Origin: an uncultured Akkermansia sp.
Lineage (GTDB): Bacteria > Verrucomicrobiota > Verrucomicrobiia > Verrucomicrobiales > Akkermansiaceae
NCBI GenBank assembly: GCA_949296365.1
Contig: CASFPZ010000010.1
Span: 1-64,000 of the forward strand
Length of the DNA: 64,000 bases
Direction: 5' to 3'
Made by a program: the position numbers and the translations under genes
In this document: piece by piece, positions 1-64,000 of the stretch
Numbering within the stretch: position 1 is the first letter of the stretch
Layout: every line of letters begins with the position of its first letter
The notes under the pieces: model-generated
The model's input: the letters and a program-made list of their open reading frames with translations, nothing else
Told to the model about the DNA's origin: nothing
Database searches by the model: none

Positions 1-150
1 TCCACGCGTTTTTGAAACTCTGCTACAACACCAAAGCAGAGAAGGTCGACAATAAGACTCTCAACAATTGGTGTCTTGAGCTCTTCAACTCGCTCTTAGT
101 AGAACGACCTTGAGGAGAGACTTACTCAATAGTTTTACCGGACACTAGTG
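1..150 (+). mobile_element. Right end of an insertion sequence
   Basis: The window opens inside an IS-like element. Positions 133-150 (TTTTACCGGACACTAGTG) match, in the same orientation, the right terminus of a second element at 61995-62012, and its reverse complement matches the left terminus of that element at 61617-61634. The preceding 130 bases also resemble 61861-61994. The transposase C-terminus reads toward this end. The end lies only 7 bases before the stop codon of the prc gene on the opposite strand. The IS family cannot be named from this fragment. Confidence 0.7.
3..113 (+). CDS. Transposase C-terminal fragment (partial)
   Basis: An open frame enters from the left edge and stops at TGA 111-113, giving 36 residues that begin HAFLKLCYNTKAEKVDNKTL and end LLVERP. 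The same peptide, broken by stops and frameshifts, can be recovered from 61860-61976, next to an identical type of terminal repeat. That pairing is the reason to call it a transposase end. The 5' part lies outside the window, so whether this copy is intact is unknown. Confidence 0.5.
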   Translation, partial: HAFLKLCYNTKAEKVDNKTLNNWCLELFNSLLVERP

Positions 151-157
151 GATTTTT

Positions 158-2386
158 TTACAGATGAGAGCTGTTTTCTGCCAAGGTCCCCTGCTTGAGA
201 TCAACCATGTCTGAAACAATATTGATACATTCACGAAGCTCTGGATCGAGCCCAGATGGGTATTCGGGTGAATCGTCTAGTTCCTGAGTTGGCGATTCAA
301 CCATTTTCATATATTGTTCATTGTCCTTCTCTGGATCTGCTTGAGGTAGTTGGCGTTTATTGACATCTTCAAGAGTAAGTCGGAAAATTTTGTATTTCTT
401 GGCGTCGCTTTTGGCCATTTCAGCGAAACGAATCCTACGCTCTGCATTGATAGCTTGGCGGCGTTCGAAAAGCTTTTGGTTCTCTGCTTCTCGGACTTGC
501 TTATTGATTGATAGGCGGTTTTCTAGGATACGTTTTTTCTGATAAGCAATGTCTTCCTGTACAATCTGGAAATCGCGGTCTTGGTGAATGCGCTCTTTAC
601 TGCGAGCACGCAAGAAAGGCAGATGTTTGTCAATCCAGGTGTCTTTCGTATAATTGGGACTCTTGCTGATTTTGTCGTAGGGCATAGCAAAGTCTTCAAA
701 AGCTTCTCCAATGTCATAGACCGAGTAAATGTCAGGAAGGACGATGTCGCTTTCGACTCCTTTTAATTGTGTGGATCCACCTGCGATGCGGTAGAACTTT
801 TGTGTGGTGATTTTGACTAAGCCGGCTCGAGAACGATCCGAAAAGAATGGAAGGAATTTTCCGATGTCGACGGGCTGCTGAACGGTACCTTTGCCAAATG
901 TTGATTGATCACCGACGATGACGGCCCGACCATAATCTTGCAGTGCTGCTGCAAGAATTTCGGAGGCAGAGGCTGAAAGTTTATTGGTCAGCACAACAAG
1001 TGGGCCTTTAAAAATTGGCTGATTATTGCGGGCGTCTTGACTTGTCTGTTGGTTGTAAGAATTTTTAACTTGTACTATGGGCCCTGACCCTACAAAGAAT
1101 CCTGTCATGCGCCGAACTTCTTCAAGCGATCCCCCCCCATTGTTGCGAAGGTCGATGATGAGACCAGATACATTTTCTTGAACCATGCGTTCGAGAATTT
1201 TTTTAACGTCGGTAGAACACCGGCGAGATCCGGTGTCCATGTCGGCATAAAACGAGGGAAGGGAAAGGATGCCTACTTTGTCGCCATTGTTGACTTCGAT
1301 GATTTCTCCTTTAGCTAACTCTTCTTTAAGGTCGACTCGTGTTCGTGTGAGTGTGACAATTTTGGTCTGCCCAGGGGCATTGGCTGGGTCGATTTTGAGA
1401 CGAACTGTTGTACCTTCTTTACCGCGGACCATATCGACGACTTTATCGAGCCTCATGAAGAGGATGTCAGTCATTTCTCCTGTATTGTTGGAATCAACGC
1501 CTACTATGCGATCGTTAAGTTTGAGCTCGCCACTTTTTTCTGCTGGCCCTCCAACTACAATGCCATTGATTTTGACGGAACCATCGTCCTCGGCGCCGAG
1601 AAGAGCCCCAATCCCAATCAGGTAACTGCCCATCTCGGATTTGAAACGGTCGGTTTCGCGGGCACTCATGTAATCGGTATGCGGGTCATAGGTGAGAGCA
1701 ACAGCAGAAAGCAAGGCATTGGCAACGTCTTCTTCTTCACAGGCCTCATTGAGGTTGCGAAGAATGCGATCATAGCGAAGTAGTAACTTTTCTTTCGGTG
1801 ATTTTTCGTTAGCCGAGGGATCGGGTTTGCCTTGATCCTTGGCTAGGCGAGAGATGGTATCTCGGCGCAAAACTTCGGAAAGCAACTGCTCTTCTATCAT
1901 ATCTCGCCAAACAACCTCCATTTCTGCTTCGTCCTTAGGCCAAGCTATTTTTTTGCGCGATAGGGGGATGTATTTGTCTCTTGTAAATGTGAACTTTTCT
2001 GACTTTAGAAGTTTCTGAGCAAATTCAACTCGTTGTTTAACTCGATTACAGTACAACGTGTAAAGGGGAACGGCTGCTTCCATCGTCTCTCCTTTGAGTA
2101 GGTAGTTGTCAAGTCGTGTACCGAATTTGGCTTTTAACGAATCGACATCTTGTTGAGTAAAGAAAATTTTGCTGGGATCGAGTTGTTTGAGGTAGGTGTT
2201 CAGGAAGTTTTGGGACAATTCGTCATTGAACTCCTTGCGAGAAAAATGAAGGCTTTGCAGAAGGAGGGAGGTCGCCTTGCCGACATCATTGAAGTTGGTA
2301 GCGCCCTGGGCGCATGATGAGACCATGGCGGCAACGAGGACTGCCTCGGCTGCTCTGCGGAACCAATTCCTGATATGTTTATTCAT
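158..2386 (-). CDS. prc: Tail-specific C-terminal processing protease (Prc/Tsp, S41)
   Basis: This 742-residue protein is a periplasmic serine protease of the Prc/CtpA family, which trims the C-termini of envelope proteins and degrades unneeded cell-wall enzymes. It has an N-terminal export signal with a possible lipobox ending at Cys25 (MVSSC), a PDZ domain at about 245-335 and an S41 domain at about 365-570. The catalytic Ser is S473 in SASASE and the Lys is K499 in FGKG, spaced as in E. coli Prc, and QDYGRA lies between them. The C-terminal 150 residues are charged and probably helical, matching the long Prc (DUF3340-type) architecture. There is no Shine-Dalgarno motif before the ATG. An IS end sits 7 bases downstream of the stop codon. 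Confidence 0.93.
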   Translation of the reverse strand: MNKHIRNWFRRAAEAVLVAAMVSSCAQGATNFNDVGKATSLLLQSLHFSRKEFNDELSQNFLNTYLKQLDPSKIFFTQQDVDSLKAKFGTRLDNYLLKGETMEAAVPLYTLYCNRVKQRVEFAQKLLKSEKFTFTRDKYIPLSRKKIAWPKDEAEMEVVWRDMIEEQLLSEVLRRDTISRLAKDQGKPDPSANEKSPKEKLLLRYDRILRNLNEACEEEDVANALLSAVALTYDPHTDYMSARETDRFKSEMGSYLIGIGALLGAEDDGSVKINGIVVGGPAEKSGELKLNDRIVGVDSNNTGEMTDILFMRLDKVVDMVRGKEGTTVRLKIDPANAPGQTKIVTLTRTRVDLKEELAKGEIIEVNNGDKVGILSLPSFYADMDTGSRRCSTDVKKILERMVQENVSGLIIDLRNNGGGSLEEVRRMTGFFVGSGPIVQVKNSYNQQTSQDARNNQPIFKGPLVVLTNKLSASASEILAAALQDYGRAVIVGDQSTFGKGTVQQPVDIGKFLPFFSDRSRAGLVKITTQKFYRIAGGSTQLKGVESDIVLPDIYSVYDIGEAFEDFAMPYDKISKSPNYTKDTWIDKHLPFLRARSKERIHQDRDFQIVQEDIAYQKKRILENRLSINKQVREAENQKLFERRQAINAERRIRFAEMAKSDAKKYKIFRLTLEDVNKRQLPQADPEKDNEQYMKMVESPTQELDDSPEYPSGLDPELRECINIVSDMVDLKQGTLAENSSHL

Positions 2387-2531
2387 GATGGGAAAAACTT
2401 GGTTGCTAATGGCTTTGCCATAAGCTCGCGATTTTCAAACAAACGTAGTTTCGTATCTTGACTATGCGGAGAGGATTGCTCCAGCCCATATCTTGTCATT
2501 TATGGATAATAGAGTCGTCATAAGCCTAATC

Positions 2532-4667
2532 TCAGGAAAGATTTTGCTGTTTGAGTTGCTTAATTTGATCGCGAATGATGGCTGCGCGTTCAAATTCAAG
2601 ATGGGCTGCAGCATTTTTCATTTCACGTTCGAGTTCTTCGATCGTGGGTTGTCCATAAGGCGTTTCTTCTTCTGCAACACGCCAACTTGGCGTGTCCTCT
2701 GGTGTTTCATCGTAGAGCCGAAGCGGACTTTGGGCAGCTCGATTAACAGAACGTGGTTCAATACGATGTTCGAGATTATATTGTTGTTGAATTGATCGGC
2801 GATATTCGGTGAGCTCGATGAGTCGTTTGATGGAATCTGTAATAACATCGCAAAACAAAACACATTCTCCGTGGATGTGTCGCGCGGCACGCCCGGCTGT
2901 TTGGATGAGGGAGGTTTCGTTGCGGAGAAACCCTTCTTTATCGGCATCGAGAATGCAGACTAGTGAAACTTCAGGCAGATCGAGACCTTCCCTCAAGAGG
3001 TTGATGCCTACTAAAATATCGATTTTACGTGAACGAAGCTGGCGCAGAATCTCAACGCGCTCGACGGCGTCAACATCGGCATGAATGTACGAAACGCGGA
3101 GTCCGGTGCTTTTGAGGTATTCGGTGAGGTCTTCTGCTGTCTTTTTGGTTAGTGTGGTAACGAGTACGCGTTCGTTTTTGCTGACTCGGTCTCGGCAAAG
3201 TTCGATGGTGGTATCGATTTGTCCTTTGAGCGGTTTGAGGGTGATTATGGGCTCCAACAGACCTGTCGGTCGAATGATTTGTTCGACAATTAAAGGCGTA
3301 CGGCGACTGGTGGGATTGAAGTCTTCGACACTCTGACTGGAGGGACTGGGCTCAACCCGAATCTCCTTGGGCGAAGAAAAGACAATCCCATGAAAATGAT
3401 CGGGAATATCGTCGCCACGTCGGTGGCGTTTGACTGGGATGAAAGTGTGATTGTCCGCTCGGCAATTGATGAGTTCGAATGGTCCTGGTGTTGCCGAGGC
3501 GTAGACGATCTGCTTTTGCCGCTCCATAAATTCTTCAAATCGGAGGGGGCGGTTATCCAGGGCACTTGGTAATCGGAACCCGTGCTCGACGAGAACGGAT
3601 TTACGGCTGCGATCGCCTTCGTACATGCCGCCGATTTGTGGAACTGCTGCATGACTTTCGTCGATGAGTGTTAGGAAGTCCTTGCCAAAGAAATCGAGTA
3701 GGGTGGAGGGGGCACTGCCTGGAGCTCTTCCCGATAAGTGGCGTGAATAATTTTCGATCCCTTTGCAGAACCCTAGTTCCTGGATGAGTTCCAGATCGTA
3801 TTCTGTTCGCATTTTCAGGCGTTGTGCCTCGAGCATCTTGTTCTGCTTTTCAAAAAAAGCAATCTGCTCTTCGAGTTCTTGACGGATGTTGCGAATGGCA
3901 ACCGATCGCTTTTCTGGCGGGGAAACATATTGCTTGGCGGGGATAAAGGCATAGGCTGGTTTGGTCTCTCGTACTCGTCCTGTTTCTACATCAATGAGTG
4001 AAATCCGGTCGATTTCATCACCAAAAAATTCAACTCGAACGGCTACATTCTCTGATTCTGCGGGGAATACTTCAACAACCTCTCCTCGAACACGGAATGT
4101 CCCTCGGCGAAAATCAAAATCCCGGCGCTCATAGAGACAAGTAACAAGTTGTCGTAAAAAGTCGTCTCTCTCGATGATGTCGCCCACTTTGATCGAAACG
4201 ATTAAATCAGAGAAATCTTCTGGTGCCCCTAGCCCATAAATACACGACACTGAAGCAATGACGATGACGTCGCGCCGTGTAATGAGAGACGTCATGGCGC
4301 TGATGCTGAGTCGGTCAATCTCATCGTTGATGGCAGAATCCTTTTCTATGTACGTGTCTGTACGCGGGATGTAGGCTTCTGGTTGGTAAAAATCAAAATA
4401 CGATACGAAGTACTCGACTGCATTGTTAGGGAAAAAGCTCTTCATCTCCGAGTGGAGTTGGGCGGCTAACGTTTTGTTGTGCGAGATAATAAGCGTTGGC
4501 TTGTCGACATGGGCAATCAAATGGGCCATCGTAAATGTTTTGCCACTTCCGGTAACCCCTAGCAAACATTGGTGCTTATTTCCCGCATCGAGTGATTTGC
4601 AAAGTTTGGCAATGGCTTGGGCCTGGTCTCCAGATGGTGTAAAAGTCGTGTCGAGCTGAAATGACAT
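2532..4667 (-). CDS. uvrB: UvrABC system protein B
   Basis: UvrB is the damage-verifying helicase-like subunit of nucleotide excision repair. It is loaded by UvrA and then recruits UvrC. The start was placed at the ATG giving MSFQLDTTFTPSGDQ, 711 residues. The open frame continues 33 codons upstream, but that extension is not conserved in the family. Visible motifs are Walker A GVTGSGKT (37-44), the beta-hairpin YFDFYQPEAYIP, the DESH box, helicase motifs near TAGRAARH, and a C-terminal UVR domain (EELEREMKNAA...EFERAA) that contacts UvrC. No intact SOS-type operator was recognised upstream. The gene is divergent from the membrane protein gene at 4773. Confidence 0.97.
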   Translation of the reverse strand: MSFQLDTTFTPSGDQAQAIAKLCKSLDAGNKHQCLLGVTGSGKTFTMAHLIAHVDKPTLIISHNKTLAAQLHSEMKSFFPNNAVEYFVSYFDFYQPEAYIPRTDTYIEKDSAINDEIDRLSISAMTSLITRRDVIVIASVSCIYGLGAPEDFSDLIVSIKVGDIIERDDFLRQLVTCLYERRDFDFRRGTFRVRGEVVEVFPAESENVAVRVEFFGDEIDRISLIDVETGRVRETKPAYAFIPAKQYVSPPEKRSVAIRNIRQELEEQIAFFEKQNKMLEAQRLKMRTEYDLELIQELGFCKGIENYSRHLSGRAPGSAPSTLLDFFGKDFLTLIDESHAAVPQIGGMYEGDRSRKSVLVEHGFRLPSALDNRPLRFEEFMERQKQIVYASATPGPFELINCRADNHTFIPVKRHRRGDDIPDHFHGIVFSSPKEIRVEPSPSSQSVEDFNPTSRRTPLIVEQIIRPTGLLEPIITLKPLKGQIDTTIELCRDRVSKNERVLVTTLTKKTAEDLTEYLKSTGLRVSYIHADVDAVERVEILRQLRSRKIDILVGINLLREGLDLPEVSLVCILDADKEGFLRNETSLIQTAGRAARHIHGECVLFCDVITDSIKRLIELTEYRRSIQQQYNLEHRIEPRSVNRAAQSPLRLYDETPEDTPSWRVAEEETPYGQPTIEELEREMKNAAAHLEFERAAIIRDQIKQLKQQNLS

Positions 4668-4772
4668 GGGGTTTAAATTCGATAAGACTGGTGGGATCGA
4701 CTGTTGGAGCTTAGGATGAGGACACCCTTGCCGTTTGACATGTATCCCGCCCCATGGATAATGCATGCAGTT

Positions 4773-5150
4773 ATGTATATCCCTACCCAGGCGGAACGGT
4801 ACTCCAAAAAATCGCTTGTGACGCTTATCCTCTGTGTCATAGCTCCGTCGGCTGTGTATGCTTATTTGCTTTCTTCGCAGGTGATGGTTCCGGTTGATAG
4901 TATTATGGGTATGTTAAATATGATATTGTTTTGCACGTATCCTCTGGCTTTGGCCTTGTTGGCTATAGGGCTTCCGTTTTGGCTTGGGGTATCTATATCG
5001 TTCTTGGCTCACGCTGCTGCTGTTTGGGCGATTTACCGCCAAAAGGAATGGTCGGGTAAAAAAATGGTCGCCTGGGCAATTTCGCTTGGCATGATCGATC
5101 TGTTTATCCTAAAAATAATCAACACTTTCCCCCCAGGATCTGTGGACTGA
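4773..5150 (+). CDS. Small membrane protein, unknown function
   Basis: This 125-residue protein was not recognised. The start chosen is the ATG giving MYIPTQAERYSKKS. The frame is open 23 codons further upstream but that part overlaps the likely uvrB promoter region. It has about four hydrophobic segments (residues near 18-38, 45-60, 62-85 and 100-115) with charged RQKEWSGKK between the last two, so it is probably an inner-membrane protein. It stands alone, divergent from uvrB, and no partner is evident. Confidence 0.6.
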   Translation: MYIPTQAERYSKKSLVTLILCVIAPSAVYAYLLSSQVMVPVDSIMGMLNMILFCTYPLALALLAIGLPFWLGVSISFLAHAAAVWAIYRQKEWSGKKMVAWAISLGMIDLFILKIINTFPPGSVD

Positions 5151-5242
5151 CCTCCCCCCCAAAAGAAATTAAAAATCCTAATCCGAAATCGCTTCCGCTA
5201 AATTAATAAAAGGGTGTCTTACTATCAATCCGTGGGAATGCA

Positions 5243-5271
5243 TTGACAGCTTAGAGACTAAACGGTACAAT
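5243..5271 (+). promoter_or_regulatory. Sigma70-type promoter, near-leaderless
   Basis: TTGACA at 5243-5248 and TACAAT at 5266-5271 are separated by exactly 17 bases, the best consensus promoter seen in the window. A start seven bases after the -10 box would fall near 5278, only about five bases before the GTG at 5283. The transcript of the next gene would then have almost no 5' leader, or translation begins further inside. Confidence 0.65.
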
Positions 5272-5282
5272 GCTCACCGATT

Positions 5283-5540
5283 GTGAACGCAAGCAAGGCG
5301 CCATCTATAACATTGCCAACGCATGATTACGAAACGATGTCAAAAATGAGTAATCATGCAGTCGTATCTTTTTTTAGGCAAAATGTCCTGCAAGTCCGAG
5401 AGATCCGGTTACAAACAGGGATCCCGGCTGAGCATGATGCTTATGACGTAACCCGTTCCCCGGAGCAGGTTGTGGTTCGGTTGTTTTGCGAGGGAAGGGA
5501 AGTGTTTGACTGCATATTTGTTCCCCCTGACTCGTATTGA
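5283..5540 (+). CDS. Small hypothetical protein
   Basis: This is an 85-residue protein of unknown function with no signal peptide or membrane segment. The C-terminal half (TRSPEQVVVRLFCEGREVFD) looks like a small beta-strand fold. The assigned start is GTG at 5283, just after a consensus promoter. An internal ATG at residue 19 (MSKMSNHA) is an alternative that would leave a leader of about 60 bases. Existence is supported mainly by the promoter and by an isolated open frame without a longer competitor. Confidence 0.45.
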   Translation: MNASKAPSITLPTHDYETMSKMSNHAVVSFFRQNVLQVREIRLQTGIPAEHDAYDVTRSPEQVVVRLFCEGREVFDCIFVPPDSY

Positions 5541-5569
5541 GTCATGGAACATTGGTCAACCTGCCGTGA

Positions 5570-6025
5570 ATGATGATGAATGATTCCTCTCTCAAATATG
5601 CATGGGTTGTCTTGGCTAATCTGCTAAGTTCTTGTCAATTGAATGATGGCGGAACTGTGGGATGGAGACCTCAACCGGAGGGTGACAATATGCCGCCGGT
5701 TAATGAACATGAGGTTCTGTTTATGAACGATTTCCCGGATTATCCCTATGTAAAAGTCGGATCGTTTGTTCCTACGAGCCCAGCCTTTTCTCAGCGTATT
5801 GACTGTGAAAACCCTGTCGCGGCGCAATTCTTCAAAAGCCAGGCGGCTGCTATGGGGGGAAATACAATTGTTGTACATGAAATACCTGGAAATGCTGCCC
5901 AAAATAAACTTATCAAAGTAGAGGTGATCTATGTTAAAGAAGATGTGGGGTCTCACGGTGGCGATGAATTGGGCCCTGCCGACGGCGTTATCCCTTGGGA
6001 CGAAGAAATGATGCAGATTTATTGA
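5570..6025 (+). CDS. Putative lipoprotein, unknown function
   Basis: The protein has 151 residues and a hydrophobic N-terminus ending in LLSSC, a lipobox with the Cys near residue 22, so it is probably a lipoprotein. The mature part contains AQFFKSQAAAMGGNTIVV followed by a hydrophobic strand (KLIKVEVIYV). This resembles small secreted folds of the RcsF/DUF4156 kind, but the match is only an impression. Three ATG codons overlap at the start, so the exact initiation site is uncertain. It lies 29 bases after the small gene at 5283 in the same direction. Confidence 0.55.
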   Translation: MMMNDSSLKYAWVVLANLLSSCQLNDGGTVGWRPQPEGDNMPPVNEHEVLFMNDFPDYPYVKVGSFVPTSPAFSQRIDCENPVAAQFFKSQAAAMGGNTIVVHEIPGNAAQNKLIKVEVIYVKEDVGSHGGDELGPADGVIPWDEEMMQIY

Positions 6026-6347
6026 AATCCCAATTTGCCGATTTCTCTTTGCAATCCTCTCAAAAATTTGTAAAGTGGCAATATACTCTTCCCCGTTCTA
6101 GTAATTTATTCCTCTCGAACACAACATTCCGGAAGGCCAACTGTTTCTCTGCCCCGGCGGAATGACGAGACGCCTGAACGGTGGGCAGGCTTGTGAGGTT
6201 GTCTCGGCTCTCTTGTTCTACAAGACCAGGCCAGTGTGGGGATTCCTAGGTGGGAAAATGCACTTCTAAGAAGCTTGAAATCTATGTCCAACAAGGGAAT
6301 GAAACGGCGCAAAAGGTTCTTGTGGCCGTTAAAAAGGAAACTCTAAG
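6026..6347. other. Gene-free stretch between convergent genes
   Basis: These 322 bases separate the lipoprotein gene (+) from the MATE gene (-). A short inverted repeat, AACGGC/GCCGTT at 6303-6330, could be a weak terminator for the MATE gene, but it lacks a clear T-run. A 68-codon frame on the minus strand has a composition unlike the neighbouring proteins and is not called. No RNA gene was seen. Confidence 0.5.
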
Positions 6348-7859
6348 CTATACTTTGTGGTTGATCCATGATTTACCGAGTACAATGCGATAGAAGATGA
6401 TGCATTGTAGCGCAGATTCTCCTGCAAAAAGCAACCAGATCCCCCACAACGTGATGGTTGACGGGAAGAAATAGAACCACAATGTTGTGACTATAACTCG
6501 AAAGAATCCCATGACCCCATATGAAATGAACATAACGCGCTTGGTATCTCCAGCCCCACGCAGAGATGATTTCATAACTATGCAGGCCGCATAGAACGGT
6601 TCAACGAGGATCATCGTGCGGAGCACGGGTATGCCCAATTCGATCATGTCGAGGTTGTTTTTTGCAAAGATGTCGAAAAAGAATGACGGAAAAATGAAAA
6701 ATAACGCTCCAAGGATACCCATGAAAACAGCAGCGTATTTAATACATTTGAGAATGGTAATGCGGGCCATTAACGAATTGTTGGCTCCCAAATATTGCCC
6801 TACGAGGGTTGCTGCAGCCATGCCAATGGCAAATCCAGGCAAAAAACTCATAGACTCGATGCGAATGGCAATGTTGTGAACTCCTAAGGCACCGGCAACT
6901 GGAAGTTTGCTGATGATAGAAAGACAGTACATCTGGATGGCCCAAATCCCAAAGACTTCAATGGCCTGGGGGAGCCCTATGGCCAGGATGCGCCCCTGCA
7001 TGTTCCAGTCGGGAATGAGACTGCGGTTCCGAAGATGAAGCGGGGGTATGTAGTTGGCCCCTACTGATTGTGCCAGTTCATTGAGATCCTGGGTATTGGA
7101 ATAAGCCTGGCCGAGCTTTTTCCGCCGTCGAATGAGGATAGCAATCAAAACAAACATACTGATGACGAATCCTCCCATGGTGCCGCCGGCTATGCCTGCA
7201 ACTCGCCATCCGCCAATTGGTTCTGGCCCAAATACGAAAACTAACCCGAGAAGTACATTTAACACGCTGGCTAACAACATGATGTTAAACGGCAACTTGG
7301 TATCTCCTGAACCTCGAAGAGCGGCATTGAGCGCAAAGACAACCCCGCTGAAAGGCGCTGTAAACGAAGCTACTGACATGTACTGCATTGCGTAAGCATG
7401 TGCCTCTGGCGTCATATCTAGAATATAGGTGACGAGGACCTTGCTAACAATTAACATGAGAATACAGGAGAGAATCCCTGCAATGCCACCTAGCACGCCA
7501 GACTGGCAAGCCGCATGGTTGGCTGTGTTGTAGTCTCGAGCCCCTGTCATTCGTGAAACAATAGCTGTAGCTCCCATGCCGACTGCCCCTTGCATGACGA
7601 ACCCTAGCCATACAAGGAAAACGCTGACGCCCATGCCATCGGCAATGTGCATGGTGTCCTGCGCATTGAGTCCAACAAGATTATTTGCTAAGAAGAGGGC
7701 CCATGAGGTGATGAAAAAACTGAGGACCTGTTCGAGAAATGGCCAGAATGCTATGATCCAGATTTGGCGTGGCAGACTGAGGCCTGCTAATTTGCCGCCG
7801 AGACGGCCACGGGCCATTTTGCTTCGGATGACCCCTTCTCTGGCGTCTCCTGCACTCAT
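6348..7859 (-). CDS. MATE family multidrug/Na+ antiporter
   Basis: This 503-residue integral membrane protein is a MATE (multidrug and toxic compound extrusion) transporter of the NorM/DinF superfamily, which exports organic cations or metabolites using ion gradients. It shows about 12 hydrophobic segments and the two-fold MatE repeat. Each half carries the characteristic RGSGDTK/RGAGDTK loop (LNAALRGSGDTK and MKSSLRGAGDTK), and the first repeat also has VGMGATAIVSR. The ATG overlaps the ubiE stop codon in an ATGA arrangement, so the two genes are translationally coupled. The substrate is not predictable. Confidence 0.9.
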   Translation of the reverse strand: MSAGDAREGVIRSKMARGRLGGKLAGLSLPRQIWIIAFWPFLEQVLSFFITSWALFLANNLVGLNAQDTMHIADGMGVSVFLVWLGFVMQGAVGMGATAIVSRMTGARDYNTANHAACQSGVLGGIAGILSCILMLIVSKVLVTYILDMTPEAHAYAMQYMSVASFTAPFSGVVFALNAALRGSGDTKLPFNIMLLASVLNVLLGLVFVFGPEPIGGWRVAGIAGGTMGGFVISMFVLIAILIRRRKKLGQAYSNTQDLNELAQSVGANYIPPLHLRNRSLIPDWNMQGRILAIGLPQAIEVFGIWAIQMYCLSIISKLPVAGALGVHNIAIRIESMSFLPGFAIGMAAATLVGQYLGANNSLMARITILKCIKYAAVFMGILGALFFIFPSFFFDIFAKNNLDMIELGIPVLRTMILVEPFYAACIVMKSSLRGAGDTKRVMFISYGVMGFFRVIVTTLWFYFFPSTITLWGIWLLFAGESALQCIIFYRIVLGKSWINHKV

Positions 7860-8527
7860 ACTTGTCCTTGGTAAATACTGGCAATCCCTCCACTGAGTTT
7901 TTCAACGGATACATGAGAAAACCCAGCCTGCTCAATAAGACGGCACATGGATGCCCCGCGTGGAAATTCTTCAATGCTTTGAGCAAGATAGTCATAGGCC
8001 CCCTTCTGTCCGGTAACCCACCCTGCTATCCTCGGTAAAATCTGGTGAAGGTACCAGCGGTAGGGGCATAACAAAAAACCTTCGGGCATGGAAAAATCAA
8101 GGACGAGCAGTCTTCCACTTGGAACAAGCACTCGCTTCATTTCCCGAAGCGCCTCGAGCCAGTCGGCCATATTGCGCAACCCAAATGCAACGGTTAATGC
8201 CTCAAATGAAGCATCTCCTAAAGGCAAATGCATCGCATCGGCCTGGATGACGTTTTTGAGCCCTCGCTGAATGGCAATGTCCAACATGGGACGGCAAAAA
8301 TCTGCTCCTGTAATTTCGGCTTCTGGTATCTGCTTTTGCATGACTAACGCCAGGTCGCCTGTCCCAGTAGCCAGGTCGAGAATGTTCTTAGGGCGCCAGG
8401 TCTTAACAATTCGAGCAACACGTCGTCGCCAAAGCATGTCTATCCCCATGCTCAGAATATGATTGGCTGCAACATATCTCGGAGCAATAGAGGCAAAGGC
8501 TTTTTGAACAAACTCCGGGTTCCGCAT
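7856..8527 (-). CDS. ubiE: Demethylmenaquinone/ubiquinone C-methyltransferase
   Basis: This 223-residue protein is a class I SAM-dependent methyltransferase of the UbiE/MenG family, which adds the ring C-methyl group in the last step of menaquinone (or ubiquinone) synthesis. Visible family features are FASIAPRYVAANHILSMG near the N-terminus, the SAM-binding LDLATGTGDLAL, and AFGLRNMADW followed by EMKRVLVPSGRL. In an anaerobic or microaerophilic verrucomicrobium menaquinone is the likelier product. The stop codon overlaps the ATG of the downstream MATE gene. It is divergent from the L,D-transpeptidase gene at 8686. Confidence 0.93.
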   Translation of the reverse strand: MRNPEFVQKAFASIAPRYVAANHILSMGIDMLWRRRVARIVKTWRPKNILDLATGTGDLALVMQKQIPEAEITGADFCRPMLDIAIQRGLKNVIQADAMHLPLGDASFEALTVAFGLRNMADWLEALREMKRVLVPSGRLLVLDFSMPEGFLLCPYRWYLHQILPRIAGWVTGQKGAYDYLAQSIEEFPRGASMCRLIEQAGFSHVSVEKLSGGIASIYQGQV

Positions 8528-8685
8528 AAACGCTATGTGACACTAAAACCATTCGGAATCAAGAGCGAATTCATAGAGAGTTTGCCACGAATTCCTAATT
8601 TTCGCAATCTGGGAGATTGCAATAACCGAATATCGAGGAAAAACCGCTTGATTCATCAAGAATAAAAGGATAAACGCAAGTAGTC

Positions 8686-9309
8686 ATGCTAAGTCGTTTG
8701 ATTATTGGAATTCTATGTTGTGTGTGTGGTGCTTGCTTGTTGGCGAGTTGCTCCTCCGGAACGAATGATGACGAACGCGTCCCTGATTCCCGAGTCAGTT
8801 CGACTTATGAGGATTTCGTGAACCGTCGCGACTATCAGGATACTCGCGATGTCTGGTATCATGACGCGCGAATTTCTGTGGCAAATACTGCTAATAGCCG
8901 CATTTTGGTCTTGCTGAACGTTCAACGCGGAATTTTGTTTGTCAACGATAAAGTTGCTATGGATTTCCCGGTGTGTACTGGTAGATCAACCTATGAAACT
9001 CCTCGAGGAAAATTTAGAATCATAGAAAAAGTTGAAGAATATAGATCTAAATCATATGGAAATATCTATAATTCAGATGATGTTCGCGTAATCTCTGGAG
9101 CAACCCCATCGACGCCGGTGCCCAAAGGCTGTTATTACAAGGGCGCAGCTATGCCCTATTGGATGCGCATTAAAGGAGGGTATGGATTCCATGTGGGAAA
9201 GGTTCTACGTACTGCTGACTCTCATGGTTGTATCCGTGTTCCTGTGGAACCTTGTAGCATTTTGTTCGAAAAATGCGGCGTTGGAACTCGAGTAGAAATC
9301 AGAAATTGA
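8686..9309 (+). CDS. L,D-transpeptidase (YkuD) lipoprotein
   Basis: This 207-residue protein is a putative lipoprotein (lipobox LLASC, Cys near residue 22) with one YkuD catalytic domain. L,D-transpeptidases form 3-3 peptidoglycan crosslinks or attach proteins to peptidoglycan in the periplasm. The catalytic motif is present: His in GFHVGK, then SHGCIRVP with Cys182. The domain starts with ISVANTANSRILVLLNVQRG, typical of the family. A second YkuD lipoprotein of the same layout is encoded at 17989-18714. It precedes the PBP2-type gene by 69 bases in the same direction, so the two may be co-transcribed. Confidence 0.9.
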   Translation: MLSRLIIGILCCVCGACLLASCSSGTNDDERVPDSRVSSTYEDFVNRRDYQDTRDVWYHDARISVANTANSRILVLLNVQRGILFVNDKVAMDFPVCTGRSTYETPRGKFRIIEKVEEYRSKSYGNIYNSDDVRVISGATPSTPVPKGCYYKGAAMPYWMRIKGGYGFHVGKVLRTADSHGCIRVPVEPCSILFEKCGVGTRVEIRN

Positions 9310-9378
9310 AAACTGACAGTGTAAAATTTTGTTGTTGAATGGTGCTGTGCTTGTGCCAAGATCCTACATATTCGTATC

Positions 9379-11784
9379 ATGTTAATTTCTTTTCGGTTGT
9401 CTTGTCTGATCGTTGTCCTGGGCTGTTGGATGTTTTGTGTAGTATGGGCTGCCCCGGCAACACCCGAAAAGCCTGATCCCCAAACTCGAAGCAAGTCTTT
9501 GTCGAAAGATGATGACGAGGAAGATTTTGTCTCGACGGTCCGTTTGGATGATGTGAAGCAGGAAACGAGTTCGGGTGAAAGCGAGGGAGTGGGTGATGCT
9601 CCTGCTTTTGTTCCTGTTCCTGATAAAGAACAACGGGGCGAGCTCCCTAAAGATGGCAAATTAAGCGTTTCAGAGGTCCAGCACAACAAGACTGGCGCTG
9701 CAACTGAATCGTTTGCCAAAACTCGTAAATCTGCCCGAACAATGGCGCTGCTTCTCCCAGCACCGCGTGGGCAAATCCTGGATCGTAAAGGTGAACCTTT
9801 TGCCCAAACTCAAGTTGCCTACCAACTTGCGTTGCGCTTCAATCAATTTGAAAACGAGGAGCGTAGCCATATTGTTCAATTTGCGCGCTCTTGCCTTGAA
9901 CAAGCTCATAATATCGCTGGTAAAACATGGGAATTCTCCGATGAAAAACTCTGGCGGCACTACAAAGACAGACGTTGGCTGCCTCTGCCAATTACGAATG
10001 TAATCCGAACGGAAGAAGCCGAAAAAATCCGTGGTAAGATTGAAAAAGTGCGTGGATTGGAATTATTGCCGATTTATATACGTTACTATCCGGAAAAGGC
10101 GACCGCTGCGCATATTATTGGTTATGTGGGATCTCGTGGTAAATTGCCAACGGGTCCTATTAACCACATGGATCCTCTCTGGGAACAAACAGAGGGGCGG
10201 GCTGGCTTAGAAAAACAGTTTGATGCTTATCTCAATGGTAAACCGGGGGTGTGGCGTTTGATGTTTGATGAAGAAGGCAATAAAATCCTGGATGAACTCC
10301 AAACTAGACCTCGCCCGGGAGGGGCGCTTGTGACAACTCTTGATTTGCATTGGCAGAAAAAGGCTGAAGAAGCTTTGGCCAAGGGGGCCCGTCGTGGCGC
10401 AATGGTGGTGATCGATTGTAAGAGCGGTGAAGTATTGGTAATGGCTTCAACCCCATCGTATGATCCTAATTTGTTTATCCCCAATATTTCTCAAAAAGAC
10501 TATGATGCATTGAGAAATGATCCGGCAAGACCTTTGTTGTCGCGCGCTTTTCAAGGGAAATATCCCCCGGCTTCGACGTTCAAAGTGATCACGGTAATGT
10601 CTGCTTTGAAAAACAAGGCTATTTCCGAAGATACTCTGATTAGTTGTCCTGCGGCGCTGACAATTGGTAACCACGTGTTTCACAACTGGACCAAAACCCC
10701 GGCTGGGTCAATTAATTGTATTCAAGCTATTGCGACTTCGAATAACGTATTCATGTATCAGGCTGCCTTAAGGATGGGTAATGCTGTGCCTGCGGCGACT
10801 AAGTTGTTGGAAACGGCTCGTTTGTTTGGGTTCGGCTCTCCGACGGGATTGCCGATTCCTGATTATGCCGGCCTTTTGCCCGATAGCGATTATATGATGC
10901 GGCGTCACCGTCGTGACTTTATGCAGGGAGATGTCGCAAATATGTCTATCGGACAGGGAATGTTGCTGGCTTCTCCGCTTCAAGTGGCTCATGCTATGGC
11001 GGCTGTCGGCAATGGATATGGTCTGCCTAAATTGCACCTCGTTAAACAAATTCAGGATAGTAATGCTAATGTCATTTATGTCGCCACCCCTGAAATTGAA
11101 GCGCCTTTGCCTGAATATGCTTACCCAATTTCAGTTGTCCGAAAGGGGATGGAAGCGGTAGTGAAGGGGGGAACGGGACGTCGTGCAGCTCTTTCTTATA
11201 CCTCAATCGCTGGTAAATCGGGTACTGCGCAGTGGGGCCCTGAAAAAGATGATTCTCGGTTAGCTTGGTTTGCTGGTTTTTTGCCTGTTGAGAATCCAAG
11301 ATATGCATATGCTGTGTTGTATGAAGGTTTGCCGGGCGAACGTATTGGCGGTGGCGCAAAAGCGGCGCCTATTGTTAAGGAGTTTTTCGAAAGTATAAAA
11401 GACGAGGTTAAAGCTGAATTAAATCCTGAATCGGAAATACCTGTAGCTGTTCCTGTTGATCAACCATTGCCAGGAGAAAAACAACAATCTGGTAACTCAA
11501 ATAATAACAGTGGCGCTGTAATAGAAATGGATGATTCTGCCGAATCATCTCAACACATGACGCCCATCGACGGTGGGGCTTCTCCCCAAAAAATGAACTC
11601 TACCAATTTGAGCCCGAGTTTATACCCGCAACCTGGCGATCCTGATTATATCCCTGGTCTCCCTAAACAGTTGCCGCGTACAATTACAAACAGAAAAAGA
11701 TCCCAACAACAAGGCGATCGTGTGGAAGAACCACCTGCTGCTGTGCCTGAAGTTGAGGATATTCCTGTCGCTCAACCTTTGTAA
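9379..11784 (+). CDS. mrdA: Penicillin-binding protein 2-type transpeptidase
   Basis: This 801-residue class B PBP is a D,D-transpeptidase probably acting in cell elongation. It has a single N-terminal hydrophobic segment (about 4-24), an unusually long charged linker to about residue 120, a dimerisation domain beginning APRGQILDRKGEPFA, and a transpeptidase domain at about 315-670. Active-site motifs are S399-T-F-K402, S454-N-N456 and K613-S-G-T. The GPA/GRAGLEKQFD region is typical of MrdA. The last 110 residues are rich in Pro, Gln and Asn and lie outside the catalytic fold. The hydrophobic segment ends in a possible signal peptidase site (AAPA), so membrane anchoring versus cleavage is unclear. 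Confidence 0.9.
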   Translation: MLISFRLSCLIVVLGCWMFCVVWAAPATPEKPDPQTRSKSLSKDDDEEDFVSTVRLDDVKQETSSGESEGVGDAPAFVPVPDKEQRGELPKDGKLSVSEVQHNKTGAATESFAKTRKSARTMALLLPAPRGQILDRKGEPFAQTQVAYQLALRFNQFENEERSHIVQFARSCLEQAHNIAGKTWEFSDEKLWRHYKDRRWLPLPITNVIRTEEAEKIRGKIEKVRGLELLPIYIRYYPEKATAAHIIGYVGSRGKLPTGPINHMDPLWEQTEGRAGLEKQFDAYLNGKPGVWRLMFDEEGNKILDELQTRPRPGGALVTTLDLHWQKKAEEALAKGARRGAMVVIDCKSGEVLVMASTPSYDPNLFIPNISQKDYDALRNDPARPLLSRAFQGKYPPASTFKVITVMSALKNKAISEDTLISCPAALTIGNHVFHNWTKTPAGSINCIQAIATSNNVFMYQAALRMGNAVPAATKLLETARLFGFGSPTGLPIPDYAGLLPDSDYMMRRHRRDFMQGDVANMSIGQGMLLASPLQVAHAMAAVGNGYGLPKLHLVKQIQDSNANVIYVATPEIEAPLPEYAYPISVVRKGMEAVVKGGTGRRAALSYTSIAGKSGTAQWGPEKDDSRLAWFAGFLPVENPRYAYAVLYEGLPGERIGGGAKAAPIVKEFFESIKDEVKAELNPESEIPVAVPVDQPLPGEKQQSGNSNNNSGAVIEMDDSAESSQHMTPIDGGASPQKMNSTNLSPSLYPQPGDPDYIPGLPKQLPRTITNRKRSQQQGDRVEEPPAAVPEVEDIPVAQPL

Positions 11785-11856
11785 GAAAAATTTCTCTTGT
11801 CTTGTCTCTGAACAGACATGGACAGGCTCTCGTCTCTAGAGTAGAATCGGAGCAGT

Positions 11857-14085
11857 ATGACTGTTCGAAAGTCTTCTGTTGCAAGGATAATTGCTGGGAT
11901 GTTGATCTGTGCGTTAACGTCGTGTGAAAAAGAAGAAATTAAAGCCCCAGATCCTCTTACTCCTCCCCCTGTTAGACAAGCTTCTGCTCAAGAACGTGCC
12001 TCCCGTTTGCCCTTGTTGAAATATATTCCCCAAGAATCATCTTTCGTTTTGGGGGTGTACCATTGGCCTGATATTAAAATTGACTGTGAAAAATCACACC
12101 TGTTCCAAGCCTGTCTTGATGAAAAGCTGATTAGGGACGAATTGCAATCAGAGTCGGTAGAAGAAGCGCTCAATGCCGAAACTGAAATCGATATTACAGA
12201 ATTGATGACCGGAGACGCTGTCGATAATTCTCAGAAGACACTGCCTGTAGCTGATTCTGTCGCTCAAGTAAATTCGCCTTCCGAAGAGGTGGTGGTGAAA
12301 AATGTGGTGATTGCTGGCAATGCTGATTGGCCAACGATGGTACGAGGTATAGCTGTTTCCCTCAAAGAAATGAAGGGGGGAGATTTAGACGAGATCTTTT
12401 CCGTCGAGGAAGTGGTTGCTCCTGGTCTCTATATGAAGGTGCTAGATCAAATTGTATTGGCGTTGTTTGAAGCCTTTACCTGGAACAACCAAGCTAAGAG
12501 TCCGGCTCTGCTTGCTGTGGTAGAAATGGAACCTAAGGCCTTGGAGGAACAAGTGAAAAAAGTTTCCTCGATTGCCAAGGAGTATCTAGCAACAGAAAAA
12601 ATCCCTTATTTTGAATTTGTCTCTCAGAAGGTTCATGGTATCCAGTTTGACGGGATCCGTGTAATTGGCAGTAAACTTGCTTCTTGTAAGGGAAAATTAA
12701 GATCAGATATAGGTGAACGATTGGGTAAAGAATTGGCAAAGAGAGATCTCTATGTCGTTTGGGGAAGTAATAAAAACGACAATACGGCCATTGTTGCAAT
12801 CTGTTCTGATCCCCAAACTCAGCTGATGTTTCCTGCAACAGTTGAGCAATCTATAGTAAACCACCCCGACTTTTCTTTTGTTGATGCCCATTTAGAATCT
12901 CATCCGCTAATGATTGGTTGGATGGATAAAACATTGGCTCACGAATGCCTGAACCTTTGTAAAACTCATTTGGAGGATGCCTCGGCGCGAGCCCTTAAAG
13001 CGGCGCAAATAGCGGTCAATGAGAAAAAAATCTCTCCTAAACAGGCATCCCTATACTGTCAGAATATCCAAAATCTTAAGCATGCAGAATGTCAAATATT
13101 GGATATGTTTGATGCCTCTCAATCCATCACGTTCCATTGTTGGCAAGATGAACAAAAAATCTTAGGGGAAATCTTTTCTGGTTGTTTCCGTGGATTCGAT
13201 TGGACTCAATCTGCAACCTCTATGGGGAACCTCTTGGATATGCCAGATCCGATTGTTGCTGCTGTTGTATCGACTTCTCCTGAATGTAAAAATATGCTGG
13301 TAAAATATTGGGAATGTGCCAATGAAAAGACAAAAATTGATAAAATCATGTTGGGAAATTCTTCCCAATTCGACTTCTCAACTATAAAAGAACAATTGGT
13401 TGATATTTGGGCTAAGTCCTATATTGGCCTCCACCCTGTTCAAGGTTTTGTCGCCGATATGAAAGGGATTGCGCCTGCTGGGTTTCTTGGCCTGCCTGAA
13501 GAATCTGAGTCGCAAATCCGTATTCCGCGAATTGTGGCGGCTTCTGGTGTGCTCGATATGGCACCTGTTCAGACAGCCTGTTATGAAACTTTCGAGACGT
13601 TGATTTCTTGCCAGAAAGAGATGATCCCTCTTTCTCAAGGGGGAGATTCTCTCCATATTAATGAGACTGATATCAATGATGTATCTGTGAAAACTTGGGG
13701 AAATCCAAAAACAGACAACGATTGGTCATCGGCTCTGATAGAAGAGGAACCGTATATGCTTCTCGGCTCGTCTACCCCATTTCTGTTAGATGTCTATGGA
13801 CGTATCTTACAACCCGATGTTATCAATGTAGAGCCTACGGTGTACGGCCCATTGGGGATGGCGATAAAAACCTATATCGCTCCATGTAGTCAATTCTTTG
13901 AATCAATGAATCAATTTATTGAGCTTTCGGGTAATGTTGATGAATCTAACCTTATCAAGTGGAGAACAACGGCCGATAGACTCGCTGTATTTAGCCAAGA
14001 TGTAACGTCGATTGCAATTACAGTTTCACAAGAAAACGGTAAAATGGCAACTCGGTTCGCCATCGAAAAAAATCTTCAAAAATAA
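11857..14085 (+). CDS. Large putative lipoprotein, unknown function
   Basis: This 742-residue protein was not recognised. It begins with a signal sequence and lipobox ALTSC (Cys23), so it should be membrane-anchored in the periplasm or outer membrane. After a short Pro-rich linker it contains LPLLKYIPQESSFVLGVY, the kind of opening seen in large secreted proteins where a threshold-type domain begins, but no catalytic motif is evident. The protein is acidic and contains 14 or so scattered Cys residues. A GGAG lies eight bases before the ATG, one of few recognisable ribosome-binding sites in the window. It follows the PBP2-type gene by 72 bases and may belong to its transcription unit. Confidence 0.75.
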   Translation: MTVRKSSVARIIAGMLICALTSCEKEEIKAPDPLTPPPVRQASAQERASRLPLLKYIPQESSFVLGVYHWPDIKIDCEKSHLFQACLDEKLIRDELQSESVEEALNAETEIDITELMTGDAVDNSQKTLPVADSVAQVNSPSEEVVVKNVVIAGNADWPTMVRGIAVSLKEMKGGDLDEIFSVEEVVAPGLYMKVLDQIVLALFEAFTWNNQAKSPALLAVVEMEPKALEEQVKKVSSIAKEYLATEKIPYFEFVSQKVHGIQFDGIRVIGSKLASCKGKLRSDIGERLGKELAKRDLYVVWGSNKNDNTAIVAICSDPQTQLMFPATVEQSIVNHPDFSFVDAHLESHPLMIGWMDKTLAHECLNLCKTHLEDASARALKAAQIAVNEKKISPKQASLYCQNIQNLKHAECQILDMFDASQSITFHCWQDEQKILGEIFSGCFRGFDWTQSATSMGNLLDMPDPIVAAVVSTSPECKNMLVKYWECANEKTKIDKIMLGNSSQFDFSTIKEQLVDIWAKSYIGLHPVQGFVADMKGIAPAGFLGLPEESESQIRIPRIVAASGVLDMAPVQTACYETFETLISCQKEMIPLSQGGDSLHINETDINDVSVKTWGNPKTDNDWSSALIEEEPYMLLGSSTPFLLDVYGRILQPDVINVEPTVYGPLGMAIKTYIAPCSQFFESMNQFIELSGNVDESNLIKWRTTADRLAVFSQDVTSIAITVSQENGKMATRFAIEKNLQK

Positions 14086-14413
14086 GACTTGCCATTGATT
14101 CTAGTGACTAGTGTATTTTCTCGTTGGTAACTCTTACAATAGATCAGCTATCAAATAACTCGTATTTCTTACTGTTCGCAAAAAACGGGAAACTCGTGAT
14201 TGAGGGGAGTTCTTCCCGTAAAATAGAGGTTGCGGATGCCCTTGTGAACAACTTGTCGCTCTCCAATCAACAAAGAGGCGGCTAAGGCTCCATCTCTAAC
14301 TCCTTTAACTAGGTTGACCTAACTCTTTCCCGGTTTTTCAAAGAGAGTATTGCGGCTTAGATTAATACAAGTATAGTCCCTATTATCGTAGCTCAGATCG
14401 AAAGGATCAAAAT
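14086..14413. other. Intergenic region with a degraded reading frame
   Basis: No intact gene is present in this 328-base stretch between the lipoprotein and aldolase genes. On the minus strand one frame is open from 14459 to 14169 apart from a single in-frame TAG at 14319-14321. The two parts encode 46 and 49 residues with protein-like composition but have no ATG start. The frame overlaps the aldolase terminator. It may be a gene remnant or chance. Confidence 0.3.
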
Positions 14414-14447
14414 AAAAAACGGCTCCCCCAGAAGAGAGGGAACCGCT
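14414..14447 (-). terminator. Rho-independent terminator of fba
   Basis: On the minus strand a GC-rich hairpin (CGGTTCCC paired with GGGGAGCCG, eight-base loop) is followed by six T residues. It lies about 30 bases downstream of the aldolase stop codon. Confidence 0.8.
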
Positions 14448-14476
14448 TGTTACATTTGCTCAAAAAAATGGCAAAG

Positions 14477-15508
14477 TCAGATTTTGCCACAGAGGGTCTT
14501 GCCTGTTGACAAGAGATCGCTACAAGCAACTTTGAGGCGTTCGCAGATGCCCAATTCTCCTTTTTTAAGGTAAGAACGAGGATCGTAATCTTTTTTGTTG
14601 CCAACCTCACCGTCAATTTTGAGCATGCCTTGGATTTTCTCGCACATGTGGAAAACGATGGGCTTAGAGAAGGCATACTGTGTGTCGGTGTCAATGTTCA
14701 TCTTGACAACGCCATAGGAAATCGCTTCTCGGATGTCAGAGAGCTCTGAACCGGAACCTCCGTGGAAGACGAGCTTCATACGGGCTTCTTCACCATGTTT
14801 GGCTGCAACTGCGTCTTGTCCGTCGCGCAAAATGCTGGGTTTGAGTTTGACGTGCCCGGGTTTGTAAACACCGTGTACATTGCCAAAAGTAGCAGCAAGC
14901 ATGAAATTGCCAATAGGGGCAAGGGCTTCGTAAGTTTGCAGCATGTCTTCAGGTGAAGTGTAGAGCTTTGCTGCTGGGTGCCCAGAGTTGTCGACACCAT
15001 CTTCTTCTCCTCCAACGACGCCAATTTCGATTTCGAGAATGATCCCTAGTTCGGCGCATTCTTTGAGGAGGCTTTTCGAAAGCTCGAGGTTTTCTGCCAT
15101 GGGTAACGTAGAGGCATCTAACATATGCGAGGTGAAGAGGGGGGGAAGTCCTTTCTCAACTCGACGTCGTGACTCAGCAAGCAATGGACGCAGGAAATCA
15201 TCAACATGTTCCGGTTGGCAGTGGTCGGTGTGTAGGCCAATCAACACGTTATATTGTTCAGCAAGGCGATAAGTCGCTTCTGCTAGGACGATTGCGCCAA
15301 GAGCAGAATTGGCAACAGCGGAACCAGAGGCGAATTTACCGCCGCCGAGGGAGACTTGGATGATGCCATCGGATTGGGCTTCCGAAAAAGCGCGAAGAGC
15401 TCCGTTGACGACTTCAAGAGTGGTAACATTGACAGCGGGAAGAGCATATCCTTCTTGTTTGGCTGTCTGAAGCAATTTGCTATATTGAGCGGGTGTAGCA
15501 ACTGGCAT
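14477..15508 (-). CDS. fbaA: Class II fructose-bisphosphate aldolase
   Basis: This 343-residue zinc enzyme interconverts fructose 1,6-bisphosphate with dihydroxyacetone phosphate and glyceraldehyde 3-phosphate in glycolysis and gluconeogenesis. The start was placed at the ATG giving MPVATPAQYSKLL, the normal family N-terminus. The frame extends 24 codons further upstream without conservation. LHTDHCQPEH contains catalytic Asp95 and zinc ligand His96, EIGVVGGEEDGVDN carries the family glycine loop, FGNVHGVY supplies a zinc His, and VFHGGSGS binds phosphate. Length and motifs match the 340-360 residue FbaA type. It is monocistronic with its own terminator. Confidence 0.96.
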   Translation of the reverse strand: MPVATPAQYSKLLQTAKQEGYALPAVNVTTLEVVNGALRAFSEAQSDGIIQVSLGGGKFASGSAVANSALGAIVLAEATYRLAEQYNVLIGLHTDHCQPEHVDDFLRPLLAESRRRVEKGLPPLFTSHMLDASTLPMAENLELSKSLLKECAELGIILEIEIGVVGGEEDGVDNSGHPAAKLYTSPEDMLQTYEALAPIGNFMLAATFGNVHGVYKPGHVKLKPSILRDGQDAVAAKHGEEARMKLVFHGGSGSELSDIREAISYGVVKMNIDTDTQYAFSKPIVFHMCEKIQGMLKIDGEVGNKKDYDPRSYLKKGELGICERLKVACSDLLSTGKTLCGKI

Positions 15509-15848
15509 AGTGACTTCTAAATAACGCGAATTAGTACTAACGGCAAGCCGTAAGTCGGTCCCCTTGCATATTAATGCCATTTGCCGGGAGAAACTAGGAT
15601 CCTGGACTCTTGGACTTCAAAAAATCTTTCTTATCGTAGAAAGTGCAATTTCTGTTGCCGAATGGTCGTATTGAAAACCGTATGACAATAGGAATCGGTC
15701 GATTGTAAGGTATCTTGGCCTCGAGCGGATCCTGCCGAATTGGGGTTTAATACAATACCAAGTAGGAATTGACGCGAGGCAGATACATCTCTGGAGAATA
15801 CCATGACTCTCGCTAGAAAAATATGGTTGGGCTGGCCGTTGGTTCTAG
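15509..15848. other. Upstream region of fba
   Basis: This 340-base gap separates the aldolase start from the MFS gene end, both on the minus strand. It should hold the aldolase promoter, but no clear -35/-10 pair was found. Frames on either strand are short and overlap the MFS 3' end. No RNA structure was recognised. Confidence 0.4.
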
Positions 15849-17093
15849 TCAATTGTTGTGTTTCACTGTACGAGAGAGGCGAAGAAAAATGGGTAACTTT
15901 CGTACTAACCGATAACGTAATGCCAAGATGGTGCGCCCCCGCTTCCTTGTATATTCGTATTTGCGACAAAAACACAATACCAGGAAAAACGCGGGGATAA
16001 CCATGGAAAGCGCCGGGACTATTGTGTATGTTTCGGCATATCCTGCCGATAGGGGAATCCCTCCTAAATAGGCTCCTACGGCATTCCCAAAATTAAATGC
16101 TATTTGGATACTTGCTGTTCCGATCATTTCTCCACCGCGGGCATGTCGCAAGATGAGTACTTGCTCTGTCAATCCAACTCCGAACACACAACTGCCACTG
16201 AGAACGACTAATATAACAGCTATCCAGGAATTCTGTGCCAAGAAAAAGAGGCTAATTAAAACGATGATGAAGATTCCTGCCGTCCAAAGTGTAACGCGCC
16301 CGGGGCCAAACTGATCCGCTAATCTTCCATTGATCAAATTTCCTAGGCACATGCCGGCTCCCGTTAGCATGAGCAGTAAACTGATGGAGGTTTCGGAAAA
16401 TCCCGACTGGTGGATGAATAGTGGGGCTATGTAGCTGTACATGCAGAAAAATCCTCCATTGAGCATGAAGGTGATCCCAAGAATGAACCAGGGAGCGGGA
16501 TATTTTAAGAAAACAAATTGTCCCTTAAGCCCATTGCTAGGTAAGGGGGGTAGACTTGGTAGCCATCGGATAATAGCTATAAGCGTAACGAGTCCCCAAA
16601 GCCCCGTCAACGCATAGGAGGCTTGCCACGACCACAGTCGGCTTAGGTAGATCCCTAGTGGTACGCCGACGAGGTTAGCTATTGTAATGCCAACAAGCAT
16701 GATGGATACGGCCTGCGCTTCTTTGCCTTTTTCTGCCAATTTCTCTGCAACGATCGATCCTACACCAAAAAATGCTCCGTGCGGTAAGCCGGCGATCAAT
16801 CGCGAAACGAGAAGCATCCCATACTGGCTAGACAAACTCGAACACAAATTGCCAATTGCAACAATGGCCATGAGGCCGATCAAAATGTGTTTCAATGGGC
16901 GAGCCCCTGCCAACAAAGCGCAAAGTGGTGCGCCTATACAGACTCCTAGGGCGTAAGCTGATATGAAATGTCCGGCTTGGGCGTGAGAAATCTCTAATGA
17001 TTGGGCTAATTCAGGTAAAACGCCCATAGTGACAAATTCGGCTGTTCCAAGTCCTAATGTCCCGAATGCTAATGCAACTAGACTCTTATTCAT
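15849..17093 (-). CDS. MFS transporter, AraJ/sugar-efflux-like (DHA1)
   Basis: This 414-residue membrane protein of the major facilitator superfamily has about 12 transmembrane segments. Its N-terminus, FGTLGLGTAEFVTMGVLPELA, is the hallmark of the AraJ/YdeA/PbuE group of drug/H+ and sugar or nucleoside exporters. The motif A-like loop GRLADQFGPGRV lies between segments 8 and 9. GLPHGAFFGVGS follows segment 4. The last 35 residues are basic and longer than usual for the group. Substrates in this group include arabinose-type sugars, purines and antibiotics, so specificity is open. Confidence 0.85.
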   Translation of the reverse strand: MNKSLVALAFGTLGLGTAEFVTMGVLPELAQSLEISHAQAGHFISAYALGVCIGAPLCALLAGARPLKHILIGLMAIVAIGNLCSSLSSQYGMLLVSRLIAGLPHGAFFGVGSIVAEKLAEKGKEAQAVSIMLVGITIANLVGVPLGIYLSRLWSWQASYALTGLWGLVTLIAIIRWLPSLPPLPSNGLKGQFVFLKYPAPWFILGITFMLNGGFFCMYSYIAPLFIHQSGFSETSISLLLMLTGAGMCLGNLINGRLADQFGPGRVTLWTAGIFIIVLISLFFLAQNSWIAVILVVLSGSCVFGVGLTEQVLILRHARGGEMIGTASIQIAFNFGNAVGAYLGGIPLSAGYAETYTIVPALSMVIPAFFLVLCFCRKYEYTRKRGRTILALRYRLVRKLPIFLRLSRTVKHNN

Positions 17094-17761
17094 AGCAAGA
17101 TTGGAATGATTATTCCCCCAGTTGGACTTAGGGCGGGGGAGTTCAGCACGATTGCTTCTTTCACTCCAGTTTTTTTGTAGACTATGACATATACTTCACA
17201 AATAACTTTCGAGTATCCTCTGATATTAGTGTCTGATAAAACTTTTTGTACGAACTTCCTCTTGAAGTATCTCCTGCCGGGGAGTGTATTGTGGTCATCA
17301 AGATTCAAGACCGGAGGGCAGAGCTTATTCCCCGCTCTACTATTCATGGTGTTGTAGAAGAGCTTCAGAAATGCGTAAAATACTCAAAAAATAGGGAAAC
17401 TCGAACCTACCATTTTTTGATTGGGAAACTTACCCCTCTAAAAGAATATCCGCAACATCCCTTTCCCGGGTATTGCGGATACCTCAATTCTGTCCTATCC
17501 GTTTTTAGCGGACAGTTAATAAAGTTAGTGGGTTATTATTGGTTCGATATTAAAATTACCTTATTGTCAAAATGCCTTTTGCTGGATACGCTAATGGATG
17601 TTGATTGTCAGGGTATTCAGTAAATCCTTTGTCCATCCCTCCTTCTGCGCTGCATTGATTCCCCTCGCAACGTAATTCTAATTGAATGTAATAAGGAAGA
17701 ATAGAAATATGAGAGATACTTCGCCCTCTTCTACCCTGGGAAACAATTTTAGCAAGATGAC
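17094..17761. other. Gene-poor region
   Basis: About 670 bases hold no convincing gene. A 125-codon plus-strand frame (17246-17623, TTG start) and an 85-codon minus-strand frame (17090-17347) overlap, resemble no known family and are not called. An inverted repeat TATCCGCAA...TTGCGGATA at 17447-17481 forms a 9-bp stem. Read on the minus strand it is followed by TTCTTTT, so it could be a terminator or the end of a small RNA. Confidence 0.4.
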
Positions 17762-17926
17762 TCAGTAGCGGCTGCGTTGCTCAATGATGAACCGTGATCC
17801 ACGCCAATTTCCTGAAAGCTCTTGCTCTCTATAAGTAACAAACGGTACTGGGACTCGATTGTAGCTTTGCGTCAACTGCGTGAAATGAATTTCAATTCTC
17901 TCGACTTGGAATCGACATCCCGACAT
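17762..17926 (-). CDS. Possible small protein (54 residues)
   Basis: An ATG frame encodes 54 residues containing RVPVPFVTYREQELSGNWRG, ending EQRSRY. The composition is protein-like and basic, without a signal peptide or membrane segment. It begins five bases after the T-run of a minus-strand terminator, so it would need its own promoter or depend on readthrough from the L,D-transpeptidase gene. No family was recognised and it could be spurious. Confidence 0.3.
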   Translation of the reverse strand: MSGCRFQVERIEIHFTQLTQSYNRVPVPFVTYREQELSGNWRGSRFIIEQRSRY

Positions 17927-17930
17927 AATT

Positions 17931-17969
17931 AAAAACCTGTTGATGCTTCCATCAGTAGGGCAATCAACA
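17931..17969 (-). terminator. Terminator of the LysM/L,D-transpeptidase unit
   Basis: On the minus strand TGTTGATtGC pairs with GCATCAACA across a loop of about 13 bases, with one bulged T, followed by GG and five T residues. It lies 20 bases after the stop codon of the L,D-transpeptidase gene. Confidence 0.7.
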
Positions 17970-17988
17970 ATAAATGGTCAATGAGACG

Positions 17989-18714
17989 TTAATTGGCCTT
18001 GTCCTTAGAGGTGATTGGAATGACTTTAGCCTTGTATTGCATAGCTTCCGGCTCAACGCCTTGATGGATGAAAACTTGAGTTCCTTTGGCTGTCTCTTTA
18101 TAGAGTAGCTGGGCTGTGCTGCTTTGGAGGCGTACGCAACCATGAGAACATGGCCTCCTCCTCACTTTGCCAGCGTGCAATCCCAATCCGGCATAAGTCA
18201 AACGTTGCCAATACGGCATGGCTGACCCGACATATTTACCTCCTTCGGGAACTGGATCTGTTGGCCGTGCGTCACCGTCGATGCATTTCCCCTCAGCATT
18301 GTACATCTTGCCATATAAATTCGAAGTATGATCTTCCTTTTTCTCGAGAACGACATAGCGCCCCTCTTTTGTGGGGTAAGCAGTGATTCCCGTGGATACT
18401 GGAAAATCGGCAGCAACTTGACCATCGACATAGTATCGGCCTCGTTGCTCAGACAGGCAAATGTGAATTTTCCGGGGAACTTGCGGAGAACGCCCCAGTA
18501 GATTTTTATCAATGTAAGTATTGTAGGTCGTCGGGTAATTTTTGCTAGCTACGAAATACGCATATGTATGTGGCAGGAATGGATTAACGTAGTTAGGATC
18601 TTGTTTGTCAAGCTGTCTGGGTGATACCATGAGGGCCTGTTCTTTCGGAATGATAGAACAGGCCACTAGGAAAATCACAGACAACGCCAACATGGGGCGA
18701 AGCTGTTTGAACAT
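17989..18714 (-). CDS. L,D-transpeptidase (YkuD) lipoprotein
   Basis: The start was placed at the ATG (MFKQLRPMLAL); a TTG two codons upstream is in frame. The 241-residue protein has a lipobox FLVAC (Cys near 19) and a YkuD domain over the C-terminal 150 residues. Active-site elements are His in LGLHAGK and SHGCVRLQ with the catalytic Cys. The domain makes or remodels peptidoglycan crosslinks in the periplasm. It follows a LysM lipoprotein gene by 20 bases in the same direction, which suggests a peptidoglycan-bound pair. It is a distant paralogue of the protein at 8686-9309, sharing AMPYW and the same domain order. Confidence 0.9.
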   Translation of the reverse strand: MFKQLRPMLALSVIFLVACSIIPKEQALMVSPRQLDKQDPNYVNPFLPHTYAYFVASKNYPTTYNTYIDKNLLGRSPQVPRKIHICLSEQRGRYYVDGQVAADFPVSTGITAYPTKEGRYVVLEKKEDHTSNLYGKMYNAEGKCIDGDARPTDPVPEGGKYVGSAMPYWQRLTYAGLGLHAGKVRRRPCSHGCVRLQSSTAQLLYKETAKGTQVFIHQGVEPEAMQYKAKVIPITSKDKAN

Positions 18715-18734
18715 ATACAAATGAAAAACTTATT

Positions 18735-19181
18735 CTATTTGCGCGGAATAGAAAGTGTCTGATTGATGCGGATTAAGTCGGACTTAAGTCCATTGGCGCG
18801 TTTGATGGCTTTAACGGTTGTCCCATACCGAATGGCAATAGCGCCAAGCGTATCCCCTTTCTTGACCTTGTACTTGCGAGTTGAAGATCTTTGCGTCCTA
18901 CTGGAGGATCTGCGTTTGGATGAGGATGCCGATTTCCGTGTTGACGAAGTTTTGGAAATCGACGGTTTGGGCGGCGGATTGTATGCGTGAACATCAGACG
19001 TGGTGTAGGCGCCTTCTTCGTATGGATCTGCATTCTCTGCAATCCACGGCGGTATTGTCCCATCAGCGACTTGCTGGGCTAATTCAGTGTCTTCGATTGC
19101 TGAAGGATTGCTTTGTGAACAGGAAGAAAAAGCTATGGCAAAAGCGGCGCATGCGGCCGGAAATAAAAGATTCGCTTTCAT
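18735..19181 (-). CDS. LysM-domain lipoprotein
   Basis: This 148-residue lipoprotein begins at the ATG giving [14 protein letters not shown]; an upstream in-frame start seven codons earlier adds no signal features. The lipobox is AFSSC. A low-complexity Ser/Arg/Lys linker (about residues 72-100) leads to one C-terminal LysM domain beginning [18 protein letters not shown] and ending RINQTLSIP. LysM binds peptidoglycan glycan strands, so the protein is likely held between lipid anchor and cell wall. It is immediately upstream of a YkuD transpeptidase gene in the same transcription unit. Confidence 0.88.
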
Positions 19182-19236
19182 GTTTCGGAGAAGGGCTATC
19201 AAATTGACTGAGAAACATCAAGGAAGTAGCGTGTAT

Positions 19237-20064
19237 TCATGAATTTTTCATCGATTCCGGAAATCGGAAAAAATCTTCAGCTGTTTGTGTTGTAATCATT
19301 GCTAATTGCTCGAAATCCATTCGTTTGAGCTGGGCAATGAATTCTGCTGTGTGTCTCATTAGGGCTGGCTCGTTGCGTTTGCCTCGCATGGGCTCTGGAG
19401 CCAGATAAGGAGAATCTGTCTCGAGCATTAAACGCTCAACTGGACACCAGGCTATGGTCTCCGGCAATGTTCCGGCATTTTTGAATGTGACAACTCCTGT
19501 TACTGAAATGAGTGCGTCAAGTTTGTCAAAAGCTAACCTTAATTGATCCTGGTTTCCTATAAAACAGTGAAATACGGGACGTACCCGACCTGCATATCCT
19601 TCTGCAATTGCTATAGCGTCTCGAAATGAGGCATCTCCTGAACGGTCGCGCGTGTGTAATACAATATTGAGTCCTAAACGCTCGGCTAAGCCGAAATGGA
19701 ATTCGAGATATTCGCGTTGTAAGGCTTTTCGTCGGTTTTCTGTCATCCCTTCGGGAACTGGTTGGTAGTAGTCGAGACCGGTTTCGCCAATAGCTGCTAG
19801 CGAATGGGTAATAGCTAATTGTTCAAGTTGTCTCTGCCAGTTTGCCCTTGCTGTATGAACTTCAGACGGATGTAGCGCTAAACAAACTGTAATGGATTCC
19901 GGAAATATTGCTGCCAGCCCAAGAGAAGATTCCCAGTCGTCTTCAGCTGTGCCTTGTGTCACCATGCGGGTAATTCCGGCTAGGTTGGCTCGCTGAATCA
20001 CCTTAGCTAGATCATCGTCAGAAAAACGCCGGGAAATCAAATGACAATGTGTGTCGATAAGCAT
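19237..20064 (-). CDS. tatD: TatD family metal-dependent deoxyribonuclease
   Basis: The start was set at MLIDTHCHL, giving 275 residues; the frame is open 37 codons upstream but lacks homology there. TatD proteins are amidohydrolase-fold nucleases that act on single-stranded DNA ends and are linked to DNA repair and quality control. Metal-binding residues are visible: His6 and His8 in DTHCHL, Glu in IGETGLDYY, His in VLHTR and FHCF, and Asp in LETDSPYL. Some proteins of this group are DNases and others D-aminoacyl-tRNA deacylases, so the exact substrate is open. It is divergent from the LpxR-like gene. Confidence 0.88.
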   Translation of the reverse strand: MLIDTHCHLISRRFSDDDLAKVIQRANLAGITRMVTQGTAEDDWESSLGLAAIFPESITVCLALHPSEVHTARANWQRQLEQLAITHSLAAIGETGLDYYQPVPEGMTENRRKALQREYLEFHFGLAERLGLNIVLHTRDRSGDASFRDAIAIAEGYAGRVRPVFHCFIGNQDQLRLAFDKLDALISVTGVVTFKNAGTLPETIAWCPVERLMLETDSPYLAPEPMRGKRNEPALMRHTAEFIAQLKRMDFEQLAMITTQTAEDFFRFPESMKNS

Positions 20065-20334
20065 AGGAATGGAATCTAATCGCGAGATTAGAGTAAAGTG
20101 ATCTGTTGTTGTGTAAAGTGCAAAATGATGGAATCGGTGATCTTCTGGAAATGGCGAAATCTGCGTAACTCCCAATAAATTATGCGTTGATCACAGTTCC
20201 TCAAAAAAAGGTGATGTAAAGTTTCCTGTGGATTCAATGATGAGAATGATGCATTTGAACAAATGTACAATATGTGACTTGATAATGGTTGTTTATGCTT
20301 GCAGTTTGATCCAGATCCTGTCACAACTCTGCGC

Positions 20335-21408
20335 ATGCGAACAACGTTAATGTGTGCTGTTGTTGTGTGTGGTGGGGGATTATGCGGAACAGCCTCAGCC
20401 CAACAGAATGAATTAGAATTAAAACAGCCCCCTGTTCTGATGGTACAGAATGGGGCTGCGGCTCTGGCTCAAGAACCGGCATCATTTGCGATTCAGTTGG
20501 ATAATGATGTGTTTTTAGGCGAAGATTGCGATTATACGAATGGAATTCGATTCTCCTTCCTGTCAGAATCGTCTCCTATTGCGCCTGGAAGTTTTTGGAA
20601 TTGGTTGGCTGTGGGGGTGGAACGTTCTCCAGAGTTGCGGAGCCAATGGGCCGCAACATTAACTCAGTTGATGTATACTCCCAATACTCGATCAGAAGAA
20701 CCTATCCCCGGAGAACGTCCGTATGCTGGGTATTTGGGATTGGGGGTTGGAAGCTTGGTGAAAAATAAGGATCGTGCCAATTCGTGGGAATTCCAACTTG
20801 GTGTGACGGGTAAGTATTCTCTGGCAGACGATTCGCAGTATGCTGTCCACAAATTCTGGGGAATGGAATTGTGGCCGGGATGGCAGCACCAGATCCCTTC
20901 TGAATTGGTTTTTCAATTCTATTTCAAAAGGTTTTATCGGTTAAATTGTTTAGAAAGCCGCGACGTTTCTGGCCTGGGTTCAGATGGGTACTTCTATTGG
21001 AATGCTGATGTGGGAACATTGTTTGTGCGTGGAGGTGGCGGATTGGCTGTTCGGTATGGGTTCAATTTGCCGGGTGATGCTGCAACTGAGTACAATATTA
21101 ACGGTGCCAATTACATGACTTCACCCCTGGTGCGCAATGACGTGTCATTCTCGGATTGGAGTGTGTACGGAGTGGCTGCGATTGGCGTTCAGGGTGTTGC
21201 CTATAATGCTTTCTTGGATGGCCCTGTGTTCCATGATTATTCATATGATGTAGCTACGCATCCTGTCGTGGGAACGGCATCATTGGGTGTTGGCGTGCGT
21301 TATAAAAATGTCGAAGGATACTTTGGCGCTCAATGGTCGTCGAGGGAATATGCCTCTCAGGAGTCCTGTCATTGGGTTGGTAGCCTCAATTTGCGCTATC
21401 GATTCTAA
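20335..21408 (+). CDS. lpxR: LpxR-like outer-membrane lipid A deacylase (DUF2219)
   Basis: The chosen ATG gives a 357-residue protein starting MRTTLMCAVVV, with a signal peptide ending around ASA. A TTG 12 codons upstream is also in frame. The mature part starts with FAIQLDNDVFLGEDCDYTNG, matching the N-D and YTNG signatures of LpxR, and later has ERPYAGYLGLG and VHKFWG, the region of the catalytic His. It ends in an aromatic Phe (RYRF) after alternating strands, as expected of an outer-membrane beta-barrel. LpxR removes the 3'-acyloxyacyl chain of lipid A in Salmonella. Lipid A modification here is inferred from family. Confidence 0.8.
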   Translation: MRTTLMCAVVVCGGGLCGTASAQQNELELKQPPVLMVQNGAAALAQEPASFAIQLDNDVFLGEDCDYTNGIRFSFLSESSPIAPGSFWNWLAVGVERSPELRSQWAATLTQLMYTPNTRSEEPIPGERPYAGYLGLGVGSLVKNKDRANSWEFQLGVTGKYSLADDSQYAVHKFWGMELWPGWQHQIPSELVFQFYFKRFYRLNCLESRDVSGLGSDGYFYWNADVGTLFVRGGGGLAVRYGFNLPGDAATEYNINGANYMTSPLVRNDVSFSDWSVYGVAAIGVQGVAYNAFLDGPVFHDYSYDVATHPVVGTASLGVGVRYKNVEGYFGAQWSSREYASQESCHWVGSLNLRYRF

Positions 21409-21574
21409 TCTGAACTGTAGTATATAGTTGGTTTGCAACGGGGCTGAGAAGGCTTCTGTGGTATGTAGGGATCATGTTCTCACGCATTGATTTCTTGCAT
21501 GCTGTTGTTTTATGTGTATAAAGTCCGCGACTTGCTGGGACGAAGCAAGGTAACCGATTAAATGTGATACGACC

Positions 21575-24328
21575 GTGAATGTGATACGCAGCTTTACAAC
21601 GGGATGGGGGTCTGAGGGAAAACTATATTCTCTTCCGGCTCTTGCCGAGGTGGGTTATGACAAACTGAGCCGTTTGCCCGTTTCGATCCGAATTGTGTTG
21701 GAATCTCTGCTAAGAAATTGCGATGGGTTGAAAGCTACTGAGCAGGATGTCGCCAATTTAGCGTCATGGAATGCAAAATGTCCTGGCAGTTACGAGATCC
21801 CCTTTACTGTAGCACGGATTGTCTTGCAGGACTTTACCGGTGTACCGCTGTTGGTAGATCTGGCTGCGATGCGTTCCGCAGTAGCTAAGTTGGGCAAAAA
21901 TCCTGACTGCGTGGAACCTCTCGTCCCTGTCGATCTGGTGGTTGATCACTCGGTGCAGGTAGATTGGGCTGGTTGTAGCGACGCCCTCGAAAAAAATCTT
22001 GATAAGGAATTCTCCCGTAATGCTGAACGATATGAATTCTTAAAATGGGGACGGGACGCCTTTAAAACTTTTTCTGTGGTCCCTCCGTCGGTTGGTATTA
22101 TCCACCAAGTCAATTTGGAATACTTGGCTCGTGGTGTTATGGAACATGATGGGGTGTTCTTCCCTGATAGTTTGGTCGGAACCGATTCCCATACGACGAT
22201 GATTAATGGATTGGGCGTAGTCGGGTGGGGCGTAGGGGGCATTGAGGCTGAAGCCGGAATGCTTGGCCAACCGGTCACATTCCTTGTCCCAGAAGTGGTG
22301 GGGGTTCATATGTCTGGTCAACTGCGTGAAGGTGTGACTTCGACTGATCTGGCTTTGCATGTGACGGCTATGTTGCGGAAACACGGAGTTGTCGGAAAAT
22401 TTGTCGAATTTTTTGGTGATGGTGCGGCTGCCTTGTCTTTGCCGGATCGCGCAACGGTCGCTAATATGGCTCCTGAATACGGGGCGACGATGGGATTTTT
22501 CCCAATGGACGAACAGTGCTCAAATTATTTGCGAATAACTGGTCGGCGGGAAGAAGATGTCATAACCTACGAGAATTACTTCAAAGCTCAAGACCTCTGG
22601 GGTATGCCAAAAATCGGTGATATCGATTACACTGATATCCTGAACCTCGATCTTGGTTCTGTGTGCCCGGCTGTATCTGGTCCGCGGCGCCCTCAGGATT
22701 TGATCCCGTTGGATAAGTTGAAAGAGCGTTTTGAACTGCTTTTGAAAGCTCCTGTCAGTGACGGTGGGTATGGTAAGACCTCTGTGGATGAGGCTGTCGT
22801 AATCATGGATGCTCCAGCAGGAACGCCTCTCCCGGTAGATGGGTATGCTCAAGAAGTTCATATCAAAGATGGTAGCATCTTGATCGCTGCCATTACCTCT
22901 TGTACAAACACATCGAATCCTGGGTTGATGCTTGCGGCTGGCCTTGTTGCTAAAAAGGCTGTAGAACGAGGATTAACTGTACCGTCGTACGTCAAAACTT
23001 CTCTGGCTCCTGGTTCGCGAATTGCGTCTGACTACTTTGCGGCAAACGACTTGCAAGAGGCCTTGAATACCTTGGGGTTTCAGACGGCAGGGTATGGTTG
23101 CACGACTTGCATCGGTAACTCTGGCCCTCTCAATGGTAAACTTGAACAGTCTGTTCGCGAACATCAGATCGTTGGGGTCTCTGTCCTTTCTGGCAATAGA
23201 AATTTTGAAGCTCGTGTGCATGCCTCTGTAAAGGCTAATTTTTTGATGTCGCCTCCGCTGGTCGTAGCATTTGCGCTGGCGGGCCGAATCGATATTGACA
23301 TGGAACGTGAACCGTTGGGCAAGGACAAAGTGGGACGCGAAGTTTATCTCCGCGATCTGTGGCCAACTCGCGAAGAATTGGATAAAGCCCTCCAGAACTC
23401 ACTTCGGCCGGATATGTTTCGCCGTCGTTATGAAAAAGTCCTTTCGCTCAACGAACGTTGGCAAAAAATACCTGCTCCGAAAGGAGCCGTTTATGCTTGG
23501 AAAGATGATTCTACCTATATCCAGCAGCCACCTTTCTTCGATGATTACGATGGAACCCCAAAAGACATCACCGATATCGTTGGCGCAAGAGCGCTTGGCA
23601 TTTTTGGCGATTCGGTAACGACTGACCATATTTCTCCTGCTGGCGCTATTCGCGAAACGAGTCCTGCCGGGATTTATTTGAAATCGATGGGGGTTGACTG
23701 TCTCGACTTTAACTCTTATGGGTCGCGCCGTGGTAACGACAGGGTCATGACGCGTGGCACTTTTGCCAATGTCCGCGTCAAAAATCTGCTGGCTGGCGGT
23801 GTGGAAGGCGGTTACACGTTGTATTTTGGCCATCGCCCCGTATCTGTCCCCGACAAGGAGATCAAGACGGCAGTAGGCCAACCAACGTTTATTTATGATG
23901 CGGCGATGGCTTATCTGGCGGATAATACTCCGCTGATTGTTATTGGCGGTGAAGATTATGGCATGGGTTCGTCTCGCGACTGGGCTGCCAAAGGATCTCG
24001 CCTGCTTGGGGTACAAGCTGTCGTGGCTAAGAGTTTCGAACGTATTCACCGATCAAATCTCATTGGTATGGGTGTCCTTCCCCTTACTTTTGTTAATAAG
24101 GAAGACTACGATTGGATCTCTACTCTGAGAGATGCTGTTTTCTCTATTATTGGCTTGTCTAATGAGATTGCCCCTCGGCAACAGGTAATATTGCGCGTCC
24201 AGATTAACTCCGAATCCAAAGACATTCCCGTGTCTGTTCGCATCGATACGCCTATTGAAAAGGAATATTACCGCTCTGGGGGAATTCTTCCTTATGTGCT
24301 CGGGAAAATTATGAAAAAAACTTCATAA
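21575..24328 (+). CDS. acnA: Aconitate hydratase A (AcnA/IRP1 type)
   Basis: This 917-residue enzyme isomerises citrate to isocitrate through cis-aconitate in the TCA cycle and carries a [4Fe-4S] cluster. The cluster ligands are visible as C443 in SCTNTSNPG and C509 and C512 in [10 protein letters not shown], spaced as in IRP1 and AcnA. Other family features are [21 protein letters not shown], and the swivel domain with [16 protein letters not shown]. No ATG fits in frame near the start. GTG at 21575 gives MNVIRSF, with a second GTG two codons later. The stretch AATGTGATACG is repeated just before and across the start. Confidence 0.97.
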
Positions 24329-24435
24329 GTACATTGAGGTATGCGCAAGACGAACTGTTTCTCTTGGAGTAAAAGCGTTTCTGTGAAGTGATAAACTCCT
24401 CAAAAACTATAAGACTAGAGACCCGTTAAACGAAA

Positions 24436-24470
24436 GAAAGGCGCCAGTGTATGATCCTTTGGCGCCTTTC
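24436..24470. terminator. Bidirectional terminator between acnA and araC
   Basis: A perfect 11-bp inverted repeat, GAAAGGCGCCA at 24436-24446 and TGGCGCCTTTC at 24460-24470, forms a hairpin with a 13-base loop. It lies between the convergent acnA and AraC genes. Its T-rich tail is better on the minus strand. Confidence 0.75.
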
Positions 24471-24631
24471 ATGATCAGAGGTCAACGACAATTAAGAGAG
24501 TGGCGCCTAACGTGGACTCGGCTTACGTTGGCTCGAGAACTGAGTTGCGGACGCGGACATGACGTCGTCATTAATAGGCAACAGAGGGATCAGGAAGATG
24601 GGAGAGAAAGTGCCAATTGGTCTCTAGATAA

Positions 24632-25585
24632 TCATTTCCCTTTACTCTTTATTTTGTGCCGGGCTTGGCTGGTAGAGGAATGGTTGAGTTCTTGCAATTT
24701 GTTTCGGTATTGGCTGGGACTACACCCGACTCGTTTGGCAAAGAGCGAGGCAAAATGTTGTGATGAATAGAAACCACATTCGATAGCGATATCGGTGATG
24801 TTGTGATGCCCTGAGGCGAGTAATTCCTGCGCAGCCTTGATTTTGAGCTCGATGAGATAATCAGCTGGGGAGAACCCGGTTAACAACTTAACTTTATTGT
24901 TGAAGGCTGTTTGCCCCATGCCAAAAATATAGGCCAGTTCGCTGACTCGGATTTTTCTCGTGAAATCCTTGCAGAGCATTTCCGTCAAGGCATTGAGGAA
25001 TGTTCTGTCCGTATCTTCTTGATTGTTGTTGCGGGCTTTGAGGACACGGGCCAGTCGGATGACCAACGAATCGAGCAGAAAGTTGATTTGATCTTCGTAG
25101 CCAATGTCGCGTTGTACGAGTTCGAAATGAAATTGCCTAAAAATCTGGATGAGGTTGTTGCCGCGTGGCAGCACAGGGTTCTCATTGTTGACTAGAAGCC
25201 TCCCTATGGCCTGTTGTGTCTCCGGGCTAATGCGAGACCAACTGCCTAATTCTAGTTGCCCGTCTTTTGTAAAACTTTTTGGGTGTAGGATCATCCATGA
25301 CAATACTCCGCGATCCAGAATTTTATCAGGGCTTCCATGGTATTCCCATGGGCAAGTCACAAATGCTTCACCGGGGTAGAGTTGGTAATGTTTCCCTTCG
25401 ACAACCCATTTGTACGTGCCCTTGACGACGAAATTGAGCTCGATCCCATCGTTGTAGTGCATGTCGAGAGAATGCGGATCAATGCCGGAAAACTTGAGAA
25501 CCCCTACTTCCATCAAGTAATGAGAAAAGGGGGCTAACAAGGGACAATCGTTCCAATGGACGAACAATGGCTTTTCGGCATTCAT
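24632..25585 (-). CDS. AraC family transcriptional regulator
   Basis: This 317-residue protein has an N-terminal cupin-like sensing domain (DGIELNFVVKGTYKWVVEGK, YPGEAFVTCPWEYHG) and a C-terminal double helix-turn-helix of AraC/XylS type at about 205-300 (FGMGQTAFNNKVKLLTGFSP; ITDIAIECGFYSSQHFASLF). Such regulators usually activate nearby sugar-use genes when a ligand binds the cupin. It is divergently oriented to the GH2/corrinoid-methyltransferase operon, with a 132-base shared intergenic region. It is therefore the natural candidate for controlling that operon, an inference from position. Confidence 0.92.
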   Translation of the reverse strand: MNAEKPLFVHWNDCPLLAPFSHYLMEVGVLKFSGIDPHSLDMHYNDGIELNFVVKGTYKWVVEGKHYQLYPGEAFVTCPWEYHGSPDKILDRGVLSWMILHPKSFTKDGQLELGSWSRISPETQQAIGRLLVNNENPVLPRGNNLIQIFRQFHFELVQRDIGYEDQINFLLDSLVIRLARVLKARNNNQEDTDRTFLNALTEMLCKDFTRKIRVSELAYIFGMGQTAFNNKVKLLTGFSPADYLIELKIKAAQELLASGHHNITDIAIECGFYSSQHFASLFAKRVGCSPSQYRNKLQELNHSSTSQARHKIKSKGK

Positions 25586-25717
25586 TATTAGGCGGTATTT
25601 TAACCTTTTAAATCAGGACGTGAAGGAAAATGTGTATAATTCGTCAAAGTAAAATTCTGCACGCATTCAAAAACTGTTTGTGGTAAGCTTCCAATATCAC
25701 AATACTTCAGTTGGCCT
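25586..25717. promoter_or_regulatory. Divergent promoter region of araC and the GH2 operon
   Basis: This 132-base AT-rich gap lies between two divergent starts and should contain both promoters and any AraC-type half-sites. No confident -35/-10 pair or repeated operator could be assigned by eye. Confidence 0.45.
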
Positions 25718-28700
25718 ATGTTAGCTCATTTCCTGAAATGTTTGATGATGTTGATGTCGACTATGCTGGTCATAGCGCCTGCATTTGGGGCGTCTTGGAA
25801 GTCATCGCTTAAGATCGATGCTTCCGATCCTTCCAAAGCGGCTCCATGGGGTCGCTTTGAGTCGTATGAATATCCTGCGAAAGATGTTGCCCCCTGGACG
25901 GGGCCGCGTAAAGTCCTCTTTGGAACGCCGCTCGAATTGAATTTCGAAGGCCTCGAAGAAGGTCAGGACTGTATGATCAGGGTGTCGTTTCTGAGCGATG
26001 CTCCTCGCGAAATGGCAATTGATGTTAATGGAACGGAAATCGAGTCTTCGTTGAAGGTCGATCGGGGCGTCGTTCGGCAAGGTGAATGGGTTATTCCTTC
26101 GTCTCGCCTTTATTCCGGTACGATTGCTCTGACTATTAACCCTATCGTTGGTTCGAATGCTGTCATCCAAACGTTGGAAATCTTCACGCGCGATGGACGC
26201 CGGCTTCGCCCTGGTAAACGCAAGGAATTCCGTCCTCCTACTCAGGATGAACTGGAAGCTCTCGTTGTCCCAATGCAAAAGATGGCGCCGCGTCCGTCAC
26301 TGGTGACTGGGACCCAATCGCCTGTGATTTCATTGAATGGCGAATGGCTGTTCTCGGCCTCTGGTAAGGGCAATGACTTGAAACCTATCCAAGTCCCTGG
26401 CGAATGGAAGATGCAAGGCTTTAATGTGGCACCTAAGGCATTTGCCAAGTACGTGCGTACAATTGATGTCCCAGCTGATTGGGCAGGACGTCAAATTATA
26501 CTGCGTTTTGATGCTGTTCATGCTGTGTGCCGAATTTTTGTAAACGGTACAGAAATCGGTGGCCACGAGGGCGGGATGATTCCGTTCTCGATCAATGCTA
26601 CAAAGGCAATCCGTCCTGGAGCCCGGAACTCCATTGAAGTGCTGGTGCAGAGCGAATCTGTAGCTGACTCTGTAGGTTGCATCTCTCAATATGCTGCCCA
26701 CCAGGTCGGCGGGATCCTTCGAAAGGTGGCGATGATGGCCTTGCCGAATCTCTATGTCGCCTCAGATAACAACTATACTGTCCTCAAAGGTCAAGATGCG
26801 GTGCTTCATTACGATGTCGAACTTGCCAATGTTTGTGCAACTTCTCGTAAGGCAACGATGAACCTTGAATTGAAGGATGCTTCTGGACAAGTAGTGGCTT
26901 CTCAGGAAATTGTTGTTTCAGCAGAAGGTTCTGGCTTGACCCCGGCTCATTCGGCATTAACTGTCAAAAATGCCAAGTTGTGGACGTCCGAAACGCCTAA
27001 TCTCTATACGCTTTCCTGCACCTTGAGCGAGGCTGGACAAATCCTTTCCCAGCATGTCCGCAAAGTCGGTTTGCGTACTGTCCAAGTGAAAGGTAACCAA
27101 CTTTTTGTAAACGAAAAACCGGTAAAACTTTTTGCTGTATGCCGACATGAAGTTCATCCGCTGCGCGGTAGGAGCTTGACTCCAGAACTTTGCCGCAAAG
27201 ACGCTGAGCTTTACAAAAACGCTGGTGTCAACACGATCCGAACCTCTCACTATCCACCGAGCGAAGAATTCTTGGATATTTGCGACGAATTAGGCTTGTT
27301 TGTTGAATCGGAAGCTGCCGTGTGCTGGATCCAGCATGGAGCTAGCCCGGTTTGGAAACGCTGGAATTATCAAAGCCCTGACTATTTCCTCTATTTACTG
27401 CGTCCGTCGCTCGATCAAATTGCTGCGTATCGCAATCACCCATCTATCATTATGTGGTCTTGGGGCAATGAATCCCGATGGAGTTGTCTGTGGGAAAAAG
27501 TCGCTGAAGTAACTCGCCGGTATGAAAAGACTCGTCCTTTCGTTTTCCATGACCAATGTTGGGGTGGTTTTAACAACGCTGGCAGTAAAGGCGATATTGC
27601 TAACTATCATTACCCCTCAGAAAATAACTCCGACGAATGGAGCAAGGTTGGTAAACCGGTGTGGTTTGGCGAATATGCCCACTTGCAGTGTTATAATCGC
27701 CGCGAATTAGCTACTGACCCTGGCATTCGTGAAGACTGGGGACGCCCACTGCAACGCATGGTCGACTTGATGTGGGAACAACCTGGTTGCCTCGGTGGAT
27801 CGATCTGGAGTGGAATTGACGATGTCTTCCATTTGCCCAGCGGAGACCTTTGCGGATATGGTCATTGGGGACCTATCGATGCATGGAGACGCCCCAAGCC
27901 AGAGTACCACGGCTTGCGTATGGCCTACACTCCCTTCCGGGTGTTCTCGGTAGATGCCCGCGACGGTAAAACCCTCAAACTCTCTGTGCAAAACCGTCAG
28001 AACTTCCTGAACCTGAAAGAAAACTCGATCGAATGGAGCTGCGGCGACAAAAAAGGTAAAATCGAAGCTGACCTTCCGCCTCATGCCAAGGGCGAGCTAG
28101 TCGTCAATGCGGCCTACAAACCTGGTGATTCTGTTGCCATTTCTGTCAAGGATCCCTCAGGACGGGAAATCGCTCGTGAAGTTATAGAAATCCCAGGAGG
28201 TAAGCTCCCCGCAGAAAATGTTCCAGGTAAAATTTGCCCTGTACAAATGGGTGATCAAGCCCTTAGGGCTGGTTCTATGGAGTTGCCTCTGCCTGTTCCC
28301 ATGGTTCTTGATCTGAATGGATCGGGTGGCGCGGCTGGCCCTGCTGGCAGTACTCTCGCCAATGTGATCGAACCCTATACTCCGGTAGAACCCTGGTCTT
28401 GGAAGAAAAATGCTGCGGGTGCTGATGGCGTTGCTACCTGGACGGGAGAAGGCGCCTTGGGCAAAGGTACGTTGGTCGCAGAGACCCAGCAGGATGGATC
28501 TGTCTTGATTCATTATGCGGTGACGGTAAATCGTGATGTTAACCCGCGTCAATGGGGACTTGTATGGACGCTTCCTCGTTCTTTCGATACGATGGATTGG
28601 TTCCGCAATTCACATTGGTCCTGGTATCCCAATGACCAAATTGGTCGTCCTCGTGGTACGGTCAAGGCTCAACCTGTCTTCAGAAAATGGGTCGAAGAAC

Positions 28701-29038
28701 CTCGCAAAGTGCCTACTGGCGCTTGGAAAGATGATGCGAATGCCTTGGGGTGCAATGACTTCACGGCTACCAAGATGCGCATTCGTCGCCTATCCATGCT
28801 GGATGCCAAAGGTTGTGCTATAACCTTCCGTCCAGTTCCTAAAGGTCAACCGCAAGCGGTCCGGGCTTGGGTCGTTTCGCAGAATCCTCAGGATGGCATT
28901 CGCGTATTGATTGCCGGTTTTAACACGGGGGGATCAGATGGCTTCTTTGCTACCCACTACAGTACCGAGCGTCGTCCTATTAAAAAAGGTGAAACAATTC
29001 ATTCCGAATTCCTCATTTCTGTTTCGAATGTTCAATGA
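25718..29038 (+). CDS. Glycoside hydrolase family 2 (beta-galactosidase-like), secreted
   Basis: This 1106-residue protein has a signal peptide (cleavage near AFGA, residue 24), an N-terminal region of about 170 residues not typical of LacZ, then GH2 sugar-binding, Ig-like and TIM-barrel domains. The catalytic acid/base is probably Glu585 in WGNESRW and the nucleophile Glu652 in WFGEYAH. RTSHYPPSEEFLDICDELG is the standard GH2 barrel signature. After about residue 740 come extra beta domains reaching the C-terminus. GH2 members release beta-galactose, mannose, glucuronate or other residues, so substrate is open. It is the first gene of an operon: the UroD-like gene starts 21 bases later. Confidence 0.9.
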   Translation: MLAHFLKCLMMLMSTMLVIAPAFGASWKSSLKIDASDPSKAAPWGRFESYEYPAKDVAPWTGPRKVLFGTPLELNFEGLEEGQDCMIRVSFLSDAPREMAIDVNGTEIESSLKVDRGVVRQGEWVIPSSRLYSGTIALTINPIVGSNAVIQTLEIFTRDGRRLRPGKRKEFRPPTQDELEALVVPMQKMAPRPSLVTGTQSPVISLNGEWLFSASGKGNDLKPIQVPGEWKMQGFNVAPKAFAKYVRTIDVPADWAGRQIILRFDAVHAVCRIFVNGTEIGGHEGGMIPFSINATKAIRPGARNSIEVLVQSESVADSVGCISQYAAHQVGGILRKVAMMALPNLYVASDNNYTVLKGQDAVLHYDVELANVCATSRKATMNLELKDASGQVVASQEIVVSAEGSGLTPAHSALTVKNAKLWTSETPNLYTLSCTLSEAGQILSQHVRKVGLRTVQVKGNQLFVNEKPVKLFAVCRHEVHPLRGRSLTPELCRKDAELYKNAGVNTIRTSHYPPSEEFLDICDELGLFVESEAAVCWIQHGASPVWKRWNYQSPDYFLYLLRPSLDQIAAYRNHPSIIMWSWGNESRWSCLWEKVAEVTRRYEKTRPFVFHDQCWGGFNNAGSKGDIANYHYPSENNSDEWSKVGKPVWFGEYAHLQCYNRRELATDPGIREDWGRPLQRMVDLMWEQPGCLGGSIWSGIDDVFHLPSGDLCGYGHWGPIDAWRRPKPEYHGLRMAYTPFRVFSVDARDGKTLKLSVQNRQNFLNLKENSIEWSCGDKKGKIEADLPPHAKGELVVNAAYKPGDSVAISVKDPSGREIAREVIEIPGGKLPAENVPGKICPVQMGDQALRAGSMELPLPVPMVLDLNGSGGAAGPAGSTLANVIEPYTPVEPWSWKKNAAGADGVATWTGEGALGKGTLVAETQQDGSVLIHYAVTVNRDVNPRQWGLVWTLPRSFDTMDWFRNSHWSWYPNDQIGRPRGTVKAQPVFRKWVEEPRKVPTGAWKDDANALGCNDFTATKMRIRRLSMLDAKGCAITFRPVPKGQPQAVRAWVVSQNPQDGIRVLIAGFNTGGSDGFFATHYSTERRPIKKGETIHSEFLISVSNVQ

Positions 29039-29059
29039 CAATTAACGTAATTCCCTACA

Positions 29060-30151
29060 ATGACATCTAAAGAAAGATTACTAGAAGCAATTAATTTCCG
29101 AGAAACGGATCGTCCTCCGGTTTATTGCAGCGTCGTTCCCCAGTTAGCCGAAAAGTTGGGGAAATACCTGGGTATGCCTGCTGGCCCTGCATTGGATTCT
29201 CCGATGAGCGGACTTCGCATCTCATGGATGGACATGATGTTGAAATTGGGAAGCGACTGCGTTTGTATCGCGTCGTGTGCTCCTGATAATGCACCTACCG
29301 TTCACCATGAAGATGGCCTGATTGTGAACGAATGGGGCATCGGCATGCGCAATCATGGTCTGTACGACGATTTCGAAGTTCATCCTCTGGCCGATGTAGA
29401 AAGTGTCAAGGATGTAGAAGATTATCCTTTCCCAGATCCTGAGGCTCCTGGGCGTTTCCGTCTTGCCGAAGAGGCTATGGCAAAATATGGAAAAGATTAC
29501 GGGATTATTGGCGATTTGGAATGTTCGATTTTCGAGACTTCTTGGTACTTGGTCGGGCTGGAAAAACTGTTCATGGGCATGGCGATGGGAGAAGAGTGGG
29601 TTGACGCCTTGTTTGACAAGGTAGCCGCTTTCCACACTGCTGTTGGCAAAAAATTGGCTGCAATGGGGGCTGATATCATCTGGTGCGGCGATGACTTGGG
29701 GTCTCAAAATGGCCCCATGATTAGTGTCGACATGTTTGATCGCTATTTCTTCCCTCGTATTCAGAAGATGTTCGCTGCTTTCAAAGAGGTCAACCCGAAA
29801 GTTAAGGTCGCTTGGCATAGCTGCGGCTCCATCCTTCCGTTCATCCCGCGTTTTATTGAAGCTGGTCTCGATATCTTGAACCCGCTCCAACCTCTGGCAA
29901 CTGGCATGGACCCTGTCTGGTTAAAGGAAACCTATGGCGATAAACTTGTCTTCTTTGGGGGCATCTGTGTGCAAAAACTCTTACCTCAGGGAACCCCTCA
30001 AGAAATTGAAGCCGAAGTTCATCGCCGTATCGATATCCTCTCTCAAGGAGGGGGCTACATTGTGGCGCCTGCTCACAATATTCAGTCCGATACGTCAGTT
30101 GAAAATGTCCAGGCTTTCTTCGACGCTGTTAAATCCTGGAAAAGAAAATAA
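29060..30151 (+). CDS. UroD-like corrinoid methyltransferase, HxC...H type
   Basis: This 363-residue cytoplasmic protein has the uroporphyrinogen decarboxylase fold in the branch that transfers methyl groups to or from corrinoid proteins (MtaA/MtbA/CmuA relatives), not the heme branch: the classic UroD N-terminal motif for porphyrin binding is absent. Zinc-site candidates are His253 and Cys255 in WHSCGS and His339 in PAHNIQSDTS, so the third ligand is His where MtaA-type enzymes have Cys. It lies directly upstream of a corrinoid protein gene. It may be the substrate-side methyltransferase, an inference from the altered motif and gene order. No Shine-Dalgarno motif precedes the ATG. Confidence 0.85.
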   Translation: MTSKERLLEAINFRETDRPPVYCSVVPQLAEKLGKYLGMPAGPALDSPMSGLRISWMDMMLKLGSDCVCIASCAPDNAPTVHHEDGLIVNEWGIGMRNHGLYDDFEVHPLADVESVKDVEDYPFPDPEAPGRFRLAEEAMAKYGKDYGIIGDLECSIFETSWYLVGLEKLFMGMAMGEEWVDALFDKVAAFHTAVGKKLAAMGADIIWCGDDLGSQNGPMISVDMFDRYFFPRIQKMFAAFKEVNPKVKVAWHSCGSILPFIPRFIEAGLDILNPLQPLATGMDPVWLKETYGDKLVFFGGICVQKLLPQGTPQEIEAEVHRRIDILSQGGGYIVAPAHNIQSDTSVENVQAFFDAVKSWKRK

Positions 30152-30195
30152 TAACTGATCTCGTTCATTATTCACTCTAAACACTTAGATCAATT

Positions 30196-30837
30196 ATGGC
30201 AGATACAGATGCTTTATACGAATCTATCTTGAAGGGTCGCCCTAAACCCGCTCAGGAAGCTACTCAAAACCTTGTCAATGCTGGCATGGCTCCCGATGTG
30301 ATTATTCACGATCACATGATACGCGCGATGGAAGAAATTGGCCGTCGTTTCGAACAAGCTCAGGCTTTCGTCCCTGAATTGTTGATGGCTGCCGCTGCGA
30401 TGAAAAAATGCCTGGAAATCCTCAAGCCTTTGATGAAGAAAGACAATTCGGCTCAGATGGGCTGTATCGTGGTTGGCACTGTCCGTGGCGATATGCATGA
30501 TATTGGTAAAAACCTCGTCGCCTCCATGCTTGAAGGTTGCGGGTTTGAAATTGTCAATCTCGGAACGGATGTCTCGGCTGAAAAATTTGCCGCTGCCGTC
30601 AAAGAACACAAGGCTGATATTGTCGGGCTTTCTGCTTTGTTGACTACGACGATGCCTTATATGAAAGAAATCATTGAGACATTGAAAACCGAAGGCCTTC
30701 GCGATCAGGTCAAAGTTATGATCGGCGGAGCCCCGGTGACCGAAGAATTCGCTCAGTCAATTGGAGCTGATGGTTATAGCGCCAATGCTAATGCTGCTGT
30801 TACTCTTGCACGTTCCTTAGTCCGAAAATCCGCTTAA
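30196..30837 (+). CDS. Methyltransferase-associated corrinoid protein
   Basis: This 213-residue protein matches the MtaC/MtbC/MttC family: an N-terminal helical cap (about 1-85, with HDHMIRAMEEIGRRFEQ and PELLMAAAAM) and a B12-binding Rossmann domain. The lower axial ligand of cobalamin is His101 in GDMHDIGKN. The further cobalamin motifs SALLTTTM and GGAPV follow. It accepts a methyl group on cob(I)alamin from a substrate methyltransferase and passes it to a second one. It is encoded 44 bases after the HxC...H UroD-like gene and upstream of an MtaA-like gene, completing a three-component set. Confidence 0.94.
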   Translation: MADTDALYESILKGRPKPAQEATQNLVNAGMAPDVIIHDHMIRAMEEIGRRFEQAQAFVPELLMAAAAMKKCLEILKPLMKKDNSAQMGCIVVGTVRGDMHDIGKNLVASMLEGCGFEIVNLGTDVSAEKFAAAVKEHKADIVGLSALLTTTMPYMKEIIETLKTEGLRDQVKVMIGGAPVTEEFAQSIGADGYSANANAAVTLARSLVRKSA

Positions 30838-30853
30838 TGTGGTATTGTGATAG

Positions 30854-30890
30854 TCCCTCCCCTCGGAGATTTTTTCCCGAGGGCGGGGGC
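30854..30890 (+). promoter_or_regulatory. GC-rich hairpin inside the methyltransferase operon
   Basis: CCTCCCCTCGG pairs with CCGAGGGCGGGGG across an A/T-rich loop. It lies between the corrinoid protein gene and the MtaA-like gene and is followed by a pyrimidine-rich but not T-only stretch. It may attenuate transcription or protect the upstream mRNA. A reading frame starting at 30847 runs through it and is not believed to be translated. Confidence 0.6.
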
Positions 30891-30912
30891 TCTTCTTACT
30901 CTTGTTCTAATT

Positions 30913-31926
30913 ATGAAAAGAAATATGAGACAATGGGTACAGGACATTATTGATTCGCCTCAATGTATGGCTATGCCTGTACTTTCCTTCCCGGCTGTTT
31001 CCTTGATGGGCATTACTGTTAAAGAATTGATTAACAGTAGCGATCTCCAGGCTCAGGCCATGAAAACTGTTGCAGATCAGACTCCTTCTGTTGCTTCTGT
31101 GAGTTTGATGGATTTGTCGGTAGAAGCTGAGTGTTTCGGCGGTACTCTCCATGCCTCTGATGACGAAGTCCCGACGATTATCGGCCACATCATCGAAACG
31201 ATGGACGATGTCGAAAAACTCCAAATCCCCCAGGTTGGAGAAACTGGCCGCTCTGGCCTTTGTGTTCAGGCTATTGGCAAAGCCCTCGAACTTATCCAGG
31301 ATCGTCCTGTCCTGGCCGGCATGATTGGCCCTTTTTCGCTCTCTGGCCGTCTGATGGATATGACGGGTATTATGATGGCGTGCTATGATTCTCCCGAAAT
31401 GGTTCATGCACTTCTTGATAAAGCCACTGCTTTCTTGATCGAATATGCTAAGGCATTCAAAGCCATTGGGGCGAACGGCATTGTTATGGCTGAACCTATG
31501 GCGGGCTTGCTCTCTCCTGATTTCGGAGATGAATTTTCATCTCGCTACGTCAAGCAAATTGTAGATGCTGTCCAGGACGATTCCTTTGTCGTCATTTATC
31601 ATAATTGTGGTGGCAGTGCTGCCTTAATGGTTGATTCTATTGTTGAGACTGGCGCCGCTGGCTTCCATTTTGGCAACGCTATCAATATGGCAGAAGTCAT
31701 GCCTCAACTTCCTGCTAATGTCTTGGGAATGGGCAATGTCGACCCTGCTGTCCAGTTCTGTGAAGGTACTCCAGACTCCGTCCGCAAAACGACTCTCGAC
31801 CTCATGGAAGTATGTGCCAAGTGGCCGAACTTCGTTGTATCCTCTGGTTGCGATATCCCGCCTGCTACCCCCTGGGCCAATATCCATGCCTTCTTTGAGG
31901 CTGTCCGCGATTTTAACGCTCGTTAA
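30913..31926 (+). CDS. MtaA-like methylcobamide methyltransferase (UroD family)
   Basis: The start was placed at ATG 30913 (MKRNMRQWVQ), after the intergenic hairpin, giving 337 residues; ATG 30925 is an alternative. This UroD-fold protein keeps the full zinc motif of MtaA/MtbA: His230 and Cys232 in YHNCGG and Cys313 in SSGCDIPP. Enzymes with this motif activate a thiol or other acceptor and take the methyl group from methylcobalamin on the corrinoid partner. In a bacterium the acceptor is not coenzyme M and is more likely tetrahydrofolate or a thiol, which is inference. It shares only low similarity with the UroD-like protein at 29060. Confidence 0.88.
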   Translation: MKRNMRQWVQDIIDSPQCMAMPVLSFPAVSLMGITVKELINSSDLQAQAMKTVADQTPSVASVSLMDLSVEAECFGGTLHASDDEVPTIIGHIIETMDDVEKLQIPQVGETGRSGLCVQAIGKALELIQDRPVLAGMIGPFSLSGRLMDMTGIMMACYDSPEMVHALLDKATAFLIEYAKAFKAIGANGIVMAEPMAGLLSPDFGDEFSSRYVKQIVDAVQDDSFVVIYHNCGGSAALMVDSIVETGAAGFHFGNAINMAEVMPQLPANVLGMGNVDPAVQFCEGTPDSVRKTTLDLMEVCAKWPNFVVSSGCDIPPATPWANIHAFFEAVRDFNAR

Positions 31927-31952
31927 ACTATTCTTTATTTTTGTATCTCTAG

Positions 31953-31981
31953 CGGGAAGATTAACCTCTTCCCGTTTTTTG
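31953..31981 (+). terminator. Terminator of the GH2/methyltransferase operon
   Basis: CGGGAAGA (31953-31960) pairs with TCTTCCCG (31967-31974) across a six-base loop and is followed by six T residues. It ends the transcription unit that begins with the GH2 gene. Confidence 0.93.
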
Positions 31982-32092
31982 TTTAGCAAAATTTTGTAAA
32001 TCTCGCTAAGATATTAAGAAGCATTGATTTACATGAAGTTGATGAATGCGCATTCGTCTTACAGGCTCTGCCTTCTGTCGGAAGCTTGACGT

Positions 32093-32929
32093 CTAATACC
32101 AATCGTGTTTTTCATTCTTGTTTAATGTCGCGATAGATTCCATCTCCTCATCTGTCAATGAAAAGTTGAATAACGAGATATTCTCCCGAATATGTTCAGG
32201 ATTGCTGGACCCGGGAATGACGGTTATACCCCTTTGAAGATCCCAACGTAAAATGATCTGTGCTACCGATTTCTGATGAGCTGTAGCAATTCTTCGCAAT
32301 ATTGCATTGTTCAATAGGGCTCCTGTATATCCTCTTCCCCCAAGGGGATACCAACTTTGTACAATGAGCCCTTGCTGTTGAATGTGCTCGACAACGAGAT
32401 CGTCTTGGTAGAATGGATGAATTTCATTCTGAACTAGGGCTGGTCTTACTGATACTTTCCCCAGAAAATCACCGAGTTCTTGAATGTAATAACAGGAAAT
32501 GCCGGCTGATCGTACTTTCCCAGCTTGGATAGCCCTTTCGATTGCGCAATATGCTTCTACATCGTTTGTGGCTGGGTGGTGTAGAAGAAGCATATCAATG
32601 TAACCTAACCCTAATCTGGTCAACGCTTCATCGATCGCTTTGTCGGCGTTGCCGTACTGGTCCGGATAGAGCTTGGTCTGAACAAAAATTTCTTCTCGCG
32701 GAATACCTGCTTGACGAACTCCTTGGCCGACCTCAACTTCATTTCTGTAAAAGGAGGCTGTATCAATGAGTCGATATCCGTGTTGTATGGCGATAGCTAC
32801 TGCATTGATGCATGTATCCCCATGCAGCGAGTAAGTCCCAATTCCTACTACAGGAAGTTCCATCCCATTGTTTAACCGAATCGTAGGCGAAACGTCATTT
32901 CCTCTACTTGTTTGTCTGATACCGCTCAT
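32093..32929 (-). CDS. Aldo/keto reductase
   Basis: This 278-residue NADPH-dependent oxidoreductase has the AKR (beta/alpha)8 fold and reduces aldehydes or ketones such as sugar aldehydes and 2,5-diketogluconate. The catalytic tetrad is visible: Asp56 and Tyr61 in DTASFYRNE, Lys86 in VQTKLYP and His117 in LLLHHP. The cofactor region ends with VIPGSSNPEHIRENI. It is a single gene, convergent with the methyltransferase operon and divergent from the GH36-like operon. A role in sugar metabolism is suggested only by the neighbourhood. Confidence 0.92.
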   Translation of the reverse strand: MSGIRQTSRGNDVSPTIRLNNGMELPVVGIGTYSLHGDTCINAVAIAIQHGYRLIDTASFYRNEVEVGQGVRQAGIPREEIFVQTKLYPDQYGNADKAIDEALTRLGLGYIDMLLLHHPATNDVEAYCAIERAIQAGKVRSAGISCYYIQELGDFLGKVSVRPALVQNEIHPFYQDDLVVEHIQQQGLIVQSWYPLGGRGYTGALLNNAILRRIATAHQKSVAQIILRWDLQRGITVIPGSSNPEHIRENISLFNFSLTDEEMESIATLNKNEKHDWY

Positions 32930-33221
32930 GCTTCTTGTCCGTTCTATTCAAGCCGATTATACGTTTGATTGGAACCTGGTAAAATCCTTTGTGTGCAAGT
33001 TTTACCTCGCGATATTCCTACGGGGTATGCCTCAAAATCAGGGAAAAGTGACAATTCTGTCCCCTCCTTCTTGTCGGAAATTTTCATTAAGAGAGTATTT
33101 CCCCATGTAATAGAAGCAGAAAAATTCGGATTAGTGCCGATAGCGGACCTCGCGATGTGCATAATTCAACAAAGTTGTATTATGAACGCAAAGGAAACAA
33201 AGACGTGTTATGTTAGAGAGC
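32930..33221. promoter_or_regulatory. Divergent intergenic region
   Basis: About 290 bases lie between the aldo/keto reductase (-) and the GH36-like operon (+). They should carry both promoters. Short overlapping frames here (32868-33110, 32969-33286) look like chance. No operator or structured RNA was recognised. Confidence 0.4.
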
Positions 33222-35705
33222 ATGGAATCGAAATTGTTGGGTTTGTTGTTGGTGGTATTTTCTGGTTGGGCATCCGCCCAAACTAGTATTCGACAAGACT
33301 CAGAATGGGTGACCCTGGCCAATCAGCAAAACACGCTTGCCTTTAATCTTAACAATGGTTTGTATTATATTTTGGACGCCCAGGGGAGAAAAACAATCGA
33401 TTATGCATATTTTCAGTCTGGCGCTTTGCATTCCAAAGATAAGGAAGCTGTGCGCACGTTTTCTGTTGTCGACGTGCAGGATGAATTAGGGAAAGGCAAG
33501 CGTCTGACCATTAAGGCGGCGTACAAGGATGATGTCGATGTAATATGGCAAGCGACTATGTACGACCAATCTCCTTACATTGTGTTTAATATGGGGGTTG
33601 AAAATGATACGCCACAGGATTACCGGTTGTCTGTATTTCATCCTCTTACCAGTCGCACCTCATATGCCGGAGAGGACAACTCAGTGAAATTCCAAGTTTT
33701 GGATGGCCATGGCGGTGGCGCTCAGACGTATGTGAAGTCTGGTGTGTCGTCTGCTGGTTCGTTCAACAATTTATTGTTTCGCTTTGGCGAAGGTAAAGCA
33801 AGTCGAATTTTTGTTGCCGGTGGCCTTACTTATAGGGATTTCGAAAAATTTGTGGCTGTGAGCCGCCAAGACAAGCGCATGAGTGTCGATATTTATGCTG
33901 AAGATCCTGTGGGCAAAGGAATTAAACCGGGGATGCGGTATTTGCCGGACGAGCGATTTTACGTCTGCTTGAATAATTCCAATCCTTTTGAGGCTCTTGA
34001 ATTGTATGGGAAGACCTTAAAGACGGCGCAGCAAATCAGACTGAATTATTACGATTTCCCGACGGAATGTTTATGGTATGCCAGTTTCTACAACAGGGAT
34101 AAAGGCAGACTGCGTTTCAATGATACGAAGGGCGCCGTGGAAGAAATGGATCGCGCGATCCAATCCGGAATTACTCGATACACGCGGGTGGCTATCCGTC
34201 TGGTGCCAGATGCATACGGTCCCAATAACCAACAGGGGTGGTGGGACGACAAACATTGGGGTATGTATGGAGACCCTATGTCAACAGAAGGACCGCATTA
34301 TGTTGCACCCTACTTGACGACGAAAAGTTGGGCTGGTGAGATTATCAAACGGGGTGGTATTCCGATTACTTATTTTCAGGGTATTCGACGGTCGGAAGAT
34401 TATGCCGAAGCACATCCGGACCACATGTTGTTCAACGTAACTCGCAAGGTGATGAACCAGCCCCGACGCTTGATGTTCAAAGTACAACCCGGGAAGGAAT
34501 ACGGCGATCAAGATCAATTTGAAGTGGCTGGAGGGTATTATACCCATTGGTGGACAGATAAAATGCTGTGGAGCTATGACATGACGGATCCGGGTTTTGT
34601 CCAACACATGGAGGAGGTGTATCGAAACCTGAGCGACGCTGGAATTGCCGGGATCATGTATGATTATCCGGACTTAACAGGTTGGGCATATGAAGGTGGA
34701 TTCGAAGACAAATCGGCTACGACAGCCTATGCGTACCGTGAAATCTTCCGTCTGGCGTATGAAGGGTTGGGCCCCCAGTGTTATCTCGATGAACGTAATT
34801 TGTTGCGAGGATCGGATATTACATTAGGTCTTGTGGCTTCGCAGCGAGTTTGGGCTGATACTGATGTGATTACGCCTGAGATGGTGACGCGTTGTGGGTT
34901 GCGCTGGTACAAAAACCGAGTGGTGGTGAACTACGATATGGATGCCAAAGATCCTGTTGGGGTTCAACCGTTGGCGAACAGGGATGGCTGTCGTTCAATG
35001 TTGACGATGTGTTATGTGACGAGCGGCAGATTCCTGATGGGGCGCGGATTTGCTCAATTGAGCCAAGAAGAATTACACGACTTCACTCGTACATTCCCTT
35101 ACCATATCTTGGCGCAGAGCGCTCGCCCGTTGGATGCATTTCACAGTCGCGACCTTTTTTGCCGGGTATACGATTTCCCGGTAAATGCCGATTGGCATCA
35201 AGTAACGTTTTACAATCCTGATGCCCAACAGGAGGATTCCTTGTCGGTTGCTTTATCGGGGGCATTGAATGATGGTGGCATGGCTATGGATTCTCAGGCT
35301 AGTTATCACGTCTATGATTTCTGGAATGATCGCTATGTTGGCTGTCTCAAAGGTTCTGCTATGCTCAGTCAAACATTGCGCCCTGGTGAAGCTAGGATGC
35401 TCTCCGTTCGTAAGAAACAGGAAGTCCCGCAGTACATTTCTACAAACCGCCATGTGATGCAGGGGTTGATTGATATGAAATCCTGTATTTGGAACGAGCA
35501 AACACAAACGTTGGAGGGATGTTCACAAGTTGTGGCGAAGGAACCCTATGCGATTGTCGTAGCAACGAACGGCAAGATGCCCATGGGCGTAGAAGCTCAA
35601 AGGGCTGATGCTAATTGGGAACCTGTTCCAGGTGCTGACGGATTGGTCAGGGTCATCTTGAAGTCCGACCAAAACCAGGACGTTTGCTGGAAACTTAAGT
35701 TTTGA
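33222..35705 (+). CDS. Putative GH36-like glycoside hydrolase, secreted
   Basis: The start was placed at the second ATG (MESKLLGLLLVV), whose signal peptide ends GWASA; a start four codons earlier is possible. The 827-residue protein has an N-terminal beta-sandwich, a central TIM-barrel (about 265-600) and a C-terminal beta domain, the GH-D clan layout of alpha-galactosidases. GIMYDYPD near residue 480 is a candidate for the strand-end Asp nucleophile, and RVWADTD further on could supply the acid/base. Sequence similarity to characterised GH36 enzymes is not strong by eye, so the family call is tentative. It starts a three-gene operon with the RbsD-like and GH116 genes. Confidence 0.65.
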   Translation: MESKLLGLLLVVFSGWASAQTSIRQDSEWVTLANQQNTLAFNLNNGLYYILDAQGRKTIDYAYFQSGALHSKDKEAVRTFSVVDVQDELGKGKRLTIKAAYKDDVDVIWQATMYDQSPYIVFNMGVENDTPQDYRLSVFHPLTSRTSYAGEDNSVKFQVLDGHGGGAQTYVKSGVSSAGSFNNLLFRFGEGKASRIFVAGGLTYRDFEKFVAVSRQDKRMSVDIYAEDPVGKGIKPGMRYLPDERFYVCLNNSNPFEALELYGKTLKTAQQIRLNYYDFPTECLWYASFYNRDKGRLRFNDTKGAVEEMDRAIQSGITRYTRVAIRLVPDAYGPNNQQGWWDDKHWGMYGDPMSTEGPHYVAPYLTTKSWAGEIIKRGGIPITYFQGIRRSEDYAEAHPDHMLFNVTRKVMNQPRRLMFKVQPGKEYGDQDQFEVAGGYYTHWWTDKMLWSYDMTDPGFVQHMEEVYRNLSDAGIAGIMYDYPDLTGWAYEGGFEDKSATTAYAYREIFRLAYEGLGPQCYLDERNLLRGSDITLGLVASQRVWADTDVITPEMVTRCGLRWYKNRVVVNYDMDAKDPVGVQPLANRDGCRSMLTMCYVTSGRFLMGRGFAQLSQEELHDFTRTFPYHILAQSARPLDAFHSRDLFCRVYDFPVNADWHQVTFYNPDAQQEDSLSVALSGALNDGGMAMDSQASYHVYDFWNDRYVGCLKGSAMLSQTLRPGEARMLSVRKKQEVPQYISTNRHVMQGLIDMKSCIWNEQTQTLEGCSQVVAKEPYAIVVATNGKMPMGVEAQRADANWEPVPGADGLVRVILKSDQNQDVCWKLKF

Positions 35706-35749
35706 GCCTTGAAAGATTGCAAAACTATTCCGCGTAATAAGTCCTAGTT

Positions 35750-36313
35750 ATGAAATATCGAATTGGAATGCCCTTGTTGGCCGGATTGATGGCTGTGAGC
35801 GCCTCTGGTGGCGCTGCAACCTCTGTGGAACCTGATGCTCTCCCCAACACTCCATTGAGACAATTGGAAGAACTTTTACCCTTGCTAGGACATCGTAATT
35901 GGATTGTCATTGCCGATTCGGCGTATCCATTGCAAAGTAATCCAGGAATTAAGACCATTGTAGTTGACTGCAAGCAAAACGAGGTACTGAAGGCTGTCCT
36001 TGATTTGATTGCAAAACAACCTCATGTCAAACCCATCGTTTATAAAGATGCAGAACTGAAATTTGTCGATGAAAAATATGCTCCTGGCATATCAAAATTC
36101 CGGGTAGAAATGGATTCTATCCTCAAGGAAAGTCGCGTACAAACCTTACCGCATGAGGAAATCATTGCGAAACTGGACAAAGCGGCAACATTGTTCACCG
36201 TAGTGATTGTGAAAACCCAGGGCCGCTTACCCTATACGTCGGTGTTTTTGGAATTGGATTGCGGATATTGGTCGGCTGAAGGCGAAAAGGCTTTGAGGAA
36301 TGCCATGAAATAA
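35750..36313 (+). CDS. RbsD/FucU-type mutarotase, apparently exported
   Basis: This 187-residue protein resembles RbsD/FucU, which interconvert anomers or ring forms of ribose and fucose. Family features are LLGHRNWIVIADSAYP with His48 and Asp56, and VVIVKTQGRLPYTSVF near the C-terminus, which corresponds to the conserved TGE-PYxN strand. Unlike cytoplasmic RbsD or FucU (about 140 residues) it begins with about 25 residues that look like a signal peptide (KYR, then a hydrophobic run, then GGAA). It lies 44 bases after the GH36-like gene and 20 bases before GH116, so it likely acts on their released sugars outside the cytoplasm. Export is a prediction. Confidence 0.7.
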   Translation: MKYRIGMPLLAGLMAVSASGGAATSVEPDALPNTPLRQLEELLPLLGHRNWIVIADSAYPLQSNPGIKTIVVDCKQNEVLKAVLDLIAKQPHVKPIVYKDAELKFVDEKYAPGISKFRVEMDSILKESRVQTLPHEEIIAKLDKAATLFTVVIVKTQGRLPYTSVFLELDCGYWSAEGEKALRNAMK

Positions 36314-36333
36314 TAGCTTGACTGAAACGAGAA

Positions 36334-39300
36334 ATGAGATCAATGCAGAAAAATTTACTGGTTGTTGCGTTTAGTTTAGGTTGTTTAGCGTCAGGGTATA
36401 GTGCTGTTGTACCTAATGAATCGCTTATACTGCCAGACAAAAATTTGCCGAAGGAATGGGTGAAGTCGTTGTACGAACGTGGTAAACCCCGGGTGGTTAC
36501 TTCTCGGCAAGGCTTGATGCACGTTGGTATGCCCGTGGGTGGTTTGTTTTGCGGCACTGTGTATTTGGGCGGAGACGGGAAACTGTGGTTGTGGGATATT
36601 TTCAATGACAACCGCGAAGGAATTGTCCCCAAGTTAGTAAAACGACAGGTTACAGGAACTCAGCAAACCTTGAGGAGCCGCGATGGCGCTGCCTATTATG
36701 CGCCAGAGTCGACTCAGCCTTCGTTGTTCCAACGCGGGTTCCCATTAACACGAATGAACGTTGGCGATGTCGCTGGTTTTGCTCCTGGCTCAGCTCGTGA
36801 GAGTAATGCCAGCGATGGGGGAGATCCTCTCGATTATTCGAATCAGGATCACTTTCAGCAAGGGTTTGCTATTAAAACTGGAGATCAAGTGCGCTCTCTC
36901 GATGTAAATGGTTGGAAACAGGTCTCTTTTACGGGATCGTATCCGATCGGCACGGTCAAGTATAGCGATCCACAATCTCCCGTAACTGTCAAACTCGAGG
37001 GGTATTCGCCATTTATTCCATTGAATACGAAGGACTCGTCGTTGCCTTGCACGATTATGAGTTACACGATTGCTAATGTCTCTAACCAGGTTGTTGTAGG
37101 CGAGATTGGTGGTTGGCTCGAAAATGGCGTTTGTTGTAACTCGGGTTTCGAAAATCCTCTGAATGGAACTCGAGTTAATTCGGTGTTGACTGGTAATTCC
37201 CAAGGCTTGTTGATGACGGCAAATAGCGAACAGAAAAAAATTACTTCGTCTCGTAAGGATATCCCATTCGAAGATTTCGAAAAGGATAATTATGGTAGTT
37301 GGAAGGTTGAAGGAACTGCTTTCGACCAAAGTCCGTTGGATAATGCTCGTATCCCGGGATACATGGGGCAGATCGGCATGCAGGGTTCTCGAGCCGCAGT
37401 TTCACACAATGTGAGGTCTGGCGGTGATGTCAATGCGGGCGATGGGCACAAAGGTCGCTTGACGAGCCCTGAGTTCACGATAGAGCGCAAATACATTAAC
37501 TTTATGATTGCAGGGGGCAATCGGCCCAAAGAGGTCGGTTTGCGTCTGTTGATTGACGGCAAAACGGTGAAAAGCGCTGCGGGCCGCAACAGTAATAAAC
37601 TGCGTTTCGACTATTTCGATGTATCTGCATACCAGGGACAGAAGGCTCAGCTTGTCATTGAAGACAATGCTACAGGAGGTTGGGGCAATGTCATTGTCGA
37701 CGATATTGTCTTTTCTGACGTTCCGGAAAAAACATCAACTCCTGTCGAAAAGGCAGCAGATTATGGTTCGTTTTTCTTAGCCGTTTCTCCCCATGATGAC
37801 GCTGAAACTCGTTATGTCGCCTCTCTGCCTCCCAAAAATACAGCAGAAATTCTGTTGTCTGGTAAAAAAGGAGTCCCAAAGGTGAATGTAGGGTTTATCA
37901 ACAAGGCTCCGATAGGGGGAATCTCTCGTTCATTTCATTTGCAACCCGGAGAATCGACAACGGCGACATTTGTCATTGCTTGGCATTTTCCCAATGTGTA
38001 CTTGCACACTAAAGGGGATTCCGGGACGGTTGATGGCTCTGGCAAGCAAGGAGGACGCCATTATGCCGCTTACTTTAAAAATGCAGCCGACGTAGGGCAG
38101 TATGTGATTGAAAATTTGCCGCGATTGAGTCAGGAGACTCATGATTGGCGCGACACTTGGTATGATTCGACATTGCCTTACTGGTTCCTGGATCGAACTT
38201 TCGCAAACACCTCTACGTTAGCGACAACAACTTGTCATCGCTTTAAGGATGGACGATTCTATGCCTGGGAAGGAATCGGAGCTTGTGCTGGCACATGTAC
38301 GCATGTTTGGCAGTATGCTCAGGCCCCTGCTCGTTTATTCCCGGATATCGAACGATATACTCGCGAATTTGTCGATTTGGGAATTGGTTGGACTGCTGAT
38401 TTGGGGCGTATTGGTATGCGGGCTGAACATCACATGGGGCCTGCCATAGATGGCCAGTGTGGCCGTATCATGGGCATGTGGCGAGAACATACGATGTCGG
38501 CTGATGATAGTTTCTTGAAACGTATTTGGCCCAAAGCTAAAAAATCTGTGCAATACGTTCTGAATCAGGATACTGACAAAGACGGCATTTTGGATACGGC
38601 GCAGGACAACACGCTCGATGCTGCCTGGTTTGGCAAGATCGCCTGGACGAGCATTGAGGCGTTAGGCGCTTGGCGTGCGGGCGAAGAAATGGCTCTAGAA
38701 ATGGGTGACGTGGCCTTTGCGGAAGAATGCCGCAATCGAATAATAGCAGGCCGCCGAAACATCGAAAAAGAGTTGTTTAACGGTAAGTGGTTTATCCAGA
38801 AACCTCAACCCGGCAAGGAAAACGTCTTTGGCTCTTACAATGGTAGTTTCATTGACCAACTTTTTGGTCAAAGCATGGCTTATCAATGTGGCTTGGGGAC
38901 TCTCGTGTCTCCTGCGATGCAGAAAAAAGCCCTCCAATCGATCTGGCAGAATAACTTCAGTTTTGATCTGGGCCCGTATATCAAGACTGTCAAACCAGTG
39001 GGGCGTGCCTATTGTTTGCCTGGTGAAGGTGGAGTTTTGATGTGTACCAATGCGCTTAATGAGGAAAACCCATATGGCGGTGGTAGCTGGACGCATGGAT
39101 ACTTCAATGAATGCATGACGGGGTTCGAACACCAATATGCCTCTCACCTGATGAAGGCGAATATGGTGACCGAAGCTCTGGCGGTCACTCGCGCAATCCA
39201 TGATCGTCACGACGCTGAAAAACGCAATCCCTATAATGAAATTGAATGCTCGGATCACTATGCCCGCGCAATGGCTAGCTATGGTACGTTTGTGAATGCT

Positions 39301-39639
39301 TGCGGTTATTCTTACCATGGACCTCGTGGTAAAATGAGTTTCGATCCGCGTATCTCGCCAGGGAATTTCAAGGCTGCTTTTACTGCGGCAGAAGGCTGGG
39401 GAACTTATAGACAAGTGCTCAAGTCGGGGAAACCCTCTGCTGAGATCGTACTGAAATACGGTCGGCTTGTGCTTCGTGAGTTGTCGCTGGCTTGTATGGC
39501 CCGACAGAGTGATATTAGAGTTTTGGTCGATGGTAAACCTGTTCCGTTCAAACTTCAGAAGAACAAAATCTCGTTCAATTCTCCGGTGACTCTGTCCCGT
39601 GGTACGAGGCTTGTCGTTTCTGTCGCGTCTGGTCAGTAA
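36334..39639 (+). CDS. GH116 family glycoside hydrolase with inserted sugar-binding domain
   Basis: This 1101-residue secreted protein belongs to GH116 (beta-glucosidase/glucosylceramidase GBA2 type). The N-terminal GBA2-like domain shows GMPVGGLFCGTVYLGGDGKL and LWLWDIFN. The (alpha/alpha)6 catalytic domain (about 610-1080) has GACAGTCTHVWQYAQ, DTDKDGILDTAQDNTLDA with the likely acid/base Asp, and SWTHGYFNECMTGFEHQ. Between the two, residues about 305-470 form an extra beta-sandwich with ERKYINFMIAGG, LLIDGKTVKSA and ATGGWGNVIVDDIVF, the same module inserted in some levanases. Signal peptide cleavage is near GYSA. The operon ends at the hairpin at 39659-39700. Confidence 0.87.
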   Translation: MRSMQKNLLVVAFSLGCLASGYSAVVPNESLILPDKNLPKEWVKSLYERGKPRVVTSRQGLMHVGMPVGGLFCGTVYLGGDGKLWLWDIFNDNREGIVPKLVKRQVTGTQQTLRSRDGAAYYAPESTQPSLFQRGFPLTRMNVGDVAGFAPGSARESNASDGGDPLDYSNQDHFQQGFAIKTGDQVRSLDVNGWKQVSFTGSYPIGTVKYSDPQSPVTVKLEGYSPFIPLNTKDSSLPCTIMSYTIANVSNQVVVGEIGGWLENGVCCNSGFENPLNGTRVNSVLTGNSQGLLMTANSEQKKITSSRKDIPFEDFEKDNYGSWKVEGTAFDQSPLDNARIPGYMGQIGMQGSRAAVSHNVRSGGDVNAGDGHKGRLTSPEFTIERKYINFMIAGGNRPKEVGLRLLIDGKTVKSAAGRNSNKLRFDYFDVSAYQGQKAQLVIEDNATGGWGNVIVDDIVFSDVPEKTSTPVEKAADYGSFFLAVSPHDDAETRYVASLPPKNTAEILLSGKKGVPKVNVGFINKAPIGGISRSFHLQPGESTTATFVIAWHFPNVYLHTKGDSGTVDGSGKQGGRHYAAYFKNAADVGQYVIENLPRLSQETHDWRDTWYDSTLPYWFLDRTFANTSTLATTTCHRFKDGRFYAWEGIGACAGTCTHVWQYAQAPARLFPDIERYTREFVDLGIGWTADLGRIGMRAEHHMGPAIDGQCGRIMGMWREHTMSADDSFLKRIWPKAKKSVQYVLNQDTDKDGILDTAQDNTLDAAWFGKIAWTSIEALGAWRAGEEMALEMGDVAFAEECRNRIIAGRRNIEKELFNGKWFIQKPQPGKENVFGSYNGSFIDQLFGQSMAYQCGLGTLVSPAMQKKALQSIWQNNFSFDLGPYIKTVKPVGRAYCLPGEGGVLMCTNALNEENPYGGGSWTHGYFNECMTGFEHQYASHLMKANMVTEALAVTRAIHDRHDAEKRNPYNEIECSDHYARAMASYGTFVNACGYSYHGPRGKMSFDPRISPGNFKAAFTAAEGWGTYRQVLKSGKPSAEIVLKYGRLVLRELSLACMARQSDIRVLVDGKPVPFKLQKNKISFNSPVTLSRGTRLVVSVASGQ

Positions 39640-39658
39640 CTGTCGCTCCCCCCTTTCT

Positions 39659-39700
39659 CCCCTCGCCAATTGCCAGATATTTACGGGTAATTGGCGGGGG
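39659..39700 (+). terminator. Hairpin terminator after GH116
   Basis: CCCCTCGCCAATT (39659-39671) pairs with AATTGGCGGGGG (39689-39700). The T-run is weak (ATAATCATATTTTA), but the stem is strong and lies 20 bases after the stop codon. Confidence 0.7.
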
Positions 39701-39781
39701 ATAATCATATTTTATTCGTTCTGTTTATGGAACGGCTTAAATAAAATACCCATCAGATGAATCATTAACCCATACGTAAAC

Positions 39782-41041
39782 ATGAGTCTGCATATAGGCA
39801 TGACGGATGAAGCTAATGCTGAACTCCGTAAAGGAAAAATACGTAATTATTTAACTGCAATTAGCACGGCTGCTTTGACAACGATTTTGGGGGGATTGCT
39901 CCTTTATACGGTTGTCATTGTCGTAGCTTCTCCCGAAGTGCCGGAGGTCGTTGCTTATGTGACTTCAGATCAAGATGGGCCGCCGCAGGATAATCCTGTA
40001 ACTCCGGAACGGGTGACGACCCGCCCTTCTGCTTCTGTACAAAATCATGCAAGTGTCATTACCTCTAGCAATATGAGCGATGTAGCAATACAAAGCGTTG
40101 ATATTGAAACGCCTGATGTGTCTGACTTGGGACAGAGCCTGGATTTGGGTGTCGATTTCGGCACGGGAGTTGGAGAGGACTTGGGTATGGATGGCGGCGG
40201 ATTTGGTACTGATACAACTGGTGGCAGTTCATTACAAGGTACCTTGTACGACTTCAAACAATCGCCAACGAGAAAACAACTTAAACAAGATCTCTCGTAT
40301 GCAGAACATACGGATATTGTTTATCGATTCATGCGTTCTGGATGGAAGGAAAGCGTTTTGTCTTCCAAGTATTATAAAGCTCCCAAAAAATTGTATAATT
40401 CCCATATTTTCATCTCCCACCGTTCCGCAGACGATGCGCCGCGAGCTTATGGCTGTGCTGATACGGTGAAACCTAAACACTGGGCGGCCATATACCGTGG
40501 GAAGATTGTGGCGCCGAAGTCGGGGAAATTCCGATTTGTGGGCATGGCTGACGATATTATTGCTGTTCGTTTTAACGGGGAAGATGTGTATGAGAATGGT
40601 TATTTTTTTATGTCCCTCAAAGGGCGGTATATGAATCCTGATGATTATAAGGCTTTGGCGGGAGAAGTGGATAATCCGGCCTTTCTCCGTGAAGCAAGGC
40701 GCTCCTATCTGTGGAAGAAATTGCCTGCTAAATTCTACAAATACAGTACGATGGCCTCTTACAATGCACGATCCAATGGTATGATTGTCGGTCCAGAATT
40801 TTCAGTGACGGCCAATGAAGTTTATCCTATTGAAATTTTGGTGTCGGAAGTTCCTGGCGAAGCTTTTAGCGCATTTCTGTTGATTGAGGAAGTCGGCGCC
40901 AAATACGAAAAAGATCCGGCGACGGGAGATCCCATATTACCTTTGTTTCGTACCAATTACGCAACGCCTCCTAAGGAATTCGATACGGGAACTCGTCCTC
41001 CGTATGATCCCATGGGGCTTGTTTGGCCTTGTGTCAAGTAA
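39782..41041 (+). CDS. Membrane-anchored PA14-like domain protein
   Basis: The 419-residue protein has a cytoplasmic tail of about 20 residues, one transmembrane segment (about 28-52), a Pro/Thr/Ser-rich and Gly/Asp-rich linker, and a C-terminal domain with WAAIYRGKIVAPKSGKFRFV and MADDIIAVRFNGEDVYENG. That pattern matches PA14-type beta-barrels, which often bind carbohydrate. The orientation suggests the domain lies outside the inner membrane. It is 29 bases upstream of the broken phosphatase gene and may share its promoter. The function is not known. Confidence 0.72.
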   Translation: MSLHIGMTDEANAELRKGKIRNYLTAISTAALTTILGGLLLYTVVIVVASPEVPEVVAYVTSDQDGPPQDNPVTPERVTTRPSASVQNHASVITSSNMSDVAIQSVDIETPDVSDLGQSLDLGVDFGTGVGEDLGMDGGGFGTDTTGGSSLQGTLYDFKQSPTRKQLKQDLSYAEHTDIVYRFMRSGWKESVLSSKYYKAPKKLYNSHIFISHRSADDAPRAYGCADTVKPKHWAAIYRGKIVAPKSGKFRFVGMADDIIAVRFNGEDVYENGYFFMSLKGRYMNPDDYKALAGEVDNPAFLREARRSYLWKKLPAKFYKYSTMASYNARSNGMIVGPEFSVTANEVYPIEILVSEVPGEAFSAFLLIEEVGAKYEKDPATGDPILPLFRTNYATPPKEFDTGTRPPYDPMGLVWPCVK

Positions 41042-41070
41042 GGAACAAAAAACAAACATATGATATGGTT

Positions 41071-41963
41071 ATGAAAATTAAACAATTCGCATTAGCAATG
41101 TGCGCAGCTATGTGCTGTGGTAGCGTGGGCGGCTCCAACTCCGGTGTTATTGATCGGAGTCGATGGATTCGGCGGAGAAATGTTCGACAAATACCGCAAG
41201 GATTTACCCAATTTGACTCGCTTGATGCAGCGAGGAACATACACGACCGAGATGCGTTGCGTTTTGCCTTCCTCGAGTGCGGTTAACTGGAAATCCATGC
41301 TCTCAGGTTCGCCTACAGAACTCCACGGGTATACTACCTGGGGTAGCAAAACACCGGAAATCCCTTCTCGTGAAATAGGAAAATATGGACAATATCCTGG
41401 TATTTTTGGTACGATCCGCGACCAAAAATCCCAGGCTTTTACGACTTGTTTTTATGAGTGGGAAGGGATTAAATATTTGATGGAAGAAAAAGCTATCACT
41501 ACTTCGAAAAACGCTAAGACTGAGGAGATTGTTGCGTTGACAAGTGATGCTTTGAAAAAACATCCGTTGTTTATTTTCATTCAACTGGACTTCGTTGACC
41601 ATGCAGGCCATTCTCACGGCTGGGGTAGCCCGGAATACAAAGAAGCTTGTAAAAAAAGCCGACGAAGTTGTTGGCAAGCTTATGGAGGCTGTTGCGGACA
41701 GTCCCATGAAAGGGAAAATGGCTATCATCGTTGCAGCTGACCATGGCGGTATTAACAAAAACCATGGTGGTATCACGTTGGATGAAATGAAAATTCCGTT
41801 CATCATTGCCGGTCCAGGCATCAAACGAAATGAAAAGATTACCGACAGCACGATGATCTACGACATTACGGCAACTGTTGCTGCGTTGCTGGAAGTCAAA
41901 CAACCTCAAGTCTGGACGGGCCGTCCGATCAAACAGGCCTTTGAAAAGAAACTTAATAAGTAG
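41071..41963 (+). pseudogene. Alkaline-phosphatase-superfamily phosphodiesterase, two frameshifts
   Basis: This copy is highly similar to the intact gene at 42968-43861 but needs three frames. The signal peptide (MKIKQFALAMC) is in frame 1 and the mature start (VAWAAPTPVLLIGVDGFGG) in another; one extra base near 41114-41116 separates them. A second extra base sits in the A7 run at 41651-41657, where ACKKA-DEVVGKL is expected. All catalytic segments remain: DGFGG, SSAVNWKSM, DHAGHSHG, AADHGG. It could be a recent pseudogene, a sequencing error in the A-run, or a phase-variable gene. A strong terminator follows. Confidence 0.82.
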
Positions 41964-41995
41964 GTCAGTCGTTTGGGGCTGATACTCCACTGTAG

Positions 41996-42031
41996 CCGTT
42001 GCCGGATTGTAAAATCGGCAACGGTTTTTTT
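41996..42031 (+). terminator. Terminator of the broken phosphatase gene
   Basis: CCGTTGCCG (41996-42004) pairs with CGGCAACGG (42016-42024) across an 11-base loop and is followed by seven T residues. Confidence 0.94.
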
Positions 42032-42092
42032 CACATTGATACTTACGAGAGAATGGGGCAGATTGGTCTCTTCCCTCCTACGTGGAGAAATA

Positions 42093-42860
42093 TCACAGAA
42101 ACCATTCAGGAGATTTTCTGATGTGTCGCAGGTTATTGTTTAATTTTTGGATGGTATTGAGGAATGGTTGTTCTGTCATGGATCGTCCGTGAACAGGACA
42201 TTGTTTGACGCAGGCATAACAATCTATGCATAAAAGCGGATCGATTACGCGATATGGTTTTTCGTGGGAAATGGCGCCGACAGGACATACCCCGGCACAG
42301 GTTCCGCACTCGATACAATCTTCACTAGGCTGGGGGGCAAATGGCATGGGCTGCCATTGCTTGTAGGGTCTATTCCCCGGGATTGGGGGGAATTGAGTAT
42401 TGTTTTGGAGGATTTTCTCCCGGAGCTCTGTGGCGAATGCGGCCATGTCGGCCTCGTCTTGCCGATCTGGCCGCCCGGTGGCTACCTGGGTGGTAAAACT
42501 GTGTTCTCCAACAAAGGCTCCTCCTCCGATGACGGTAAATTGTGCAGATGTACAAATGTCTGCTAATTCGAGCAAGGCATCTTCAAAAGCCCGATTACCA
42601 TAGGTGACGATGGCACAGGAACGGGCTCGATTGCCTTGGATATTTGAGAATAACGGTGTGGGCAATCCTGGCAATCGCCCCCCATAAACGGGCGCTCCAA
42701 CTAAAACGATATCTTCCGGTTGAAATACATAGTGCCGTTTTCGGGTTTCTGGCAAAGTGAGATCAATTTCCTGAAAGGGAAAACCAAGCGCCTTCCCAAT
42801 GGTCCGCAGACAATGCTGGGTTGTCCCTGTTGGACTGAAATATAAAGCATAGCAGGTCAT
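42093..42860 (-). CDS. EFR1-type flavodoxin-ferredoxin protein
   Basis: This 255-residue protein combines an N-terminal flavodoxin-like domain (YFSPTGTTQ for FMN phosphate, VGAPVYGGRLP) with two C-terminal [4Fe-4S] clusters in CIECGTCAGVCPVGA and CIDCYACVKQCPVHG. EFR1-family proteins carry electrons between FMN and iron-sulfur centres in anaerobes; partners are rarely known. It lies on the opposite strand between the two phosphatase copies. Low-potential electron donors of this kind can reactivate oxidised corrinoid proteins, but there is no direct evidence for that link here. Confidence 0.92.
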   Translation of the reverse strand: MTCYALYFSPTGTTQHCLRTIGKALGFPFQEIDLTLPETRKRHYVFQPEDIVLVGAPVYGGRLPGLPTPLFSNIQGNRARSCAIVTYGNRAFEDALLELADICTSAQFTVIGGGAFVGEHSFTTQVATGRPDRQDEADMAAFATELREKILQNNTQFPPIPGNRPYKQWQPMPFAPQPSEDCIECGTCAGVCPVGAISHEKPYRVIDPLLCIDCYACVKQCPVHGRSMTEQPFLNTIQKLNNNLRHIRKSPEWFL

Positions 42861-42967
42861 ACCTGCAAAGTGTAAAACTAAACCGGGGTCACGAAAATCA
42901 TAAAGTGATGTAATTGATAAATGGTTTGTTTGATAGACTTGATCCCGAAGAGCCGTACCTTGATAAG

Positions 42968-43861
42968 ATGAAAATAAAACGTGTTTTTTTGACGGTTGGT
43001 GTTGCTGTATGCAGTCTTGTTTCAGCTATTGCGGCTCCTACGCCTGTTTTATTGATAGGCGCTGATGGATTCGGCGGAAAAATGTTCGACGAATACCAAA
43101 AAGAGTTACCTAATTTGACTCGCCTGAGGCAACAGGGTGCGTCGACGACGAAAATGCGTTGTGTCCTCCCTTCGGCTAGTGCTATCAATTGGAAATCGAT
43201 GCTTTCCGGTTCTCCTACCGAACTTCATGGGTTCACGACTTGGGGTAGCAGGTCTCCTGAAATCCCATCACGCGAAATGGGTAAGTATGGTCAATATCCC
43301 GGAATTTTCGGAATTATTCGCGATCAGAATCCTCAGGCGTTTACGGCTTGCTTTTATGATTGGGTAGGAATCAAATACCTCGTGGAAGAAAAAGCGGTTT
43401 CTGAATCCAAAAACACCAAGAGTTTGGACGAAGTCATTCCGTTGACTGAGGCTGCCTTGAAAAAACAACCTCTGTTCATCTTTGTGTATCTCGGGTTTAT
43501 TGATGGTGCTGGGCATGAACATGGTTGGGGAAGCCCGGAATACAAAGCTGCATGCATCAAGACTGACGAAATGGTTGGTAAATTGATGAAAGCTGTCGAA
43601 AATAGCCCGATGAAAGATAAAATGGTCATTATGTTTGCCGCAGATCACGGGGGCATTAATAAAGGCCATGGCGGTATCACGTTGGATGAAATGAGAATCC
43701 CGTTTGTCATGGCTGGTCCTGGCATCAAGAAAAATGTCAACATTACGGATAGTACTATGATCTACGATATAACTTCCACGATTGCCAAGTTGCTTGAGGT
43801 CAAACAACCCCAAGTCTGGACGGGCCGTCCTATTGTCCAAGGCTTAGACGAAAACAAATAA
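42968..43861 (+). CDS. Alkaline-phosphatase-superfamily phosphodiesterase/nucleotide pyrophosphatase-like
   Basis: The ATG giving MKIKRVFLTV was chosen because it starts a signal peptide ending AIAA; the frame extends 18 codons upstream. The 297-residue protein has metal-binding Asp33 in LLIGADGFGG, a probable nucleophile Ser71 in SASAINWKSM, DGAGHEHG, AADHGG and GHGG, the pattern of type I phosphodiesterase/NPP enzymes. It acts outside the cytoplasm on phosphodiesters or phosphomonoesters of unknown nature. It is the intact copy of a duplicated gene; the first copy is at 41071. At about 300 residues it is shorter than typical NPP enzymes. Confidence 0.87.
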   Translation: MKIKRVFLTVGVAVCSLVSAIAAPTPVLLIGADGFGGKMFDEYQKELPNLTRLRQQGASTTKMRCVLPSASAINWKSMLSGSPTELHGFTTWGSRSPEIPSREMGKYGQYPGIFGIIRDQNPQAFTACFYDWVGIKYLVEEKAVSESKNTKSLDEVIPLTEAALKKQPLFIFVYLGFIDGAGHEHGWGSPEYKAACIKTDEMVGKLMKAVENSPMKDKMVIMFAADHGGINKGHGGITLDEMRIPFVMAGPGIKKNVNITDSTMIYDITSTIAKLLEVKQPQVWTGRPIVQGLDENK

Positions 43862-43893
43862 ATAGTACCTGTTACTCTATTCCAACCTTTAAT

Positions 43894-43925
43894 AACCGCT
43901 GTCGGTTTCTGCCAGCAGCGGTTTT
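43894..43925. terminator. Bidirectional terminator
   Basis: AACCGCTG (43894-43901) pairs with CAGCGGTT (43916-43923), followed by T residues on the plus strand and AATAA-type sequence on the other. It lies between the convergent phosphatase and dehydrogenase genes and can serve both. Confidence 0.85.
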
Positions 43926-43988
43926 ATTGTGTGCGCATAGCAGAGTATGGCATGACGAAAACACAAAGAGGGGACTCATGGGGGAATA

Positions 43989-44969
43989 TCAAAGCGTAAC
44001 GGCTGGGGAATGGAGTAAATGATCCATGCTGTATTGTACCATGCTGGCAACAGCTTCTTGGGTGAAGAAAGCCATGTGTTGAGTCATGACTGTATTGGGG
44101 AATTGGCGGATGTAGGCCATGTCGCGGTTGCTGATGATATCGCTCCGTCGGTCTTTATGGAAAATATCTTCTTCATGTTCAAAAACATCAACACCCAAGG
44201 CTCCTATTTTTTCCGATTCAATACCCTCGATGAGGGCTTCGACGTCCAACAAACCGCCGCGAGCGGTGTTGATCAGAATGACTCCGTCTTTCATTCTTGC
44301 CAGGGTTTCGCGATTGATCAGTCGCTGGGTTTCCTCAGTTAAGGGAAGGTGAAGCGAAATAATGTCGCTTTGGCAGATGAGTTCCTCAAAATCCGTGTAT
44401 TCTACGTTGGGGGGAAGGATGGACGGACGATGTCGGGAACAAGCTAAGATGCGACAACCGAATCCTGACAAATTGCGCATGACGGCACAACCGATGTTGC
44501 CCGTGCCAACAATGCCTACGGTGAGACTACGCATCTCTCTTCCTTGTAACCCGGATAAGGAATAATCGTTGACGTTGGCCCGGAATAGAGCCTGTTTATA
44601 TTTACGGAGGCATGTCAACATGAGCATAATGGTAAAATCAGCGACACTGCACGGAGAATAGGACGCATGGGTTACAATGAATCCTAATTCAGCTGCGGCC
44701 TCCAAATCGATGTGGTTAAGCCCTGCTGTTCTCGAAGCAAGATGCTTGACTCCTTGCTGCTTTAGGGCTTCCAACATCGGTCGGTCAAGTCGACTGCGCC
44801 CCAATATCGAAACCCCCAAACAACCCCTGGCAAATTCCAGAGTCTGTGGCATCAGTGGCTCTGAGATCAGAGATAAATTGACGCCGTCCTTTTCTTGGTA
44901 AGGTCGGAAAAACGGGCGCTCGTCGTCGCGAACTTCAAATGCTGCAAAAGTAATAGGACTGAGATCCAT
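43989..44969 (-). CDS. D-2-hydroxyacid dehydrogenase (LdhA-like)
   Basis: This 326-residue NAD-dependent enzyme belongs to the D-lactate/hydroxyacid dehydrogenase family and interconverts a 2-oxoacid and D-2-hydroxyacid, for example pyruvate and D-lactate. The NAD loop is GIVGTGNIG (152-160). Catalytic Arg237 (NTARGG), Glu266 (DVFEHE) and His298 (MTQHMAFFT) are in place at D-LDH spacing. The YDNR-like aromatic motif near the N-terminus is consistent with D-LDH. It starts six bases after the GH95 stop codon, so the two are co-transcribed. Fermentative D-lactate formation is likely but not proven. Confidence 0.92.
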   Translation of the reverse strand: MDLSPITFAAFEVRDDERPFFRPYQEKDGVNLSLISEPLMPQTLEFARGCLGVSILGRSRLDRPMLEALKQQGVKHLASRTAGLNHIDLEAAAELGFIVTHASYSPCSVADFTIMLMLTCLRKYKQALFRANVNDYSLSGLQGREMRSLTVGIVGTGNIGCAVMRNLSGFGCRILACSRHRPSILPPNVEYTDFEELICQSDIISLHLPLTEETQRLINRETLARMKDGVILINTARGGLLDVEALIEGIESEKIGALGVDVFEHEEDIFHKDRRSDIISNRDMAYIRQFPNTVMTQHMAFFTQEAVASMVQYSMDHLLHSPAVTL

Positions 44970-44975
44970 GATCGG

Positions 44976-47273
44976 TTAAACATCCTTGCGACTTAAAGTT
45001 ACGGTTTCTCCTGGACTCATGCTAATAGACAGAAGTCCTTGTCCCTGGGTAATGGCCTTGCCATGCGTGTCGAATGCTCCATCGAATGGATTGGCGAGCT
45101 TGGCTGTGCCACCTTGTTCCGAATGAATGACGACTTGAGTGACTTTGCCTTGACTCCGTTGTGCCGAAACAAGGAAAGCTCCGTAAGCCCTAAGAGAACG
45201 GAAGGAAACATCTTGCCATTTGGCTGGAATAGCCGGGAAAACACGGATTGTTCCCGTGTGGCTCTGAAGCAACATCTCTTGAATGCCTGACGCGTAGGCG
45301 AAATTACCCTCTAGGGTGAACGGCCGGTAGGTGAATCCCGATTTGCCGCTCTTAGTTTGGTCGCCGTTGGCATGGAATGTGTTGCGAAGACAGAAACACT
45401 GCGCAAAGTCCTTGAGCGCCCGAGCCGCACCTTCGCCATCCATGGCTCGTGCCTTCATGTTACCTAACCAACTGTAAGAATACCCACACCAGGCGCCAGG
45501 ACCATAGTGGTCGAGATCGGAGATCGTGGAACGAATGATCTGCTGAGCTTTTTCTCCATGGCTCCAATCGATGAGACCCAGTGGATGAATGGCCAGAGCA
45601 TGCGAGAAATGACGGTGAGAACTCTGGTAGGGTACGCCTGGTGCAAAAGCTAACCCTTTGTTATCGTTGTCTAAAGCATAGTCGGGGAGCTGTGCCTCGA
45701 GAGCTTTCCAATGAGCTGCTTCTTCATTGTAGCCTAACTCTGTGGCTAATTCCGCTGCTGCTTTGAAGGCAAACCTCATGAGAGCTAGGTCGTAGTTGGT
45801 TGTATCCTTGAACCAGGCGCGGATACTGTTATCGAAAATCTCAGGACTGGAGCTGAGCGGCAATTGCCGTACGTTATTCTTGATAATTGAAAATTGTTCC
45901 AGGAAAGTGGCCACATCTTTCAAATAGGGATAGGCTCTCTCTTTTAAGAAATGCCGATCGCGAGAATATTGCCAATGCAAGTAGAAATGCAGGGCAAGCC
46001 AGGCAGAAACAGTTGGCGAACAGGCATATTGAATCCATCCTCCCATGGGGTCGCCTGTCAAAGTACACACCCCTGGTACATTCAGCCCGTCTCGTTCGTA
46101 GAATAAACGAGTATATTGTTTGTGAGTGTCTCGTTGCTTCCAGAGCGTATTCAGATACCCTAAGCCTTCTTCGAGGTAATTGCCCGTGTAACAGGGCCAG
46201 TAACTGAGTTGGGTGTTGAGGTCGTGATGGTAATCTCCTTTCCACGGCGGTAATGCTCCGTTGTCTGCTGTCCAGACGGCTTGTAGAGAGATGGGGGAGG
46301 AATAAGACCGAGCAGCAGAACCTAACTTGTAGATTTCATTGTAGTACTGTTTTTCAAGGACGGGATCGGGCAGGGTAACTGATGATTTGCCCCAGAAAGA
46401 CTTCCACCAGCATTGGTGACTGCCATAAAGACTATCAATTTCTCCCAACGCTTGCTTCGTCAATTCATCCGCTTTGTCTTGCCCTAGAGACGAAGTGACA
46501 GACCAAACGCCTATCAAACGGCTGCCCTCCCGTTTCCAACGAATGGAAACATCATAGAAAAATTGCCCCCATCCGGGCTGGTGGTATGAGGCGGAATGGG
46601 CTGTTGTTACGACTTGGCCTTGCTTGTAGCCCAAACGGTCGAGCTTGGCTCCTGAATGCCCTTGGGCTGCATTGGCCGATACCTTCGTATTTTGGTATTG
46701 TGGTGGCACTAGCCGGGGTATAAACTCATCGGGAACATTCTCAAAAACGAACCACCCGATAGGGCGAGTCGCATGCACAAAACTTTGCATCGATGCTCCA
46801 TTCTCCCAAACAATTTCACAGACTGCTTCCTTGAGGTATAAATGTGTCGACTTCACTCCCCCCAATGTCCCTATATCAAATTCGATGCCTGCGCCTGGGA
46901 TTTTGGTTGGAGCTGGCAGGGCGTTGTAAGGAGCGTCGAATTTCTGCTGCACAATTCCGTATTGGTTGTTCTCAACTTGTTCCTTAACCCAGGAAAAACG
47001 AAAATTAGGATCACTGTGAAAACCAATTGGACGCAGATCCCAAAGATCGGTGCGATCTAGCGAAAATCTCAACGTTCGAGTGCCATTTTGCCAAATAAGA
47101 GCGCCAATGACGGCATTGCCCAGAGGCATCCCTTCGTCCCAGACCGAAGCTAAATCGGAAAATTCTAAATCGTGAGGAGAAGCTGTTACTGGCAATGGTA
47201 ATTCTGCCCGAACAATCGAACTACAGGATAACGCTGCGAACGCTGTAAAAGATAAGAAGAGGGAAAATTTCAT
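44976..47273 (-). CDS. GH95 family glycoside hydrolase, secreted
   Basis: The start is the ATG giving MKFSLFLSFTAF, three codons inside the longest frame, whose first codon is TTG. This 765-residue protein carries a signal peptide (ending near VRA), an N-terminal beta domain (MPLGNAVIGALIWQ) and an (alpha/alpha)6 barrel with QAVWTADNGALPPWKGDYHH and LNTQLSYWP, the hallmark of GH95. GH95 enzymes are mostly 1,2-alpha-L-fucosidases, with some alpha-L-galactosidases, and would fit host mucin or plant xyloglucan use. HRHFSHALAIHPL is also typical. It forms a two-gene unit with the downstream dehydrogenase. Confidence 0.9.
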   Translation of the reverse strand: MKFSLFLSFTAFAALSCSSIVRAELPLPVTASPHDLEFSDLASVWDEGMPLGNAVIGALIWQNGTRTLRFSLDRTDLWDLRPIGFHSDPNFRFSWVKEQVENNQYGIVQQKFDAPYNALPAPTKIPGAGIEFDIGTLGGVKSTHLYLKEAVCEIVWENGASMQSFVHATRPIGWFVFENVPDEFIPRLVPPQYQNTKVSANAAQGHSGAKLDRLGYKQGQVVTTAHSASYHQPGWGQFFYDVSIRWKREGSRLIGVWSVTSSLGQDKADELTKQALGEIDSLYGSHQCWWKSFWGKSSVTLPDPVLEKQYYNEIYKLGSAARSYSSPISLQAVWTADNGALPPWKGDYHHDLNTQLSYWPCYTGNYLEEGLGYLNTLWKQRDTHKQYTRLFYERDGLNVPGVCTLTGDPMGGWIQYACSPTVSAWLALHFYLHWQYSRDRHFLKERAYPYLKDVATFLEQFSIIKNNVRQLPLSSSPEIFDNSIRAWFKDTTNYDLALMRFAFKAAAELATELGYNEEAAHWKALEAQLPDYALDNDNKGLAFAPGVPYQSSHRHFSHALAIHPLGLIDWSHGEKAQQIIRSTISDLDHYGPGAWCGYSYSWLGNMKARAMDGEGAARALKDFAQCFCLRNTFHANGDQTKSGKSGFTYRPFTLEGNFAYASGIQEMLLQSHTGTIRVFPAIPAKWQDVSFRSLRAYGAFLVSAQRSQGKVTQVVIHSEQGGTAKLANPFDGAFDTHGKAITQGQGLLSISMSPGETVTLSRKDV

Positions 47274-47366
47274 GGCAGGCAACAGAAAAACTAACTATAT
47301 AATTAGACACTACTCCTAAAATTCTCTTATTTCAAGCATTCAATGAGTCAAATGCGGAAACTTGAA

Positions 47367-47855
47367 TCACAACTCGTCAGTTTTTTGAATGCTGGCTTTG
47401 TCTGACGTTGGCGTCGCTACTGATAGTCCGTTCTCTTCGTCCGGTTCATCGGGTGGGTTTTTCGAGGAGTTTTTGAGTCGGTTTTGGAGAGAATCTTCCT
47501 GAAGCCAGGCAATGGCAACTGTAATTAAACAGGTAACCATCCAAAATCCTAACCCAGCAAGCCAGGGAAACCGTAACGTAATAAACAAACTTTCCGGCCC
47601 TTTGTCTCCTGCATCGAGAAGTACCGAAGCTAAACCATCTTGGTCACTGATAAAGCGTTCTCGGCATGCTTCCAAAAATTGAACGTAGAGTGCAATCGTG
47701 TAGGTGATCAATGCTGTTGCTAGCGTACCGGCAATGACTCCAGTGCGCCTCCAGCGATGTTCCATGAATAATCCTACCAACGTGGTAATTCCCGCTGCTG
47801 TCAGCAAATAACACAGCAACAGAAAGAAAATTAATAAAGTAACTCCTGTAGGCAT
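47367..47855 (-). CDS. Membrane protein, unknown function
   Basis: This 162-residue protein has three hydrophobic segments (about 5-27, 38-60 and 93-117) and a hydrophilic, acidic C-terminal tail of 40 residues ending KTDEL. It is probably an inner-membrane protein. No family was recognised. It follows queA by 70 bases in the same orientation and may be read from the same transcript. Confidence 0.65.
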   Translation of the reverse strand: MPTGVTLLIFFLLLCYLLTAAGITTLVGLFMEHRWRRTGVIAGTLATALITYTIALYVQFLEACRERFISDQDGLASVLLDAGDKGPESLFITLRFPWLAGLGFWMVTCLITVAIAWLQEDSLQNRLKNSSKNPPDEPDEENGLSVATPTSDKASIQKTDEL

Positions 47856-47925
47856 TACTGAAATCTTATGGTAATGCTCTTGCTAATCAAGTTAATTTTA
47901 TGATTTATTAGACAAACGTATGTTT

Positions 47926-48909
47926 TTACAAAATAAGCATGCAATCACCGTAAGAATAGAAACGATAACGCAAGCGAATCGCTTCTTCGTAAGCCCGCAT
48001 GACGAGGTCCTTCCCGGCGAATGCGCTGACGAGCATGATCAATGTGCTTTGCGGCAGGTGAAAGTTCGTGATCAATGCATCGACAATCTTGTATTGATAG
48101 GGCGGATAGATGAAGATGTTGGTGTCGCCTTCGGCAGGCTTAAGCGGGAGCCCTTGAGTAGTGGCGAGGTGTTCTAAAACGCGAACTGATGTGGTACCTA
48201 CTGCGACAACGCGTTTGGCGCCGCGAAGACGGTTGGCTGTTTCTTCGGGCATGACGAAATGCTCGGTATGCATGTCGTGATCCTCGATACGATCGGTCTT
48301 GACGGGACGGAAAGTGCCGACCCCAACGTGTAAGGTGACAAAACAATGAGGGATGGACTCCAGGAGTTCTGGGGTGAAATGTAATCCGGCAGTTGGCGCT
48401 GCAATGGCACCATTGTGTACAGCATAAACGGTCTGGTAACGTTCTTTGTCTGAGGGGTCGCTTTCGCGATTCATATAGTGGGGTAGGGCCAGTCGACCGT
48501 AGCGTTCTTCGTCGACTTCATGGTTGAAACGGATGGTGCGATAGCCTTGATCATCAATACCTTCCACGGTTCCGATAGCTTCGCCGATTTGAATGGTTTT
48601 CCCAATTTTCATTTTGCGCCCGGGCCGCACTAAACATTTCCACAATGTGGGATTGAGAACTTCAGCTCGAACAAGCTCAATAACGCCGTCGTTGGAAAAA
48701 AACCTTGCCGGAACAACTCTCGTGTCGTTCAGAACAAAGAGATCTCCTGGCTGAACGTACTCTAACAGGTCGCTAAAGTGGCGATGTTCAATTTCTCCGG
48801 TAGTGCGGTGTACGACCATCATCCGCGAAGCTGCCCGATCGGGCAAAGGTCGTTCCGCAATCAGTTCTTCCGGCAAGCTGTAATCAAAATCGGTTGTAAG
48901 CACGTCCAT
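47926..48909 (-). CDS. queA: S-adenosylmethionine:tRNA ribosyltransferase-isomerase
   Basis: QueA transfers and isomerises the ribosyl group of SAM onto 7-aminomethyl-7-deazaguanine in tRNA, forming epoxyqueuosine. The start ATG giving MDVLTTDFDYSLPEELIAERP was chosen; two ATG codons upstream in the same frame (10 codons at most) are alternatives. The 327-residue protein shows VLNDTRVVPAR, GAIAAPTAGLHFT, LHVGVGTFRPV, VAVGTTSVRVLE and LITNFHLPQSTL, all standard QueA motifs. It is divergent from floA. Confidence 0.97.
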   Translation of the reverse strand: MDVLTTDFDYSLPEELIAERPLPDRAASRMMVVHRTTGEIEHRHFSDLLEYVQPGDLFVLNDTRVVPARFFSNDGVIELVRAEVLNPTLWKCLVRPGRKMKIGKTIQIGEAIGTVEGIDDQGYRTIRFNHEVDEERYGRLALPHYMNRESDPSDKERYQTVYAVHNGAIAAPTAGLHFTPELLESIPHCFVTLHVGVGTFRPVKTDRIEDHDMHTEHFVMPEETANRLRGAKRVVAVGTTSVRVLEHLATTQGLPLKPAEGDTNIFIYPPYQYKIVDALITNFHLPQSTLIMLVSAFAGKDLVMRAYEEAIRLRYRFYSYGDCMLIL

Positions 48910-49130
48910 CTGCATTGCCTTTTCAGGAGAACTGGTCAAGAAGAGAAATTCAAAATCCGGGGAAATGCCAAAAATCGTTGATCCTGGAACCTGTTTTTCC
49001 CTGATTTCTTGCTTAGCGGAATGTTCGAAATCTATCCAGAGACAAAAAGAACACAGAGATATTCCTCAACCCGTGGCCATCGTTGTTCGATGACGCGATT
49101 TTATTCTTTCTGTTGAGCAGGTAATATGTT
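48910..49130. promoter_or_regulatory. Divergent region between queA and floA
   Basis: This 221-base gap should hold both promoters. TAATAT lies just before the floA ATG, which would give a very short leader if used as -10. No further element was recognised. Confidence 0.35.
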
Positions 49131-50207
49131 ATGAACCACTCCATGATGTTAGGGAATAGTTTGTATATGTTGGCAGCAACCGAATTCAACTTCATCGCTG
49201 GTTTGGTGATGATTGTGTTGGTTGTCATCGTTTTGATTGCTGCCATGGTTATCATTAAGTTTTTCAAAACTTGGCTGAGAGCCCTGCTCGCAAAGGCGCC
49301 GGTGTCTATGTTCAATTTATTGGGGATGTTGCTGCGAAAGGTGCCTTATGAAGGTGTTGTTGAATCGCGCATTACGGCATGCAAGGCAGGATTGCCTTTG
49401 TCGACTGATGCATTGGAAGCCCACTTTTTGGCGGGCGGCGATTACCACAACTGCGTGTTGGCGTTGATTGCTGCGGCTAAGGCTGGAATCCCGCTTACGT
49501 TTGATAAAGCTTGCGCTATTGACTTGGCTGTGAAAGGCACGGAAAAGACGGTGCTGGAAGCTGTGAGAACCTCTATTAATCCCCGGGTGATTGATTGCCC
49601 CAACCCCTCGTCAGGACAAACGCGATTGACGGCTGTGGCTCGAGATGGCATTGCTGTGGCTGTGCGCGCTAGAGTGACCGTTCGCACGAATTTGGATCTT
49701 TTTGTTGGCGGCGCAACGGAAGATACGGTGGTCGCCCGAGTCGGTGAAGGCATCGTTTCGGCTGTGGGGTCGGCATTGTCATATAAAGACGTCTTGGAAC
49801 GCCCTGAGAGTATCTCACAAAAGGTGATGGAAAAAGGCGTCGATGCTTCGACTGCCTTCGAAGTAATTTCTATCGATATCGCTGATGTCGATGTCGCAGG
49901 AAACGTTGGCGCTCGATTGCAGGCTGAACAGGCTGAAGCTGATAAACAAATCGCTCAAGCTAAGGCTGAAGTCCGCCGCGCAGCCGCTGTCGCTACAGAA
50001 CAGGAAATGGCTGCTCGTACCCAGGAAATGCGTGCCAAAGTCGTCGAAGCCGAAGCCGAAATCCCAATGGCTATTGCAGAGGCCTTCCGCAATGGTAATT
50101 TGGGTGTCCTCGATTATGCTCGGTATCAGAATGTCGTGGCTGATACGAAAATGCGCGAATCGATCGCTGGCGATGGCCGTGTGTCGGCCAAACCTTTGGA
50201 GCATTAA
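49131..50207 (+). CDS. floA: Flotillin-like protein FloA
   Basis: This 358-residue membrane protein belongs to the FloA (YqfA) family, SPFH-like scaffolds of functional membrane microdomains that organise signalling, secretion and cell-wall synthesis. A hydrophobic segment at about 22-46 precedes the conserved FloA part ([70 protein letters not shown]). A coiled-coil region rich in Glu, Ala and Lys at about 262-315 drives oligomerisation. It is followed 42 bases later by a membrane-anchored partner gene. Confidence 0.96.
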
Positions 50208-50249
50208 TCGCTTGGCTCGTGGTTGTGTGAACTGGGTTTGTCGGACAAG

Positions 50250-50819
50250 ATGATGGAAATGAATATTATATTGGCTGATTGGCTGACTGCTTCTTCCCCA
50301 GACTCCGGATCATACGAGTGGGTGGTTTGGTTGCTGGTGTTGGTGATAGGCGGTGGCTGGGAATACCTTAAAAAACGCTTAAAGGGTAAAGAGTTCGACG
50401 AAGTCCCTCCGGTAATCCTGGAACCTGACTTTCCTCAGCAACGTACGAGTACTCCCCAAAATGAGCAAAATCCTGTTGGGAGTCCGACGATAGAGGTCCC
50501 TCCTCCTTTGATAAGAAATGAACCGCCTCCTCCCATGCCGTGGCAACCTCCCGTACTAGCGGGAACTGCGATGCCGAGTGTCGAGGAAATCGCGCAATCC
50601 CAGTTGGGTGGGTCTGGGGCCGATGTAGAACAGGCTGCTCAACATCAGATTGCTCAACGTCTCGTGGGTCAGTCTGTTCAGACGCGGGTCCAGCGCAAAA
50701 CCTCTGCCCAGGCTGATGAAATGCGCCGTGCTTTGGACGATCCTCATGCATTGCGCATGGCTATCCTCTATCGTGAAATTATAGATCGGCCCACGGCCTT
50801 GCGAAACGATCGGTTTTAG
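50250..50819 (+). CDS. Membrane-anchored hypothetical protein next to floA
   Basis: The first ATG of the frame (50250) gives 189 residues; two further ATG codons follow within three codons, and a TTG lies nine codons upstream. There is one transmembrane segment (about 22-38), a basic KKRLKGK stretch, a Pro-rich linker and a C-terminal helical region ending RALDDPHALRMAIL and EIIDRP. This recurring RALDDP-AILYREI pattern at the end could be a binding peptide. A role with FloA is suggested only by adjacency. The gene's last 41 bases overlap the end of dinB on the other strand. Confidence 0.6.
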   Translation: MMEMNIILADWLTASSPDSGSYEWVVWLLVLVIGGGWEYLKKRLKGKEFDEVPPVILEPDFPQQRTSTPQNEQNPVGSPTIEVPPPLIRNEPPPPMPWQPPVLAGTAMPSVEEIAQSQLGGSGADVEQAAQHQIAQRLVGQSVQTRVQRKTSAQADEMRRALDDPHALRMAILYREIIDRPTALRNDRF

Positions 50820-51918
50820 TACCTTGTGGAAAGGGATCGAATGGTAGTTCCAGTTGCTCCCACCGGGATGTCGACCCCTGACTGGGTGGGTTGGATATCG
50901 ATACTCCTAACAAACGTAACGGTGCCTGGTGCGGTTCAATGCTTTCCAATAACGTGGTCGCCAATGACAAAATCTCATCTGAATCCGTTAAAGGATAATT
51001 CATGGTCAGGCTGCGTGTTTTCTGGATGAAATCGGGAAATTTGACTTTGACTGTGATGGTGTTGCCTACGAACTGGGATCGCTTCAACCGATGTTGGAGT
51101 TCCATAACAATGGATTCCAGTTTGTTGTCGATCGCCTCTTCTCGTGATAAATCGCTCATGTAGGTGTATTCGCAACCAACAGATTTTCGAACATGAGCGG
51201 TTTCTACAGGGCGTTCGTCGATCCCGCGAGCAAATTGGTAGTAGAGGTTACCCATTTTCCCAAAATGAGTCGTTAGGAATTCCTTAGTTTGACTACGAAG
51301 TTCTTTCCCATTGGTTATCGAGAACGATCGCATGCGTGCCGCTGTCATTTTCCCCACACCCCAAAAGGCTTCAATAGGCAAGGCATCGATAAATTCTTGG
51401 GCTTTTTGAGGCGCGATCGTGCAAAGTCCGTTGGGTTTCCGGTAATCAGAGGCGATTTTTGCTAGGAATTTATTGTAAGAAACACCAGCTGACGAGGTGA
51501 GCCCTGTTTCATTGAAGATGTCCTGCTTGATGAGACGGGCAATGTCAACTGCCAACGGTATGTCTAATTTGTTAGAAGTGACGTCGAGAAAGGCTTCGTC
51601 CAAGGAGAGAGGCTCGATGAGGTCAGTGTAACGGCTGAAAATCTCGCGAATCTGCCGACTGATCTGCTTGTAGACTTCCATGCGATTGGGTACGAAAATA
51701 AGACTAGGGCAGAGGCGAGCGGCTTTGACTGAAGGCATGGCTGAACGAATGCCAAACCGCCGAGCTTCATAACTGGCTGTGGCAACGACGCCCCGAAGCC
51801 CCGGACGACCTACTGCGACTGGTTTGCCGCGGTATTCCGGATGGTCACGTTGCTCGATAGAAGCATAAAAGGCATCCATGTCGATATGAATGATTTTTCT
51901 GATAGGGGCCTGCTCCAT
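50779..51918 (-). CDS. dinB: DNA polymerase IV (Y family)
   Basis: The start giving MEQAPIRKIIHIDMDAFYAS was chosen, 379 residues; the frame runs 24 codons further without similarity. DinB is an error-prone translesion polymerase active on damaged DNA. Catalytic acids appear in IDMDAFYASIEQ (Asp13) and LSLDEAFLDV. The thumb has FWGVGKMTAARM, and the little finger domain covers the C-terminal third. It ends RFARPWADL with no obvious beta-clamp peptide beyond LELPFDP (QLELPF), which does fit the clamp-binding consensus. Its 3' end overlaps the floA-partner gene by 41 bases, tail to tail. It is divergent from the GT25 gene. Confidence 0.95.
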   Translation of the reverse strand: MEQAPIRKIIHIDMDAFYASIEQRDHPEYRGKPVAVGRPGLRGVVATASYEARRFGIRSAMPSVKAARLCPSLIFVPNRMEVYKQISRQIREIFSRYTDLIEPLSLDEAFLDVTSNKLDIPLAVDIARLIKQDIFNETGLTSSAGVSYNKFLAKIASDYRKPNGLCTIAPQKAQEFIDALPIEAFWGVGKMTAARMRSFSITNGKELRSQTKEFLTTHFGKMGNLYYQFARGIDERPVETAHVRKSVGCEYTYMSDLSREEAIDNKLESIVMELQHRLKRSQFVGNTITVKVKFPDFIQKTRSLTMNYPLTDSDEILSLATTLLESIEPHQAPLRLLGVSISNPPSQGSTSRWEQLELPFDPFPQGTKTDRFARPWADL

Positions 51919-52053
51919 GTCAGATCGCGAGAACCGTGTACAGTTGTATTGTCCCGAACTTGAATGCCAAGTCAATGCGGAAATTGCCAAGTTTCAAGGA
52001 GGAAAATGTTGCCATAAAACGGGATTCCTAGTACAATCAAAACGCAATTTCTT

Positions 52054-52875
52054 ATGGCGACGTCATATCCAACTGCTTGTGAACGAACGCTTCATTTGGT
52101 GATTAATTTAGAAACAGCTGTCGATCGAAGACGGCATATTGAAACGCAGGCTCAAAAACTCGGATTACCTGTGCAATTGATCACAGCGATTCCTGGGAAA
52201 GACTTGGTGGCCGACCAAGTGCCGGGGTATGATCGGAAACGGCGTTTGCTTGAGTATAGCGTAGACCTGTTGCCGAATGAATTGGCCTGTATCTTGAGCC
52301 ATTTGAAGGGGATTAAAACTTTTTTAGAGTCGGATTACGAGTATTGTGTTCTCAATGAGGACGATGTGTTGTTTGCCGATGATTTCCTGGAGTCTATCGA
52401 GGAAATCTTGACTCGTACTTCAGGTTGGGAATGCGTGAAGTTATGGACGGCTGGGCGGCATTACGAGGTGATGCCTAAACCCGACGATATGAAGATTAAA
52501 CTGACTTTTCCTAAAAAATTCCCATGGGAGGCAACAAGTATTCTGTATACGAGAGTTGGCGCTGAAAAGATATTGAAGGGATTTGAACGTTTTTGGATGT
52601 GTTACGATCAACAATGGGCTGGCGTATGTTTCCGGGAAGGGATCATTGCTTGTGGTGTTCTCCCGGCTCCCGCTCGTCCTGATTCTAGTCTTTGTGTAAA
52701 AAGCACAATTGACGCTGACTTGTCGCGCACGAACAGTTATGAATCTAAGCGTTCCCTGATCCAGTGGTTGATCCACCGGTATTGGGTCATTTGGTTCTCA
52801 AATCATAAGAAAAAAATGCGCAAAATCCTGCCGCAATTGCTAAAGATCAGCAACGCGCACGAGGAGGCTCTCTAA
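52054..52875 (+). CDS. Glycosyltransferase family 25 (LPS biosynthesis type)
   Basis: This 273-residue cytoplasmic enzyme belongs to GT25, which mostly adds galactose residues during lipooligosaccharide assembly in Gram-negative bacteria. Conserved features are LHLVINLETAVDRRRHIE at the N-terminus, LLPNELACILSHLKGIKTFL, and VLNEDDVLFADDF with the acidic metal-binding cluster. It is divergent from dinB and stands alone, so no polysaccharide locus is visible around it. Confidence 0.87.
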   Translation: MATSYPTACERTLHLVINLETAVDRRRHIETQAQKLGLPVQLITAIPGKDLVADQVPGYDRKRRLLEYSVDLLPNELACILSHLKGIKTFLESDYEYCVLNEDDVLFADDFLESIEEILTRTSGWECVKLWTAGRHYEVMPKPDDMKIKLTFPKKFPWEATSILYTRVGAEKILKGFERFWMCYDQQWAGVCFREGIIACGVLPAPARPDSSLCVKSTIDADLSRTNSYESKRSLIQWLIHRYWVIWFSNHKKKMRKILPQLLKISNAHEEAL

Positions 52876-53042
52876 CTTGGTTTGTTGATTGTTTCCTCTA
52901 ACCTCTGTGGAAAATTGCTGTTGTAGTTCGATAGGCCGCGAACACTGCCATCTTGTATTGGCTTAGATTGAAATCCAAAGGCGTCTTGGTAGGGAAGACA
53001 GGTTTCCTCCCCCCCTCCCCCCGCAAATTCTTGAAATTCCTG

Positions 53043-53990
53043 TTATCCTTCATGAGATAAAATTTGACGCGCTTGCTGGCAATCGGCTGCCATTTGTCTT
53101 GCTAGATCGTCAAGAGAATCGAATTTCTGTTCACTTCGGAGAAATTGAATGAGGTCGATAGACATTTCCTGGTTGTATAAATCGCCAGACCAATCGAATA
53201 AATAATTTTCGAGAAGAATTTCTCCTGGGTCTTCATGTTCAACTGTTGGCCTGATACCCAAATTGCAAATGCCTGGCAATCTAGCGTTATTGTGCGCAAT
53301 TTGGGTAAGCGTTGCATAAACGCCTAATGGGGGTAATAATTGATGGCGCGAAGGTCGAATATTCCCCGTCGGGAAACCGAGCCGATGGGCTAACTTGCGT
53401 CCATGAATTACTACGCCTGTTAGGCGATAGGGGCGACCGAGCATGCTGGCTGCTCGCTCGAGTTCCCCATGCTTGATCATGTGGCGGATGATCGTGCTGC
53501 TGACTCGTTCCCCGTCAATCGAAAACGGCGGAACGGGCGTCAGCTCAAAACCGTCCCGGTTCGCTCGAGCTGCTAAGAAATCGATATCGCCACTGCGTCC
53601 TTGCCCAAATTTCCAGTCTTCTCCAACGGCTATTCCCGCAACGGGACTGGCTTGTTCTAACAGATCGAGGAATTCCGACGCACTGGCTGCTGCTAAATCT
53701 TGAGTGAATGGCATTGTAAAAGTCAGATTGACGCCCAGATCTTCAAAATATTCTAACTTTTCTTGCAAATTGGAGAATAGCAGGCGTGGGGCTGATTCCG
53801 GATGCAACAAGGCTTGTGGATGCGGATTGAAGGTCAAAATCCCTGAAAGCGCCCCACAGGAACGCGCTCTCTGGATGGCTGTGGCAATGACTGCTTGATG
53901 CCCTAGATGCAGCCCGTCAAAAAAACCAATAGCCCAGTAAATGGGGGTGTTGATTTTAGATAACTCTCCGATGGAGCGGATAACTTTCAT
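53043..53990 (-). CDS. ribF: Bifunctional riboflavin kinase/FAD synthetase
   Basis: This 315-residue protein has an N-terminal FMN adenylyltransferase domain (AIGFFDGLHLGHQAVI, TFNPHPQALL, VGEDWKFGQGRSGD, VSSTIIRHMI) and a C-terminal riboflavin kinase domain (RLGFPTGNI, PPLGVYATL, ICNLGIRPTV). It makes FMN and FAD from riboflavin. It lies 14 bases after truB, in the widespread nrnA-truB-ribF order. The kinase domain is of normal length. Confidence 0.97.
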   Translation of the reverse strand: MKVIRSIGELSKINTPIYWAIGFFDGLHLGHQAVIATAIQRARSCGALSGILTFNPHPQALLHPESAPRLLFSNLQEKLEYFEDLGVNLTFTMPFTQDLAAASASEFLDLLEQASPVAGIAVGEDWKFGQGRSGDIDFLAARANRDGFELTPVPPFSIDGERVSSTIIRHMIKHGELERAASMLGRPYRLTGVVIHGRKLAHRLGFPTGNIRPSRHQLLPPLGVYATLTQIAHNNARLPGICNLGIRPTVEHEDPGEILLENYLFDWSGDLYNQEMSIDLIQFLRSEQKFDSLDDLARQMAADCQQARQILSHEG

Positions 53991-54004
53991 ACGGCAGAAA
54001 ATCG

Positions 54005-54727
54005 TTAGCGGATTCCTCGCATGGCGGCTATTTGAGAAATACTGACTATCTTCGAATACAATTCCGTGCGCGGAAGAGTTTTGAGCGCCATGGCATCAAT
54101 TGCCTGGCTAACTGAAAATTCTCCGGATTTAGTTCGTCTTAAACGACTTAGGCAGGCGCCGCAATGTAGTTTCTCTCCAATGTCGTGGGCTAAAGAACGT
54201 ACGTAAAAACCTTTGGAACATTGAATCGTGAAATCGACTTCAGGTAACTCAATTCGATGAATTTGATACCCTTCTAAGGTGACAGAGCGTGCCTCTCGTT
54301 CAACAACTTGTCCCTTGCGTGCGAGTTTGTAGAGAGGTACTCCATCTTTTTTGATGGCTGATACCATGGGCGGCATTTGATCAAAGGTCCCTCTGTAACT
54401 CTCGAAGGCTGCTGTAACTTGGTCCGGTGTCAGATGATTAACTGAATGCCTCGCTAGTACTTCTCCTTGGAGGTCATAGGACGATGTCTCGAGACCTAGC
54501 TCGAGGGTCCCTTGGTATTCTTTGTGTTCGGCCATCAGCAAATCTTGCAGTTTGGTCGCTTTGTTGATGACAAGAATCAGCAAGCCGGTAGCCATGGGAT
54601 CAAGGGTGCCGCAGTGCCCAATTTTCTTAATTCCTAGAGAACGACGGGCTATGGCGACGACATCGTGCGATGTCATATCGGTGGCTTTGTCAATGAGGAG
54701 GATGCCGCTGGGTAATGTCGAATCCAT
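54005..54727 (-). CDS. truB: tRNA pseudouridine(55) synthase
   Basis: TruB converts U55 to pseudouridine in the T-arm of tRNAs. The start giving MDSTLPSGILLIDKATDMTSH was selected (240 residues), since 24 further upstream codons have no similarity to the family. The catalytic Asp lies in HCGTLDPMATGLL. Other motifs are EYQGTLELG, MPPMVSAIKKDGVPLYKLAR and SKGFYVRSLAHDIGEKL. Typical C-terminal PUA-like extension is short. It is 28 bases after nrnA and 14 bases before ribF. Confidence 0.97.
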   Translation of the reverse strand: MDSTLPSGILLIDKATDMTSHDVVAIARRSLGIKKIGHCGTLDPMATGLLILVINKATKLQDLLMAEHKEYQGTLELGLETSSYDLQGEVLARHSVNHLTPDQVTAAFESYRGTFDQMPPMVSAIKKDGVPLYKLARKGQVVEREARSVTLEGYQIHRIELPEVDFTIQCSKGFYVRSLAHDIGEKLHCGACLSRLRRTKSGEFSVSQAIDAMALKTLPRTELYSKIVSISQIAAMRGIR

Positions 54728-54755
54728 AAAATTGTGTGTCAAAAAAAATGAAAAA

Positions 54756-55778
54756 TTATGCGGACGGCAGGTTGACTGCCAAAGCTTGCTCAAGCGCATG
54801 ATGAATCTGGCTTAGTGCTTCGTCGGCTGTACATTTCATTTGGATGCCTGCCGCCATGGCGTGGCCGCCGCCTCCAAAGGATTCGGCAATTTTGCTGACG
54901 GAGATTGCTGGATTTTTGGAACGCAGGGAAACTCGTATGCGATCGGTGATTTCTTCGAGAAACGCGGCGAGAACCACACCTTCTGCCGAACGCAGGATGT
55001 CAATTAATCCGTCGGTATCTTCTTCCGTCACTCCTAATCGCTCTTTCACTGCCTGCCTTAACAGAAAACTGGCAATCTGTCCATGGGCGCTGAATTGCAT
55101 GCCATTGAGAACTTCTCGTGTTAACAAAAGTTTTTTCTTTGAAACCTCCTGGTAGAGTTTGCGATTGACGTCTTGAACATGGACCCCTAACCGTAGCAAT
55201 TCTGCCCCCATTTCCATGACTTCTGGGGTTGTCCGTTCGTACTGAAACGACCCCGTATCGGTCGAAATCCCTATGTACAGCGCGTCTCGTGCAGAGGGTG
55301 AAATGGTAACTCCTAGATCATGAAACATGTAATACAAAATGGCGCTGGTGGAACATTCTTCTGGCAAAACGCAGTTGAGATCGCCGTGTATCGTGTTAGT
55401 TTCGTGATGATCGATGTTGACAAGCAAGGGTCGTTGCTCCCTGGCCTGTATGAATTCAAAACCTAATGGCCCTAACCGTTTGAGGTCACCGCAATCCAGA
55501 ATGACGATGGTGTCAAATTGATCAACCGATACGCCTTCGGTCAACTTGATGCGATCAACCCCTGGAATAAATGCTAAATTGGCTGGTACGGCATCGCGGT
55601 TCAACAAGACTGCCTCGCGTTGAAAACGAGTCCTGAGAAGTTCCCCCATCGCGACAATGGATCCTAGCGCATCCCCGTCTGGCCGAAAATGAGCAATGAC
55701 GGCAATGCGTTGGCTTTGTTGAATAATTTCCTGAAATCTGGCGAGAAACGAACCGGGCAATGGAGATGAAATAGACAT
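54756..55778 (-). CDS. nrnA: NrnA-type DHH phosphoesterase (oligoribonuclease/pAp phosphatase)
   Basis: The start giving MSISSPLPGSFLARFQE was selected (340 residues). The reading frame is open almost 300 bases further upstream but that part crosses a terminator and the antisense of a lipoprotein region. NrnA degrades short RNA oligonucleotides and pAp. Motifs are HFRPDGDALGS, DCGDLKR, NIDHHETN and, in the DHHA1 domain, SFGGGGHAMAAG. It opens the nrnA-truB-ribF cluster. The rbfA gene often found upstream is absent. Confidence 0.93.
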   Translation of the reverse strand: MSISSPLPGSFLARFQEIIQQSQRIAVIAHFRPDGDALGSIVAMGELLRTRFQREAVLLNRDAVPANLAFIPGVDRIKLTEGVSVDQFDTIVILDCGDLKRLGPLGFEFIQAREQRPLLVNIDHHETNTIHGDLNCVLPEECSTSAILYYMFHDLGVTISPSARDALYIGISTDTGSFQYERTTPEVMEMGAELLRLGVHVQDVNRKLYQEVSKKKLLLTREVLNGMQFSAHGQIASFLLRQAVKERLGVTEEDTDGLIDILRSAEGVVLAAFLEEITDRIRVSLRSKNPAISVSKIAESFGGGGHAMAAGIQMKCTADEALSQIHHALEQALAVNLPSA

Positions 55779-55804
55779 GAAATTTTGAATGTGATACAAT
55801 GAAA

Positions 55805-55836
55805 AAGCCGTCTTTGGCCAGAACCAAACACGGCTT
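55805..55836 (-). terminator. Terminator of the small lipoprotein gene
   Basis: On the minus strand CCAAAGACGGCTT follows the loop and pairs with AAGCCGTGTTTGG, ending in five T residues. It separates the small lipoprotein gene from nrnA, 26 bases before the nrnA start. Confidence 0.85.
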
Positions 55837-55899
55837 GAAATACAACGAATTCCAAAGGAATAAAAGGCAAACTTAATGGGAACTACTTTGCCAGGTGAA

Positions 55900-56073
55900 T
55901 TATTTCTTGGCTTCTTTGATGATTGGAGACACGTCTGCCGTATCCCCAGGCTGTTCCAAGTCATTAAATTTAGGCATCTTAGCCAACTTAGGGGCGCCTG
56001 GTTCCTGGCAGCAGCAGGAAGCAAGAAGACCTGCAGCGAAAGCAGATAAAGCAAGGAGAGCAATATTCTTCAT
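55900..56073 (-). CDS. Small lipoprotein, 57 residues
   Basis: The ATG giving MKNIALLALSAFAAGLLASC was chosen, since it begins a textbook lipoprotein signal with lipobox LLASC; the frame extends 27 codons upstream without such features. The mature part is only about 37 residues, contains CCC after the lipobox and ends IIKEAKK. The function is unknown. It has its own terminator and is divergent from the M16 peptidase gene. Short lipoproteins of this kind are common in envelope stress or as abundant structural proteins, but nothing specific is seen. Confidence 0.75.
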   Translation of the reverse strand: MKNIALLALSAFAAGLLASCCCQEPGAPKLAKMPKFNDLEQPGDTADVSPIIKEAKK

Positions 56074-56289
56074 TGTAGTATGATGTGTTGGTTGGTGATC
56101 GATATGAAACGGTCTTCCAGAAGTAAAGAGCAAGACCCGGCGCAAGTCAATCAAAATTCCAGTTTCAAGGCCAACTTATGGAGAAAAAGAGGTCCATCCC
56201 CTTCCATAATGTTCTGGTTGGGGTGTATGGGTACGTCATAGGGCGAACTCGTTCTTGATTGGAAGGGGGCTCCGGTGTGAAGTGGAGAT

Positions 56290-58794
56290 ATGAATTCGAT
56301 AGATCCTGTTGTTGTCCATCAATTGGGAAATGGGTTGACGCTGCTCGTTCAGGAAGAAAAATCTCATCCTGTCGTTTCTGTCCAATATTGGGTGGGTACG
56401 GGATCGATCCACGAAGGCCCTTGGGAAGGCTCCGGATTGTCGCATCTGATTGAGCACATGGTGTTTAAGGGGACCCATTCCTGGAATGCGAAAGAACTGG
56501 CGTGCCGCGTCCAACAATTGGGCGGTCAGTGGAATGCCTACACGGGAAATACGAGAACGGTCTATTACATCGACGGCCCTTCGTCGGCATGCGAAGAATA
56601 TGTAAAAATTTTATACGAGTTGGTCTTTGAACCGATTTTCCCTGTTGACGAATTGGATCGTGAAAAAGAAGTCATACGCCGGGAAATGGCTATGTATGAT
56701 GATGACCCTGATTCTGTTGCTTACAATCAACTCATAACTACCTTATACCGCAAGCATCCTCTTCGGTGGCCTATCCTGGGTCTTAAAGATCGGTTTAACT
56801 TGCTGTCTTACGATGATATGGTTGCTTATCACCGGCTGCGCTATACCCCAGACAATGTCGTCATCGCGGTGGCTGGCAATATAGACGCGGACTCTATTGC
56901 CAAACTGGTTGACCAATTGGGCTCGGGCTTGTCGTCCAAGAAACAGGTTCTCTCCCCCCAGACCCGAGAACCAAAACAATGGGGAACAAGAACTGTCCGA
57001 AAAGAATTTTCCGTTCCTTGCAGTAAATTGAGCCTTGCCTGGCGTATCCCGCCAACTGACCACCCAGATAGCCCTGCATTGGCTTTGCTGTGCAGGATAT
57101 TGGGAAGTGGTCGCTCTGCATGGTTGTATGAAAAATTTCACGACCGCTTAGGCATGGTTCACGATATTTCGACATTTATGCAACAGTTAGAAACGAGCGA
57201 AGGCGCGTTTGTGATTGACGTCGATGTCGATACGGCTCGTCGCGACGAGGTGGCAGAATTGATCCGTCAGGAAATTGTCGAGTGGTACAAGGCTGATTAC
57301 GACTGTAGTATGAAGCGCGTGCTGAAACAGATGCGTGCTGGATATTTGCTCAATCAGTCAACGGTGTCTGGTATCGCTGAAAGTATGGCTTCGCAATGGC
57401 TTAAAGCGGGTAATCTGCAAAGCCGCGTCGAATGGTTTCAGGCTTTGGCCCGGGTAACCTCGGCGGATATTCGTCGAGCGGTGTCAACATGGTTGACCTT
57501 GGAGTCGATGACTGAGTCAAGCCTGGACCCTGTCGGATCTCTCCATCAGGTACAGGAGGTTTCTAGAGAACGCAGGAACAGTGGCTTGGCTACCTATGTG
57601 TTAGCCAATGGCCTTAAGGTTGTCGTGCAGAAAGATGGTCGGCTTCCGCTTGTCAATGCGTGTTTCGTCGTCAAGGCTGGTTGTCTGTCCGAATCTCGAG
57701 AGACGGCGGGTATTTGTTCGTTAATGGCTGAATGTTTGTTGAAGGGAACGTCTCGGCGCTCGGCGGCGCAGATTGCCCATGAGTTGGAGGACCTCGGGGG
57801 CAGTATTCAATCGGCCTCTGGCAATAATACGGTGTCGGTCTCTGCTAATGCAATGGCTGAAGATGTCGAAGTCTTGTTCGACGTTTTGTCTGATGTTGTC
57901 TTGCATCCTGTGTTCCCTGAAGAGGCTTTTGAAAAAGAGCGTGAAACCATGATCGCTGAAGCCGAAGAAGAAATGCAAGATCCCCTGGCGATGGCCTTTC
58001 GCCAGTTGCGGGCTTTCGCTTACAATGAATCGGGCTATGGCCTTGCGGGTTCGGGATCTCCGGAAAGTTTAGCTCGTCTGTCCTTGAATGACGTACGGGA
58101 ACAATTCCGGCGCGTCTTTGGGGGCGAAGCTGTTTTGAGTGTGTCAGGCGATGTTGAGCCTGAACAGATCGTCTCTTTGGCTGAACGCTATTTTGGCGAA
58201 CGTCCTGTAGCGAGCGAATGGACCTTCCCGGGCAATCCCGCGCAGCGTGCTGGCTTGGTGTCGCTGGAGATGGATAAGGAACAAGCTGTTGTGGCGTTGG
58301 CTGTGCCGGGGGTGAGCGTATGTTCGCCTGAAGAAGCGGAAACGCTCTTGTTCCAGGCTTGGTGCGCCGATATGGCTGGCCCTGTGTTTTCGCGAGTCCG
58401 CGAAGAACTGGGATTAGCTTATTATGCTTCGTCAACCTTGCTGATGGGCCTTGACTCTGGCAATCTGATTTTTTACGTCGGCACGGCGAAAGAACAGGTC
58501 GAGGCGGTCAAGTCGTGCCTGGAAGCGTTGATCGCCGAACTTTGCACCCAAGGTATGACTCAGGAGGAATTGAAGCGTATTCAAACAACGGCTTTGGCTG
58601 CCCGTCTATTGGCTCGCCAATCGTCTGTGATTGCTTGCCAGTCGCTTGCTCTCAACACCTTGTTCGGCCTCTCCCCCGATCATTCCGATGAAATCGACCA
58701 GATGATTGCCAATATGGACGTCGACAAAATCAATCGCTATATCCGCGAAAAATTATCTCCTTCTCAGCCCAGAACCTGGTCTATTGTCCGATAA
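56290..58794 (+). CDS. M16 family zinc metallopeptidase, two-repeat form
   Basis: This 834-residue protein joins two M16 (insulinase/processing peptidase) units. The first is catalytic: inverted zinc motif HLIEH (His52, Glu55, His56) and a downstream Glu in REKEVIRREMA. The second (from about residue 440) keeps the fold and the RVREELGLAYY substrate-binding segment but lacks HxxEH, so it is a non-catalytic partner domain. No signal peptide is obvious, unlike PqqL-type periplasmic members. GGAG lies three to six bases before the ATG. It probably degrades peptides in the cytoplasm. Confidence 0.92.
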   Translation: MNSIDPVVVHQLGNGLTLLVQEEKSHPVVSVQYWVGTGSIHEGPWEGSGLSHLIEHMVFKGTHSWNAKELACRVQQLGGQWNAYTGNTRTVYYIDGPSSACEEYVKILYELVFEPIFPVDELDREKEVIRREMAMYDDDPDSVAYNQLITTLYRKHPLRWPILGLKDRFNLLSYDDMVAYHRLRYTPDNVVIAVAGNIDADSIAKLVDQLGSGLSSKKQVLSPQTREPKQWGTRTVRKEFSVPCSKLSLAWRIPPTDHPDSPALALLCRILGSGRSAWLYEKFHDRLGMVHDISTFMQQLETSEGAFVIDVDVDTARRDEVAELIRQEIVEWYKADYDCSMKRVLKQMRAGYLLNQSTVSGIAESMASQWLKAGNLQSRVEWFQALARVTSADIRRAVSTWLTLESMTESSLDPVGSLHQVQEVSRERRNSGLATYVLANGLKVVVQKDGRLPLVNACFVVKAGCLSESRETAGICSLMAECLLKGTSRRSAAQIAHELEDLGGSIQSASGNNTVSVSANAMAEDVEVLFDVLSDVVLHPVFPEEAFEKERETMIAEAEEEMQDPLAMAFRQLRAFAYNESGYGLAGSGSPESLARLSLNDVREQFRRVFGGEAVLSVSGDVEPEQIVSLAERYFGERPVASEWTFPGNPAQRAGLVSLEMDKEQAVVALAVPGVSVCSPEEAETLLFQAWCADMAGPVFSRVREELGLAYYASSTLLMGLDSGNLIFYVGTAKEQVEAVKSCLEALIAELCTQGMTQEELKRIQTTALAARLLARQSSVIACQSLALNTLFGLSPDHSDEIDQMIANMDVDKINRYIREKLSPSQPRTWSIVR

Positions 58795-58870
58795 ATTCAA
58801 CTGATAGCCTAACAACAGGGAAATACGAACATGGATGAAAGACTTCATGTCATGGAAACGTAATTAATAC

Positions 58871-61576
58871 ATGATAAAGTCGATTCCAATTGGTTTAATC
58901 TGCTGTATTTCGGCAGTGGCGGCTAACGACCAGGGAATGACAGATGCTTTCCAGGATCTGAAAGCCACTGCTGAAATCCGTGAAGGCGTGTCTTCAATGG
59001 CTCTTCCGGCGTCGCAACAAGAGGTGGAGGGGCTGTTGAAAAGCGCTCCTGAGGCTGCCTGGCTGGTGTTCCCAGAGCAAAGGTCGAAAAGTCTCAGAAG
59101 TTCGGAGTTCCTCCCCAAAGTCTGGACTCAAATGAGTGCTGCGCAGCGTTCGCAAATCAAACTTGAAGCTCGCCCTGGCGAATACATGACTTACCAATTG
59201 GGCGTTTATGCTGCTCGGCAAGCTCTGGCAAATGTTCGGGTCGAGTTCTCTCCCTTGCAGAATGAGAATGGCCAAATCATTGAACCCCAGAGAATGACAT
59301 GTTTCAATGAAGGTGGAATCGATTTAAAAGGGCGTCCATTCAAAAATAGAGTCGACATCCCGGCGGGCTCGGTGAAGGCTTTGTGGATTGGTGTCGATGT
59401 GCCTGTGCAGGCTACCGGAACGTATCGCGGCAAGGCGAGAGTCTGCGTTGATGGGCAGGAGGCTCAATCGGTCGAGGTCATCCTGGCTGTCTCTGGTGAA
59501 AAATTAGCTGAAGGCGGCGACTCGGAAGGATGGCGGATGTCTCGGTTGAGGTGGTTGAATTCGTCGGTTGGTCTGGCTGATCAACCAACGGCTCCTTATA
59601 TCCCTCTCAAAACAACAATTCAGGAGAATTCTCAGGTCGCCATCCAGTACTTGGGCGGATCGGTTCTCATTGGTAACTCGGGCTTGCCTGCGTCAATTCG
59701 TATGCGTTACAATTCTGCCAATCAGCTTGATCCCAAGGAGATTCATGACGTCTTGGCGGGCGCTATGCGCTTTGTCGTGGAAACCGACTCTGGTCTTGTC
59801 TCCTGGAAACCTGATGGATTGGTTGTCGAGAGTCAATCCGCCGGGCATGTGCGTTGGAAAGCTCGCATGTCAGGGCAGGGGATGGCGTTGGTGTGTCGTG
59901 GCGTGTTTGAATTCGACGGATTTTCCGATATTTCTGTAGAACTTTCCTCTGAACGCGAAATCCAGGTCCGCGATGTTCGGCTGGAAATCCCAGTGACTAC
60001 TTATGCGGCGAAATACTTCATGGGCTTGGGGCAACGCGGCGGCCTGTTCCCGGAGAATGGGATTGATTGGAAATGGAATGTCCAAAAGAATCACCAGGAT
60101 TCATTCTGGATTGGTAATGTAAATGCTGGCGTACGCGTGTTGTTGAAGGGTGATAATTATCAGCGCCCGCTCGTCAATGTTTATTATAAGTACGGCCCAT
60201 TGAATTTACCCGAATCTTGGGGTAACGAGGGCAAAGGCGGTATCCGCATAGCCCCGGTAGATCAACAAAATGGCCAGACGCTCGTTCAGGCTTTTACTGG
60301 CCCTAGAACGCTGTCTCCGGGCAAACCTCTGAATTTCGGAATGGAACTTTTGCCTACTCCGGTAAAGCCTCTCGACTGGAAACGCCAAACGAGCGAACGG
60401 TATTTCCAGAGTAATTCAGACGTGAGTTCATCCTATATCGATCAGGCTTTAAACAATGGGGCTAATATCATCAATATCCACCATAAAAAGGATATTTATC
60501 CCTTCATCAACTATCCTTATGCGGATGAATCGGTCGCTGATTTCAAACAATTCATTGCAGCAGCTCACGATAAAAATCTCAAGGTGAAAAGCTACTACAC
60601 CACGCGGGAAATTAGTGTCAAAATCCCAGAAATTTGGGCTATGCGTCAACTGGGCGGCGAAATCATTATGGATGGCCCAGGCAAAGAGGCTCGTACGGTC
60701 ACGAACCGTCAGGGACCCCACGAATGGCTCAATAAAAATTTCGGCAATCATTTCATCCCGGCTTGGCACAATGTGATCCATCGTGGAAAATTTGCCGGGG
60801 AAATGGATTTGTCTGTGCTGACGACTCCCGACTCGCGATGGAACAATTACTATTTGGAAGGCTTGCACTGGATGGTGCGCCATATGGGGCTGGATGGCAT
60901 TTACATCGACGATTGCGCGTTGGATCATGAATCGATGAAGCGGGCACGGCGGATTCTCGACGCCGATGGCAAACGCCGCATGGTCGATCTTCACAGCTGG
61001 AACCATATGAACGGTTGGGCGGGTTATGCCAATTCTGTCTTGATGTATGCCGACTTGTTCCCATTTATCGACCGCTTGTGGATCGGCGAGGGTTTCTCCC
61101 CAAATTCTTCTCCAGATTTTTGGATGGTCGAAATGTCGGGCATTCCCTTTGGCTTGATGAGCGAAACTCTGAATAGCCACAATTATTGGAGAGGGATGGT
61201 GTATGGCATGACGCCGCGTTTAGGGTGGAGTGGCAACCCAACGGCTATTTGGAAACTGTATGACCAATTGAAAATGGAATCTGCCCAAATCAAGGGTTAT
61301 TGGGATCCCTCGTGTCCTGTTTCTGTCGATTCACCTCATGCTCGTGCTACGGCTTTCGTCGCCAAAGATTGGGCTTTGGTCGTTGTCGCCAACTGGACTA
61401 ATCGCGATGTGCAAACTTCACTGTCCCTAAACCCGGCCTTGCTCGGTTTCCCTGCCAACAACGTTTCTATGCCTGAAATGAAGGGTATTCAGGAGGGGCG
61501 TGCAGCTGTGAACCTGGCCGAGAAGCCTCTCTTGCTGAAAGCCAATCAGGGCGCCTTCCTGTTGATCCGCAAGTGA
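58871..61576 (+). CDS. DUF6067-type putative glycoside hydrolase, secreted
   Basis: This 901-residue protein starts with a signal peptide (MIKSIPIGLICCISAVAA). Two beta domains cover the first 500 residues. A TIM-barrel follows with SSSYIDQALNNGANIINIHH, KVKSYYTTREIS, MGLDGIYIDDCALD and FIDRLWIGEGFSPN, with acidic residues on strand ends. The layout matches proteins labelled DUF6067/GH123-like in gut Bacteroidota and Verrucomicrobiota. The Asp pair in IDDCALD is a plausible catalytic site, but substrate is unknown. It follows the M16 gene by 76 bases. Confidence 0.7.
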   Translation: MIKSIPIGLICCISAVAANDQGMTDAFQDLKATAEIREGVSSMALPASQQEVEGLLKSAPEAAWLVFPEQRSKSLRSSEFLPKVWTQMSAAQRSQIKLEARPGEYMTYQLGVYAARQALANVRVEFSPLQNENGQIIEPQRMTCFNEGGIDLKGRPFKNRVDIPAGSVKALWIGVDVPVQATGTYRGKARVCVDGQEAQSVEVILAVSGEKLAEGGDSEGWRMSRLRWLNSSVGLADQPTAPYIPLKTTIQENSQVAIQYLGGSVLIGNSGLPASIRMRYNSANQLDPKEIHDVLAGAMRFVVETDSGLVSWKPDGLVVESQSAGHVRWKARMSGQGMALVCRGVFEFDGFSDISVELSSEREIQVRDVRLEIPVTTYAAKYFMGLGQRGGLFPENGIDWKWNVQKNHQDSFWIGNVNAGVRVLLKGDNYQRPLVNVYYKYGPLNLPESWGNEGKGGIRIAPVDQQNGQTLVQAFTGPRTLSPGKPLNFGMELLPTPVKPLDWKRQTSERYFQSNSDVSSSYIDQALNNGANIINIHHKKDIYPFINYPYADESVADFKQFIAAAHDKNLKVKSYYTTREISVKIPEIWAMRQLGGEIIMDGPGKEARTVTNRQGPHEWLNKNFGNHFIPAWHNVIHRGKFAGEMDLSVLTTPDSRWNNYYLEGLHWMVRHMGLDGIYIDDCALDHESMKRARRILDADGKRRMVDLHSWNHMNGWAGYANSVLMYADLFPFIDRLWIGEGFSPNSSPDFWMVEMSGIPFGLMSETLNSHNYWRGMVYGMTPRLGWSGNPTAIWKLYDQLKMESAQIKGYWDPSCPVSVDSPHARATAFVAKDWALVVVANWTNRDVQTSLSLNPALLGFPANNVSMPEMKGIQEGRAAVNLAEKPLLLKANQGAFLLIRK

Positions 61577-61616
61577 CTGAATGGAGAAGTTAAGGATGAT
61601 GTTCTTGGCTTTCAAT

Positions 61617-62012
61617 CATTAGTGTCCGGTAAAAACGGAGAAGACGGTATTGGGTCGTTCATAATGCCCATCAAACGGTCGTTACGGATCTCCTTTTGAA
61701 AAAGGAAGCCCCCCGCCTAATTAAAACAAGGCTGGTTTTTGGGGCTTTCTTACCGGTTTTAGTATTGTTACCTAGTCCCTTTCCTGCTTTTCGAAGAAGC
61801 ATAGCAGTTCTCGTAGCGCATGAACTTCAAACCTGTCCGCCGGAATCCCTCCCTAAAGGAGTTCTACGCATTTCTGGAACTCTGCTACACACCATGTGCA
61901 GTTGGTCGACAATAAGAACTTCCCCCAATTGGTGTCTTGAGGGCCTCGACTCTCTCCTTATAGAACTACCTCAAAGGGGTGTTTATTCAAAAAGTTTTAC
62001 CGGATACTAATG
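61617..62012. mobile_element. Decayed 396-bp IS element with terminal inverted repeats
   Basis: The left end CATTAGTGTCCGGTAAAA (61617-61634) and the reverse complement of 61995-62012 (CATTAGTATCCGGTAAAA) differ at one of 18 positions. The right 150 bases resemble positions 1-150 of the window, including the transposase C-terminus, which is now broken. The element is far too short to encode a full transposase, so it is an internally deleted, non-autonomous copy. Confidence 0.75.
61860..61976 (+). pseudogene. Frameshifted transposase C-terminal remnant
   Basis: Reading 61862 onward gives FYAFLELCYTPCAVGRQ then a stop. Shifting frame recovers VDNKN and NWCLEGLDSLLIELPQR. This parallels the peptide at 3-113 (AFLKLCYNTKAEKVDNK, NWCLELFNSLLVERP). 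At least two indels and one stop separate the parts, so it cannot be expressed as a functional transposase. Confidence 0.6.
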
Positions 62013-62058
62013 TTTTGAAATAATTCCTGAATAGCCAACGTAGTTGTATATAGTACTA

Positions 62059-64000
62059 ATGAAAAGATCTCTCCTTTTGTCAGTGGCGGTTTCCCTATTC
62101 CTTGCCAATTTTGGAATGACGCAGGATATGGAGGAAGTCTTCGAACCTTTTCCTGAATCTCAAAGAGAATTGCTAGTGCGAGGCCAATTCAGTGATTTAG
62201 AAGAGGCTCTTTATGGGGCTATTCGAAAAGTTGTCGACGGTAAAACGCTAGAAGCTATTCTTGCGGATGAAAGGCTCATGCATTGGGTAACGGCGGCAGA
62301 ATTGATTCGCCTTACTGGTGCGGACCATATGGAGGCGCTTTACGGTAGAGGACAAAAATATATTCGGTTCCTAATGGTGTTTTTGCAGGACCCTGAATGG
62401 ATGCAACTTTATTTGCGAGCGGGTTTGGTTCCGACGAATACCGAGGTTGGTTTGCGTGTCCTGGCTGACATATGGGCCGTGGATGGACAGGCTAAGGATT
62501 TCAGAAATTATTTGTCCTTAGCAACTGGCATCGCTTCGTCTTGGGGGGCAGGGCGCAATGCGCCCCGAGTACAATTGGCGGAACATCACCCGTCGCCGGG
62601 TAAAAAGTGTAATCCTGTTTGGCGTTATAGATTTTTTAAAAGATCCCACCAGCAAGAGAAACTGCACCCAGGCTTTATGAAATTGCAACCCTGGGAGATC
62701 CGCTTTTTGGTGGCTAGCGGAGTTGACGACGCTTCGTTTCAGTACTGCCAGGATAATATCAATCTACCGTGGGAGCAATACGATGGAGCTTGTTGGTTTG
62801 CCAATTATAAGGGAGGATCGGATTTCGGCGATAGCATTCACAATGGACTTCTCTTTTATGCCCCTTGCAGCAACGACATAGGTATTGTCCAGAAAACTGT
62901 CGAACAAGGTGGTGTGTGCGGTGCTCTATCAACGTTGGGCAGTATAGCGGCAGCGGCTCGAGGCATCCCATCGTATACTGTGGGACAACCAGGACACTGC
63001 GCTTATGCTATCCGATTGAAACGCGGCGAATGGCGTGGCGGATTTGGCGGGCCGATTGGCGGCATGAAAGAATATATTTTCTTTGACGGGTTAGATCCGG
63101 TTTCTCGAGATTTGATGGAAGCTGTATTCGCCGACGATGCCAATGTAGAACAATCTTATCGCGAAGCTTCTCTGGCTCGAGTGTTGGTTGCTGCGGGTAA
63201 AGACAACTTGGCTCGGGCTGCTTGGGAACGAGCCATCAAGACGGCGCCATTGAACGCCTTTTTTAGACAGGATTATCAGCAGTTTATCGAGGAACGGTTC
63301 TTGTTCTCCAAAAAACAATGGTGCGACTATGCTTGTAACCTTCTCAACGATTTCGAAGGACACGGGTTCGCTGCCCTGGAAATTTTGAAAGACTTGCAGC
63401 CGAAATTTCTTGAAGGGCAGAGCGATCAAACGAAACTTGACTACTTTGCGAAGGTTCACAAGATGTTGGCAACGACCCCTATGGCTTGGTCAATTAAGCC
63501 TGATGGAATTTTTGAATTCCAGACAAACATGTTGCAGCAGCCGGAATCTTGTAGCAAGCTTTTCGAAATTGTCCTGAAACAGCATTTTAACAAAGGAGAT
63601 GGCGCATTGTTTGGTTTCGCGTTGAACTGGGGGGTTAAGCAGTTTGTTGAACAAGGCCAGGAAGAATATTTTGACCGGGCGTTTCAGGCGGCTGTGAGGA
63701 TGGAAAACAGAACTTCAGGTTCTGCTCCATTGGACGCTAAGGCGTTGAGCAATAACTTGGGACAAGCAATCAGTGGTGCTGAAAAAGCGCGTGCTCGTGG
63801 TGCATTCCAAACTCTTAGCAAGTTTGCTGCGCCATTCTGCCACAACGAGAGCGGGCCGTCGGTTGACCAATTTGATTGCCCTCCTGGCGAACTTGCTTCA
63901 GAAGGTGGATTTATTATGCTGTCCTCCTATCAGCGTGGACGTGATAGACCTTGCGATCATGCTAATGTATTAGCAAAAAAACCTGGTTTCCTCTGCACGG
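62059..64000 (+). CDS. Secreted transglutaminase-like protein (3' end outside window)
   Basis: An ATG frame stays open for 647 codons to the window end without a stop. It begins with a signal peptide (MKRSLLLSVAVSLFLAN, cleavage near FGMTQ). At about residues 278-325 it has GGVCGALSTLGSIAAAARGI followed by VGQPGHCAYAI, the Cys and His arrangement of transglutaminase-like cysteine folds. A helical region follows, and the last visible part (LASEGGFIMLSSYQRG, HANVLAKKPGF) resembles the start of a discoidin/NPCBM-like carbohydrate-binding domain. Whether it crosslinks, hydrolyses or only binds is unknown. It begins 46 bases after the IS remnant. Confidence 0.75.
   Translation, partial: MKRSLLLSVAVSLFLANFGMTQDMEEVFEPFPESQRELLVRGQFSDLEEALYGAIRKVVDGKTLEAILADERLMHWVTAAELIRLTGADHMEALYGRGQKYIRFLMVFLQDPEWMQLYLRAGLVPTNTEVGLRVLADIWAVDGQAKDFRNYLSLATGIASSWGAGRNAPRVQLAEHHPSPGKKCNPVWRYRFFKRSHQQEKLHPGFMKLQPWEIRFLVASGVDDASFQYCQDNINLPWEQYDGACWFANYKGGSDFGDSIHNGLLFYAPCSNDIGIVQKTVEQGGVCGALSTLGSIAAAARGIPSYTVGQPGHCAYAIRLKRGEWRGGFGGPIGGMKEYIFFDGLDPVSRDLMEAVFADDANVEQSYREASLARVLVAAGKDNLARAAWERAIKTAPLNAFFRQDYQQFIEERFLFSKKQWCDYACNLLNDFEGHGFAALEILKDLQPKFLEGQSDQTKLDYFAKVHKMLATTPMAWSIKPDGIFEFQTNMLQQPESCSKLFEIVLKQHFNKGDGALFGFALNWGVKQFVEQGQEEYFDRAFQAAVRMENRTSGSAPLDAKALSNNLGQAISGAEKARARGAFQTLSKFAAPFCHNESGPSVDQFDCPPGELASEGGFIMLSSYQRGRDRPCDHANVLAKKPGFLCT

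Follow-up and report, generated by a model that had tools for sequence, protein, structure and literature searches.

The UroD superfamily includes the substrate-side methyltransferases (MT1) MtvB, OdmB, VdmB, MtoB and CdmB (PMC13222342). Demethylation of a sugar is known from marine Flavobacteriia, where a P450 acts on 6-O-methyl-D-galactose and GH2 and GH16 genes lie in the cluster (PMC10033563). The enzymatic sugar demethylation that we found described is oxygen-requiring (P450), and a literature search, a weak negative because it mostly covered work outside subscription journals, returned no description of corrinoid-dependent demethylation of sugars. Many glycans of plants, algae and bacteria carry capping methyl ethers, which can hinder ordinary sugar catabolism. 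We favor the possibility, to which we give roughly an even chance, that the operon described here is half of a system, spread over two clusters and controlled by AraC regulators, that allows an O-methylated sugar to be used in the absence of oxygen. If this is true, a corrinoid route would account for the use of methylated glycans by anaerobes, would link the degradation of glycans with vitamin B12 and one-carbon metabolism, and would point to a role for the very large and unexplained expansion of UroD-like proteins in the phylum.

The operon lies in a window of 64,000 nucleotides (the whole stretch of DNA analysed) from an uncultured Akkermansia sp. The original prediction placed GH2, UroD, corrinoid and UroD genes on one strand opposite an AraC regulator, and both the coordinates and the intergenic gaps (21, 44 and 75 bp) were confirmed. 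The features are as follows:

24632-25585, minus strand: AraC-family regulator, divergent from the operon (PF12833 and PF00165 above cut-off)
25639-25667, plus strand: operator-like site ATTCGTCAAAGTAAAATTCTGCACGCATT, common to the window, congener G015 and the cluster on contig C42
25718-29038, plus strand: predicted exported GH2 enzyme of LacZ-type fold (Pfam, subfamily alignment, signal-like N-terminus, fold match)
29060-30151, plus strand: UroD1, a UroD-superfamily protein and proposed substrate-side methyltransferase (MT1), with H253, C255 and H339
30196-30837, plus strand: corrinoid protein (B12-binding_2 and B12-binding domains, DxHxxG motif)
30852-30891, plus strand: stable RNA hairpin in the corrinoid-UroD2 gap, from folding of the 75-nt gap
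30913-31926, plus strand: UroD2, an MtaA-like UroD-superfamily protein and proposed acceptor-side methyltransferase (MT2), with an H-x-C...C motif
31951-31976, plus strand: intrinsic terminator (10-bp stem, U tail, z = -4.0)

An in-frame GTG at 30847 is an alternative upstream start for UroD2; the gaps are exact if translation begins at the ATG at 30913, and the ortholog in the congener begins at the equivalent position. The hairpin in the last gap (dG -28.8 kcal/mol, z = -2.9) may disconnect UroD2 from the upstream genes. The terminator at the end of the operon is real, but because of this second stable structure inside the operon the earlier description of one strong terminator is incomplete. 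An Rfam search of 24000-33300 returned no known RNA. The hairpin, like the activator gene of the congener and the partner cluster on C42 described below, is a feature beyond the original prediction. An aldo/keto reductase gene (32093-32929) was considered as an operon member and dropped, as in the congener it is not beside the operon.

The pairing of a corrinoid methyltransferase trio with a secreted GH2 enzyme, as first proposed, is borne out. The GH2 protein matches PF02836, PF00703 and PF02837 above cut-off (Pfam), and N584-E585 and E652, which from knowledge of GH2 we take to be the catalytic residues, are invariant across the alignment of its subfamily. A signal-peptide-like N-terminus is found in both the window species and the congener, and export is predicted from it. 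The best score against curated beta-galactosidase models is 208.9 bits, below the cut-off of 1284, and the structure model (pLDDT 73, moderate confidence) matches LacZ-type enzymes along its full length. A role as beta-glucuronidase, which would lead to 4-O-methyl-glucuronate, was also considered; the LacZ type is closer by fold, and the alignments stopped short of the carboxylate-binding loop.

UroD1 matches PF01208 of the UroD superfamily (Pfam). That UroD1 or UroD2 is a misannotated HemE was rejected, as both score far under the hemE equivalog cut-off (18.8 and 63.3 vs 302.95 bits) and a separate, better PF01208 match lies on contig C35. In fold, the UroD1 model (pLDDT 92) comes closest to MtaA of Methanosarcina mazei (Z 31.6), with true UroD structures matching equally well; CdmB is absent among the fold matches listed, and its sequence similarity to UroD1 is distant (E 0.003). 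By alignment, the H253-x-C255...H339 residues of UroD1 occupy the same positions as the H-x-C...C metal motif of UroD2, and position 255 is C or D among relatives of UroD1. An acceptor-side role would suit UroD2, whose site is rich in thiols, and activation of a methyl ether would suit UroD1, whose site is less so; it is from these metal-ligand motifs that we infer a substrate-side role for UroD1 and an acceptor-side role for UroD2. UroD2 scores under the cut-offs of the MtaA/CmuA models (TIGR01463, 123.7 vs 235.4 bits; MtaA_Meth, 102.8 vs 400). The corrinoid protein is of the MtaC/MtgC type, its DxHxxG motif reading GDMHDIG.

The gene order proved to be conserved, but in a single relative: a UroD1 ortholog (78% identity) was found in only one of the 143 relatives searched, the congener G015. 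Its operon adjoins the same aconitase gene as the window operon, and protein identities between the two are 70% for AraC, 67% for GH2, 78% for UroD1, 74% for the corrinoid protein and 73% for UroD2. The other congeners examined have different genes after aconitase. The operon is thus sporadic; its retention in the congener at the same aconitase gene, together with the shared operator-like site, argues for more than chance. No UroD1-like gene was found in the congener beyond its operon. Between its corrinoid and UroD2 genes the congener encodes an extra 244-aa protein matching PF02965, the MetH activation domain (26.2 bits vs a cut-off of 25). In the window the position of this gene is occupied by the hairpin at 30852-30891, and no remnant of the activator was found there.

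A second cluster in the same genome, on contig C42, has an AraC gene (AraC') divergent from genes for a RhaT-family protein, a UroD-like protein (UroD'), a corrinoid protein (corrinoid') and a PF02965 activator. AraC' and corrinoid' are 50% and 60% identical to their counterparts in the window. The activator scores 44.5 bits, above the PF02965 cut-off, and is 38% identical to that of the congener. The RhaT protein falls above cut-off in the Pfam RhaT family and matches L-rhamnose symporter models at E 6.8e-80; against curated equivalog cut-offs it reaches at best 268.8 vs 468 bits. No characterised member was found of the UroD branch that holds UroD1 and UroD'.

It had been noted that no activator of RamA type is visible near the operon, and this extends to the whole genome (99.6% complete), in which we found no RamA/RACo protein (PF14574); a MetH-type activation-domain protein is instead encoded on C42. 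Only two PF00809 matches were found in the genome, one in MetH and the other in a stand-alone 308-codon frame that is probably FolP; the genome thus yielded no MtrH-type MT2, which leaves UroD2 as the best candidate for that role. The genome also encodes MTHFR and a complete MetH. The window cluster has UroD2 without an activator, the C42 cluster has an activator without UroD2, and the operon of the congener has both. The two clusters are complementary, the window holding the sole candidate acceptor methyltransferase and C42 the sole stand-alone activator, and jointly they contain every part that a purified-protein assay of the proposed reaction would call for.

The AraC-operon intergenic regions of the window, the congener and C42 have in common ATTCNNNAAANNANAANNNYGMACGCATT. 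Across both genomes the 29-bp motif is exact at these three loci only, as it must be by construction because it was derived from these sites. There are no further occurrences at up to two mismatches; the remaining matches carry three mismatches, and a reversed-pattern control gave none. In a three-way test 19 of 34 columns were shared, against a null maximum of 18 (100 shuffles), and the congener and C42 sites share 25 columns, against a null maximum of 23 (300 shuffles); the window and C42 pair taken alone is not significant. The independent points for the site are accordingly the lack of other genomic occurrences and the three-way test. This putative operator suggests that both clusters answer the same class of signal.

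Comparison with relatives suggests B12-dependent, anaerobic removal of methyl groups from methylated sugars, and a plausible scenario is the following. The exported LacZ-type GH2 enzyme would act outside the cytoplasm on a glycan or glycoside to free a methylated sugar, and the sugar would be imported, perhaps by the RhaT-family symporter encoded on C42. UroD1 would hold the methyl ether at its metal site and hand the methyl on to the corrinoid protein in its Co(I) state, leaving the demethylated sugar to enter ordinary catabolism. UroD2 would then move the methyl group from the corrinoid to a one-carbon acceptor (tetrahydrofolate, or a thiol such as homocysteine), with MTHFR and MetH available to consume methyl groups. 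Oxidised corrinoid would be rescued by a MetH-type activator, encoded on C42 here and in the operon in the congener. In this scenario we infer the substrate, how it is taken up, which way the methyl group moves, what accepts it and how UroD1 and UroD2 share the work.

Further evidence comes from the wider distribution of these genes. Few genomes of the phylum, which from gene content is probably Verrucomicrobiota, have this rare GH2 subfamily (8 of 387 at E<=1e-80), and besides the two operons a member is found no more than two genes away from a UroD gene in G393 and G480, which represent two further genera. The UroD in G393 is sister to UroD' of C42 (SH-aLRT 97, quick tree). Both genomes are UroD-rich, with 40 and 28 first-look candidates, respectively, so that we estimate the chance of such proximity at very roughly 6-7% in each. 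Among the neighbours of UroD1 relatives are GH106 (L081, L106, L108 and L109), GH78 (L110), GH123 (L083) and GH31 (L086) genes. As read from sequence, L081 also has FucU-like and symporter-like neighbours and, outside the phylum, an FGGY-kinase-like gene lies beside UroD and corrinoid genes (L063) and a sugar-type ABC system beside a UroD gene (L064). A Pfam comparison of UroD neighbours with random places gave no clean enrichment, carbohydrate families occurring in both and the families being too diverse; the sugar-gene neighbourhood of UroD relatives therefore stays suggestive. Gene calls in the high-GC relatives were simple and composition-based, so some neighbours may be missed, and a contig scan of the genomes added four distant loci only.

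The RhaT cluster, the shared operator-like site, the GH2-UroD proximity in two genera and the rhamnosidase neighbours give independent support to a sugar link. Of the two substrates first suggested, an O-methyl sugar or a methoxylated aglycone, it is thus the sugar that gains, and the aglycone is left without specific support. Methylated 6-deoxyhexoses are what RhaT and the rhamnosidases beside UroD1 relatives would suggest. The LacZ-type GH2 would suggest a galactoside, and GH2 is also part of the oxygen-dependent 6-O-methyl-galactose clusters (PMC10033563), which are a precedent for pairing GH2 with a demethylase. This mismatch between RhaT and GH2 counts against the sugar-demethylation reading. 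So do the two GH2 paralogs, in G000 and G015, that have no UroD neighbour, the fact that most UroD1 relatives have no adjoining corrinoid gene, the hairpin ahead of UroD2, the non-significant site comparison between window and C42, and the unclean enrichment of sugar genes near UroD relatives. Of the 387 genomes, 97 encode relatives of UroD1 at E<=1e-25, a single genome holding as many as about 50 candidates, and 162 encode corrinoid proteins resembling that of the window. We consider it possible, though doubtful, that the phylum's UroD-like family consists of anaerobic sugar O-demethylases that donate methyl groups to corrinoid proteins used in common, with the window operon plus the C42 cluster as a compact, complete example.

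Other explanations place the GH2 enzyme or the trio in a different context. If GH2 frees a methoxylated aromatic aglycone (from a flavonoid or lignan glycoside, for example), the trio could O-demethylate the aromatic in the manner of MtvB, OdmB and MtoB. A glycosidase beside a demethylase suits a glycoside, and the characterised UroD-type MT1 enzymes MtvB, OdmB, VdmB and MtoB use methoxyaromatics (PMC13222342). We nevertheless think this unlikely, given that UroD1 is far from CdmB, the sole structure of that branch found, that the MtrH-type MT2 and RACo activator of those systems are missing, that the partner cluster has an L-rhamnose-type symporter and that UroD relatives adjoin rhamnosidases and other polysaccharide enzymes. 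The symporter also weighs against the idea that the trio acts on a small methylated substrate (methanol, methylamine, betaine or a haloalkane) and that GH2 is a passenger, unrelated to the trio but under the same regulator. Small methyl compounds are the best-known substrates of such trios and the corrinoid protein resembles the MtgC/MtaC types, but in both species the operon begins with GH2 (followed by a gap of only 21 bp in the window), its proximity to UroD recurs in other genera, and the branch of UroD1 and UroD' is one in which no characterised member was found; this makes the passenger explanation quite improbable.

The scarcity of corrinoid genes beside UroD1 relatives would be expected if the corrinoid module instead serves methionine or one-carbon balance on a split MetH-like chassis, with UroD1 performing other sugar chemistry. 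The corrinoid protein and PF02965 activator correspond to the C-terminal half of MetH, and the H-x-C...C motif of UroD2 is that of thiol-methylating enzymes. We hold this to be the least probable of the explanations considered: an MT1-like UroD adjoins a corrinoid gene in both clusters of the window genome, in the congener, in L063 and in L026, and a complete MetH is already present.

Under the sugar-demethylation reading, then, the locus can be set against the known systems. The MtvB, OdmB, VdmB, MtoB and CdmB systems, which are three-component corrinoid O-demethylases and a dehalogenase, likewise combine in one cluster a UroD-superfamily MT1 with a small corrinoid protein and another methyltransferase. 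The MT2 of the Odm, Mtv and Cdm systems is an MtrH/CdmA-type folate enzyme (PF00809), whereas here it would be an MtaA-like UroD; their activator is RACo, and here it is of MetH type; and pairing with GH2 and RhaT, and a UroD1 only distantly CdmB-like, set the present system apart. As neither an MtrH-type MT2 nor RACo was found, we do not class it as an Odm/Cdm member. With MtaABC and MtgBC it shares a corrinoid protein of the MtaC/MtgC kind and the resemblance of UroD2 to MtaA; unlike them, the window and C42 clusters have no MtaB or MttB/MtgB-type MT1, and scores fall under the curated family cut-offs. The P450 system resembles it in removing methyl from a methyl sugar with GH2 in the cluster, but needs a monooxygenase and produces formaldehyde, where an oxygen-free corrinoid route is proposed here (PMC10033563). 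MetH has a related corrinoid domain (32% identity) and the PF02965 activation domain; in the present system the modules are separate genes, and two UroD proteins replace the homocysteine and folate modules. Judged from sequence, the system would work like the UroD-type corrinoid systems, as a variant with its own types of MT2 and activator.

Outside the operon but near it, the window carries two glycosidase genes; several other genes of the window are listed with them.

33210-35705: secreted-looking protein of 831 aa, lying past the operon and before the FucU-like gene
35750-36313: RbsD/FucU-family protein (PF05025)
36334-39639: GH116 glycosidase
41117-41740: type I phosphodiesterase-family protein, much the shorter of a pair
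42093-42860: flavodoxin and two 4Fe-4S domains in a single protein
42914-43861: type I phosphodiesterase-family protein, the longer of the pair
44976-47282: GH95 glycosidase

It is possible that the flavodoxin/4Fe-4S protein acts as a low-potential electron donor. The two phosphodiesterase-family proteins resemble each other, and the shorter gene looks like a truncated duplicate. The FucU-like gene adjoins the GH116 gene; its product starts with a signal-peptide-like stretch, which is unusual in a mutarotase. The 831-aa protein matched no Pfam or NCBIfam entry.

Two further loci lie on other contigs of the same genome.

L241, 2718-6032 (contig C21): GH2 paralog, 49% identical to the enzyme of the operon
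L025, 53-11748 (contig C42): two GH38-like proteins, a GH92, a ROK protein and an MFS transporter

The GH2 paralog is not accompanied by a UroD gene; a few genes away are genes whose sequences read as sialate-lyase-like, epimerase-like and ROK-like. The L025 set is located directly past the corrinoid activator gene of the C42 cluster, on the opposite strand.

In other families of the phylum, several different UroD-like genes occur in a run at a single locus (L105, 3909-14824; also L156 and L161), and in the latter two the run is accompanied by corrinoid genes or genes for RACo, the ATP-dependent corrinoid activator.
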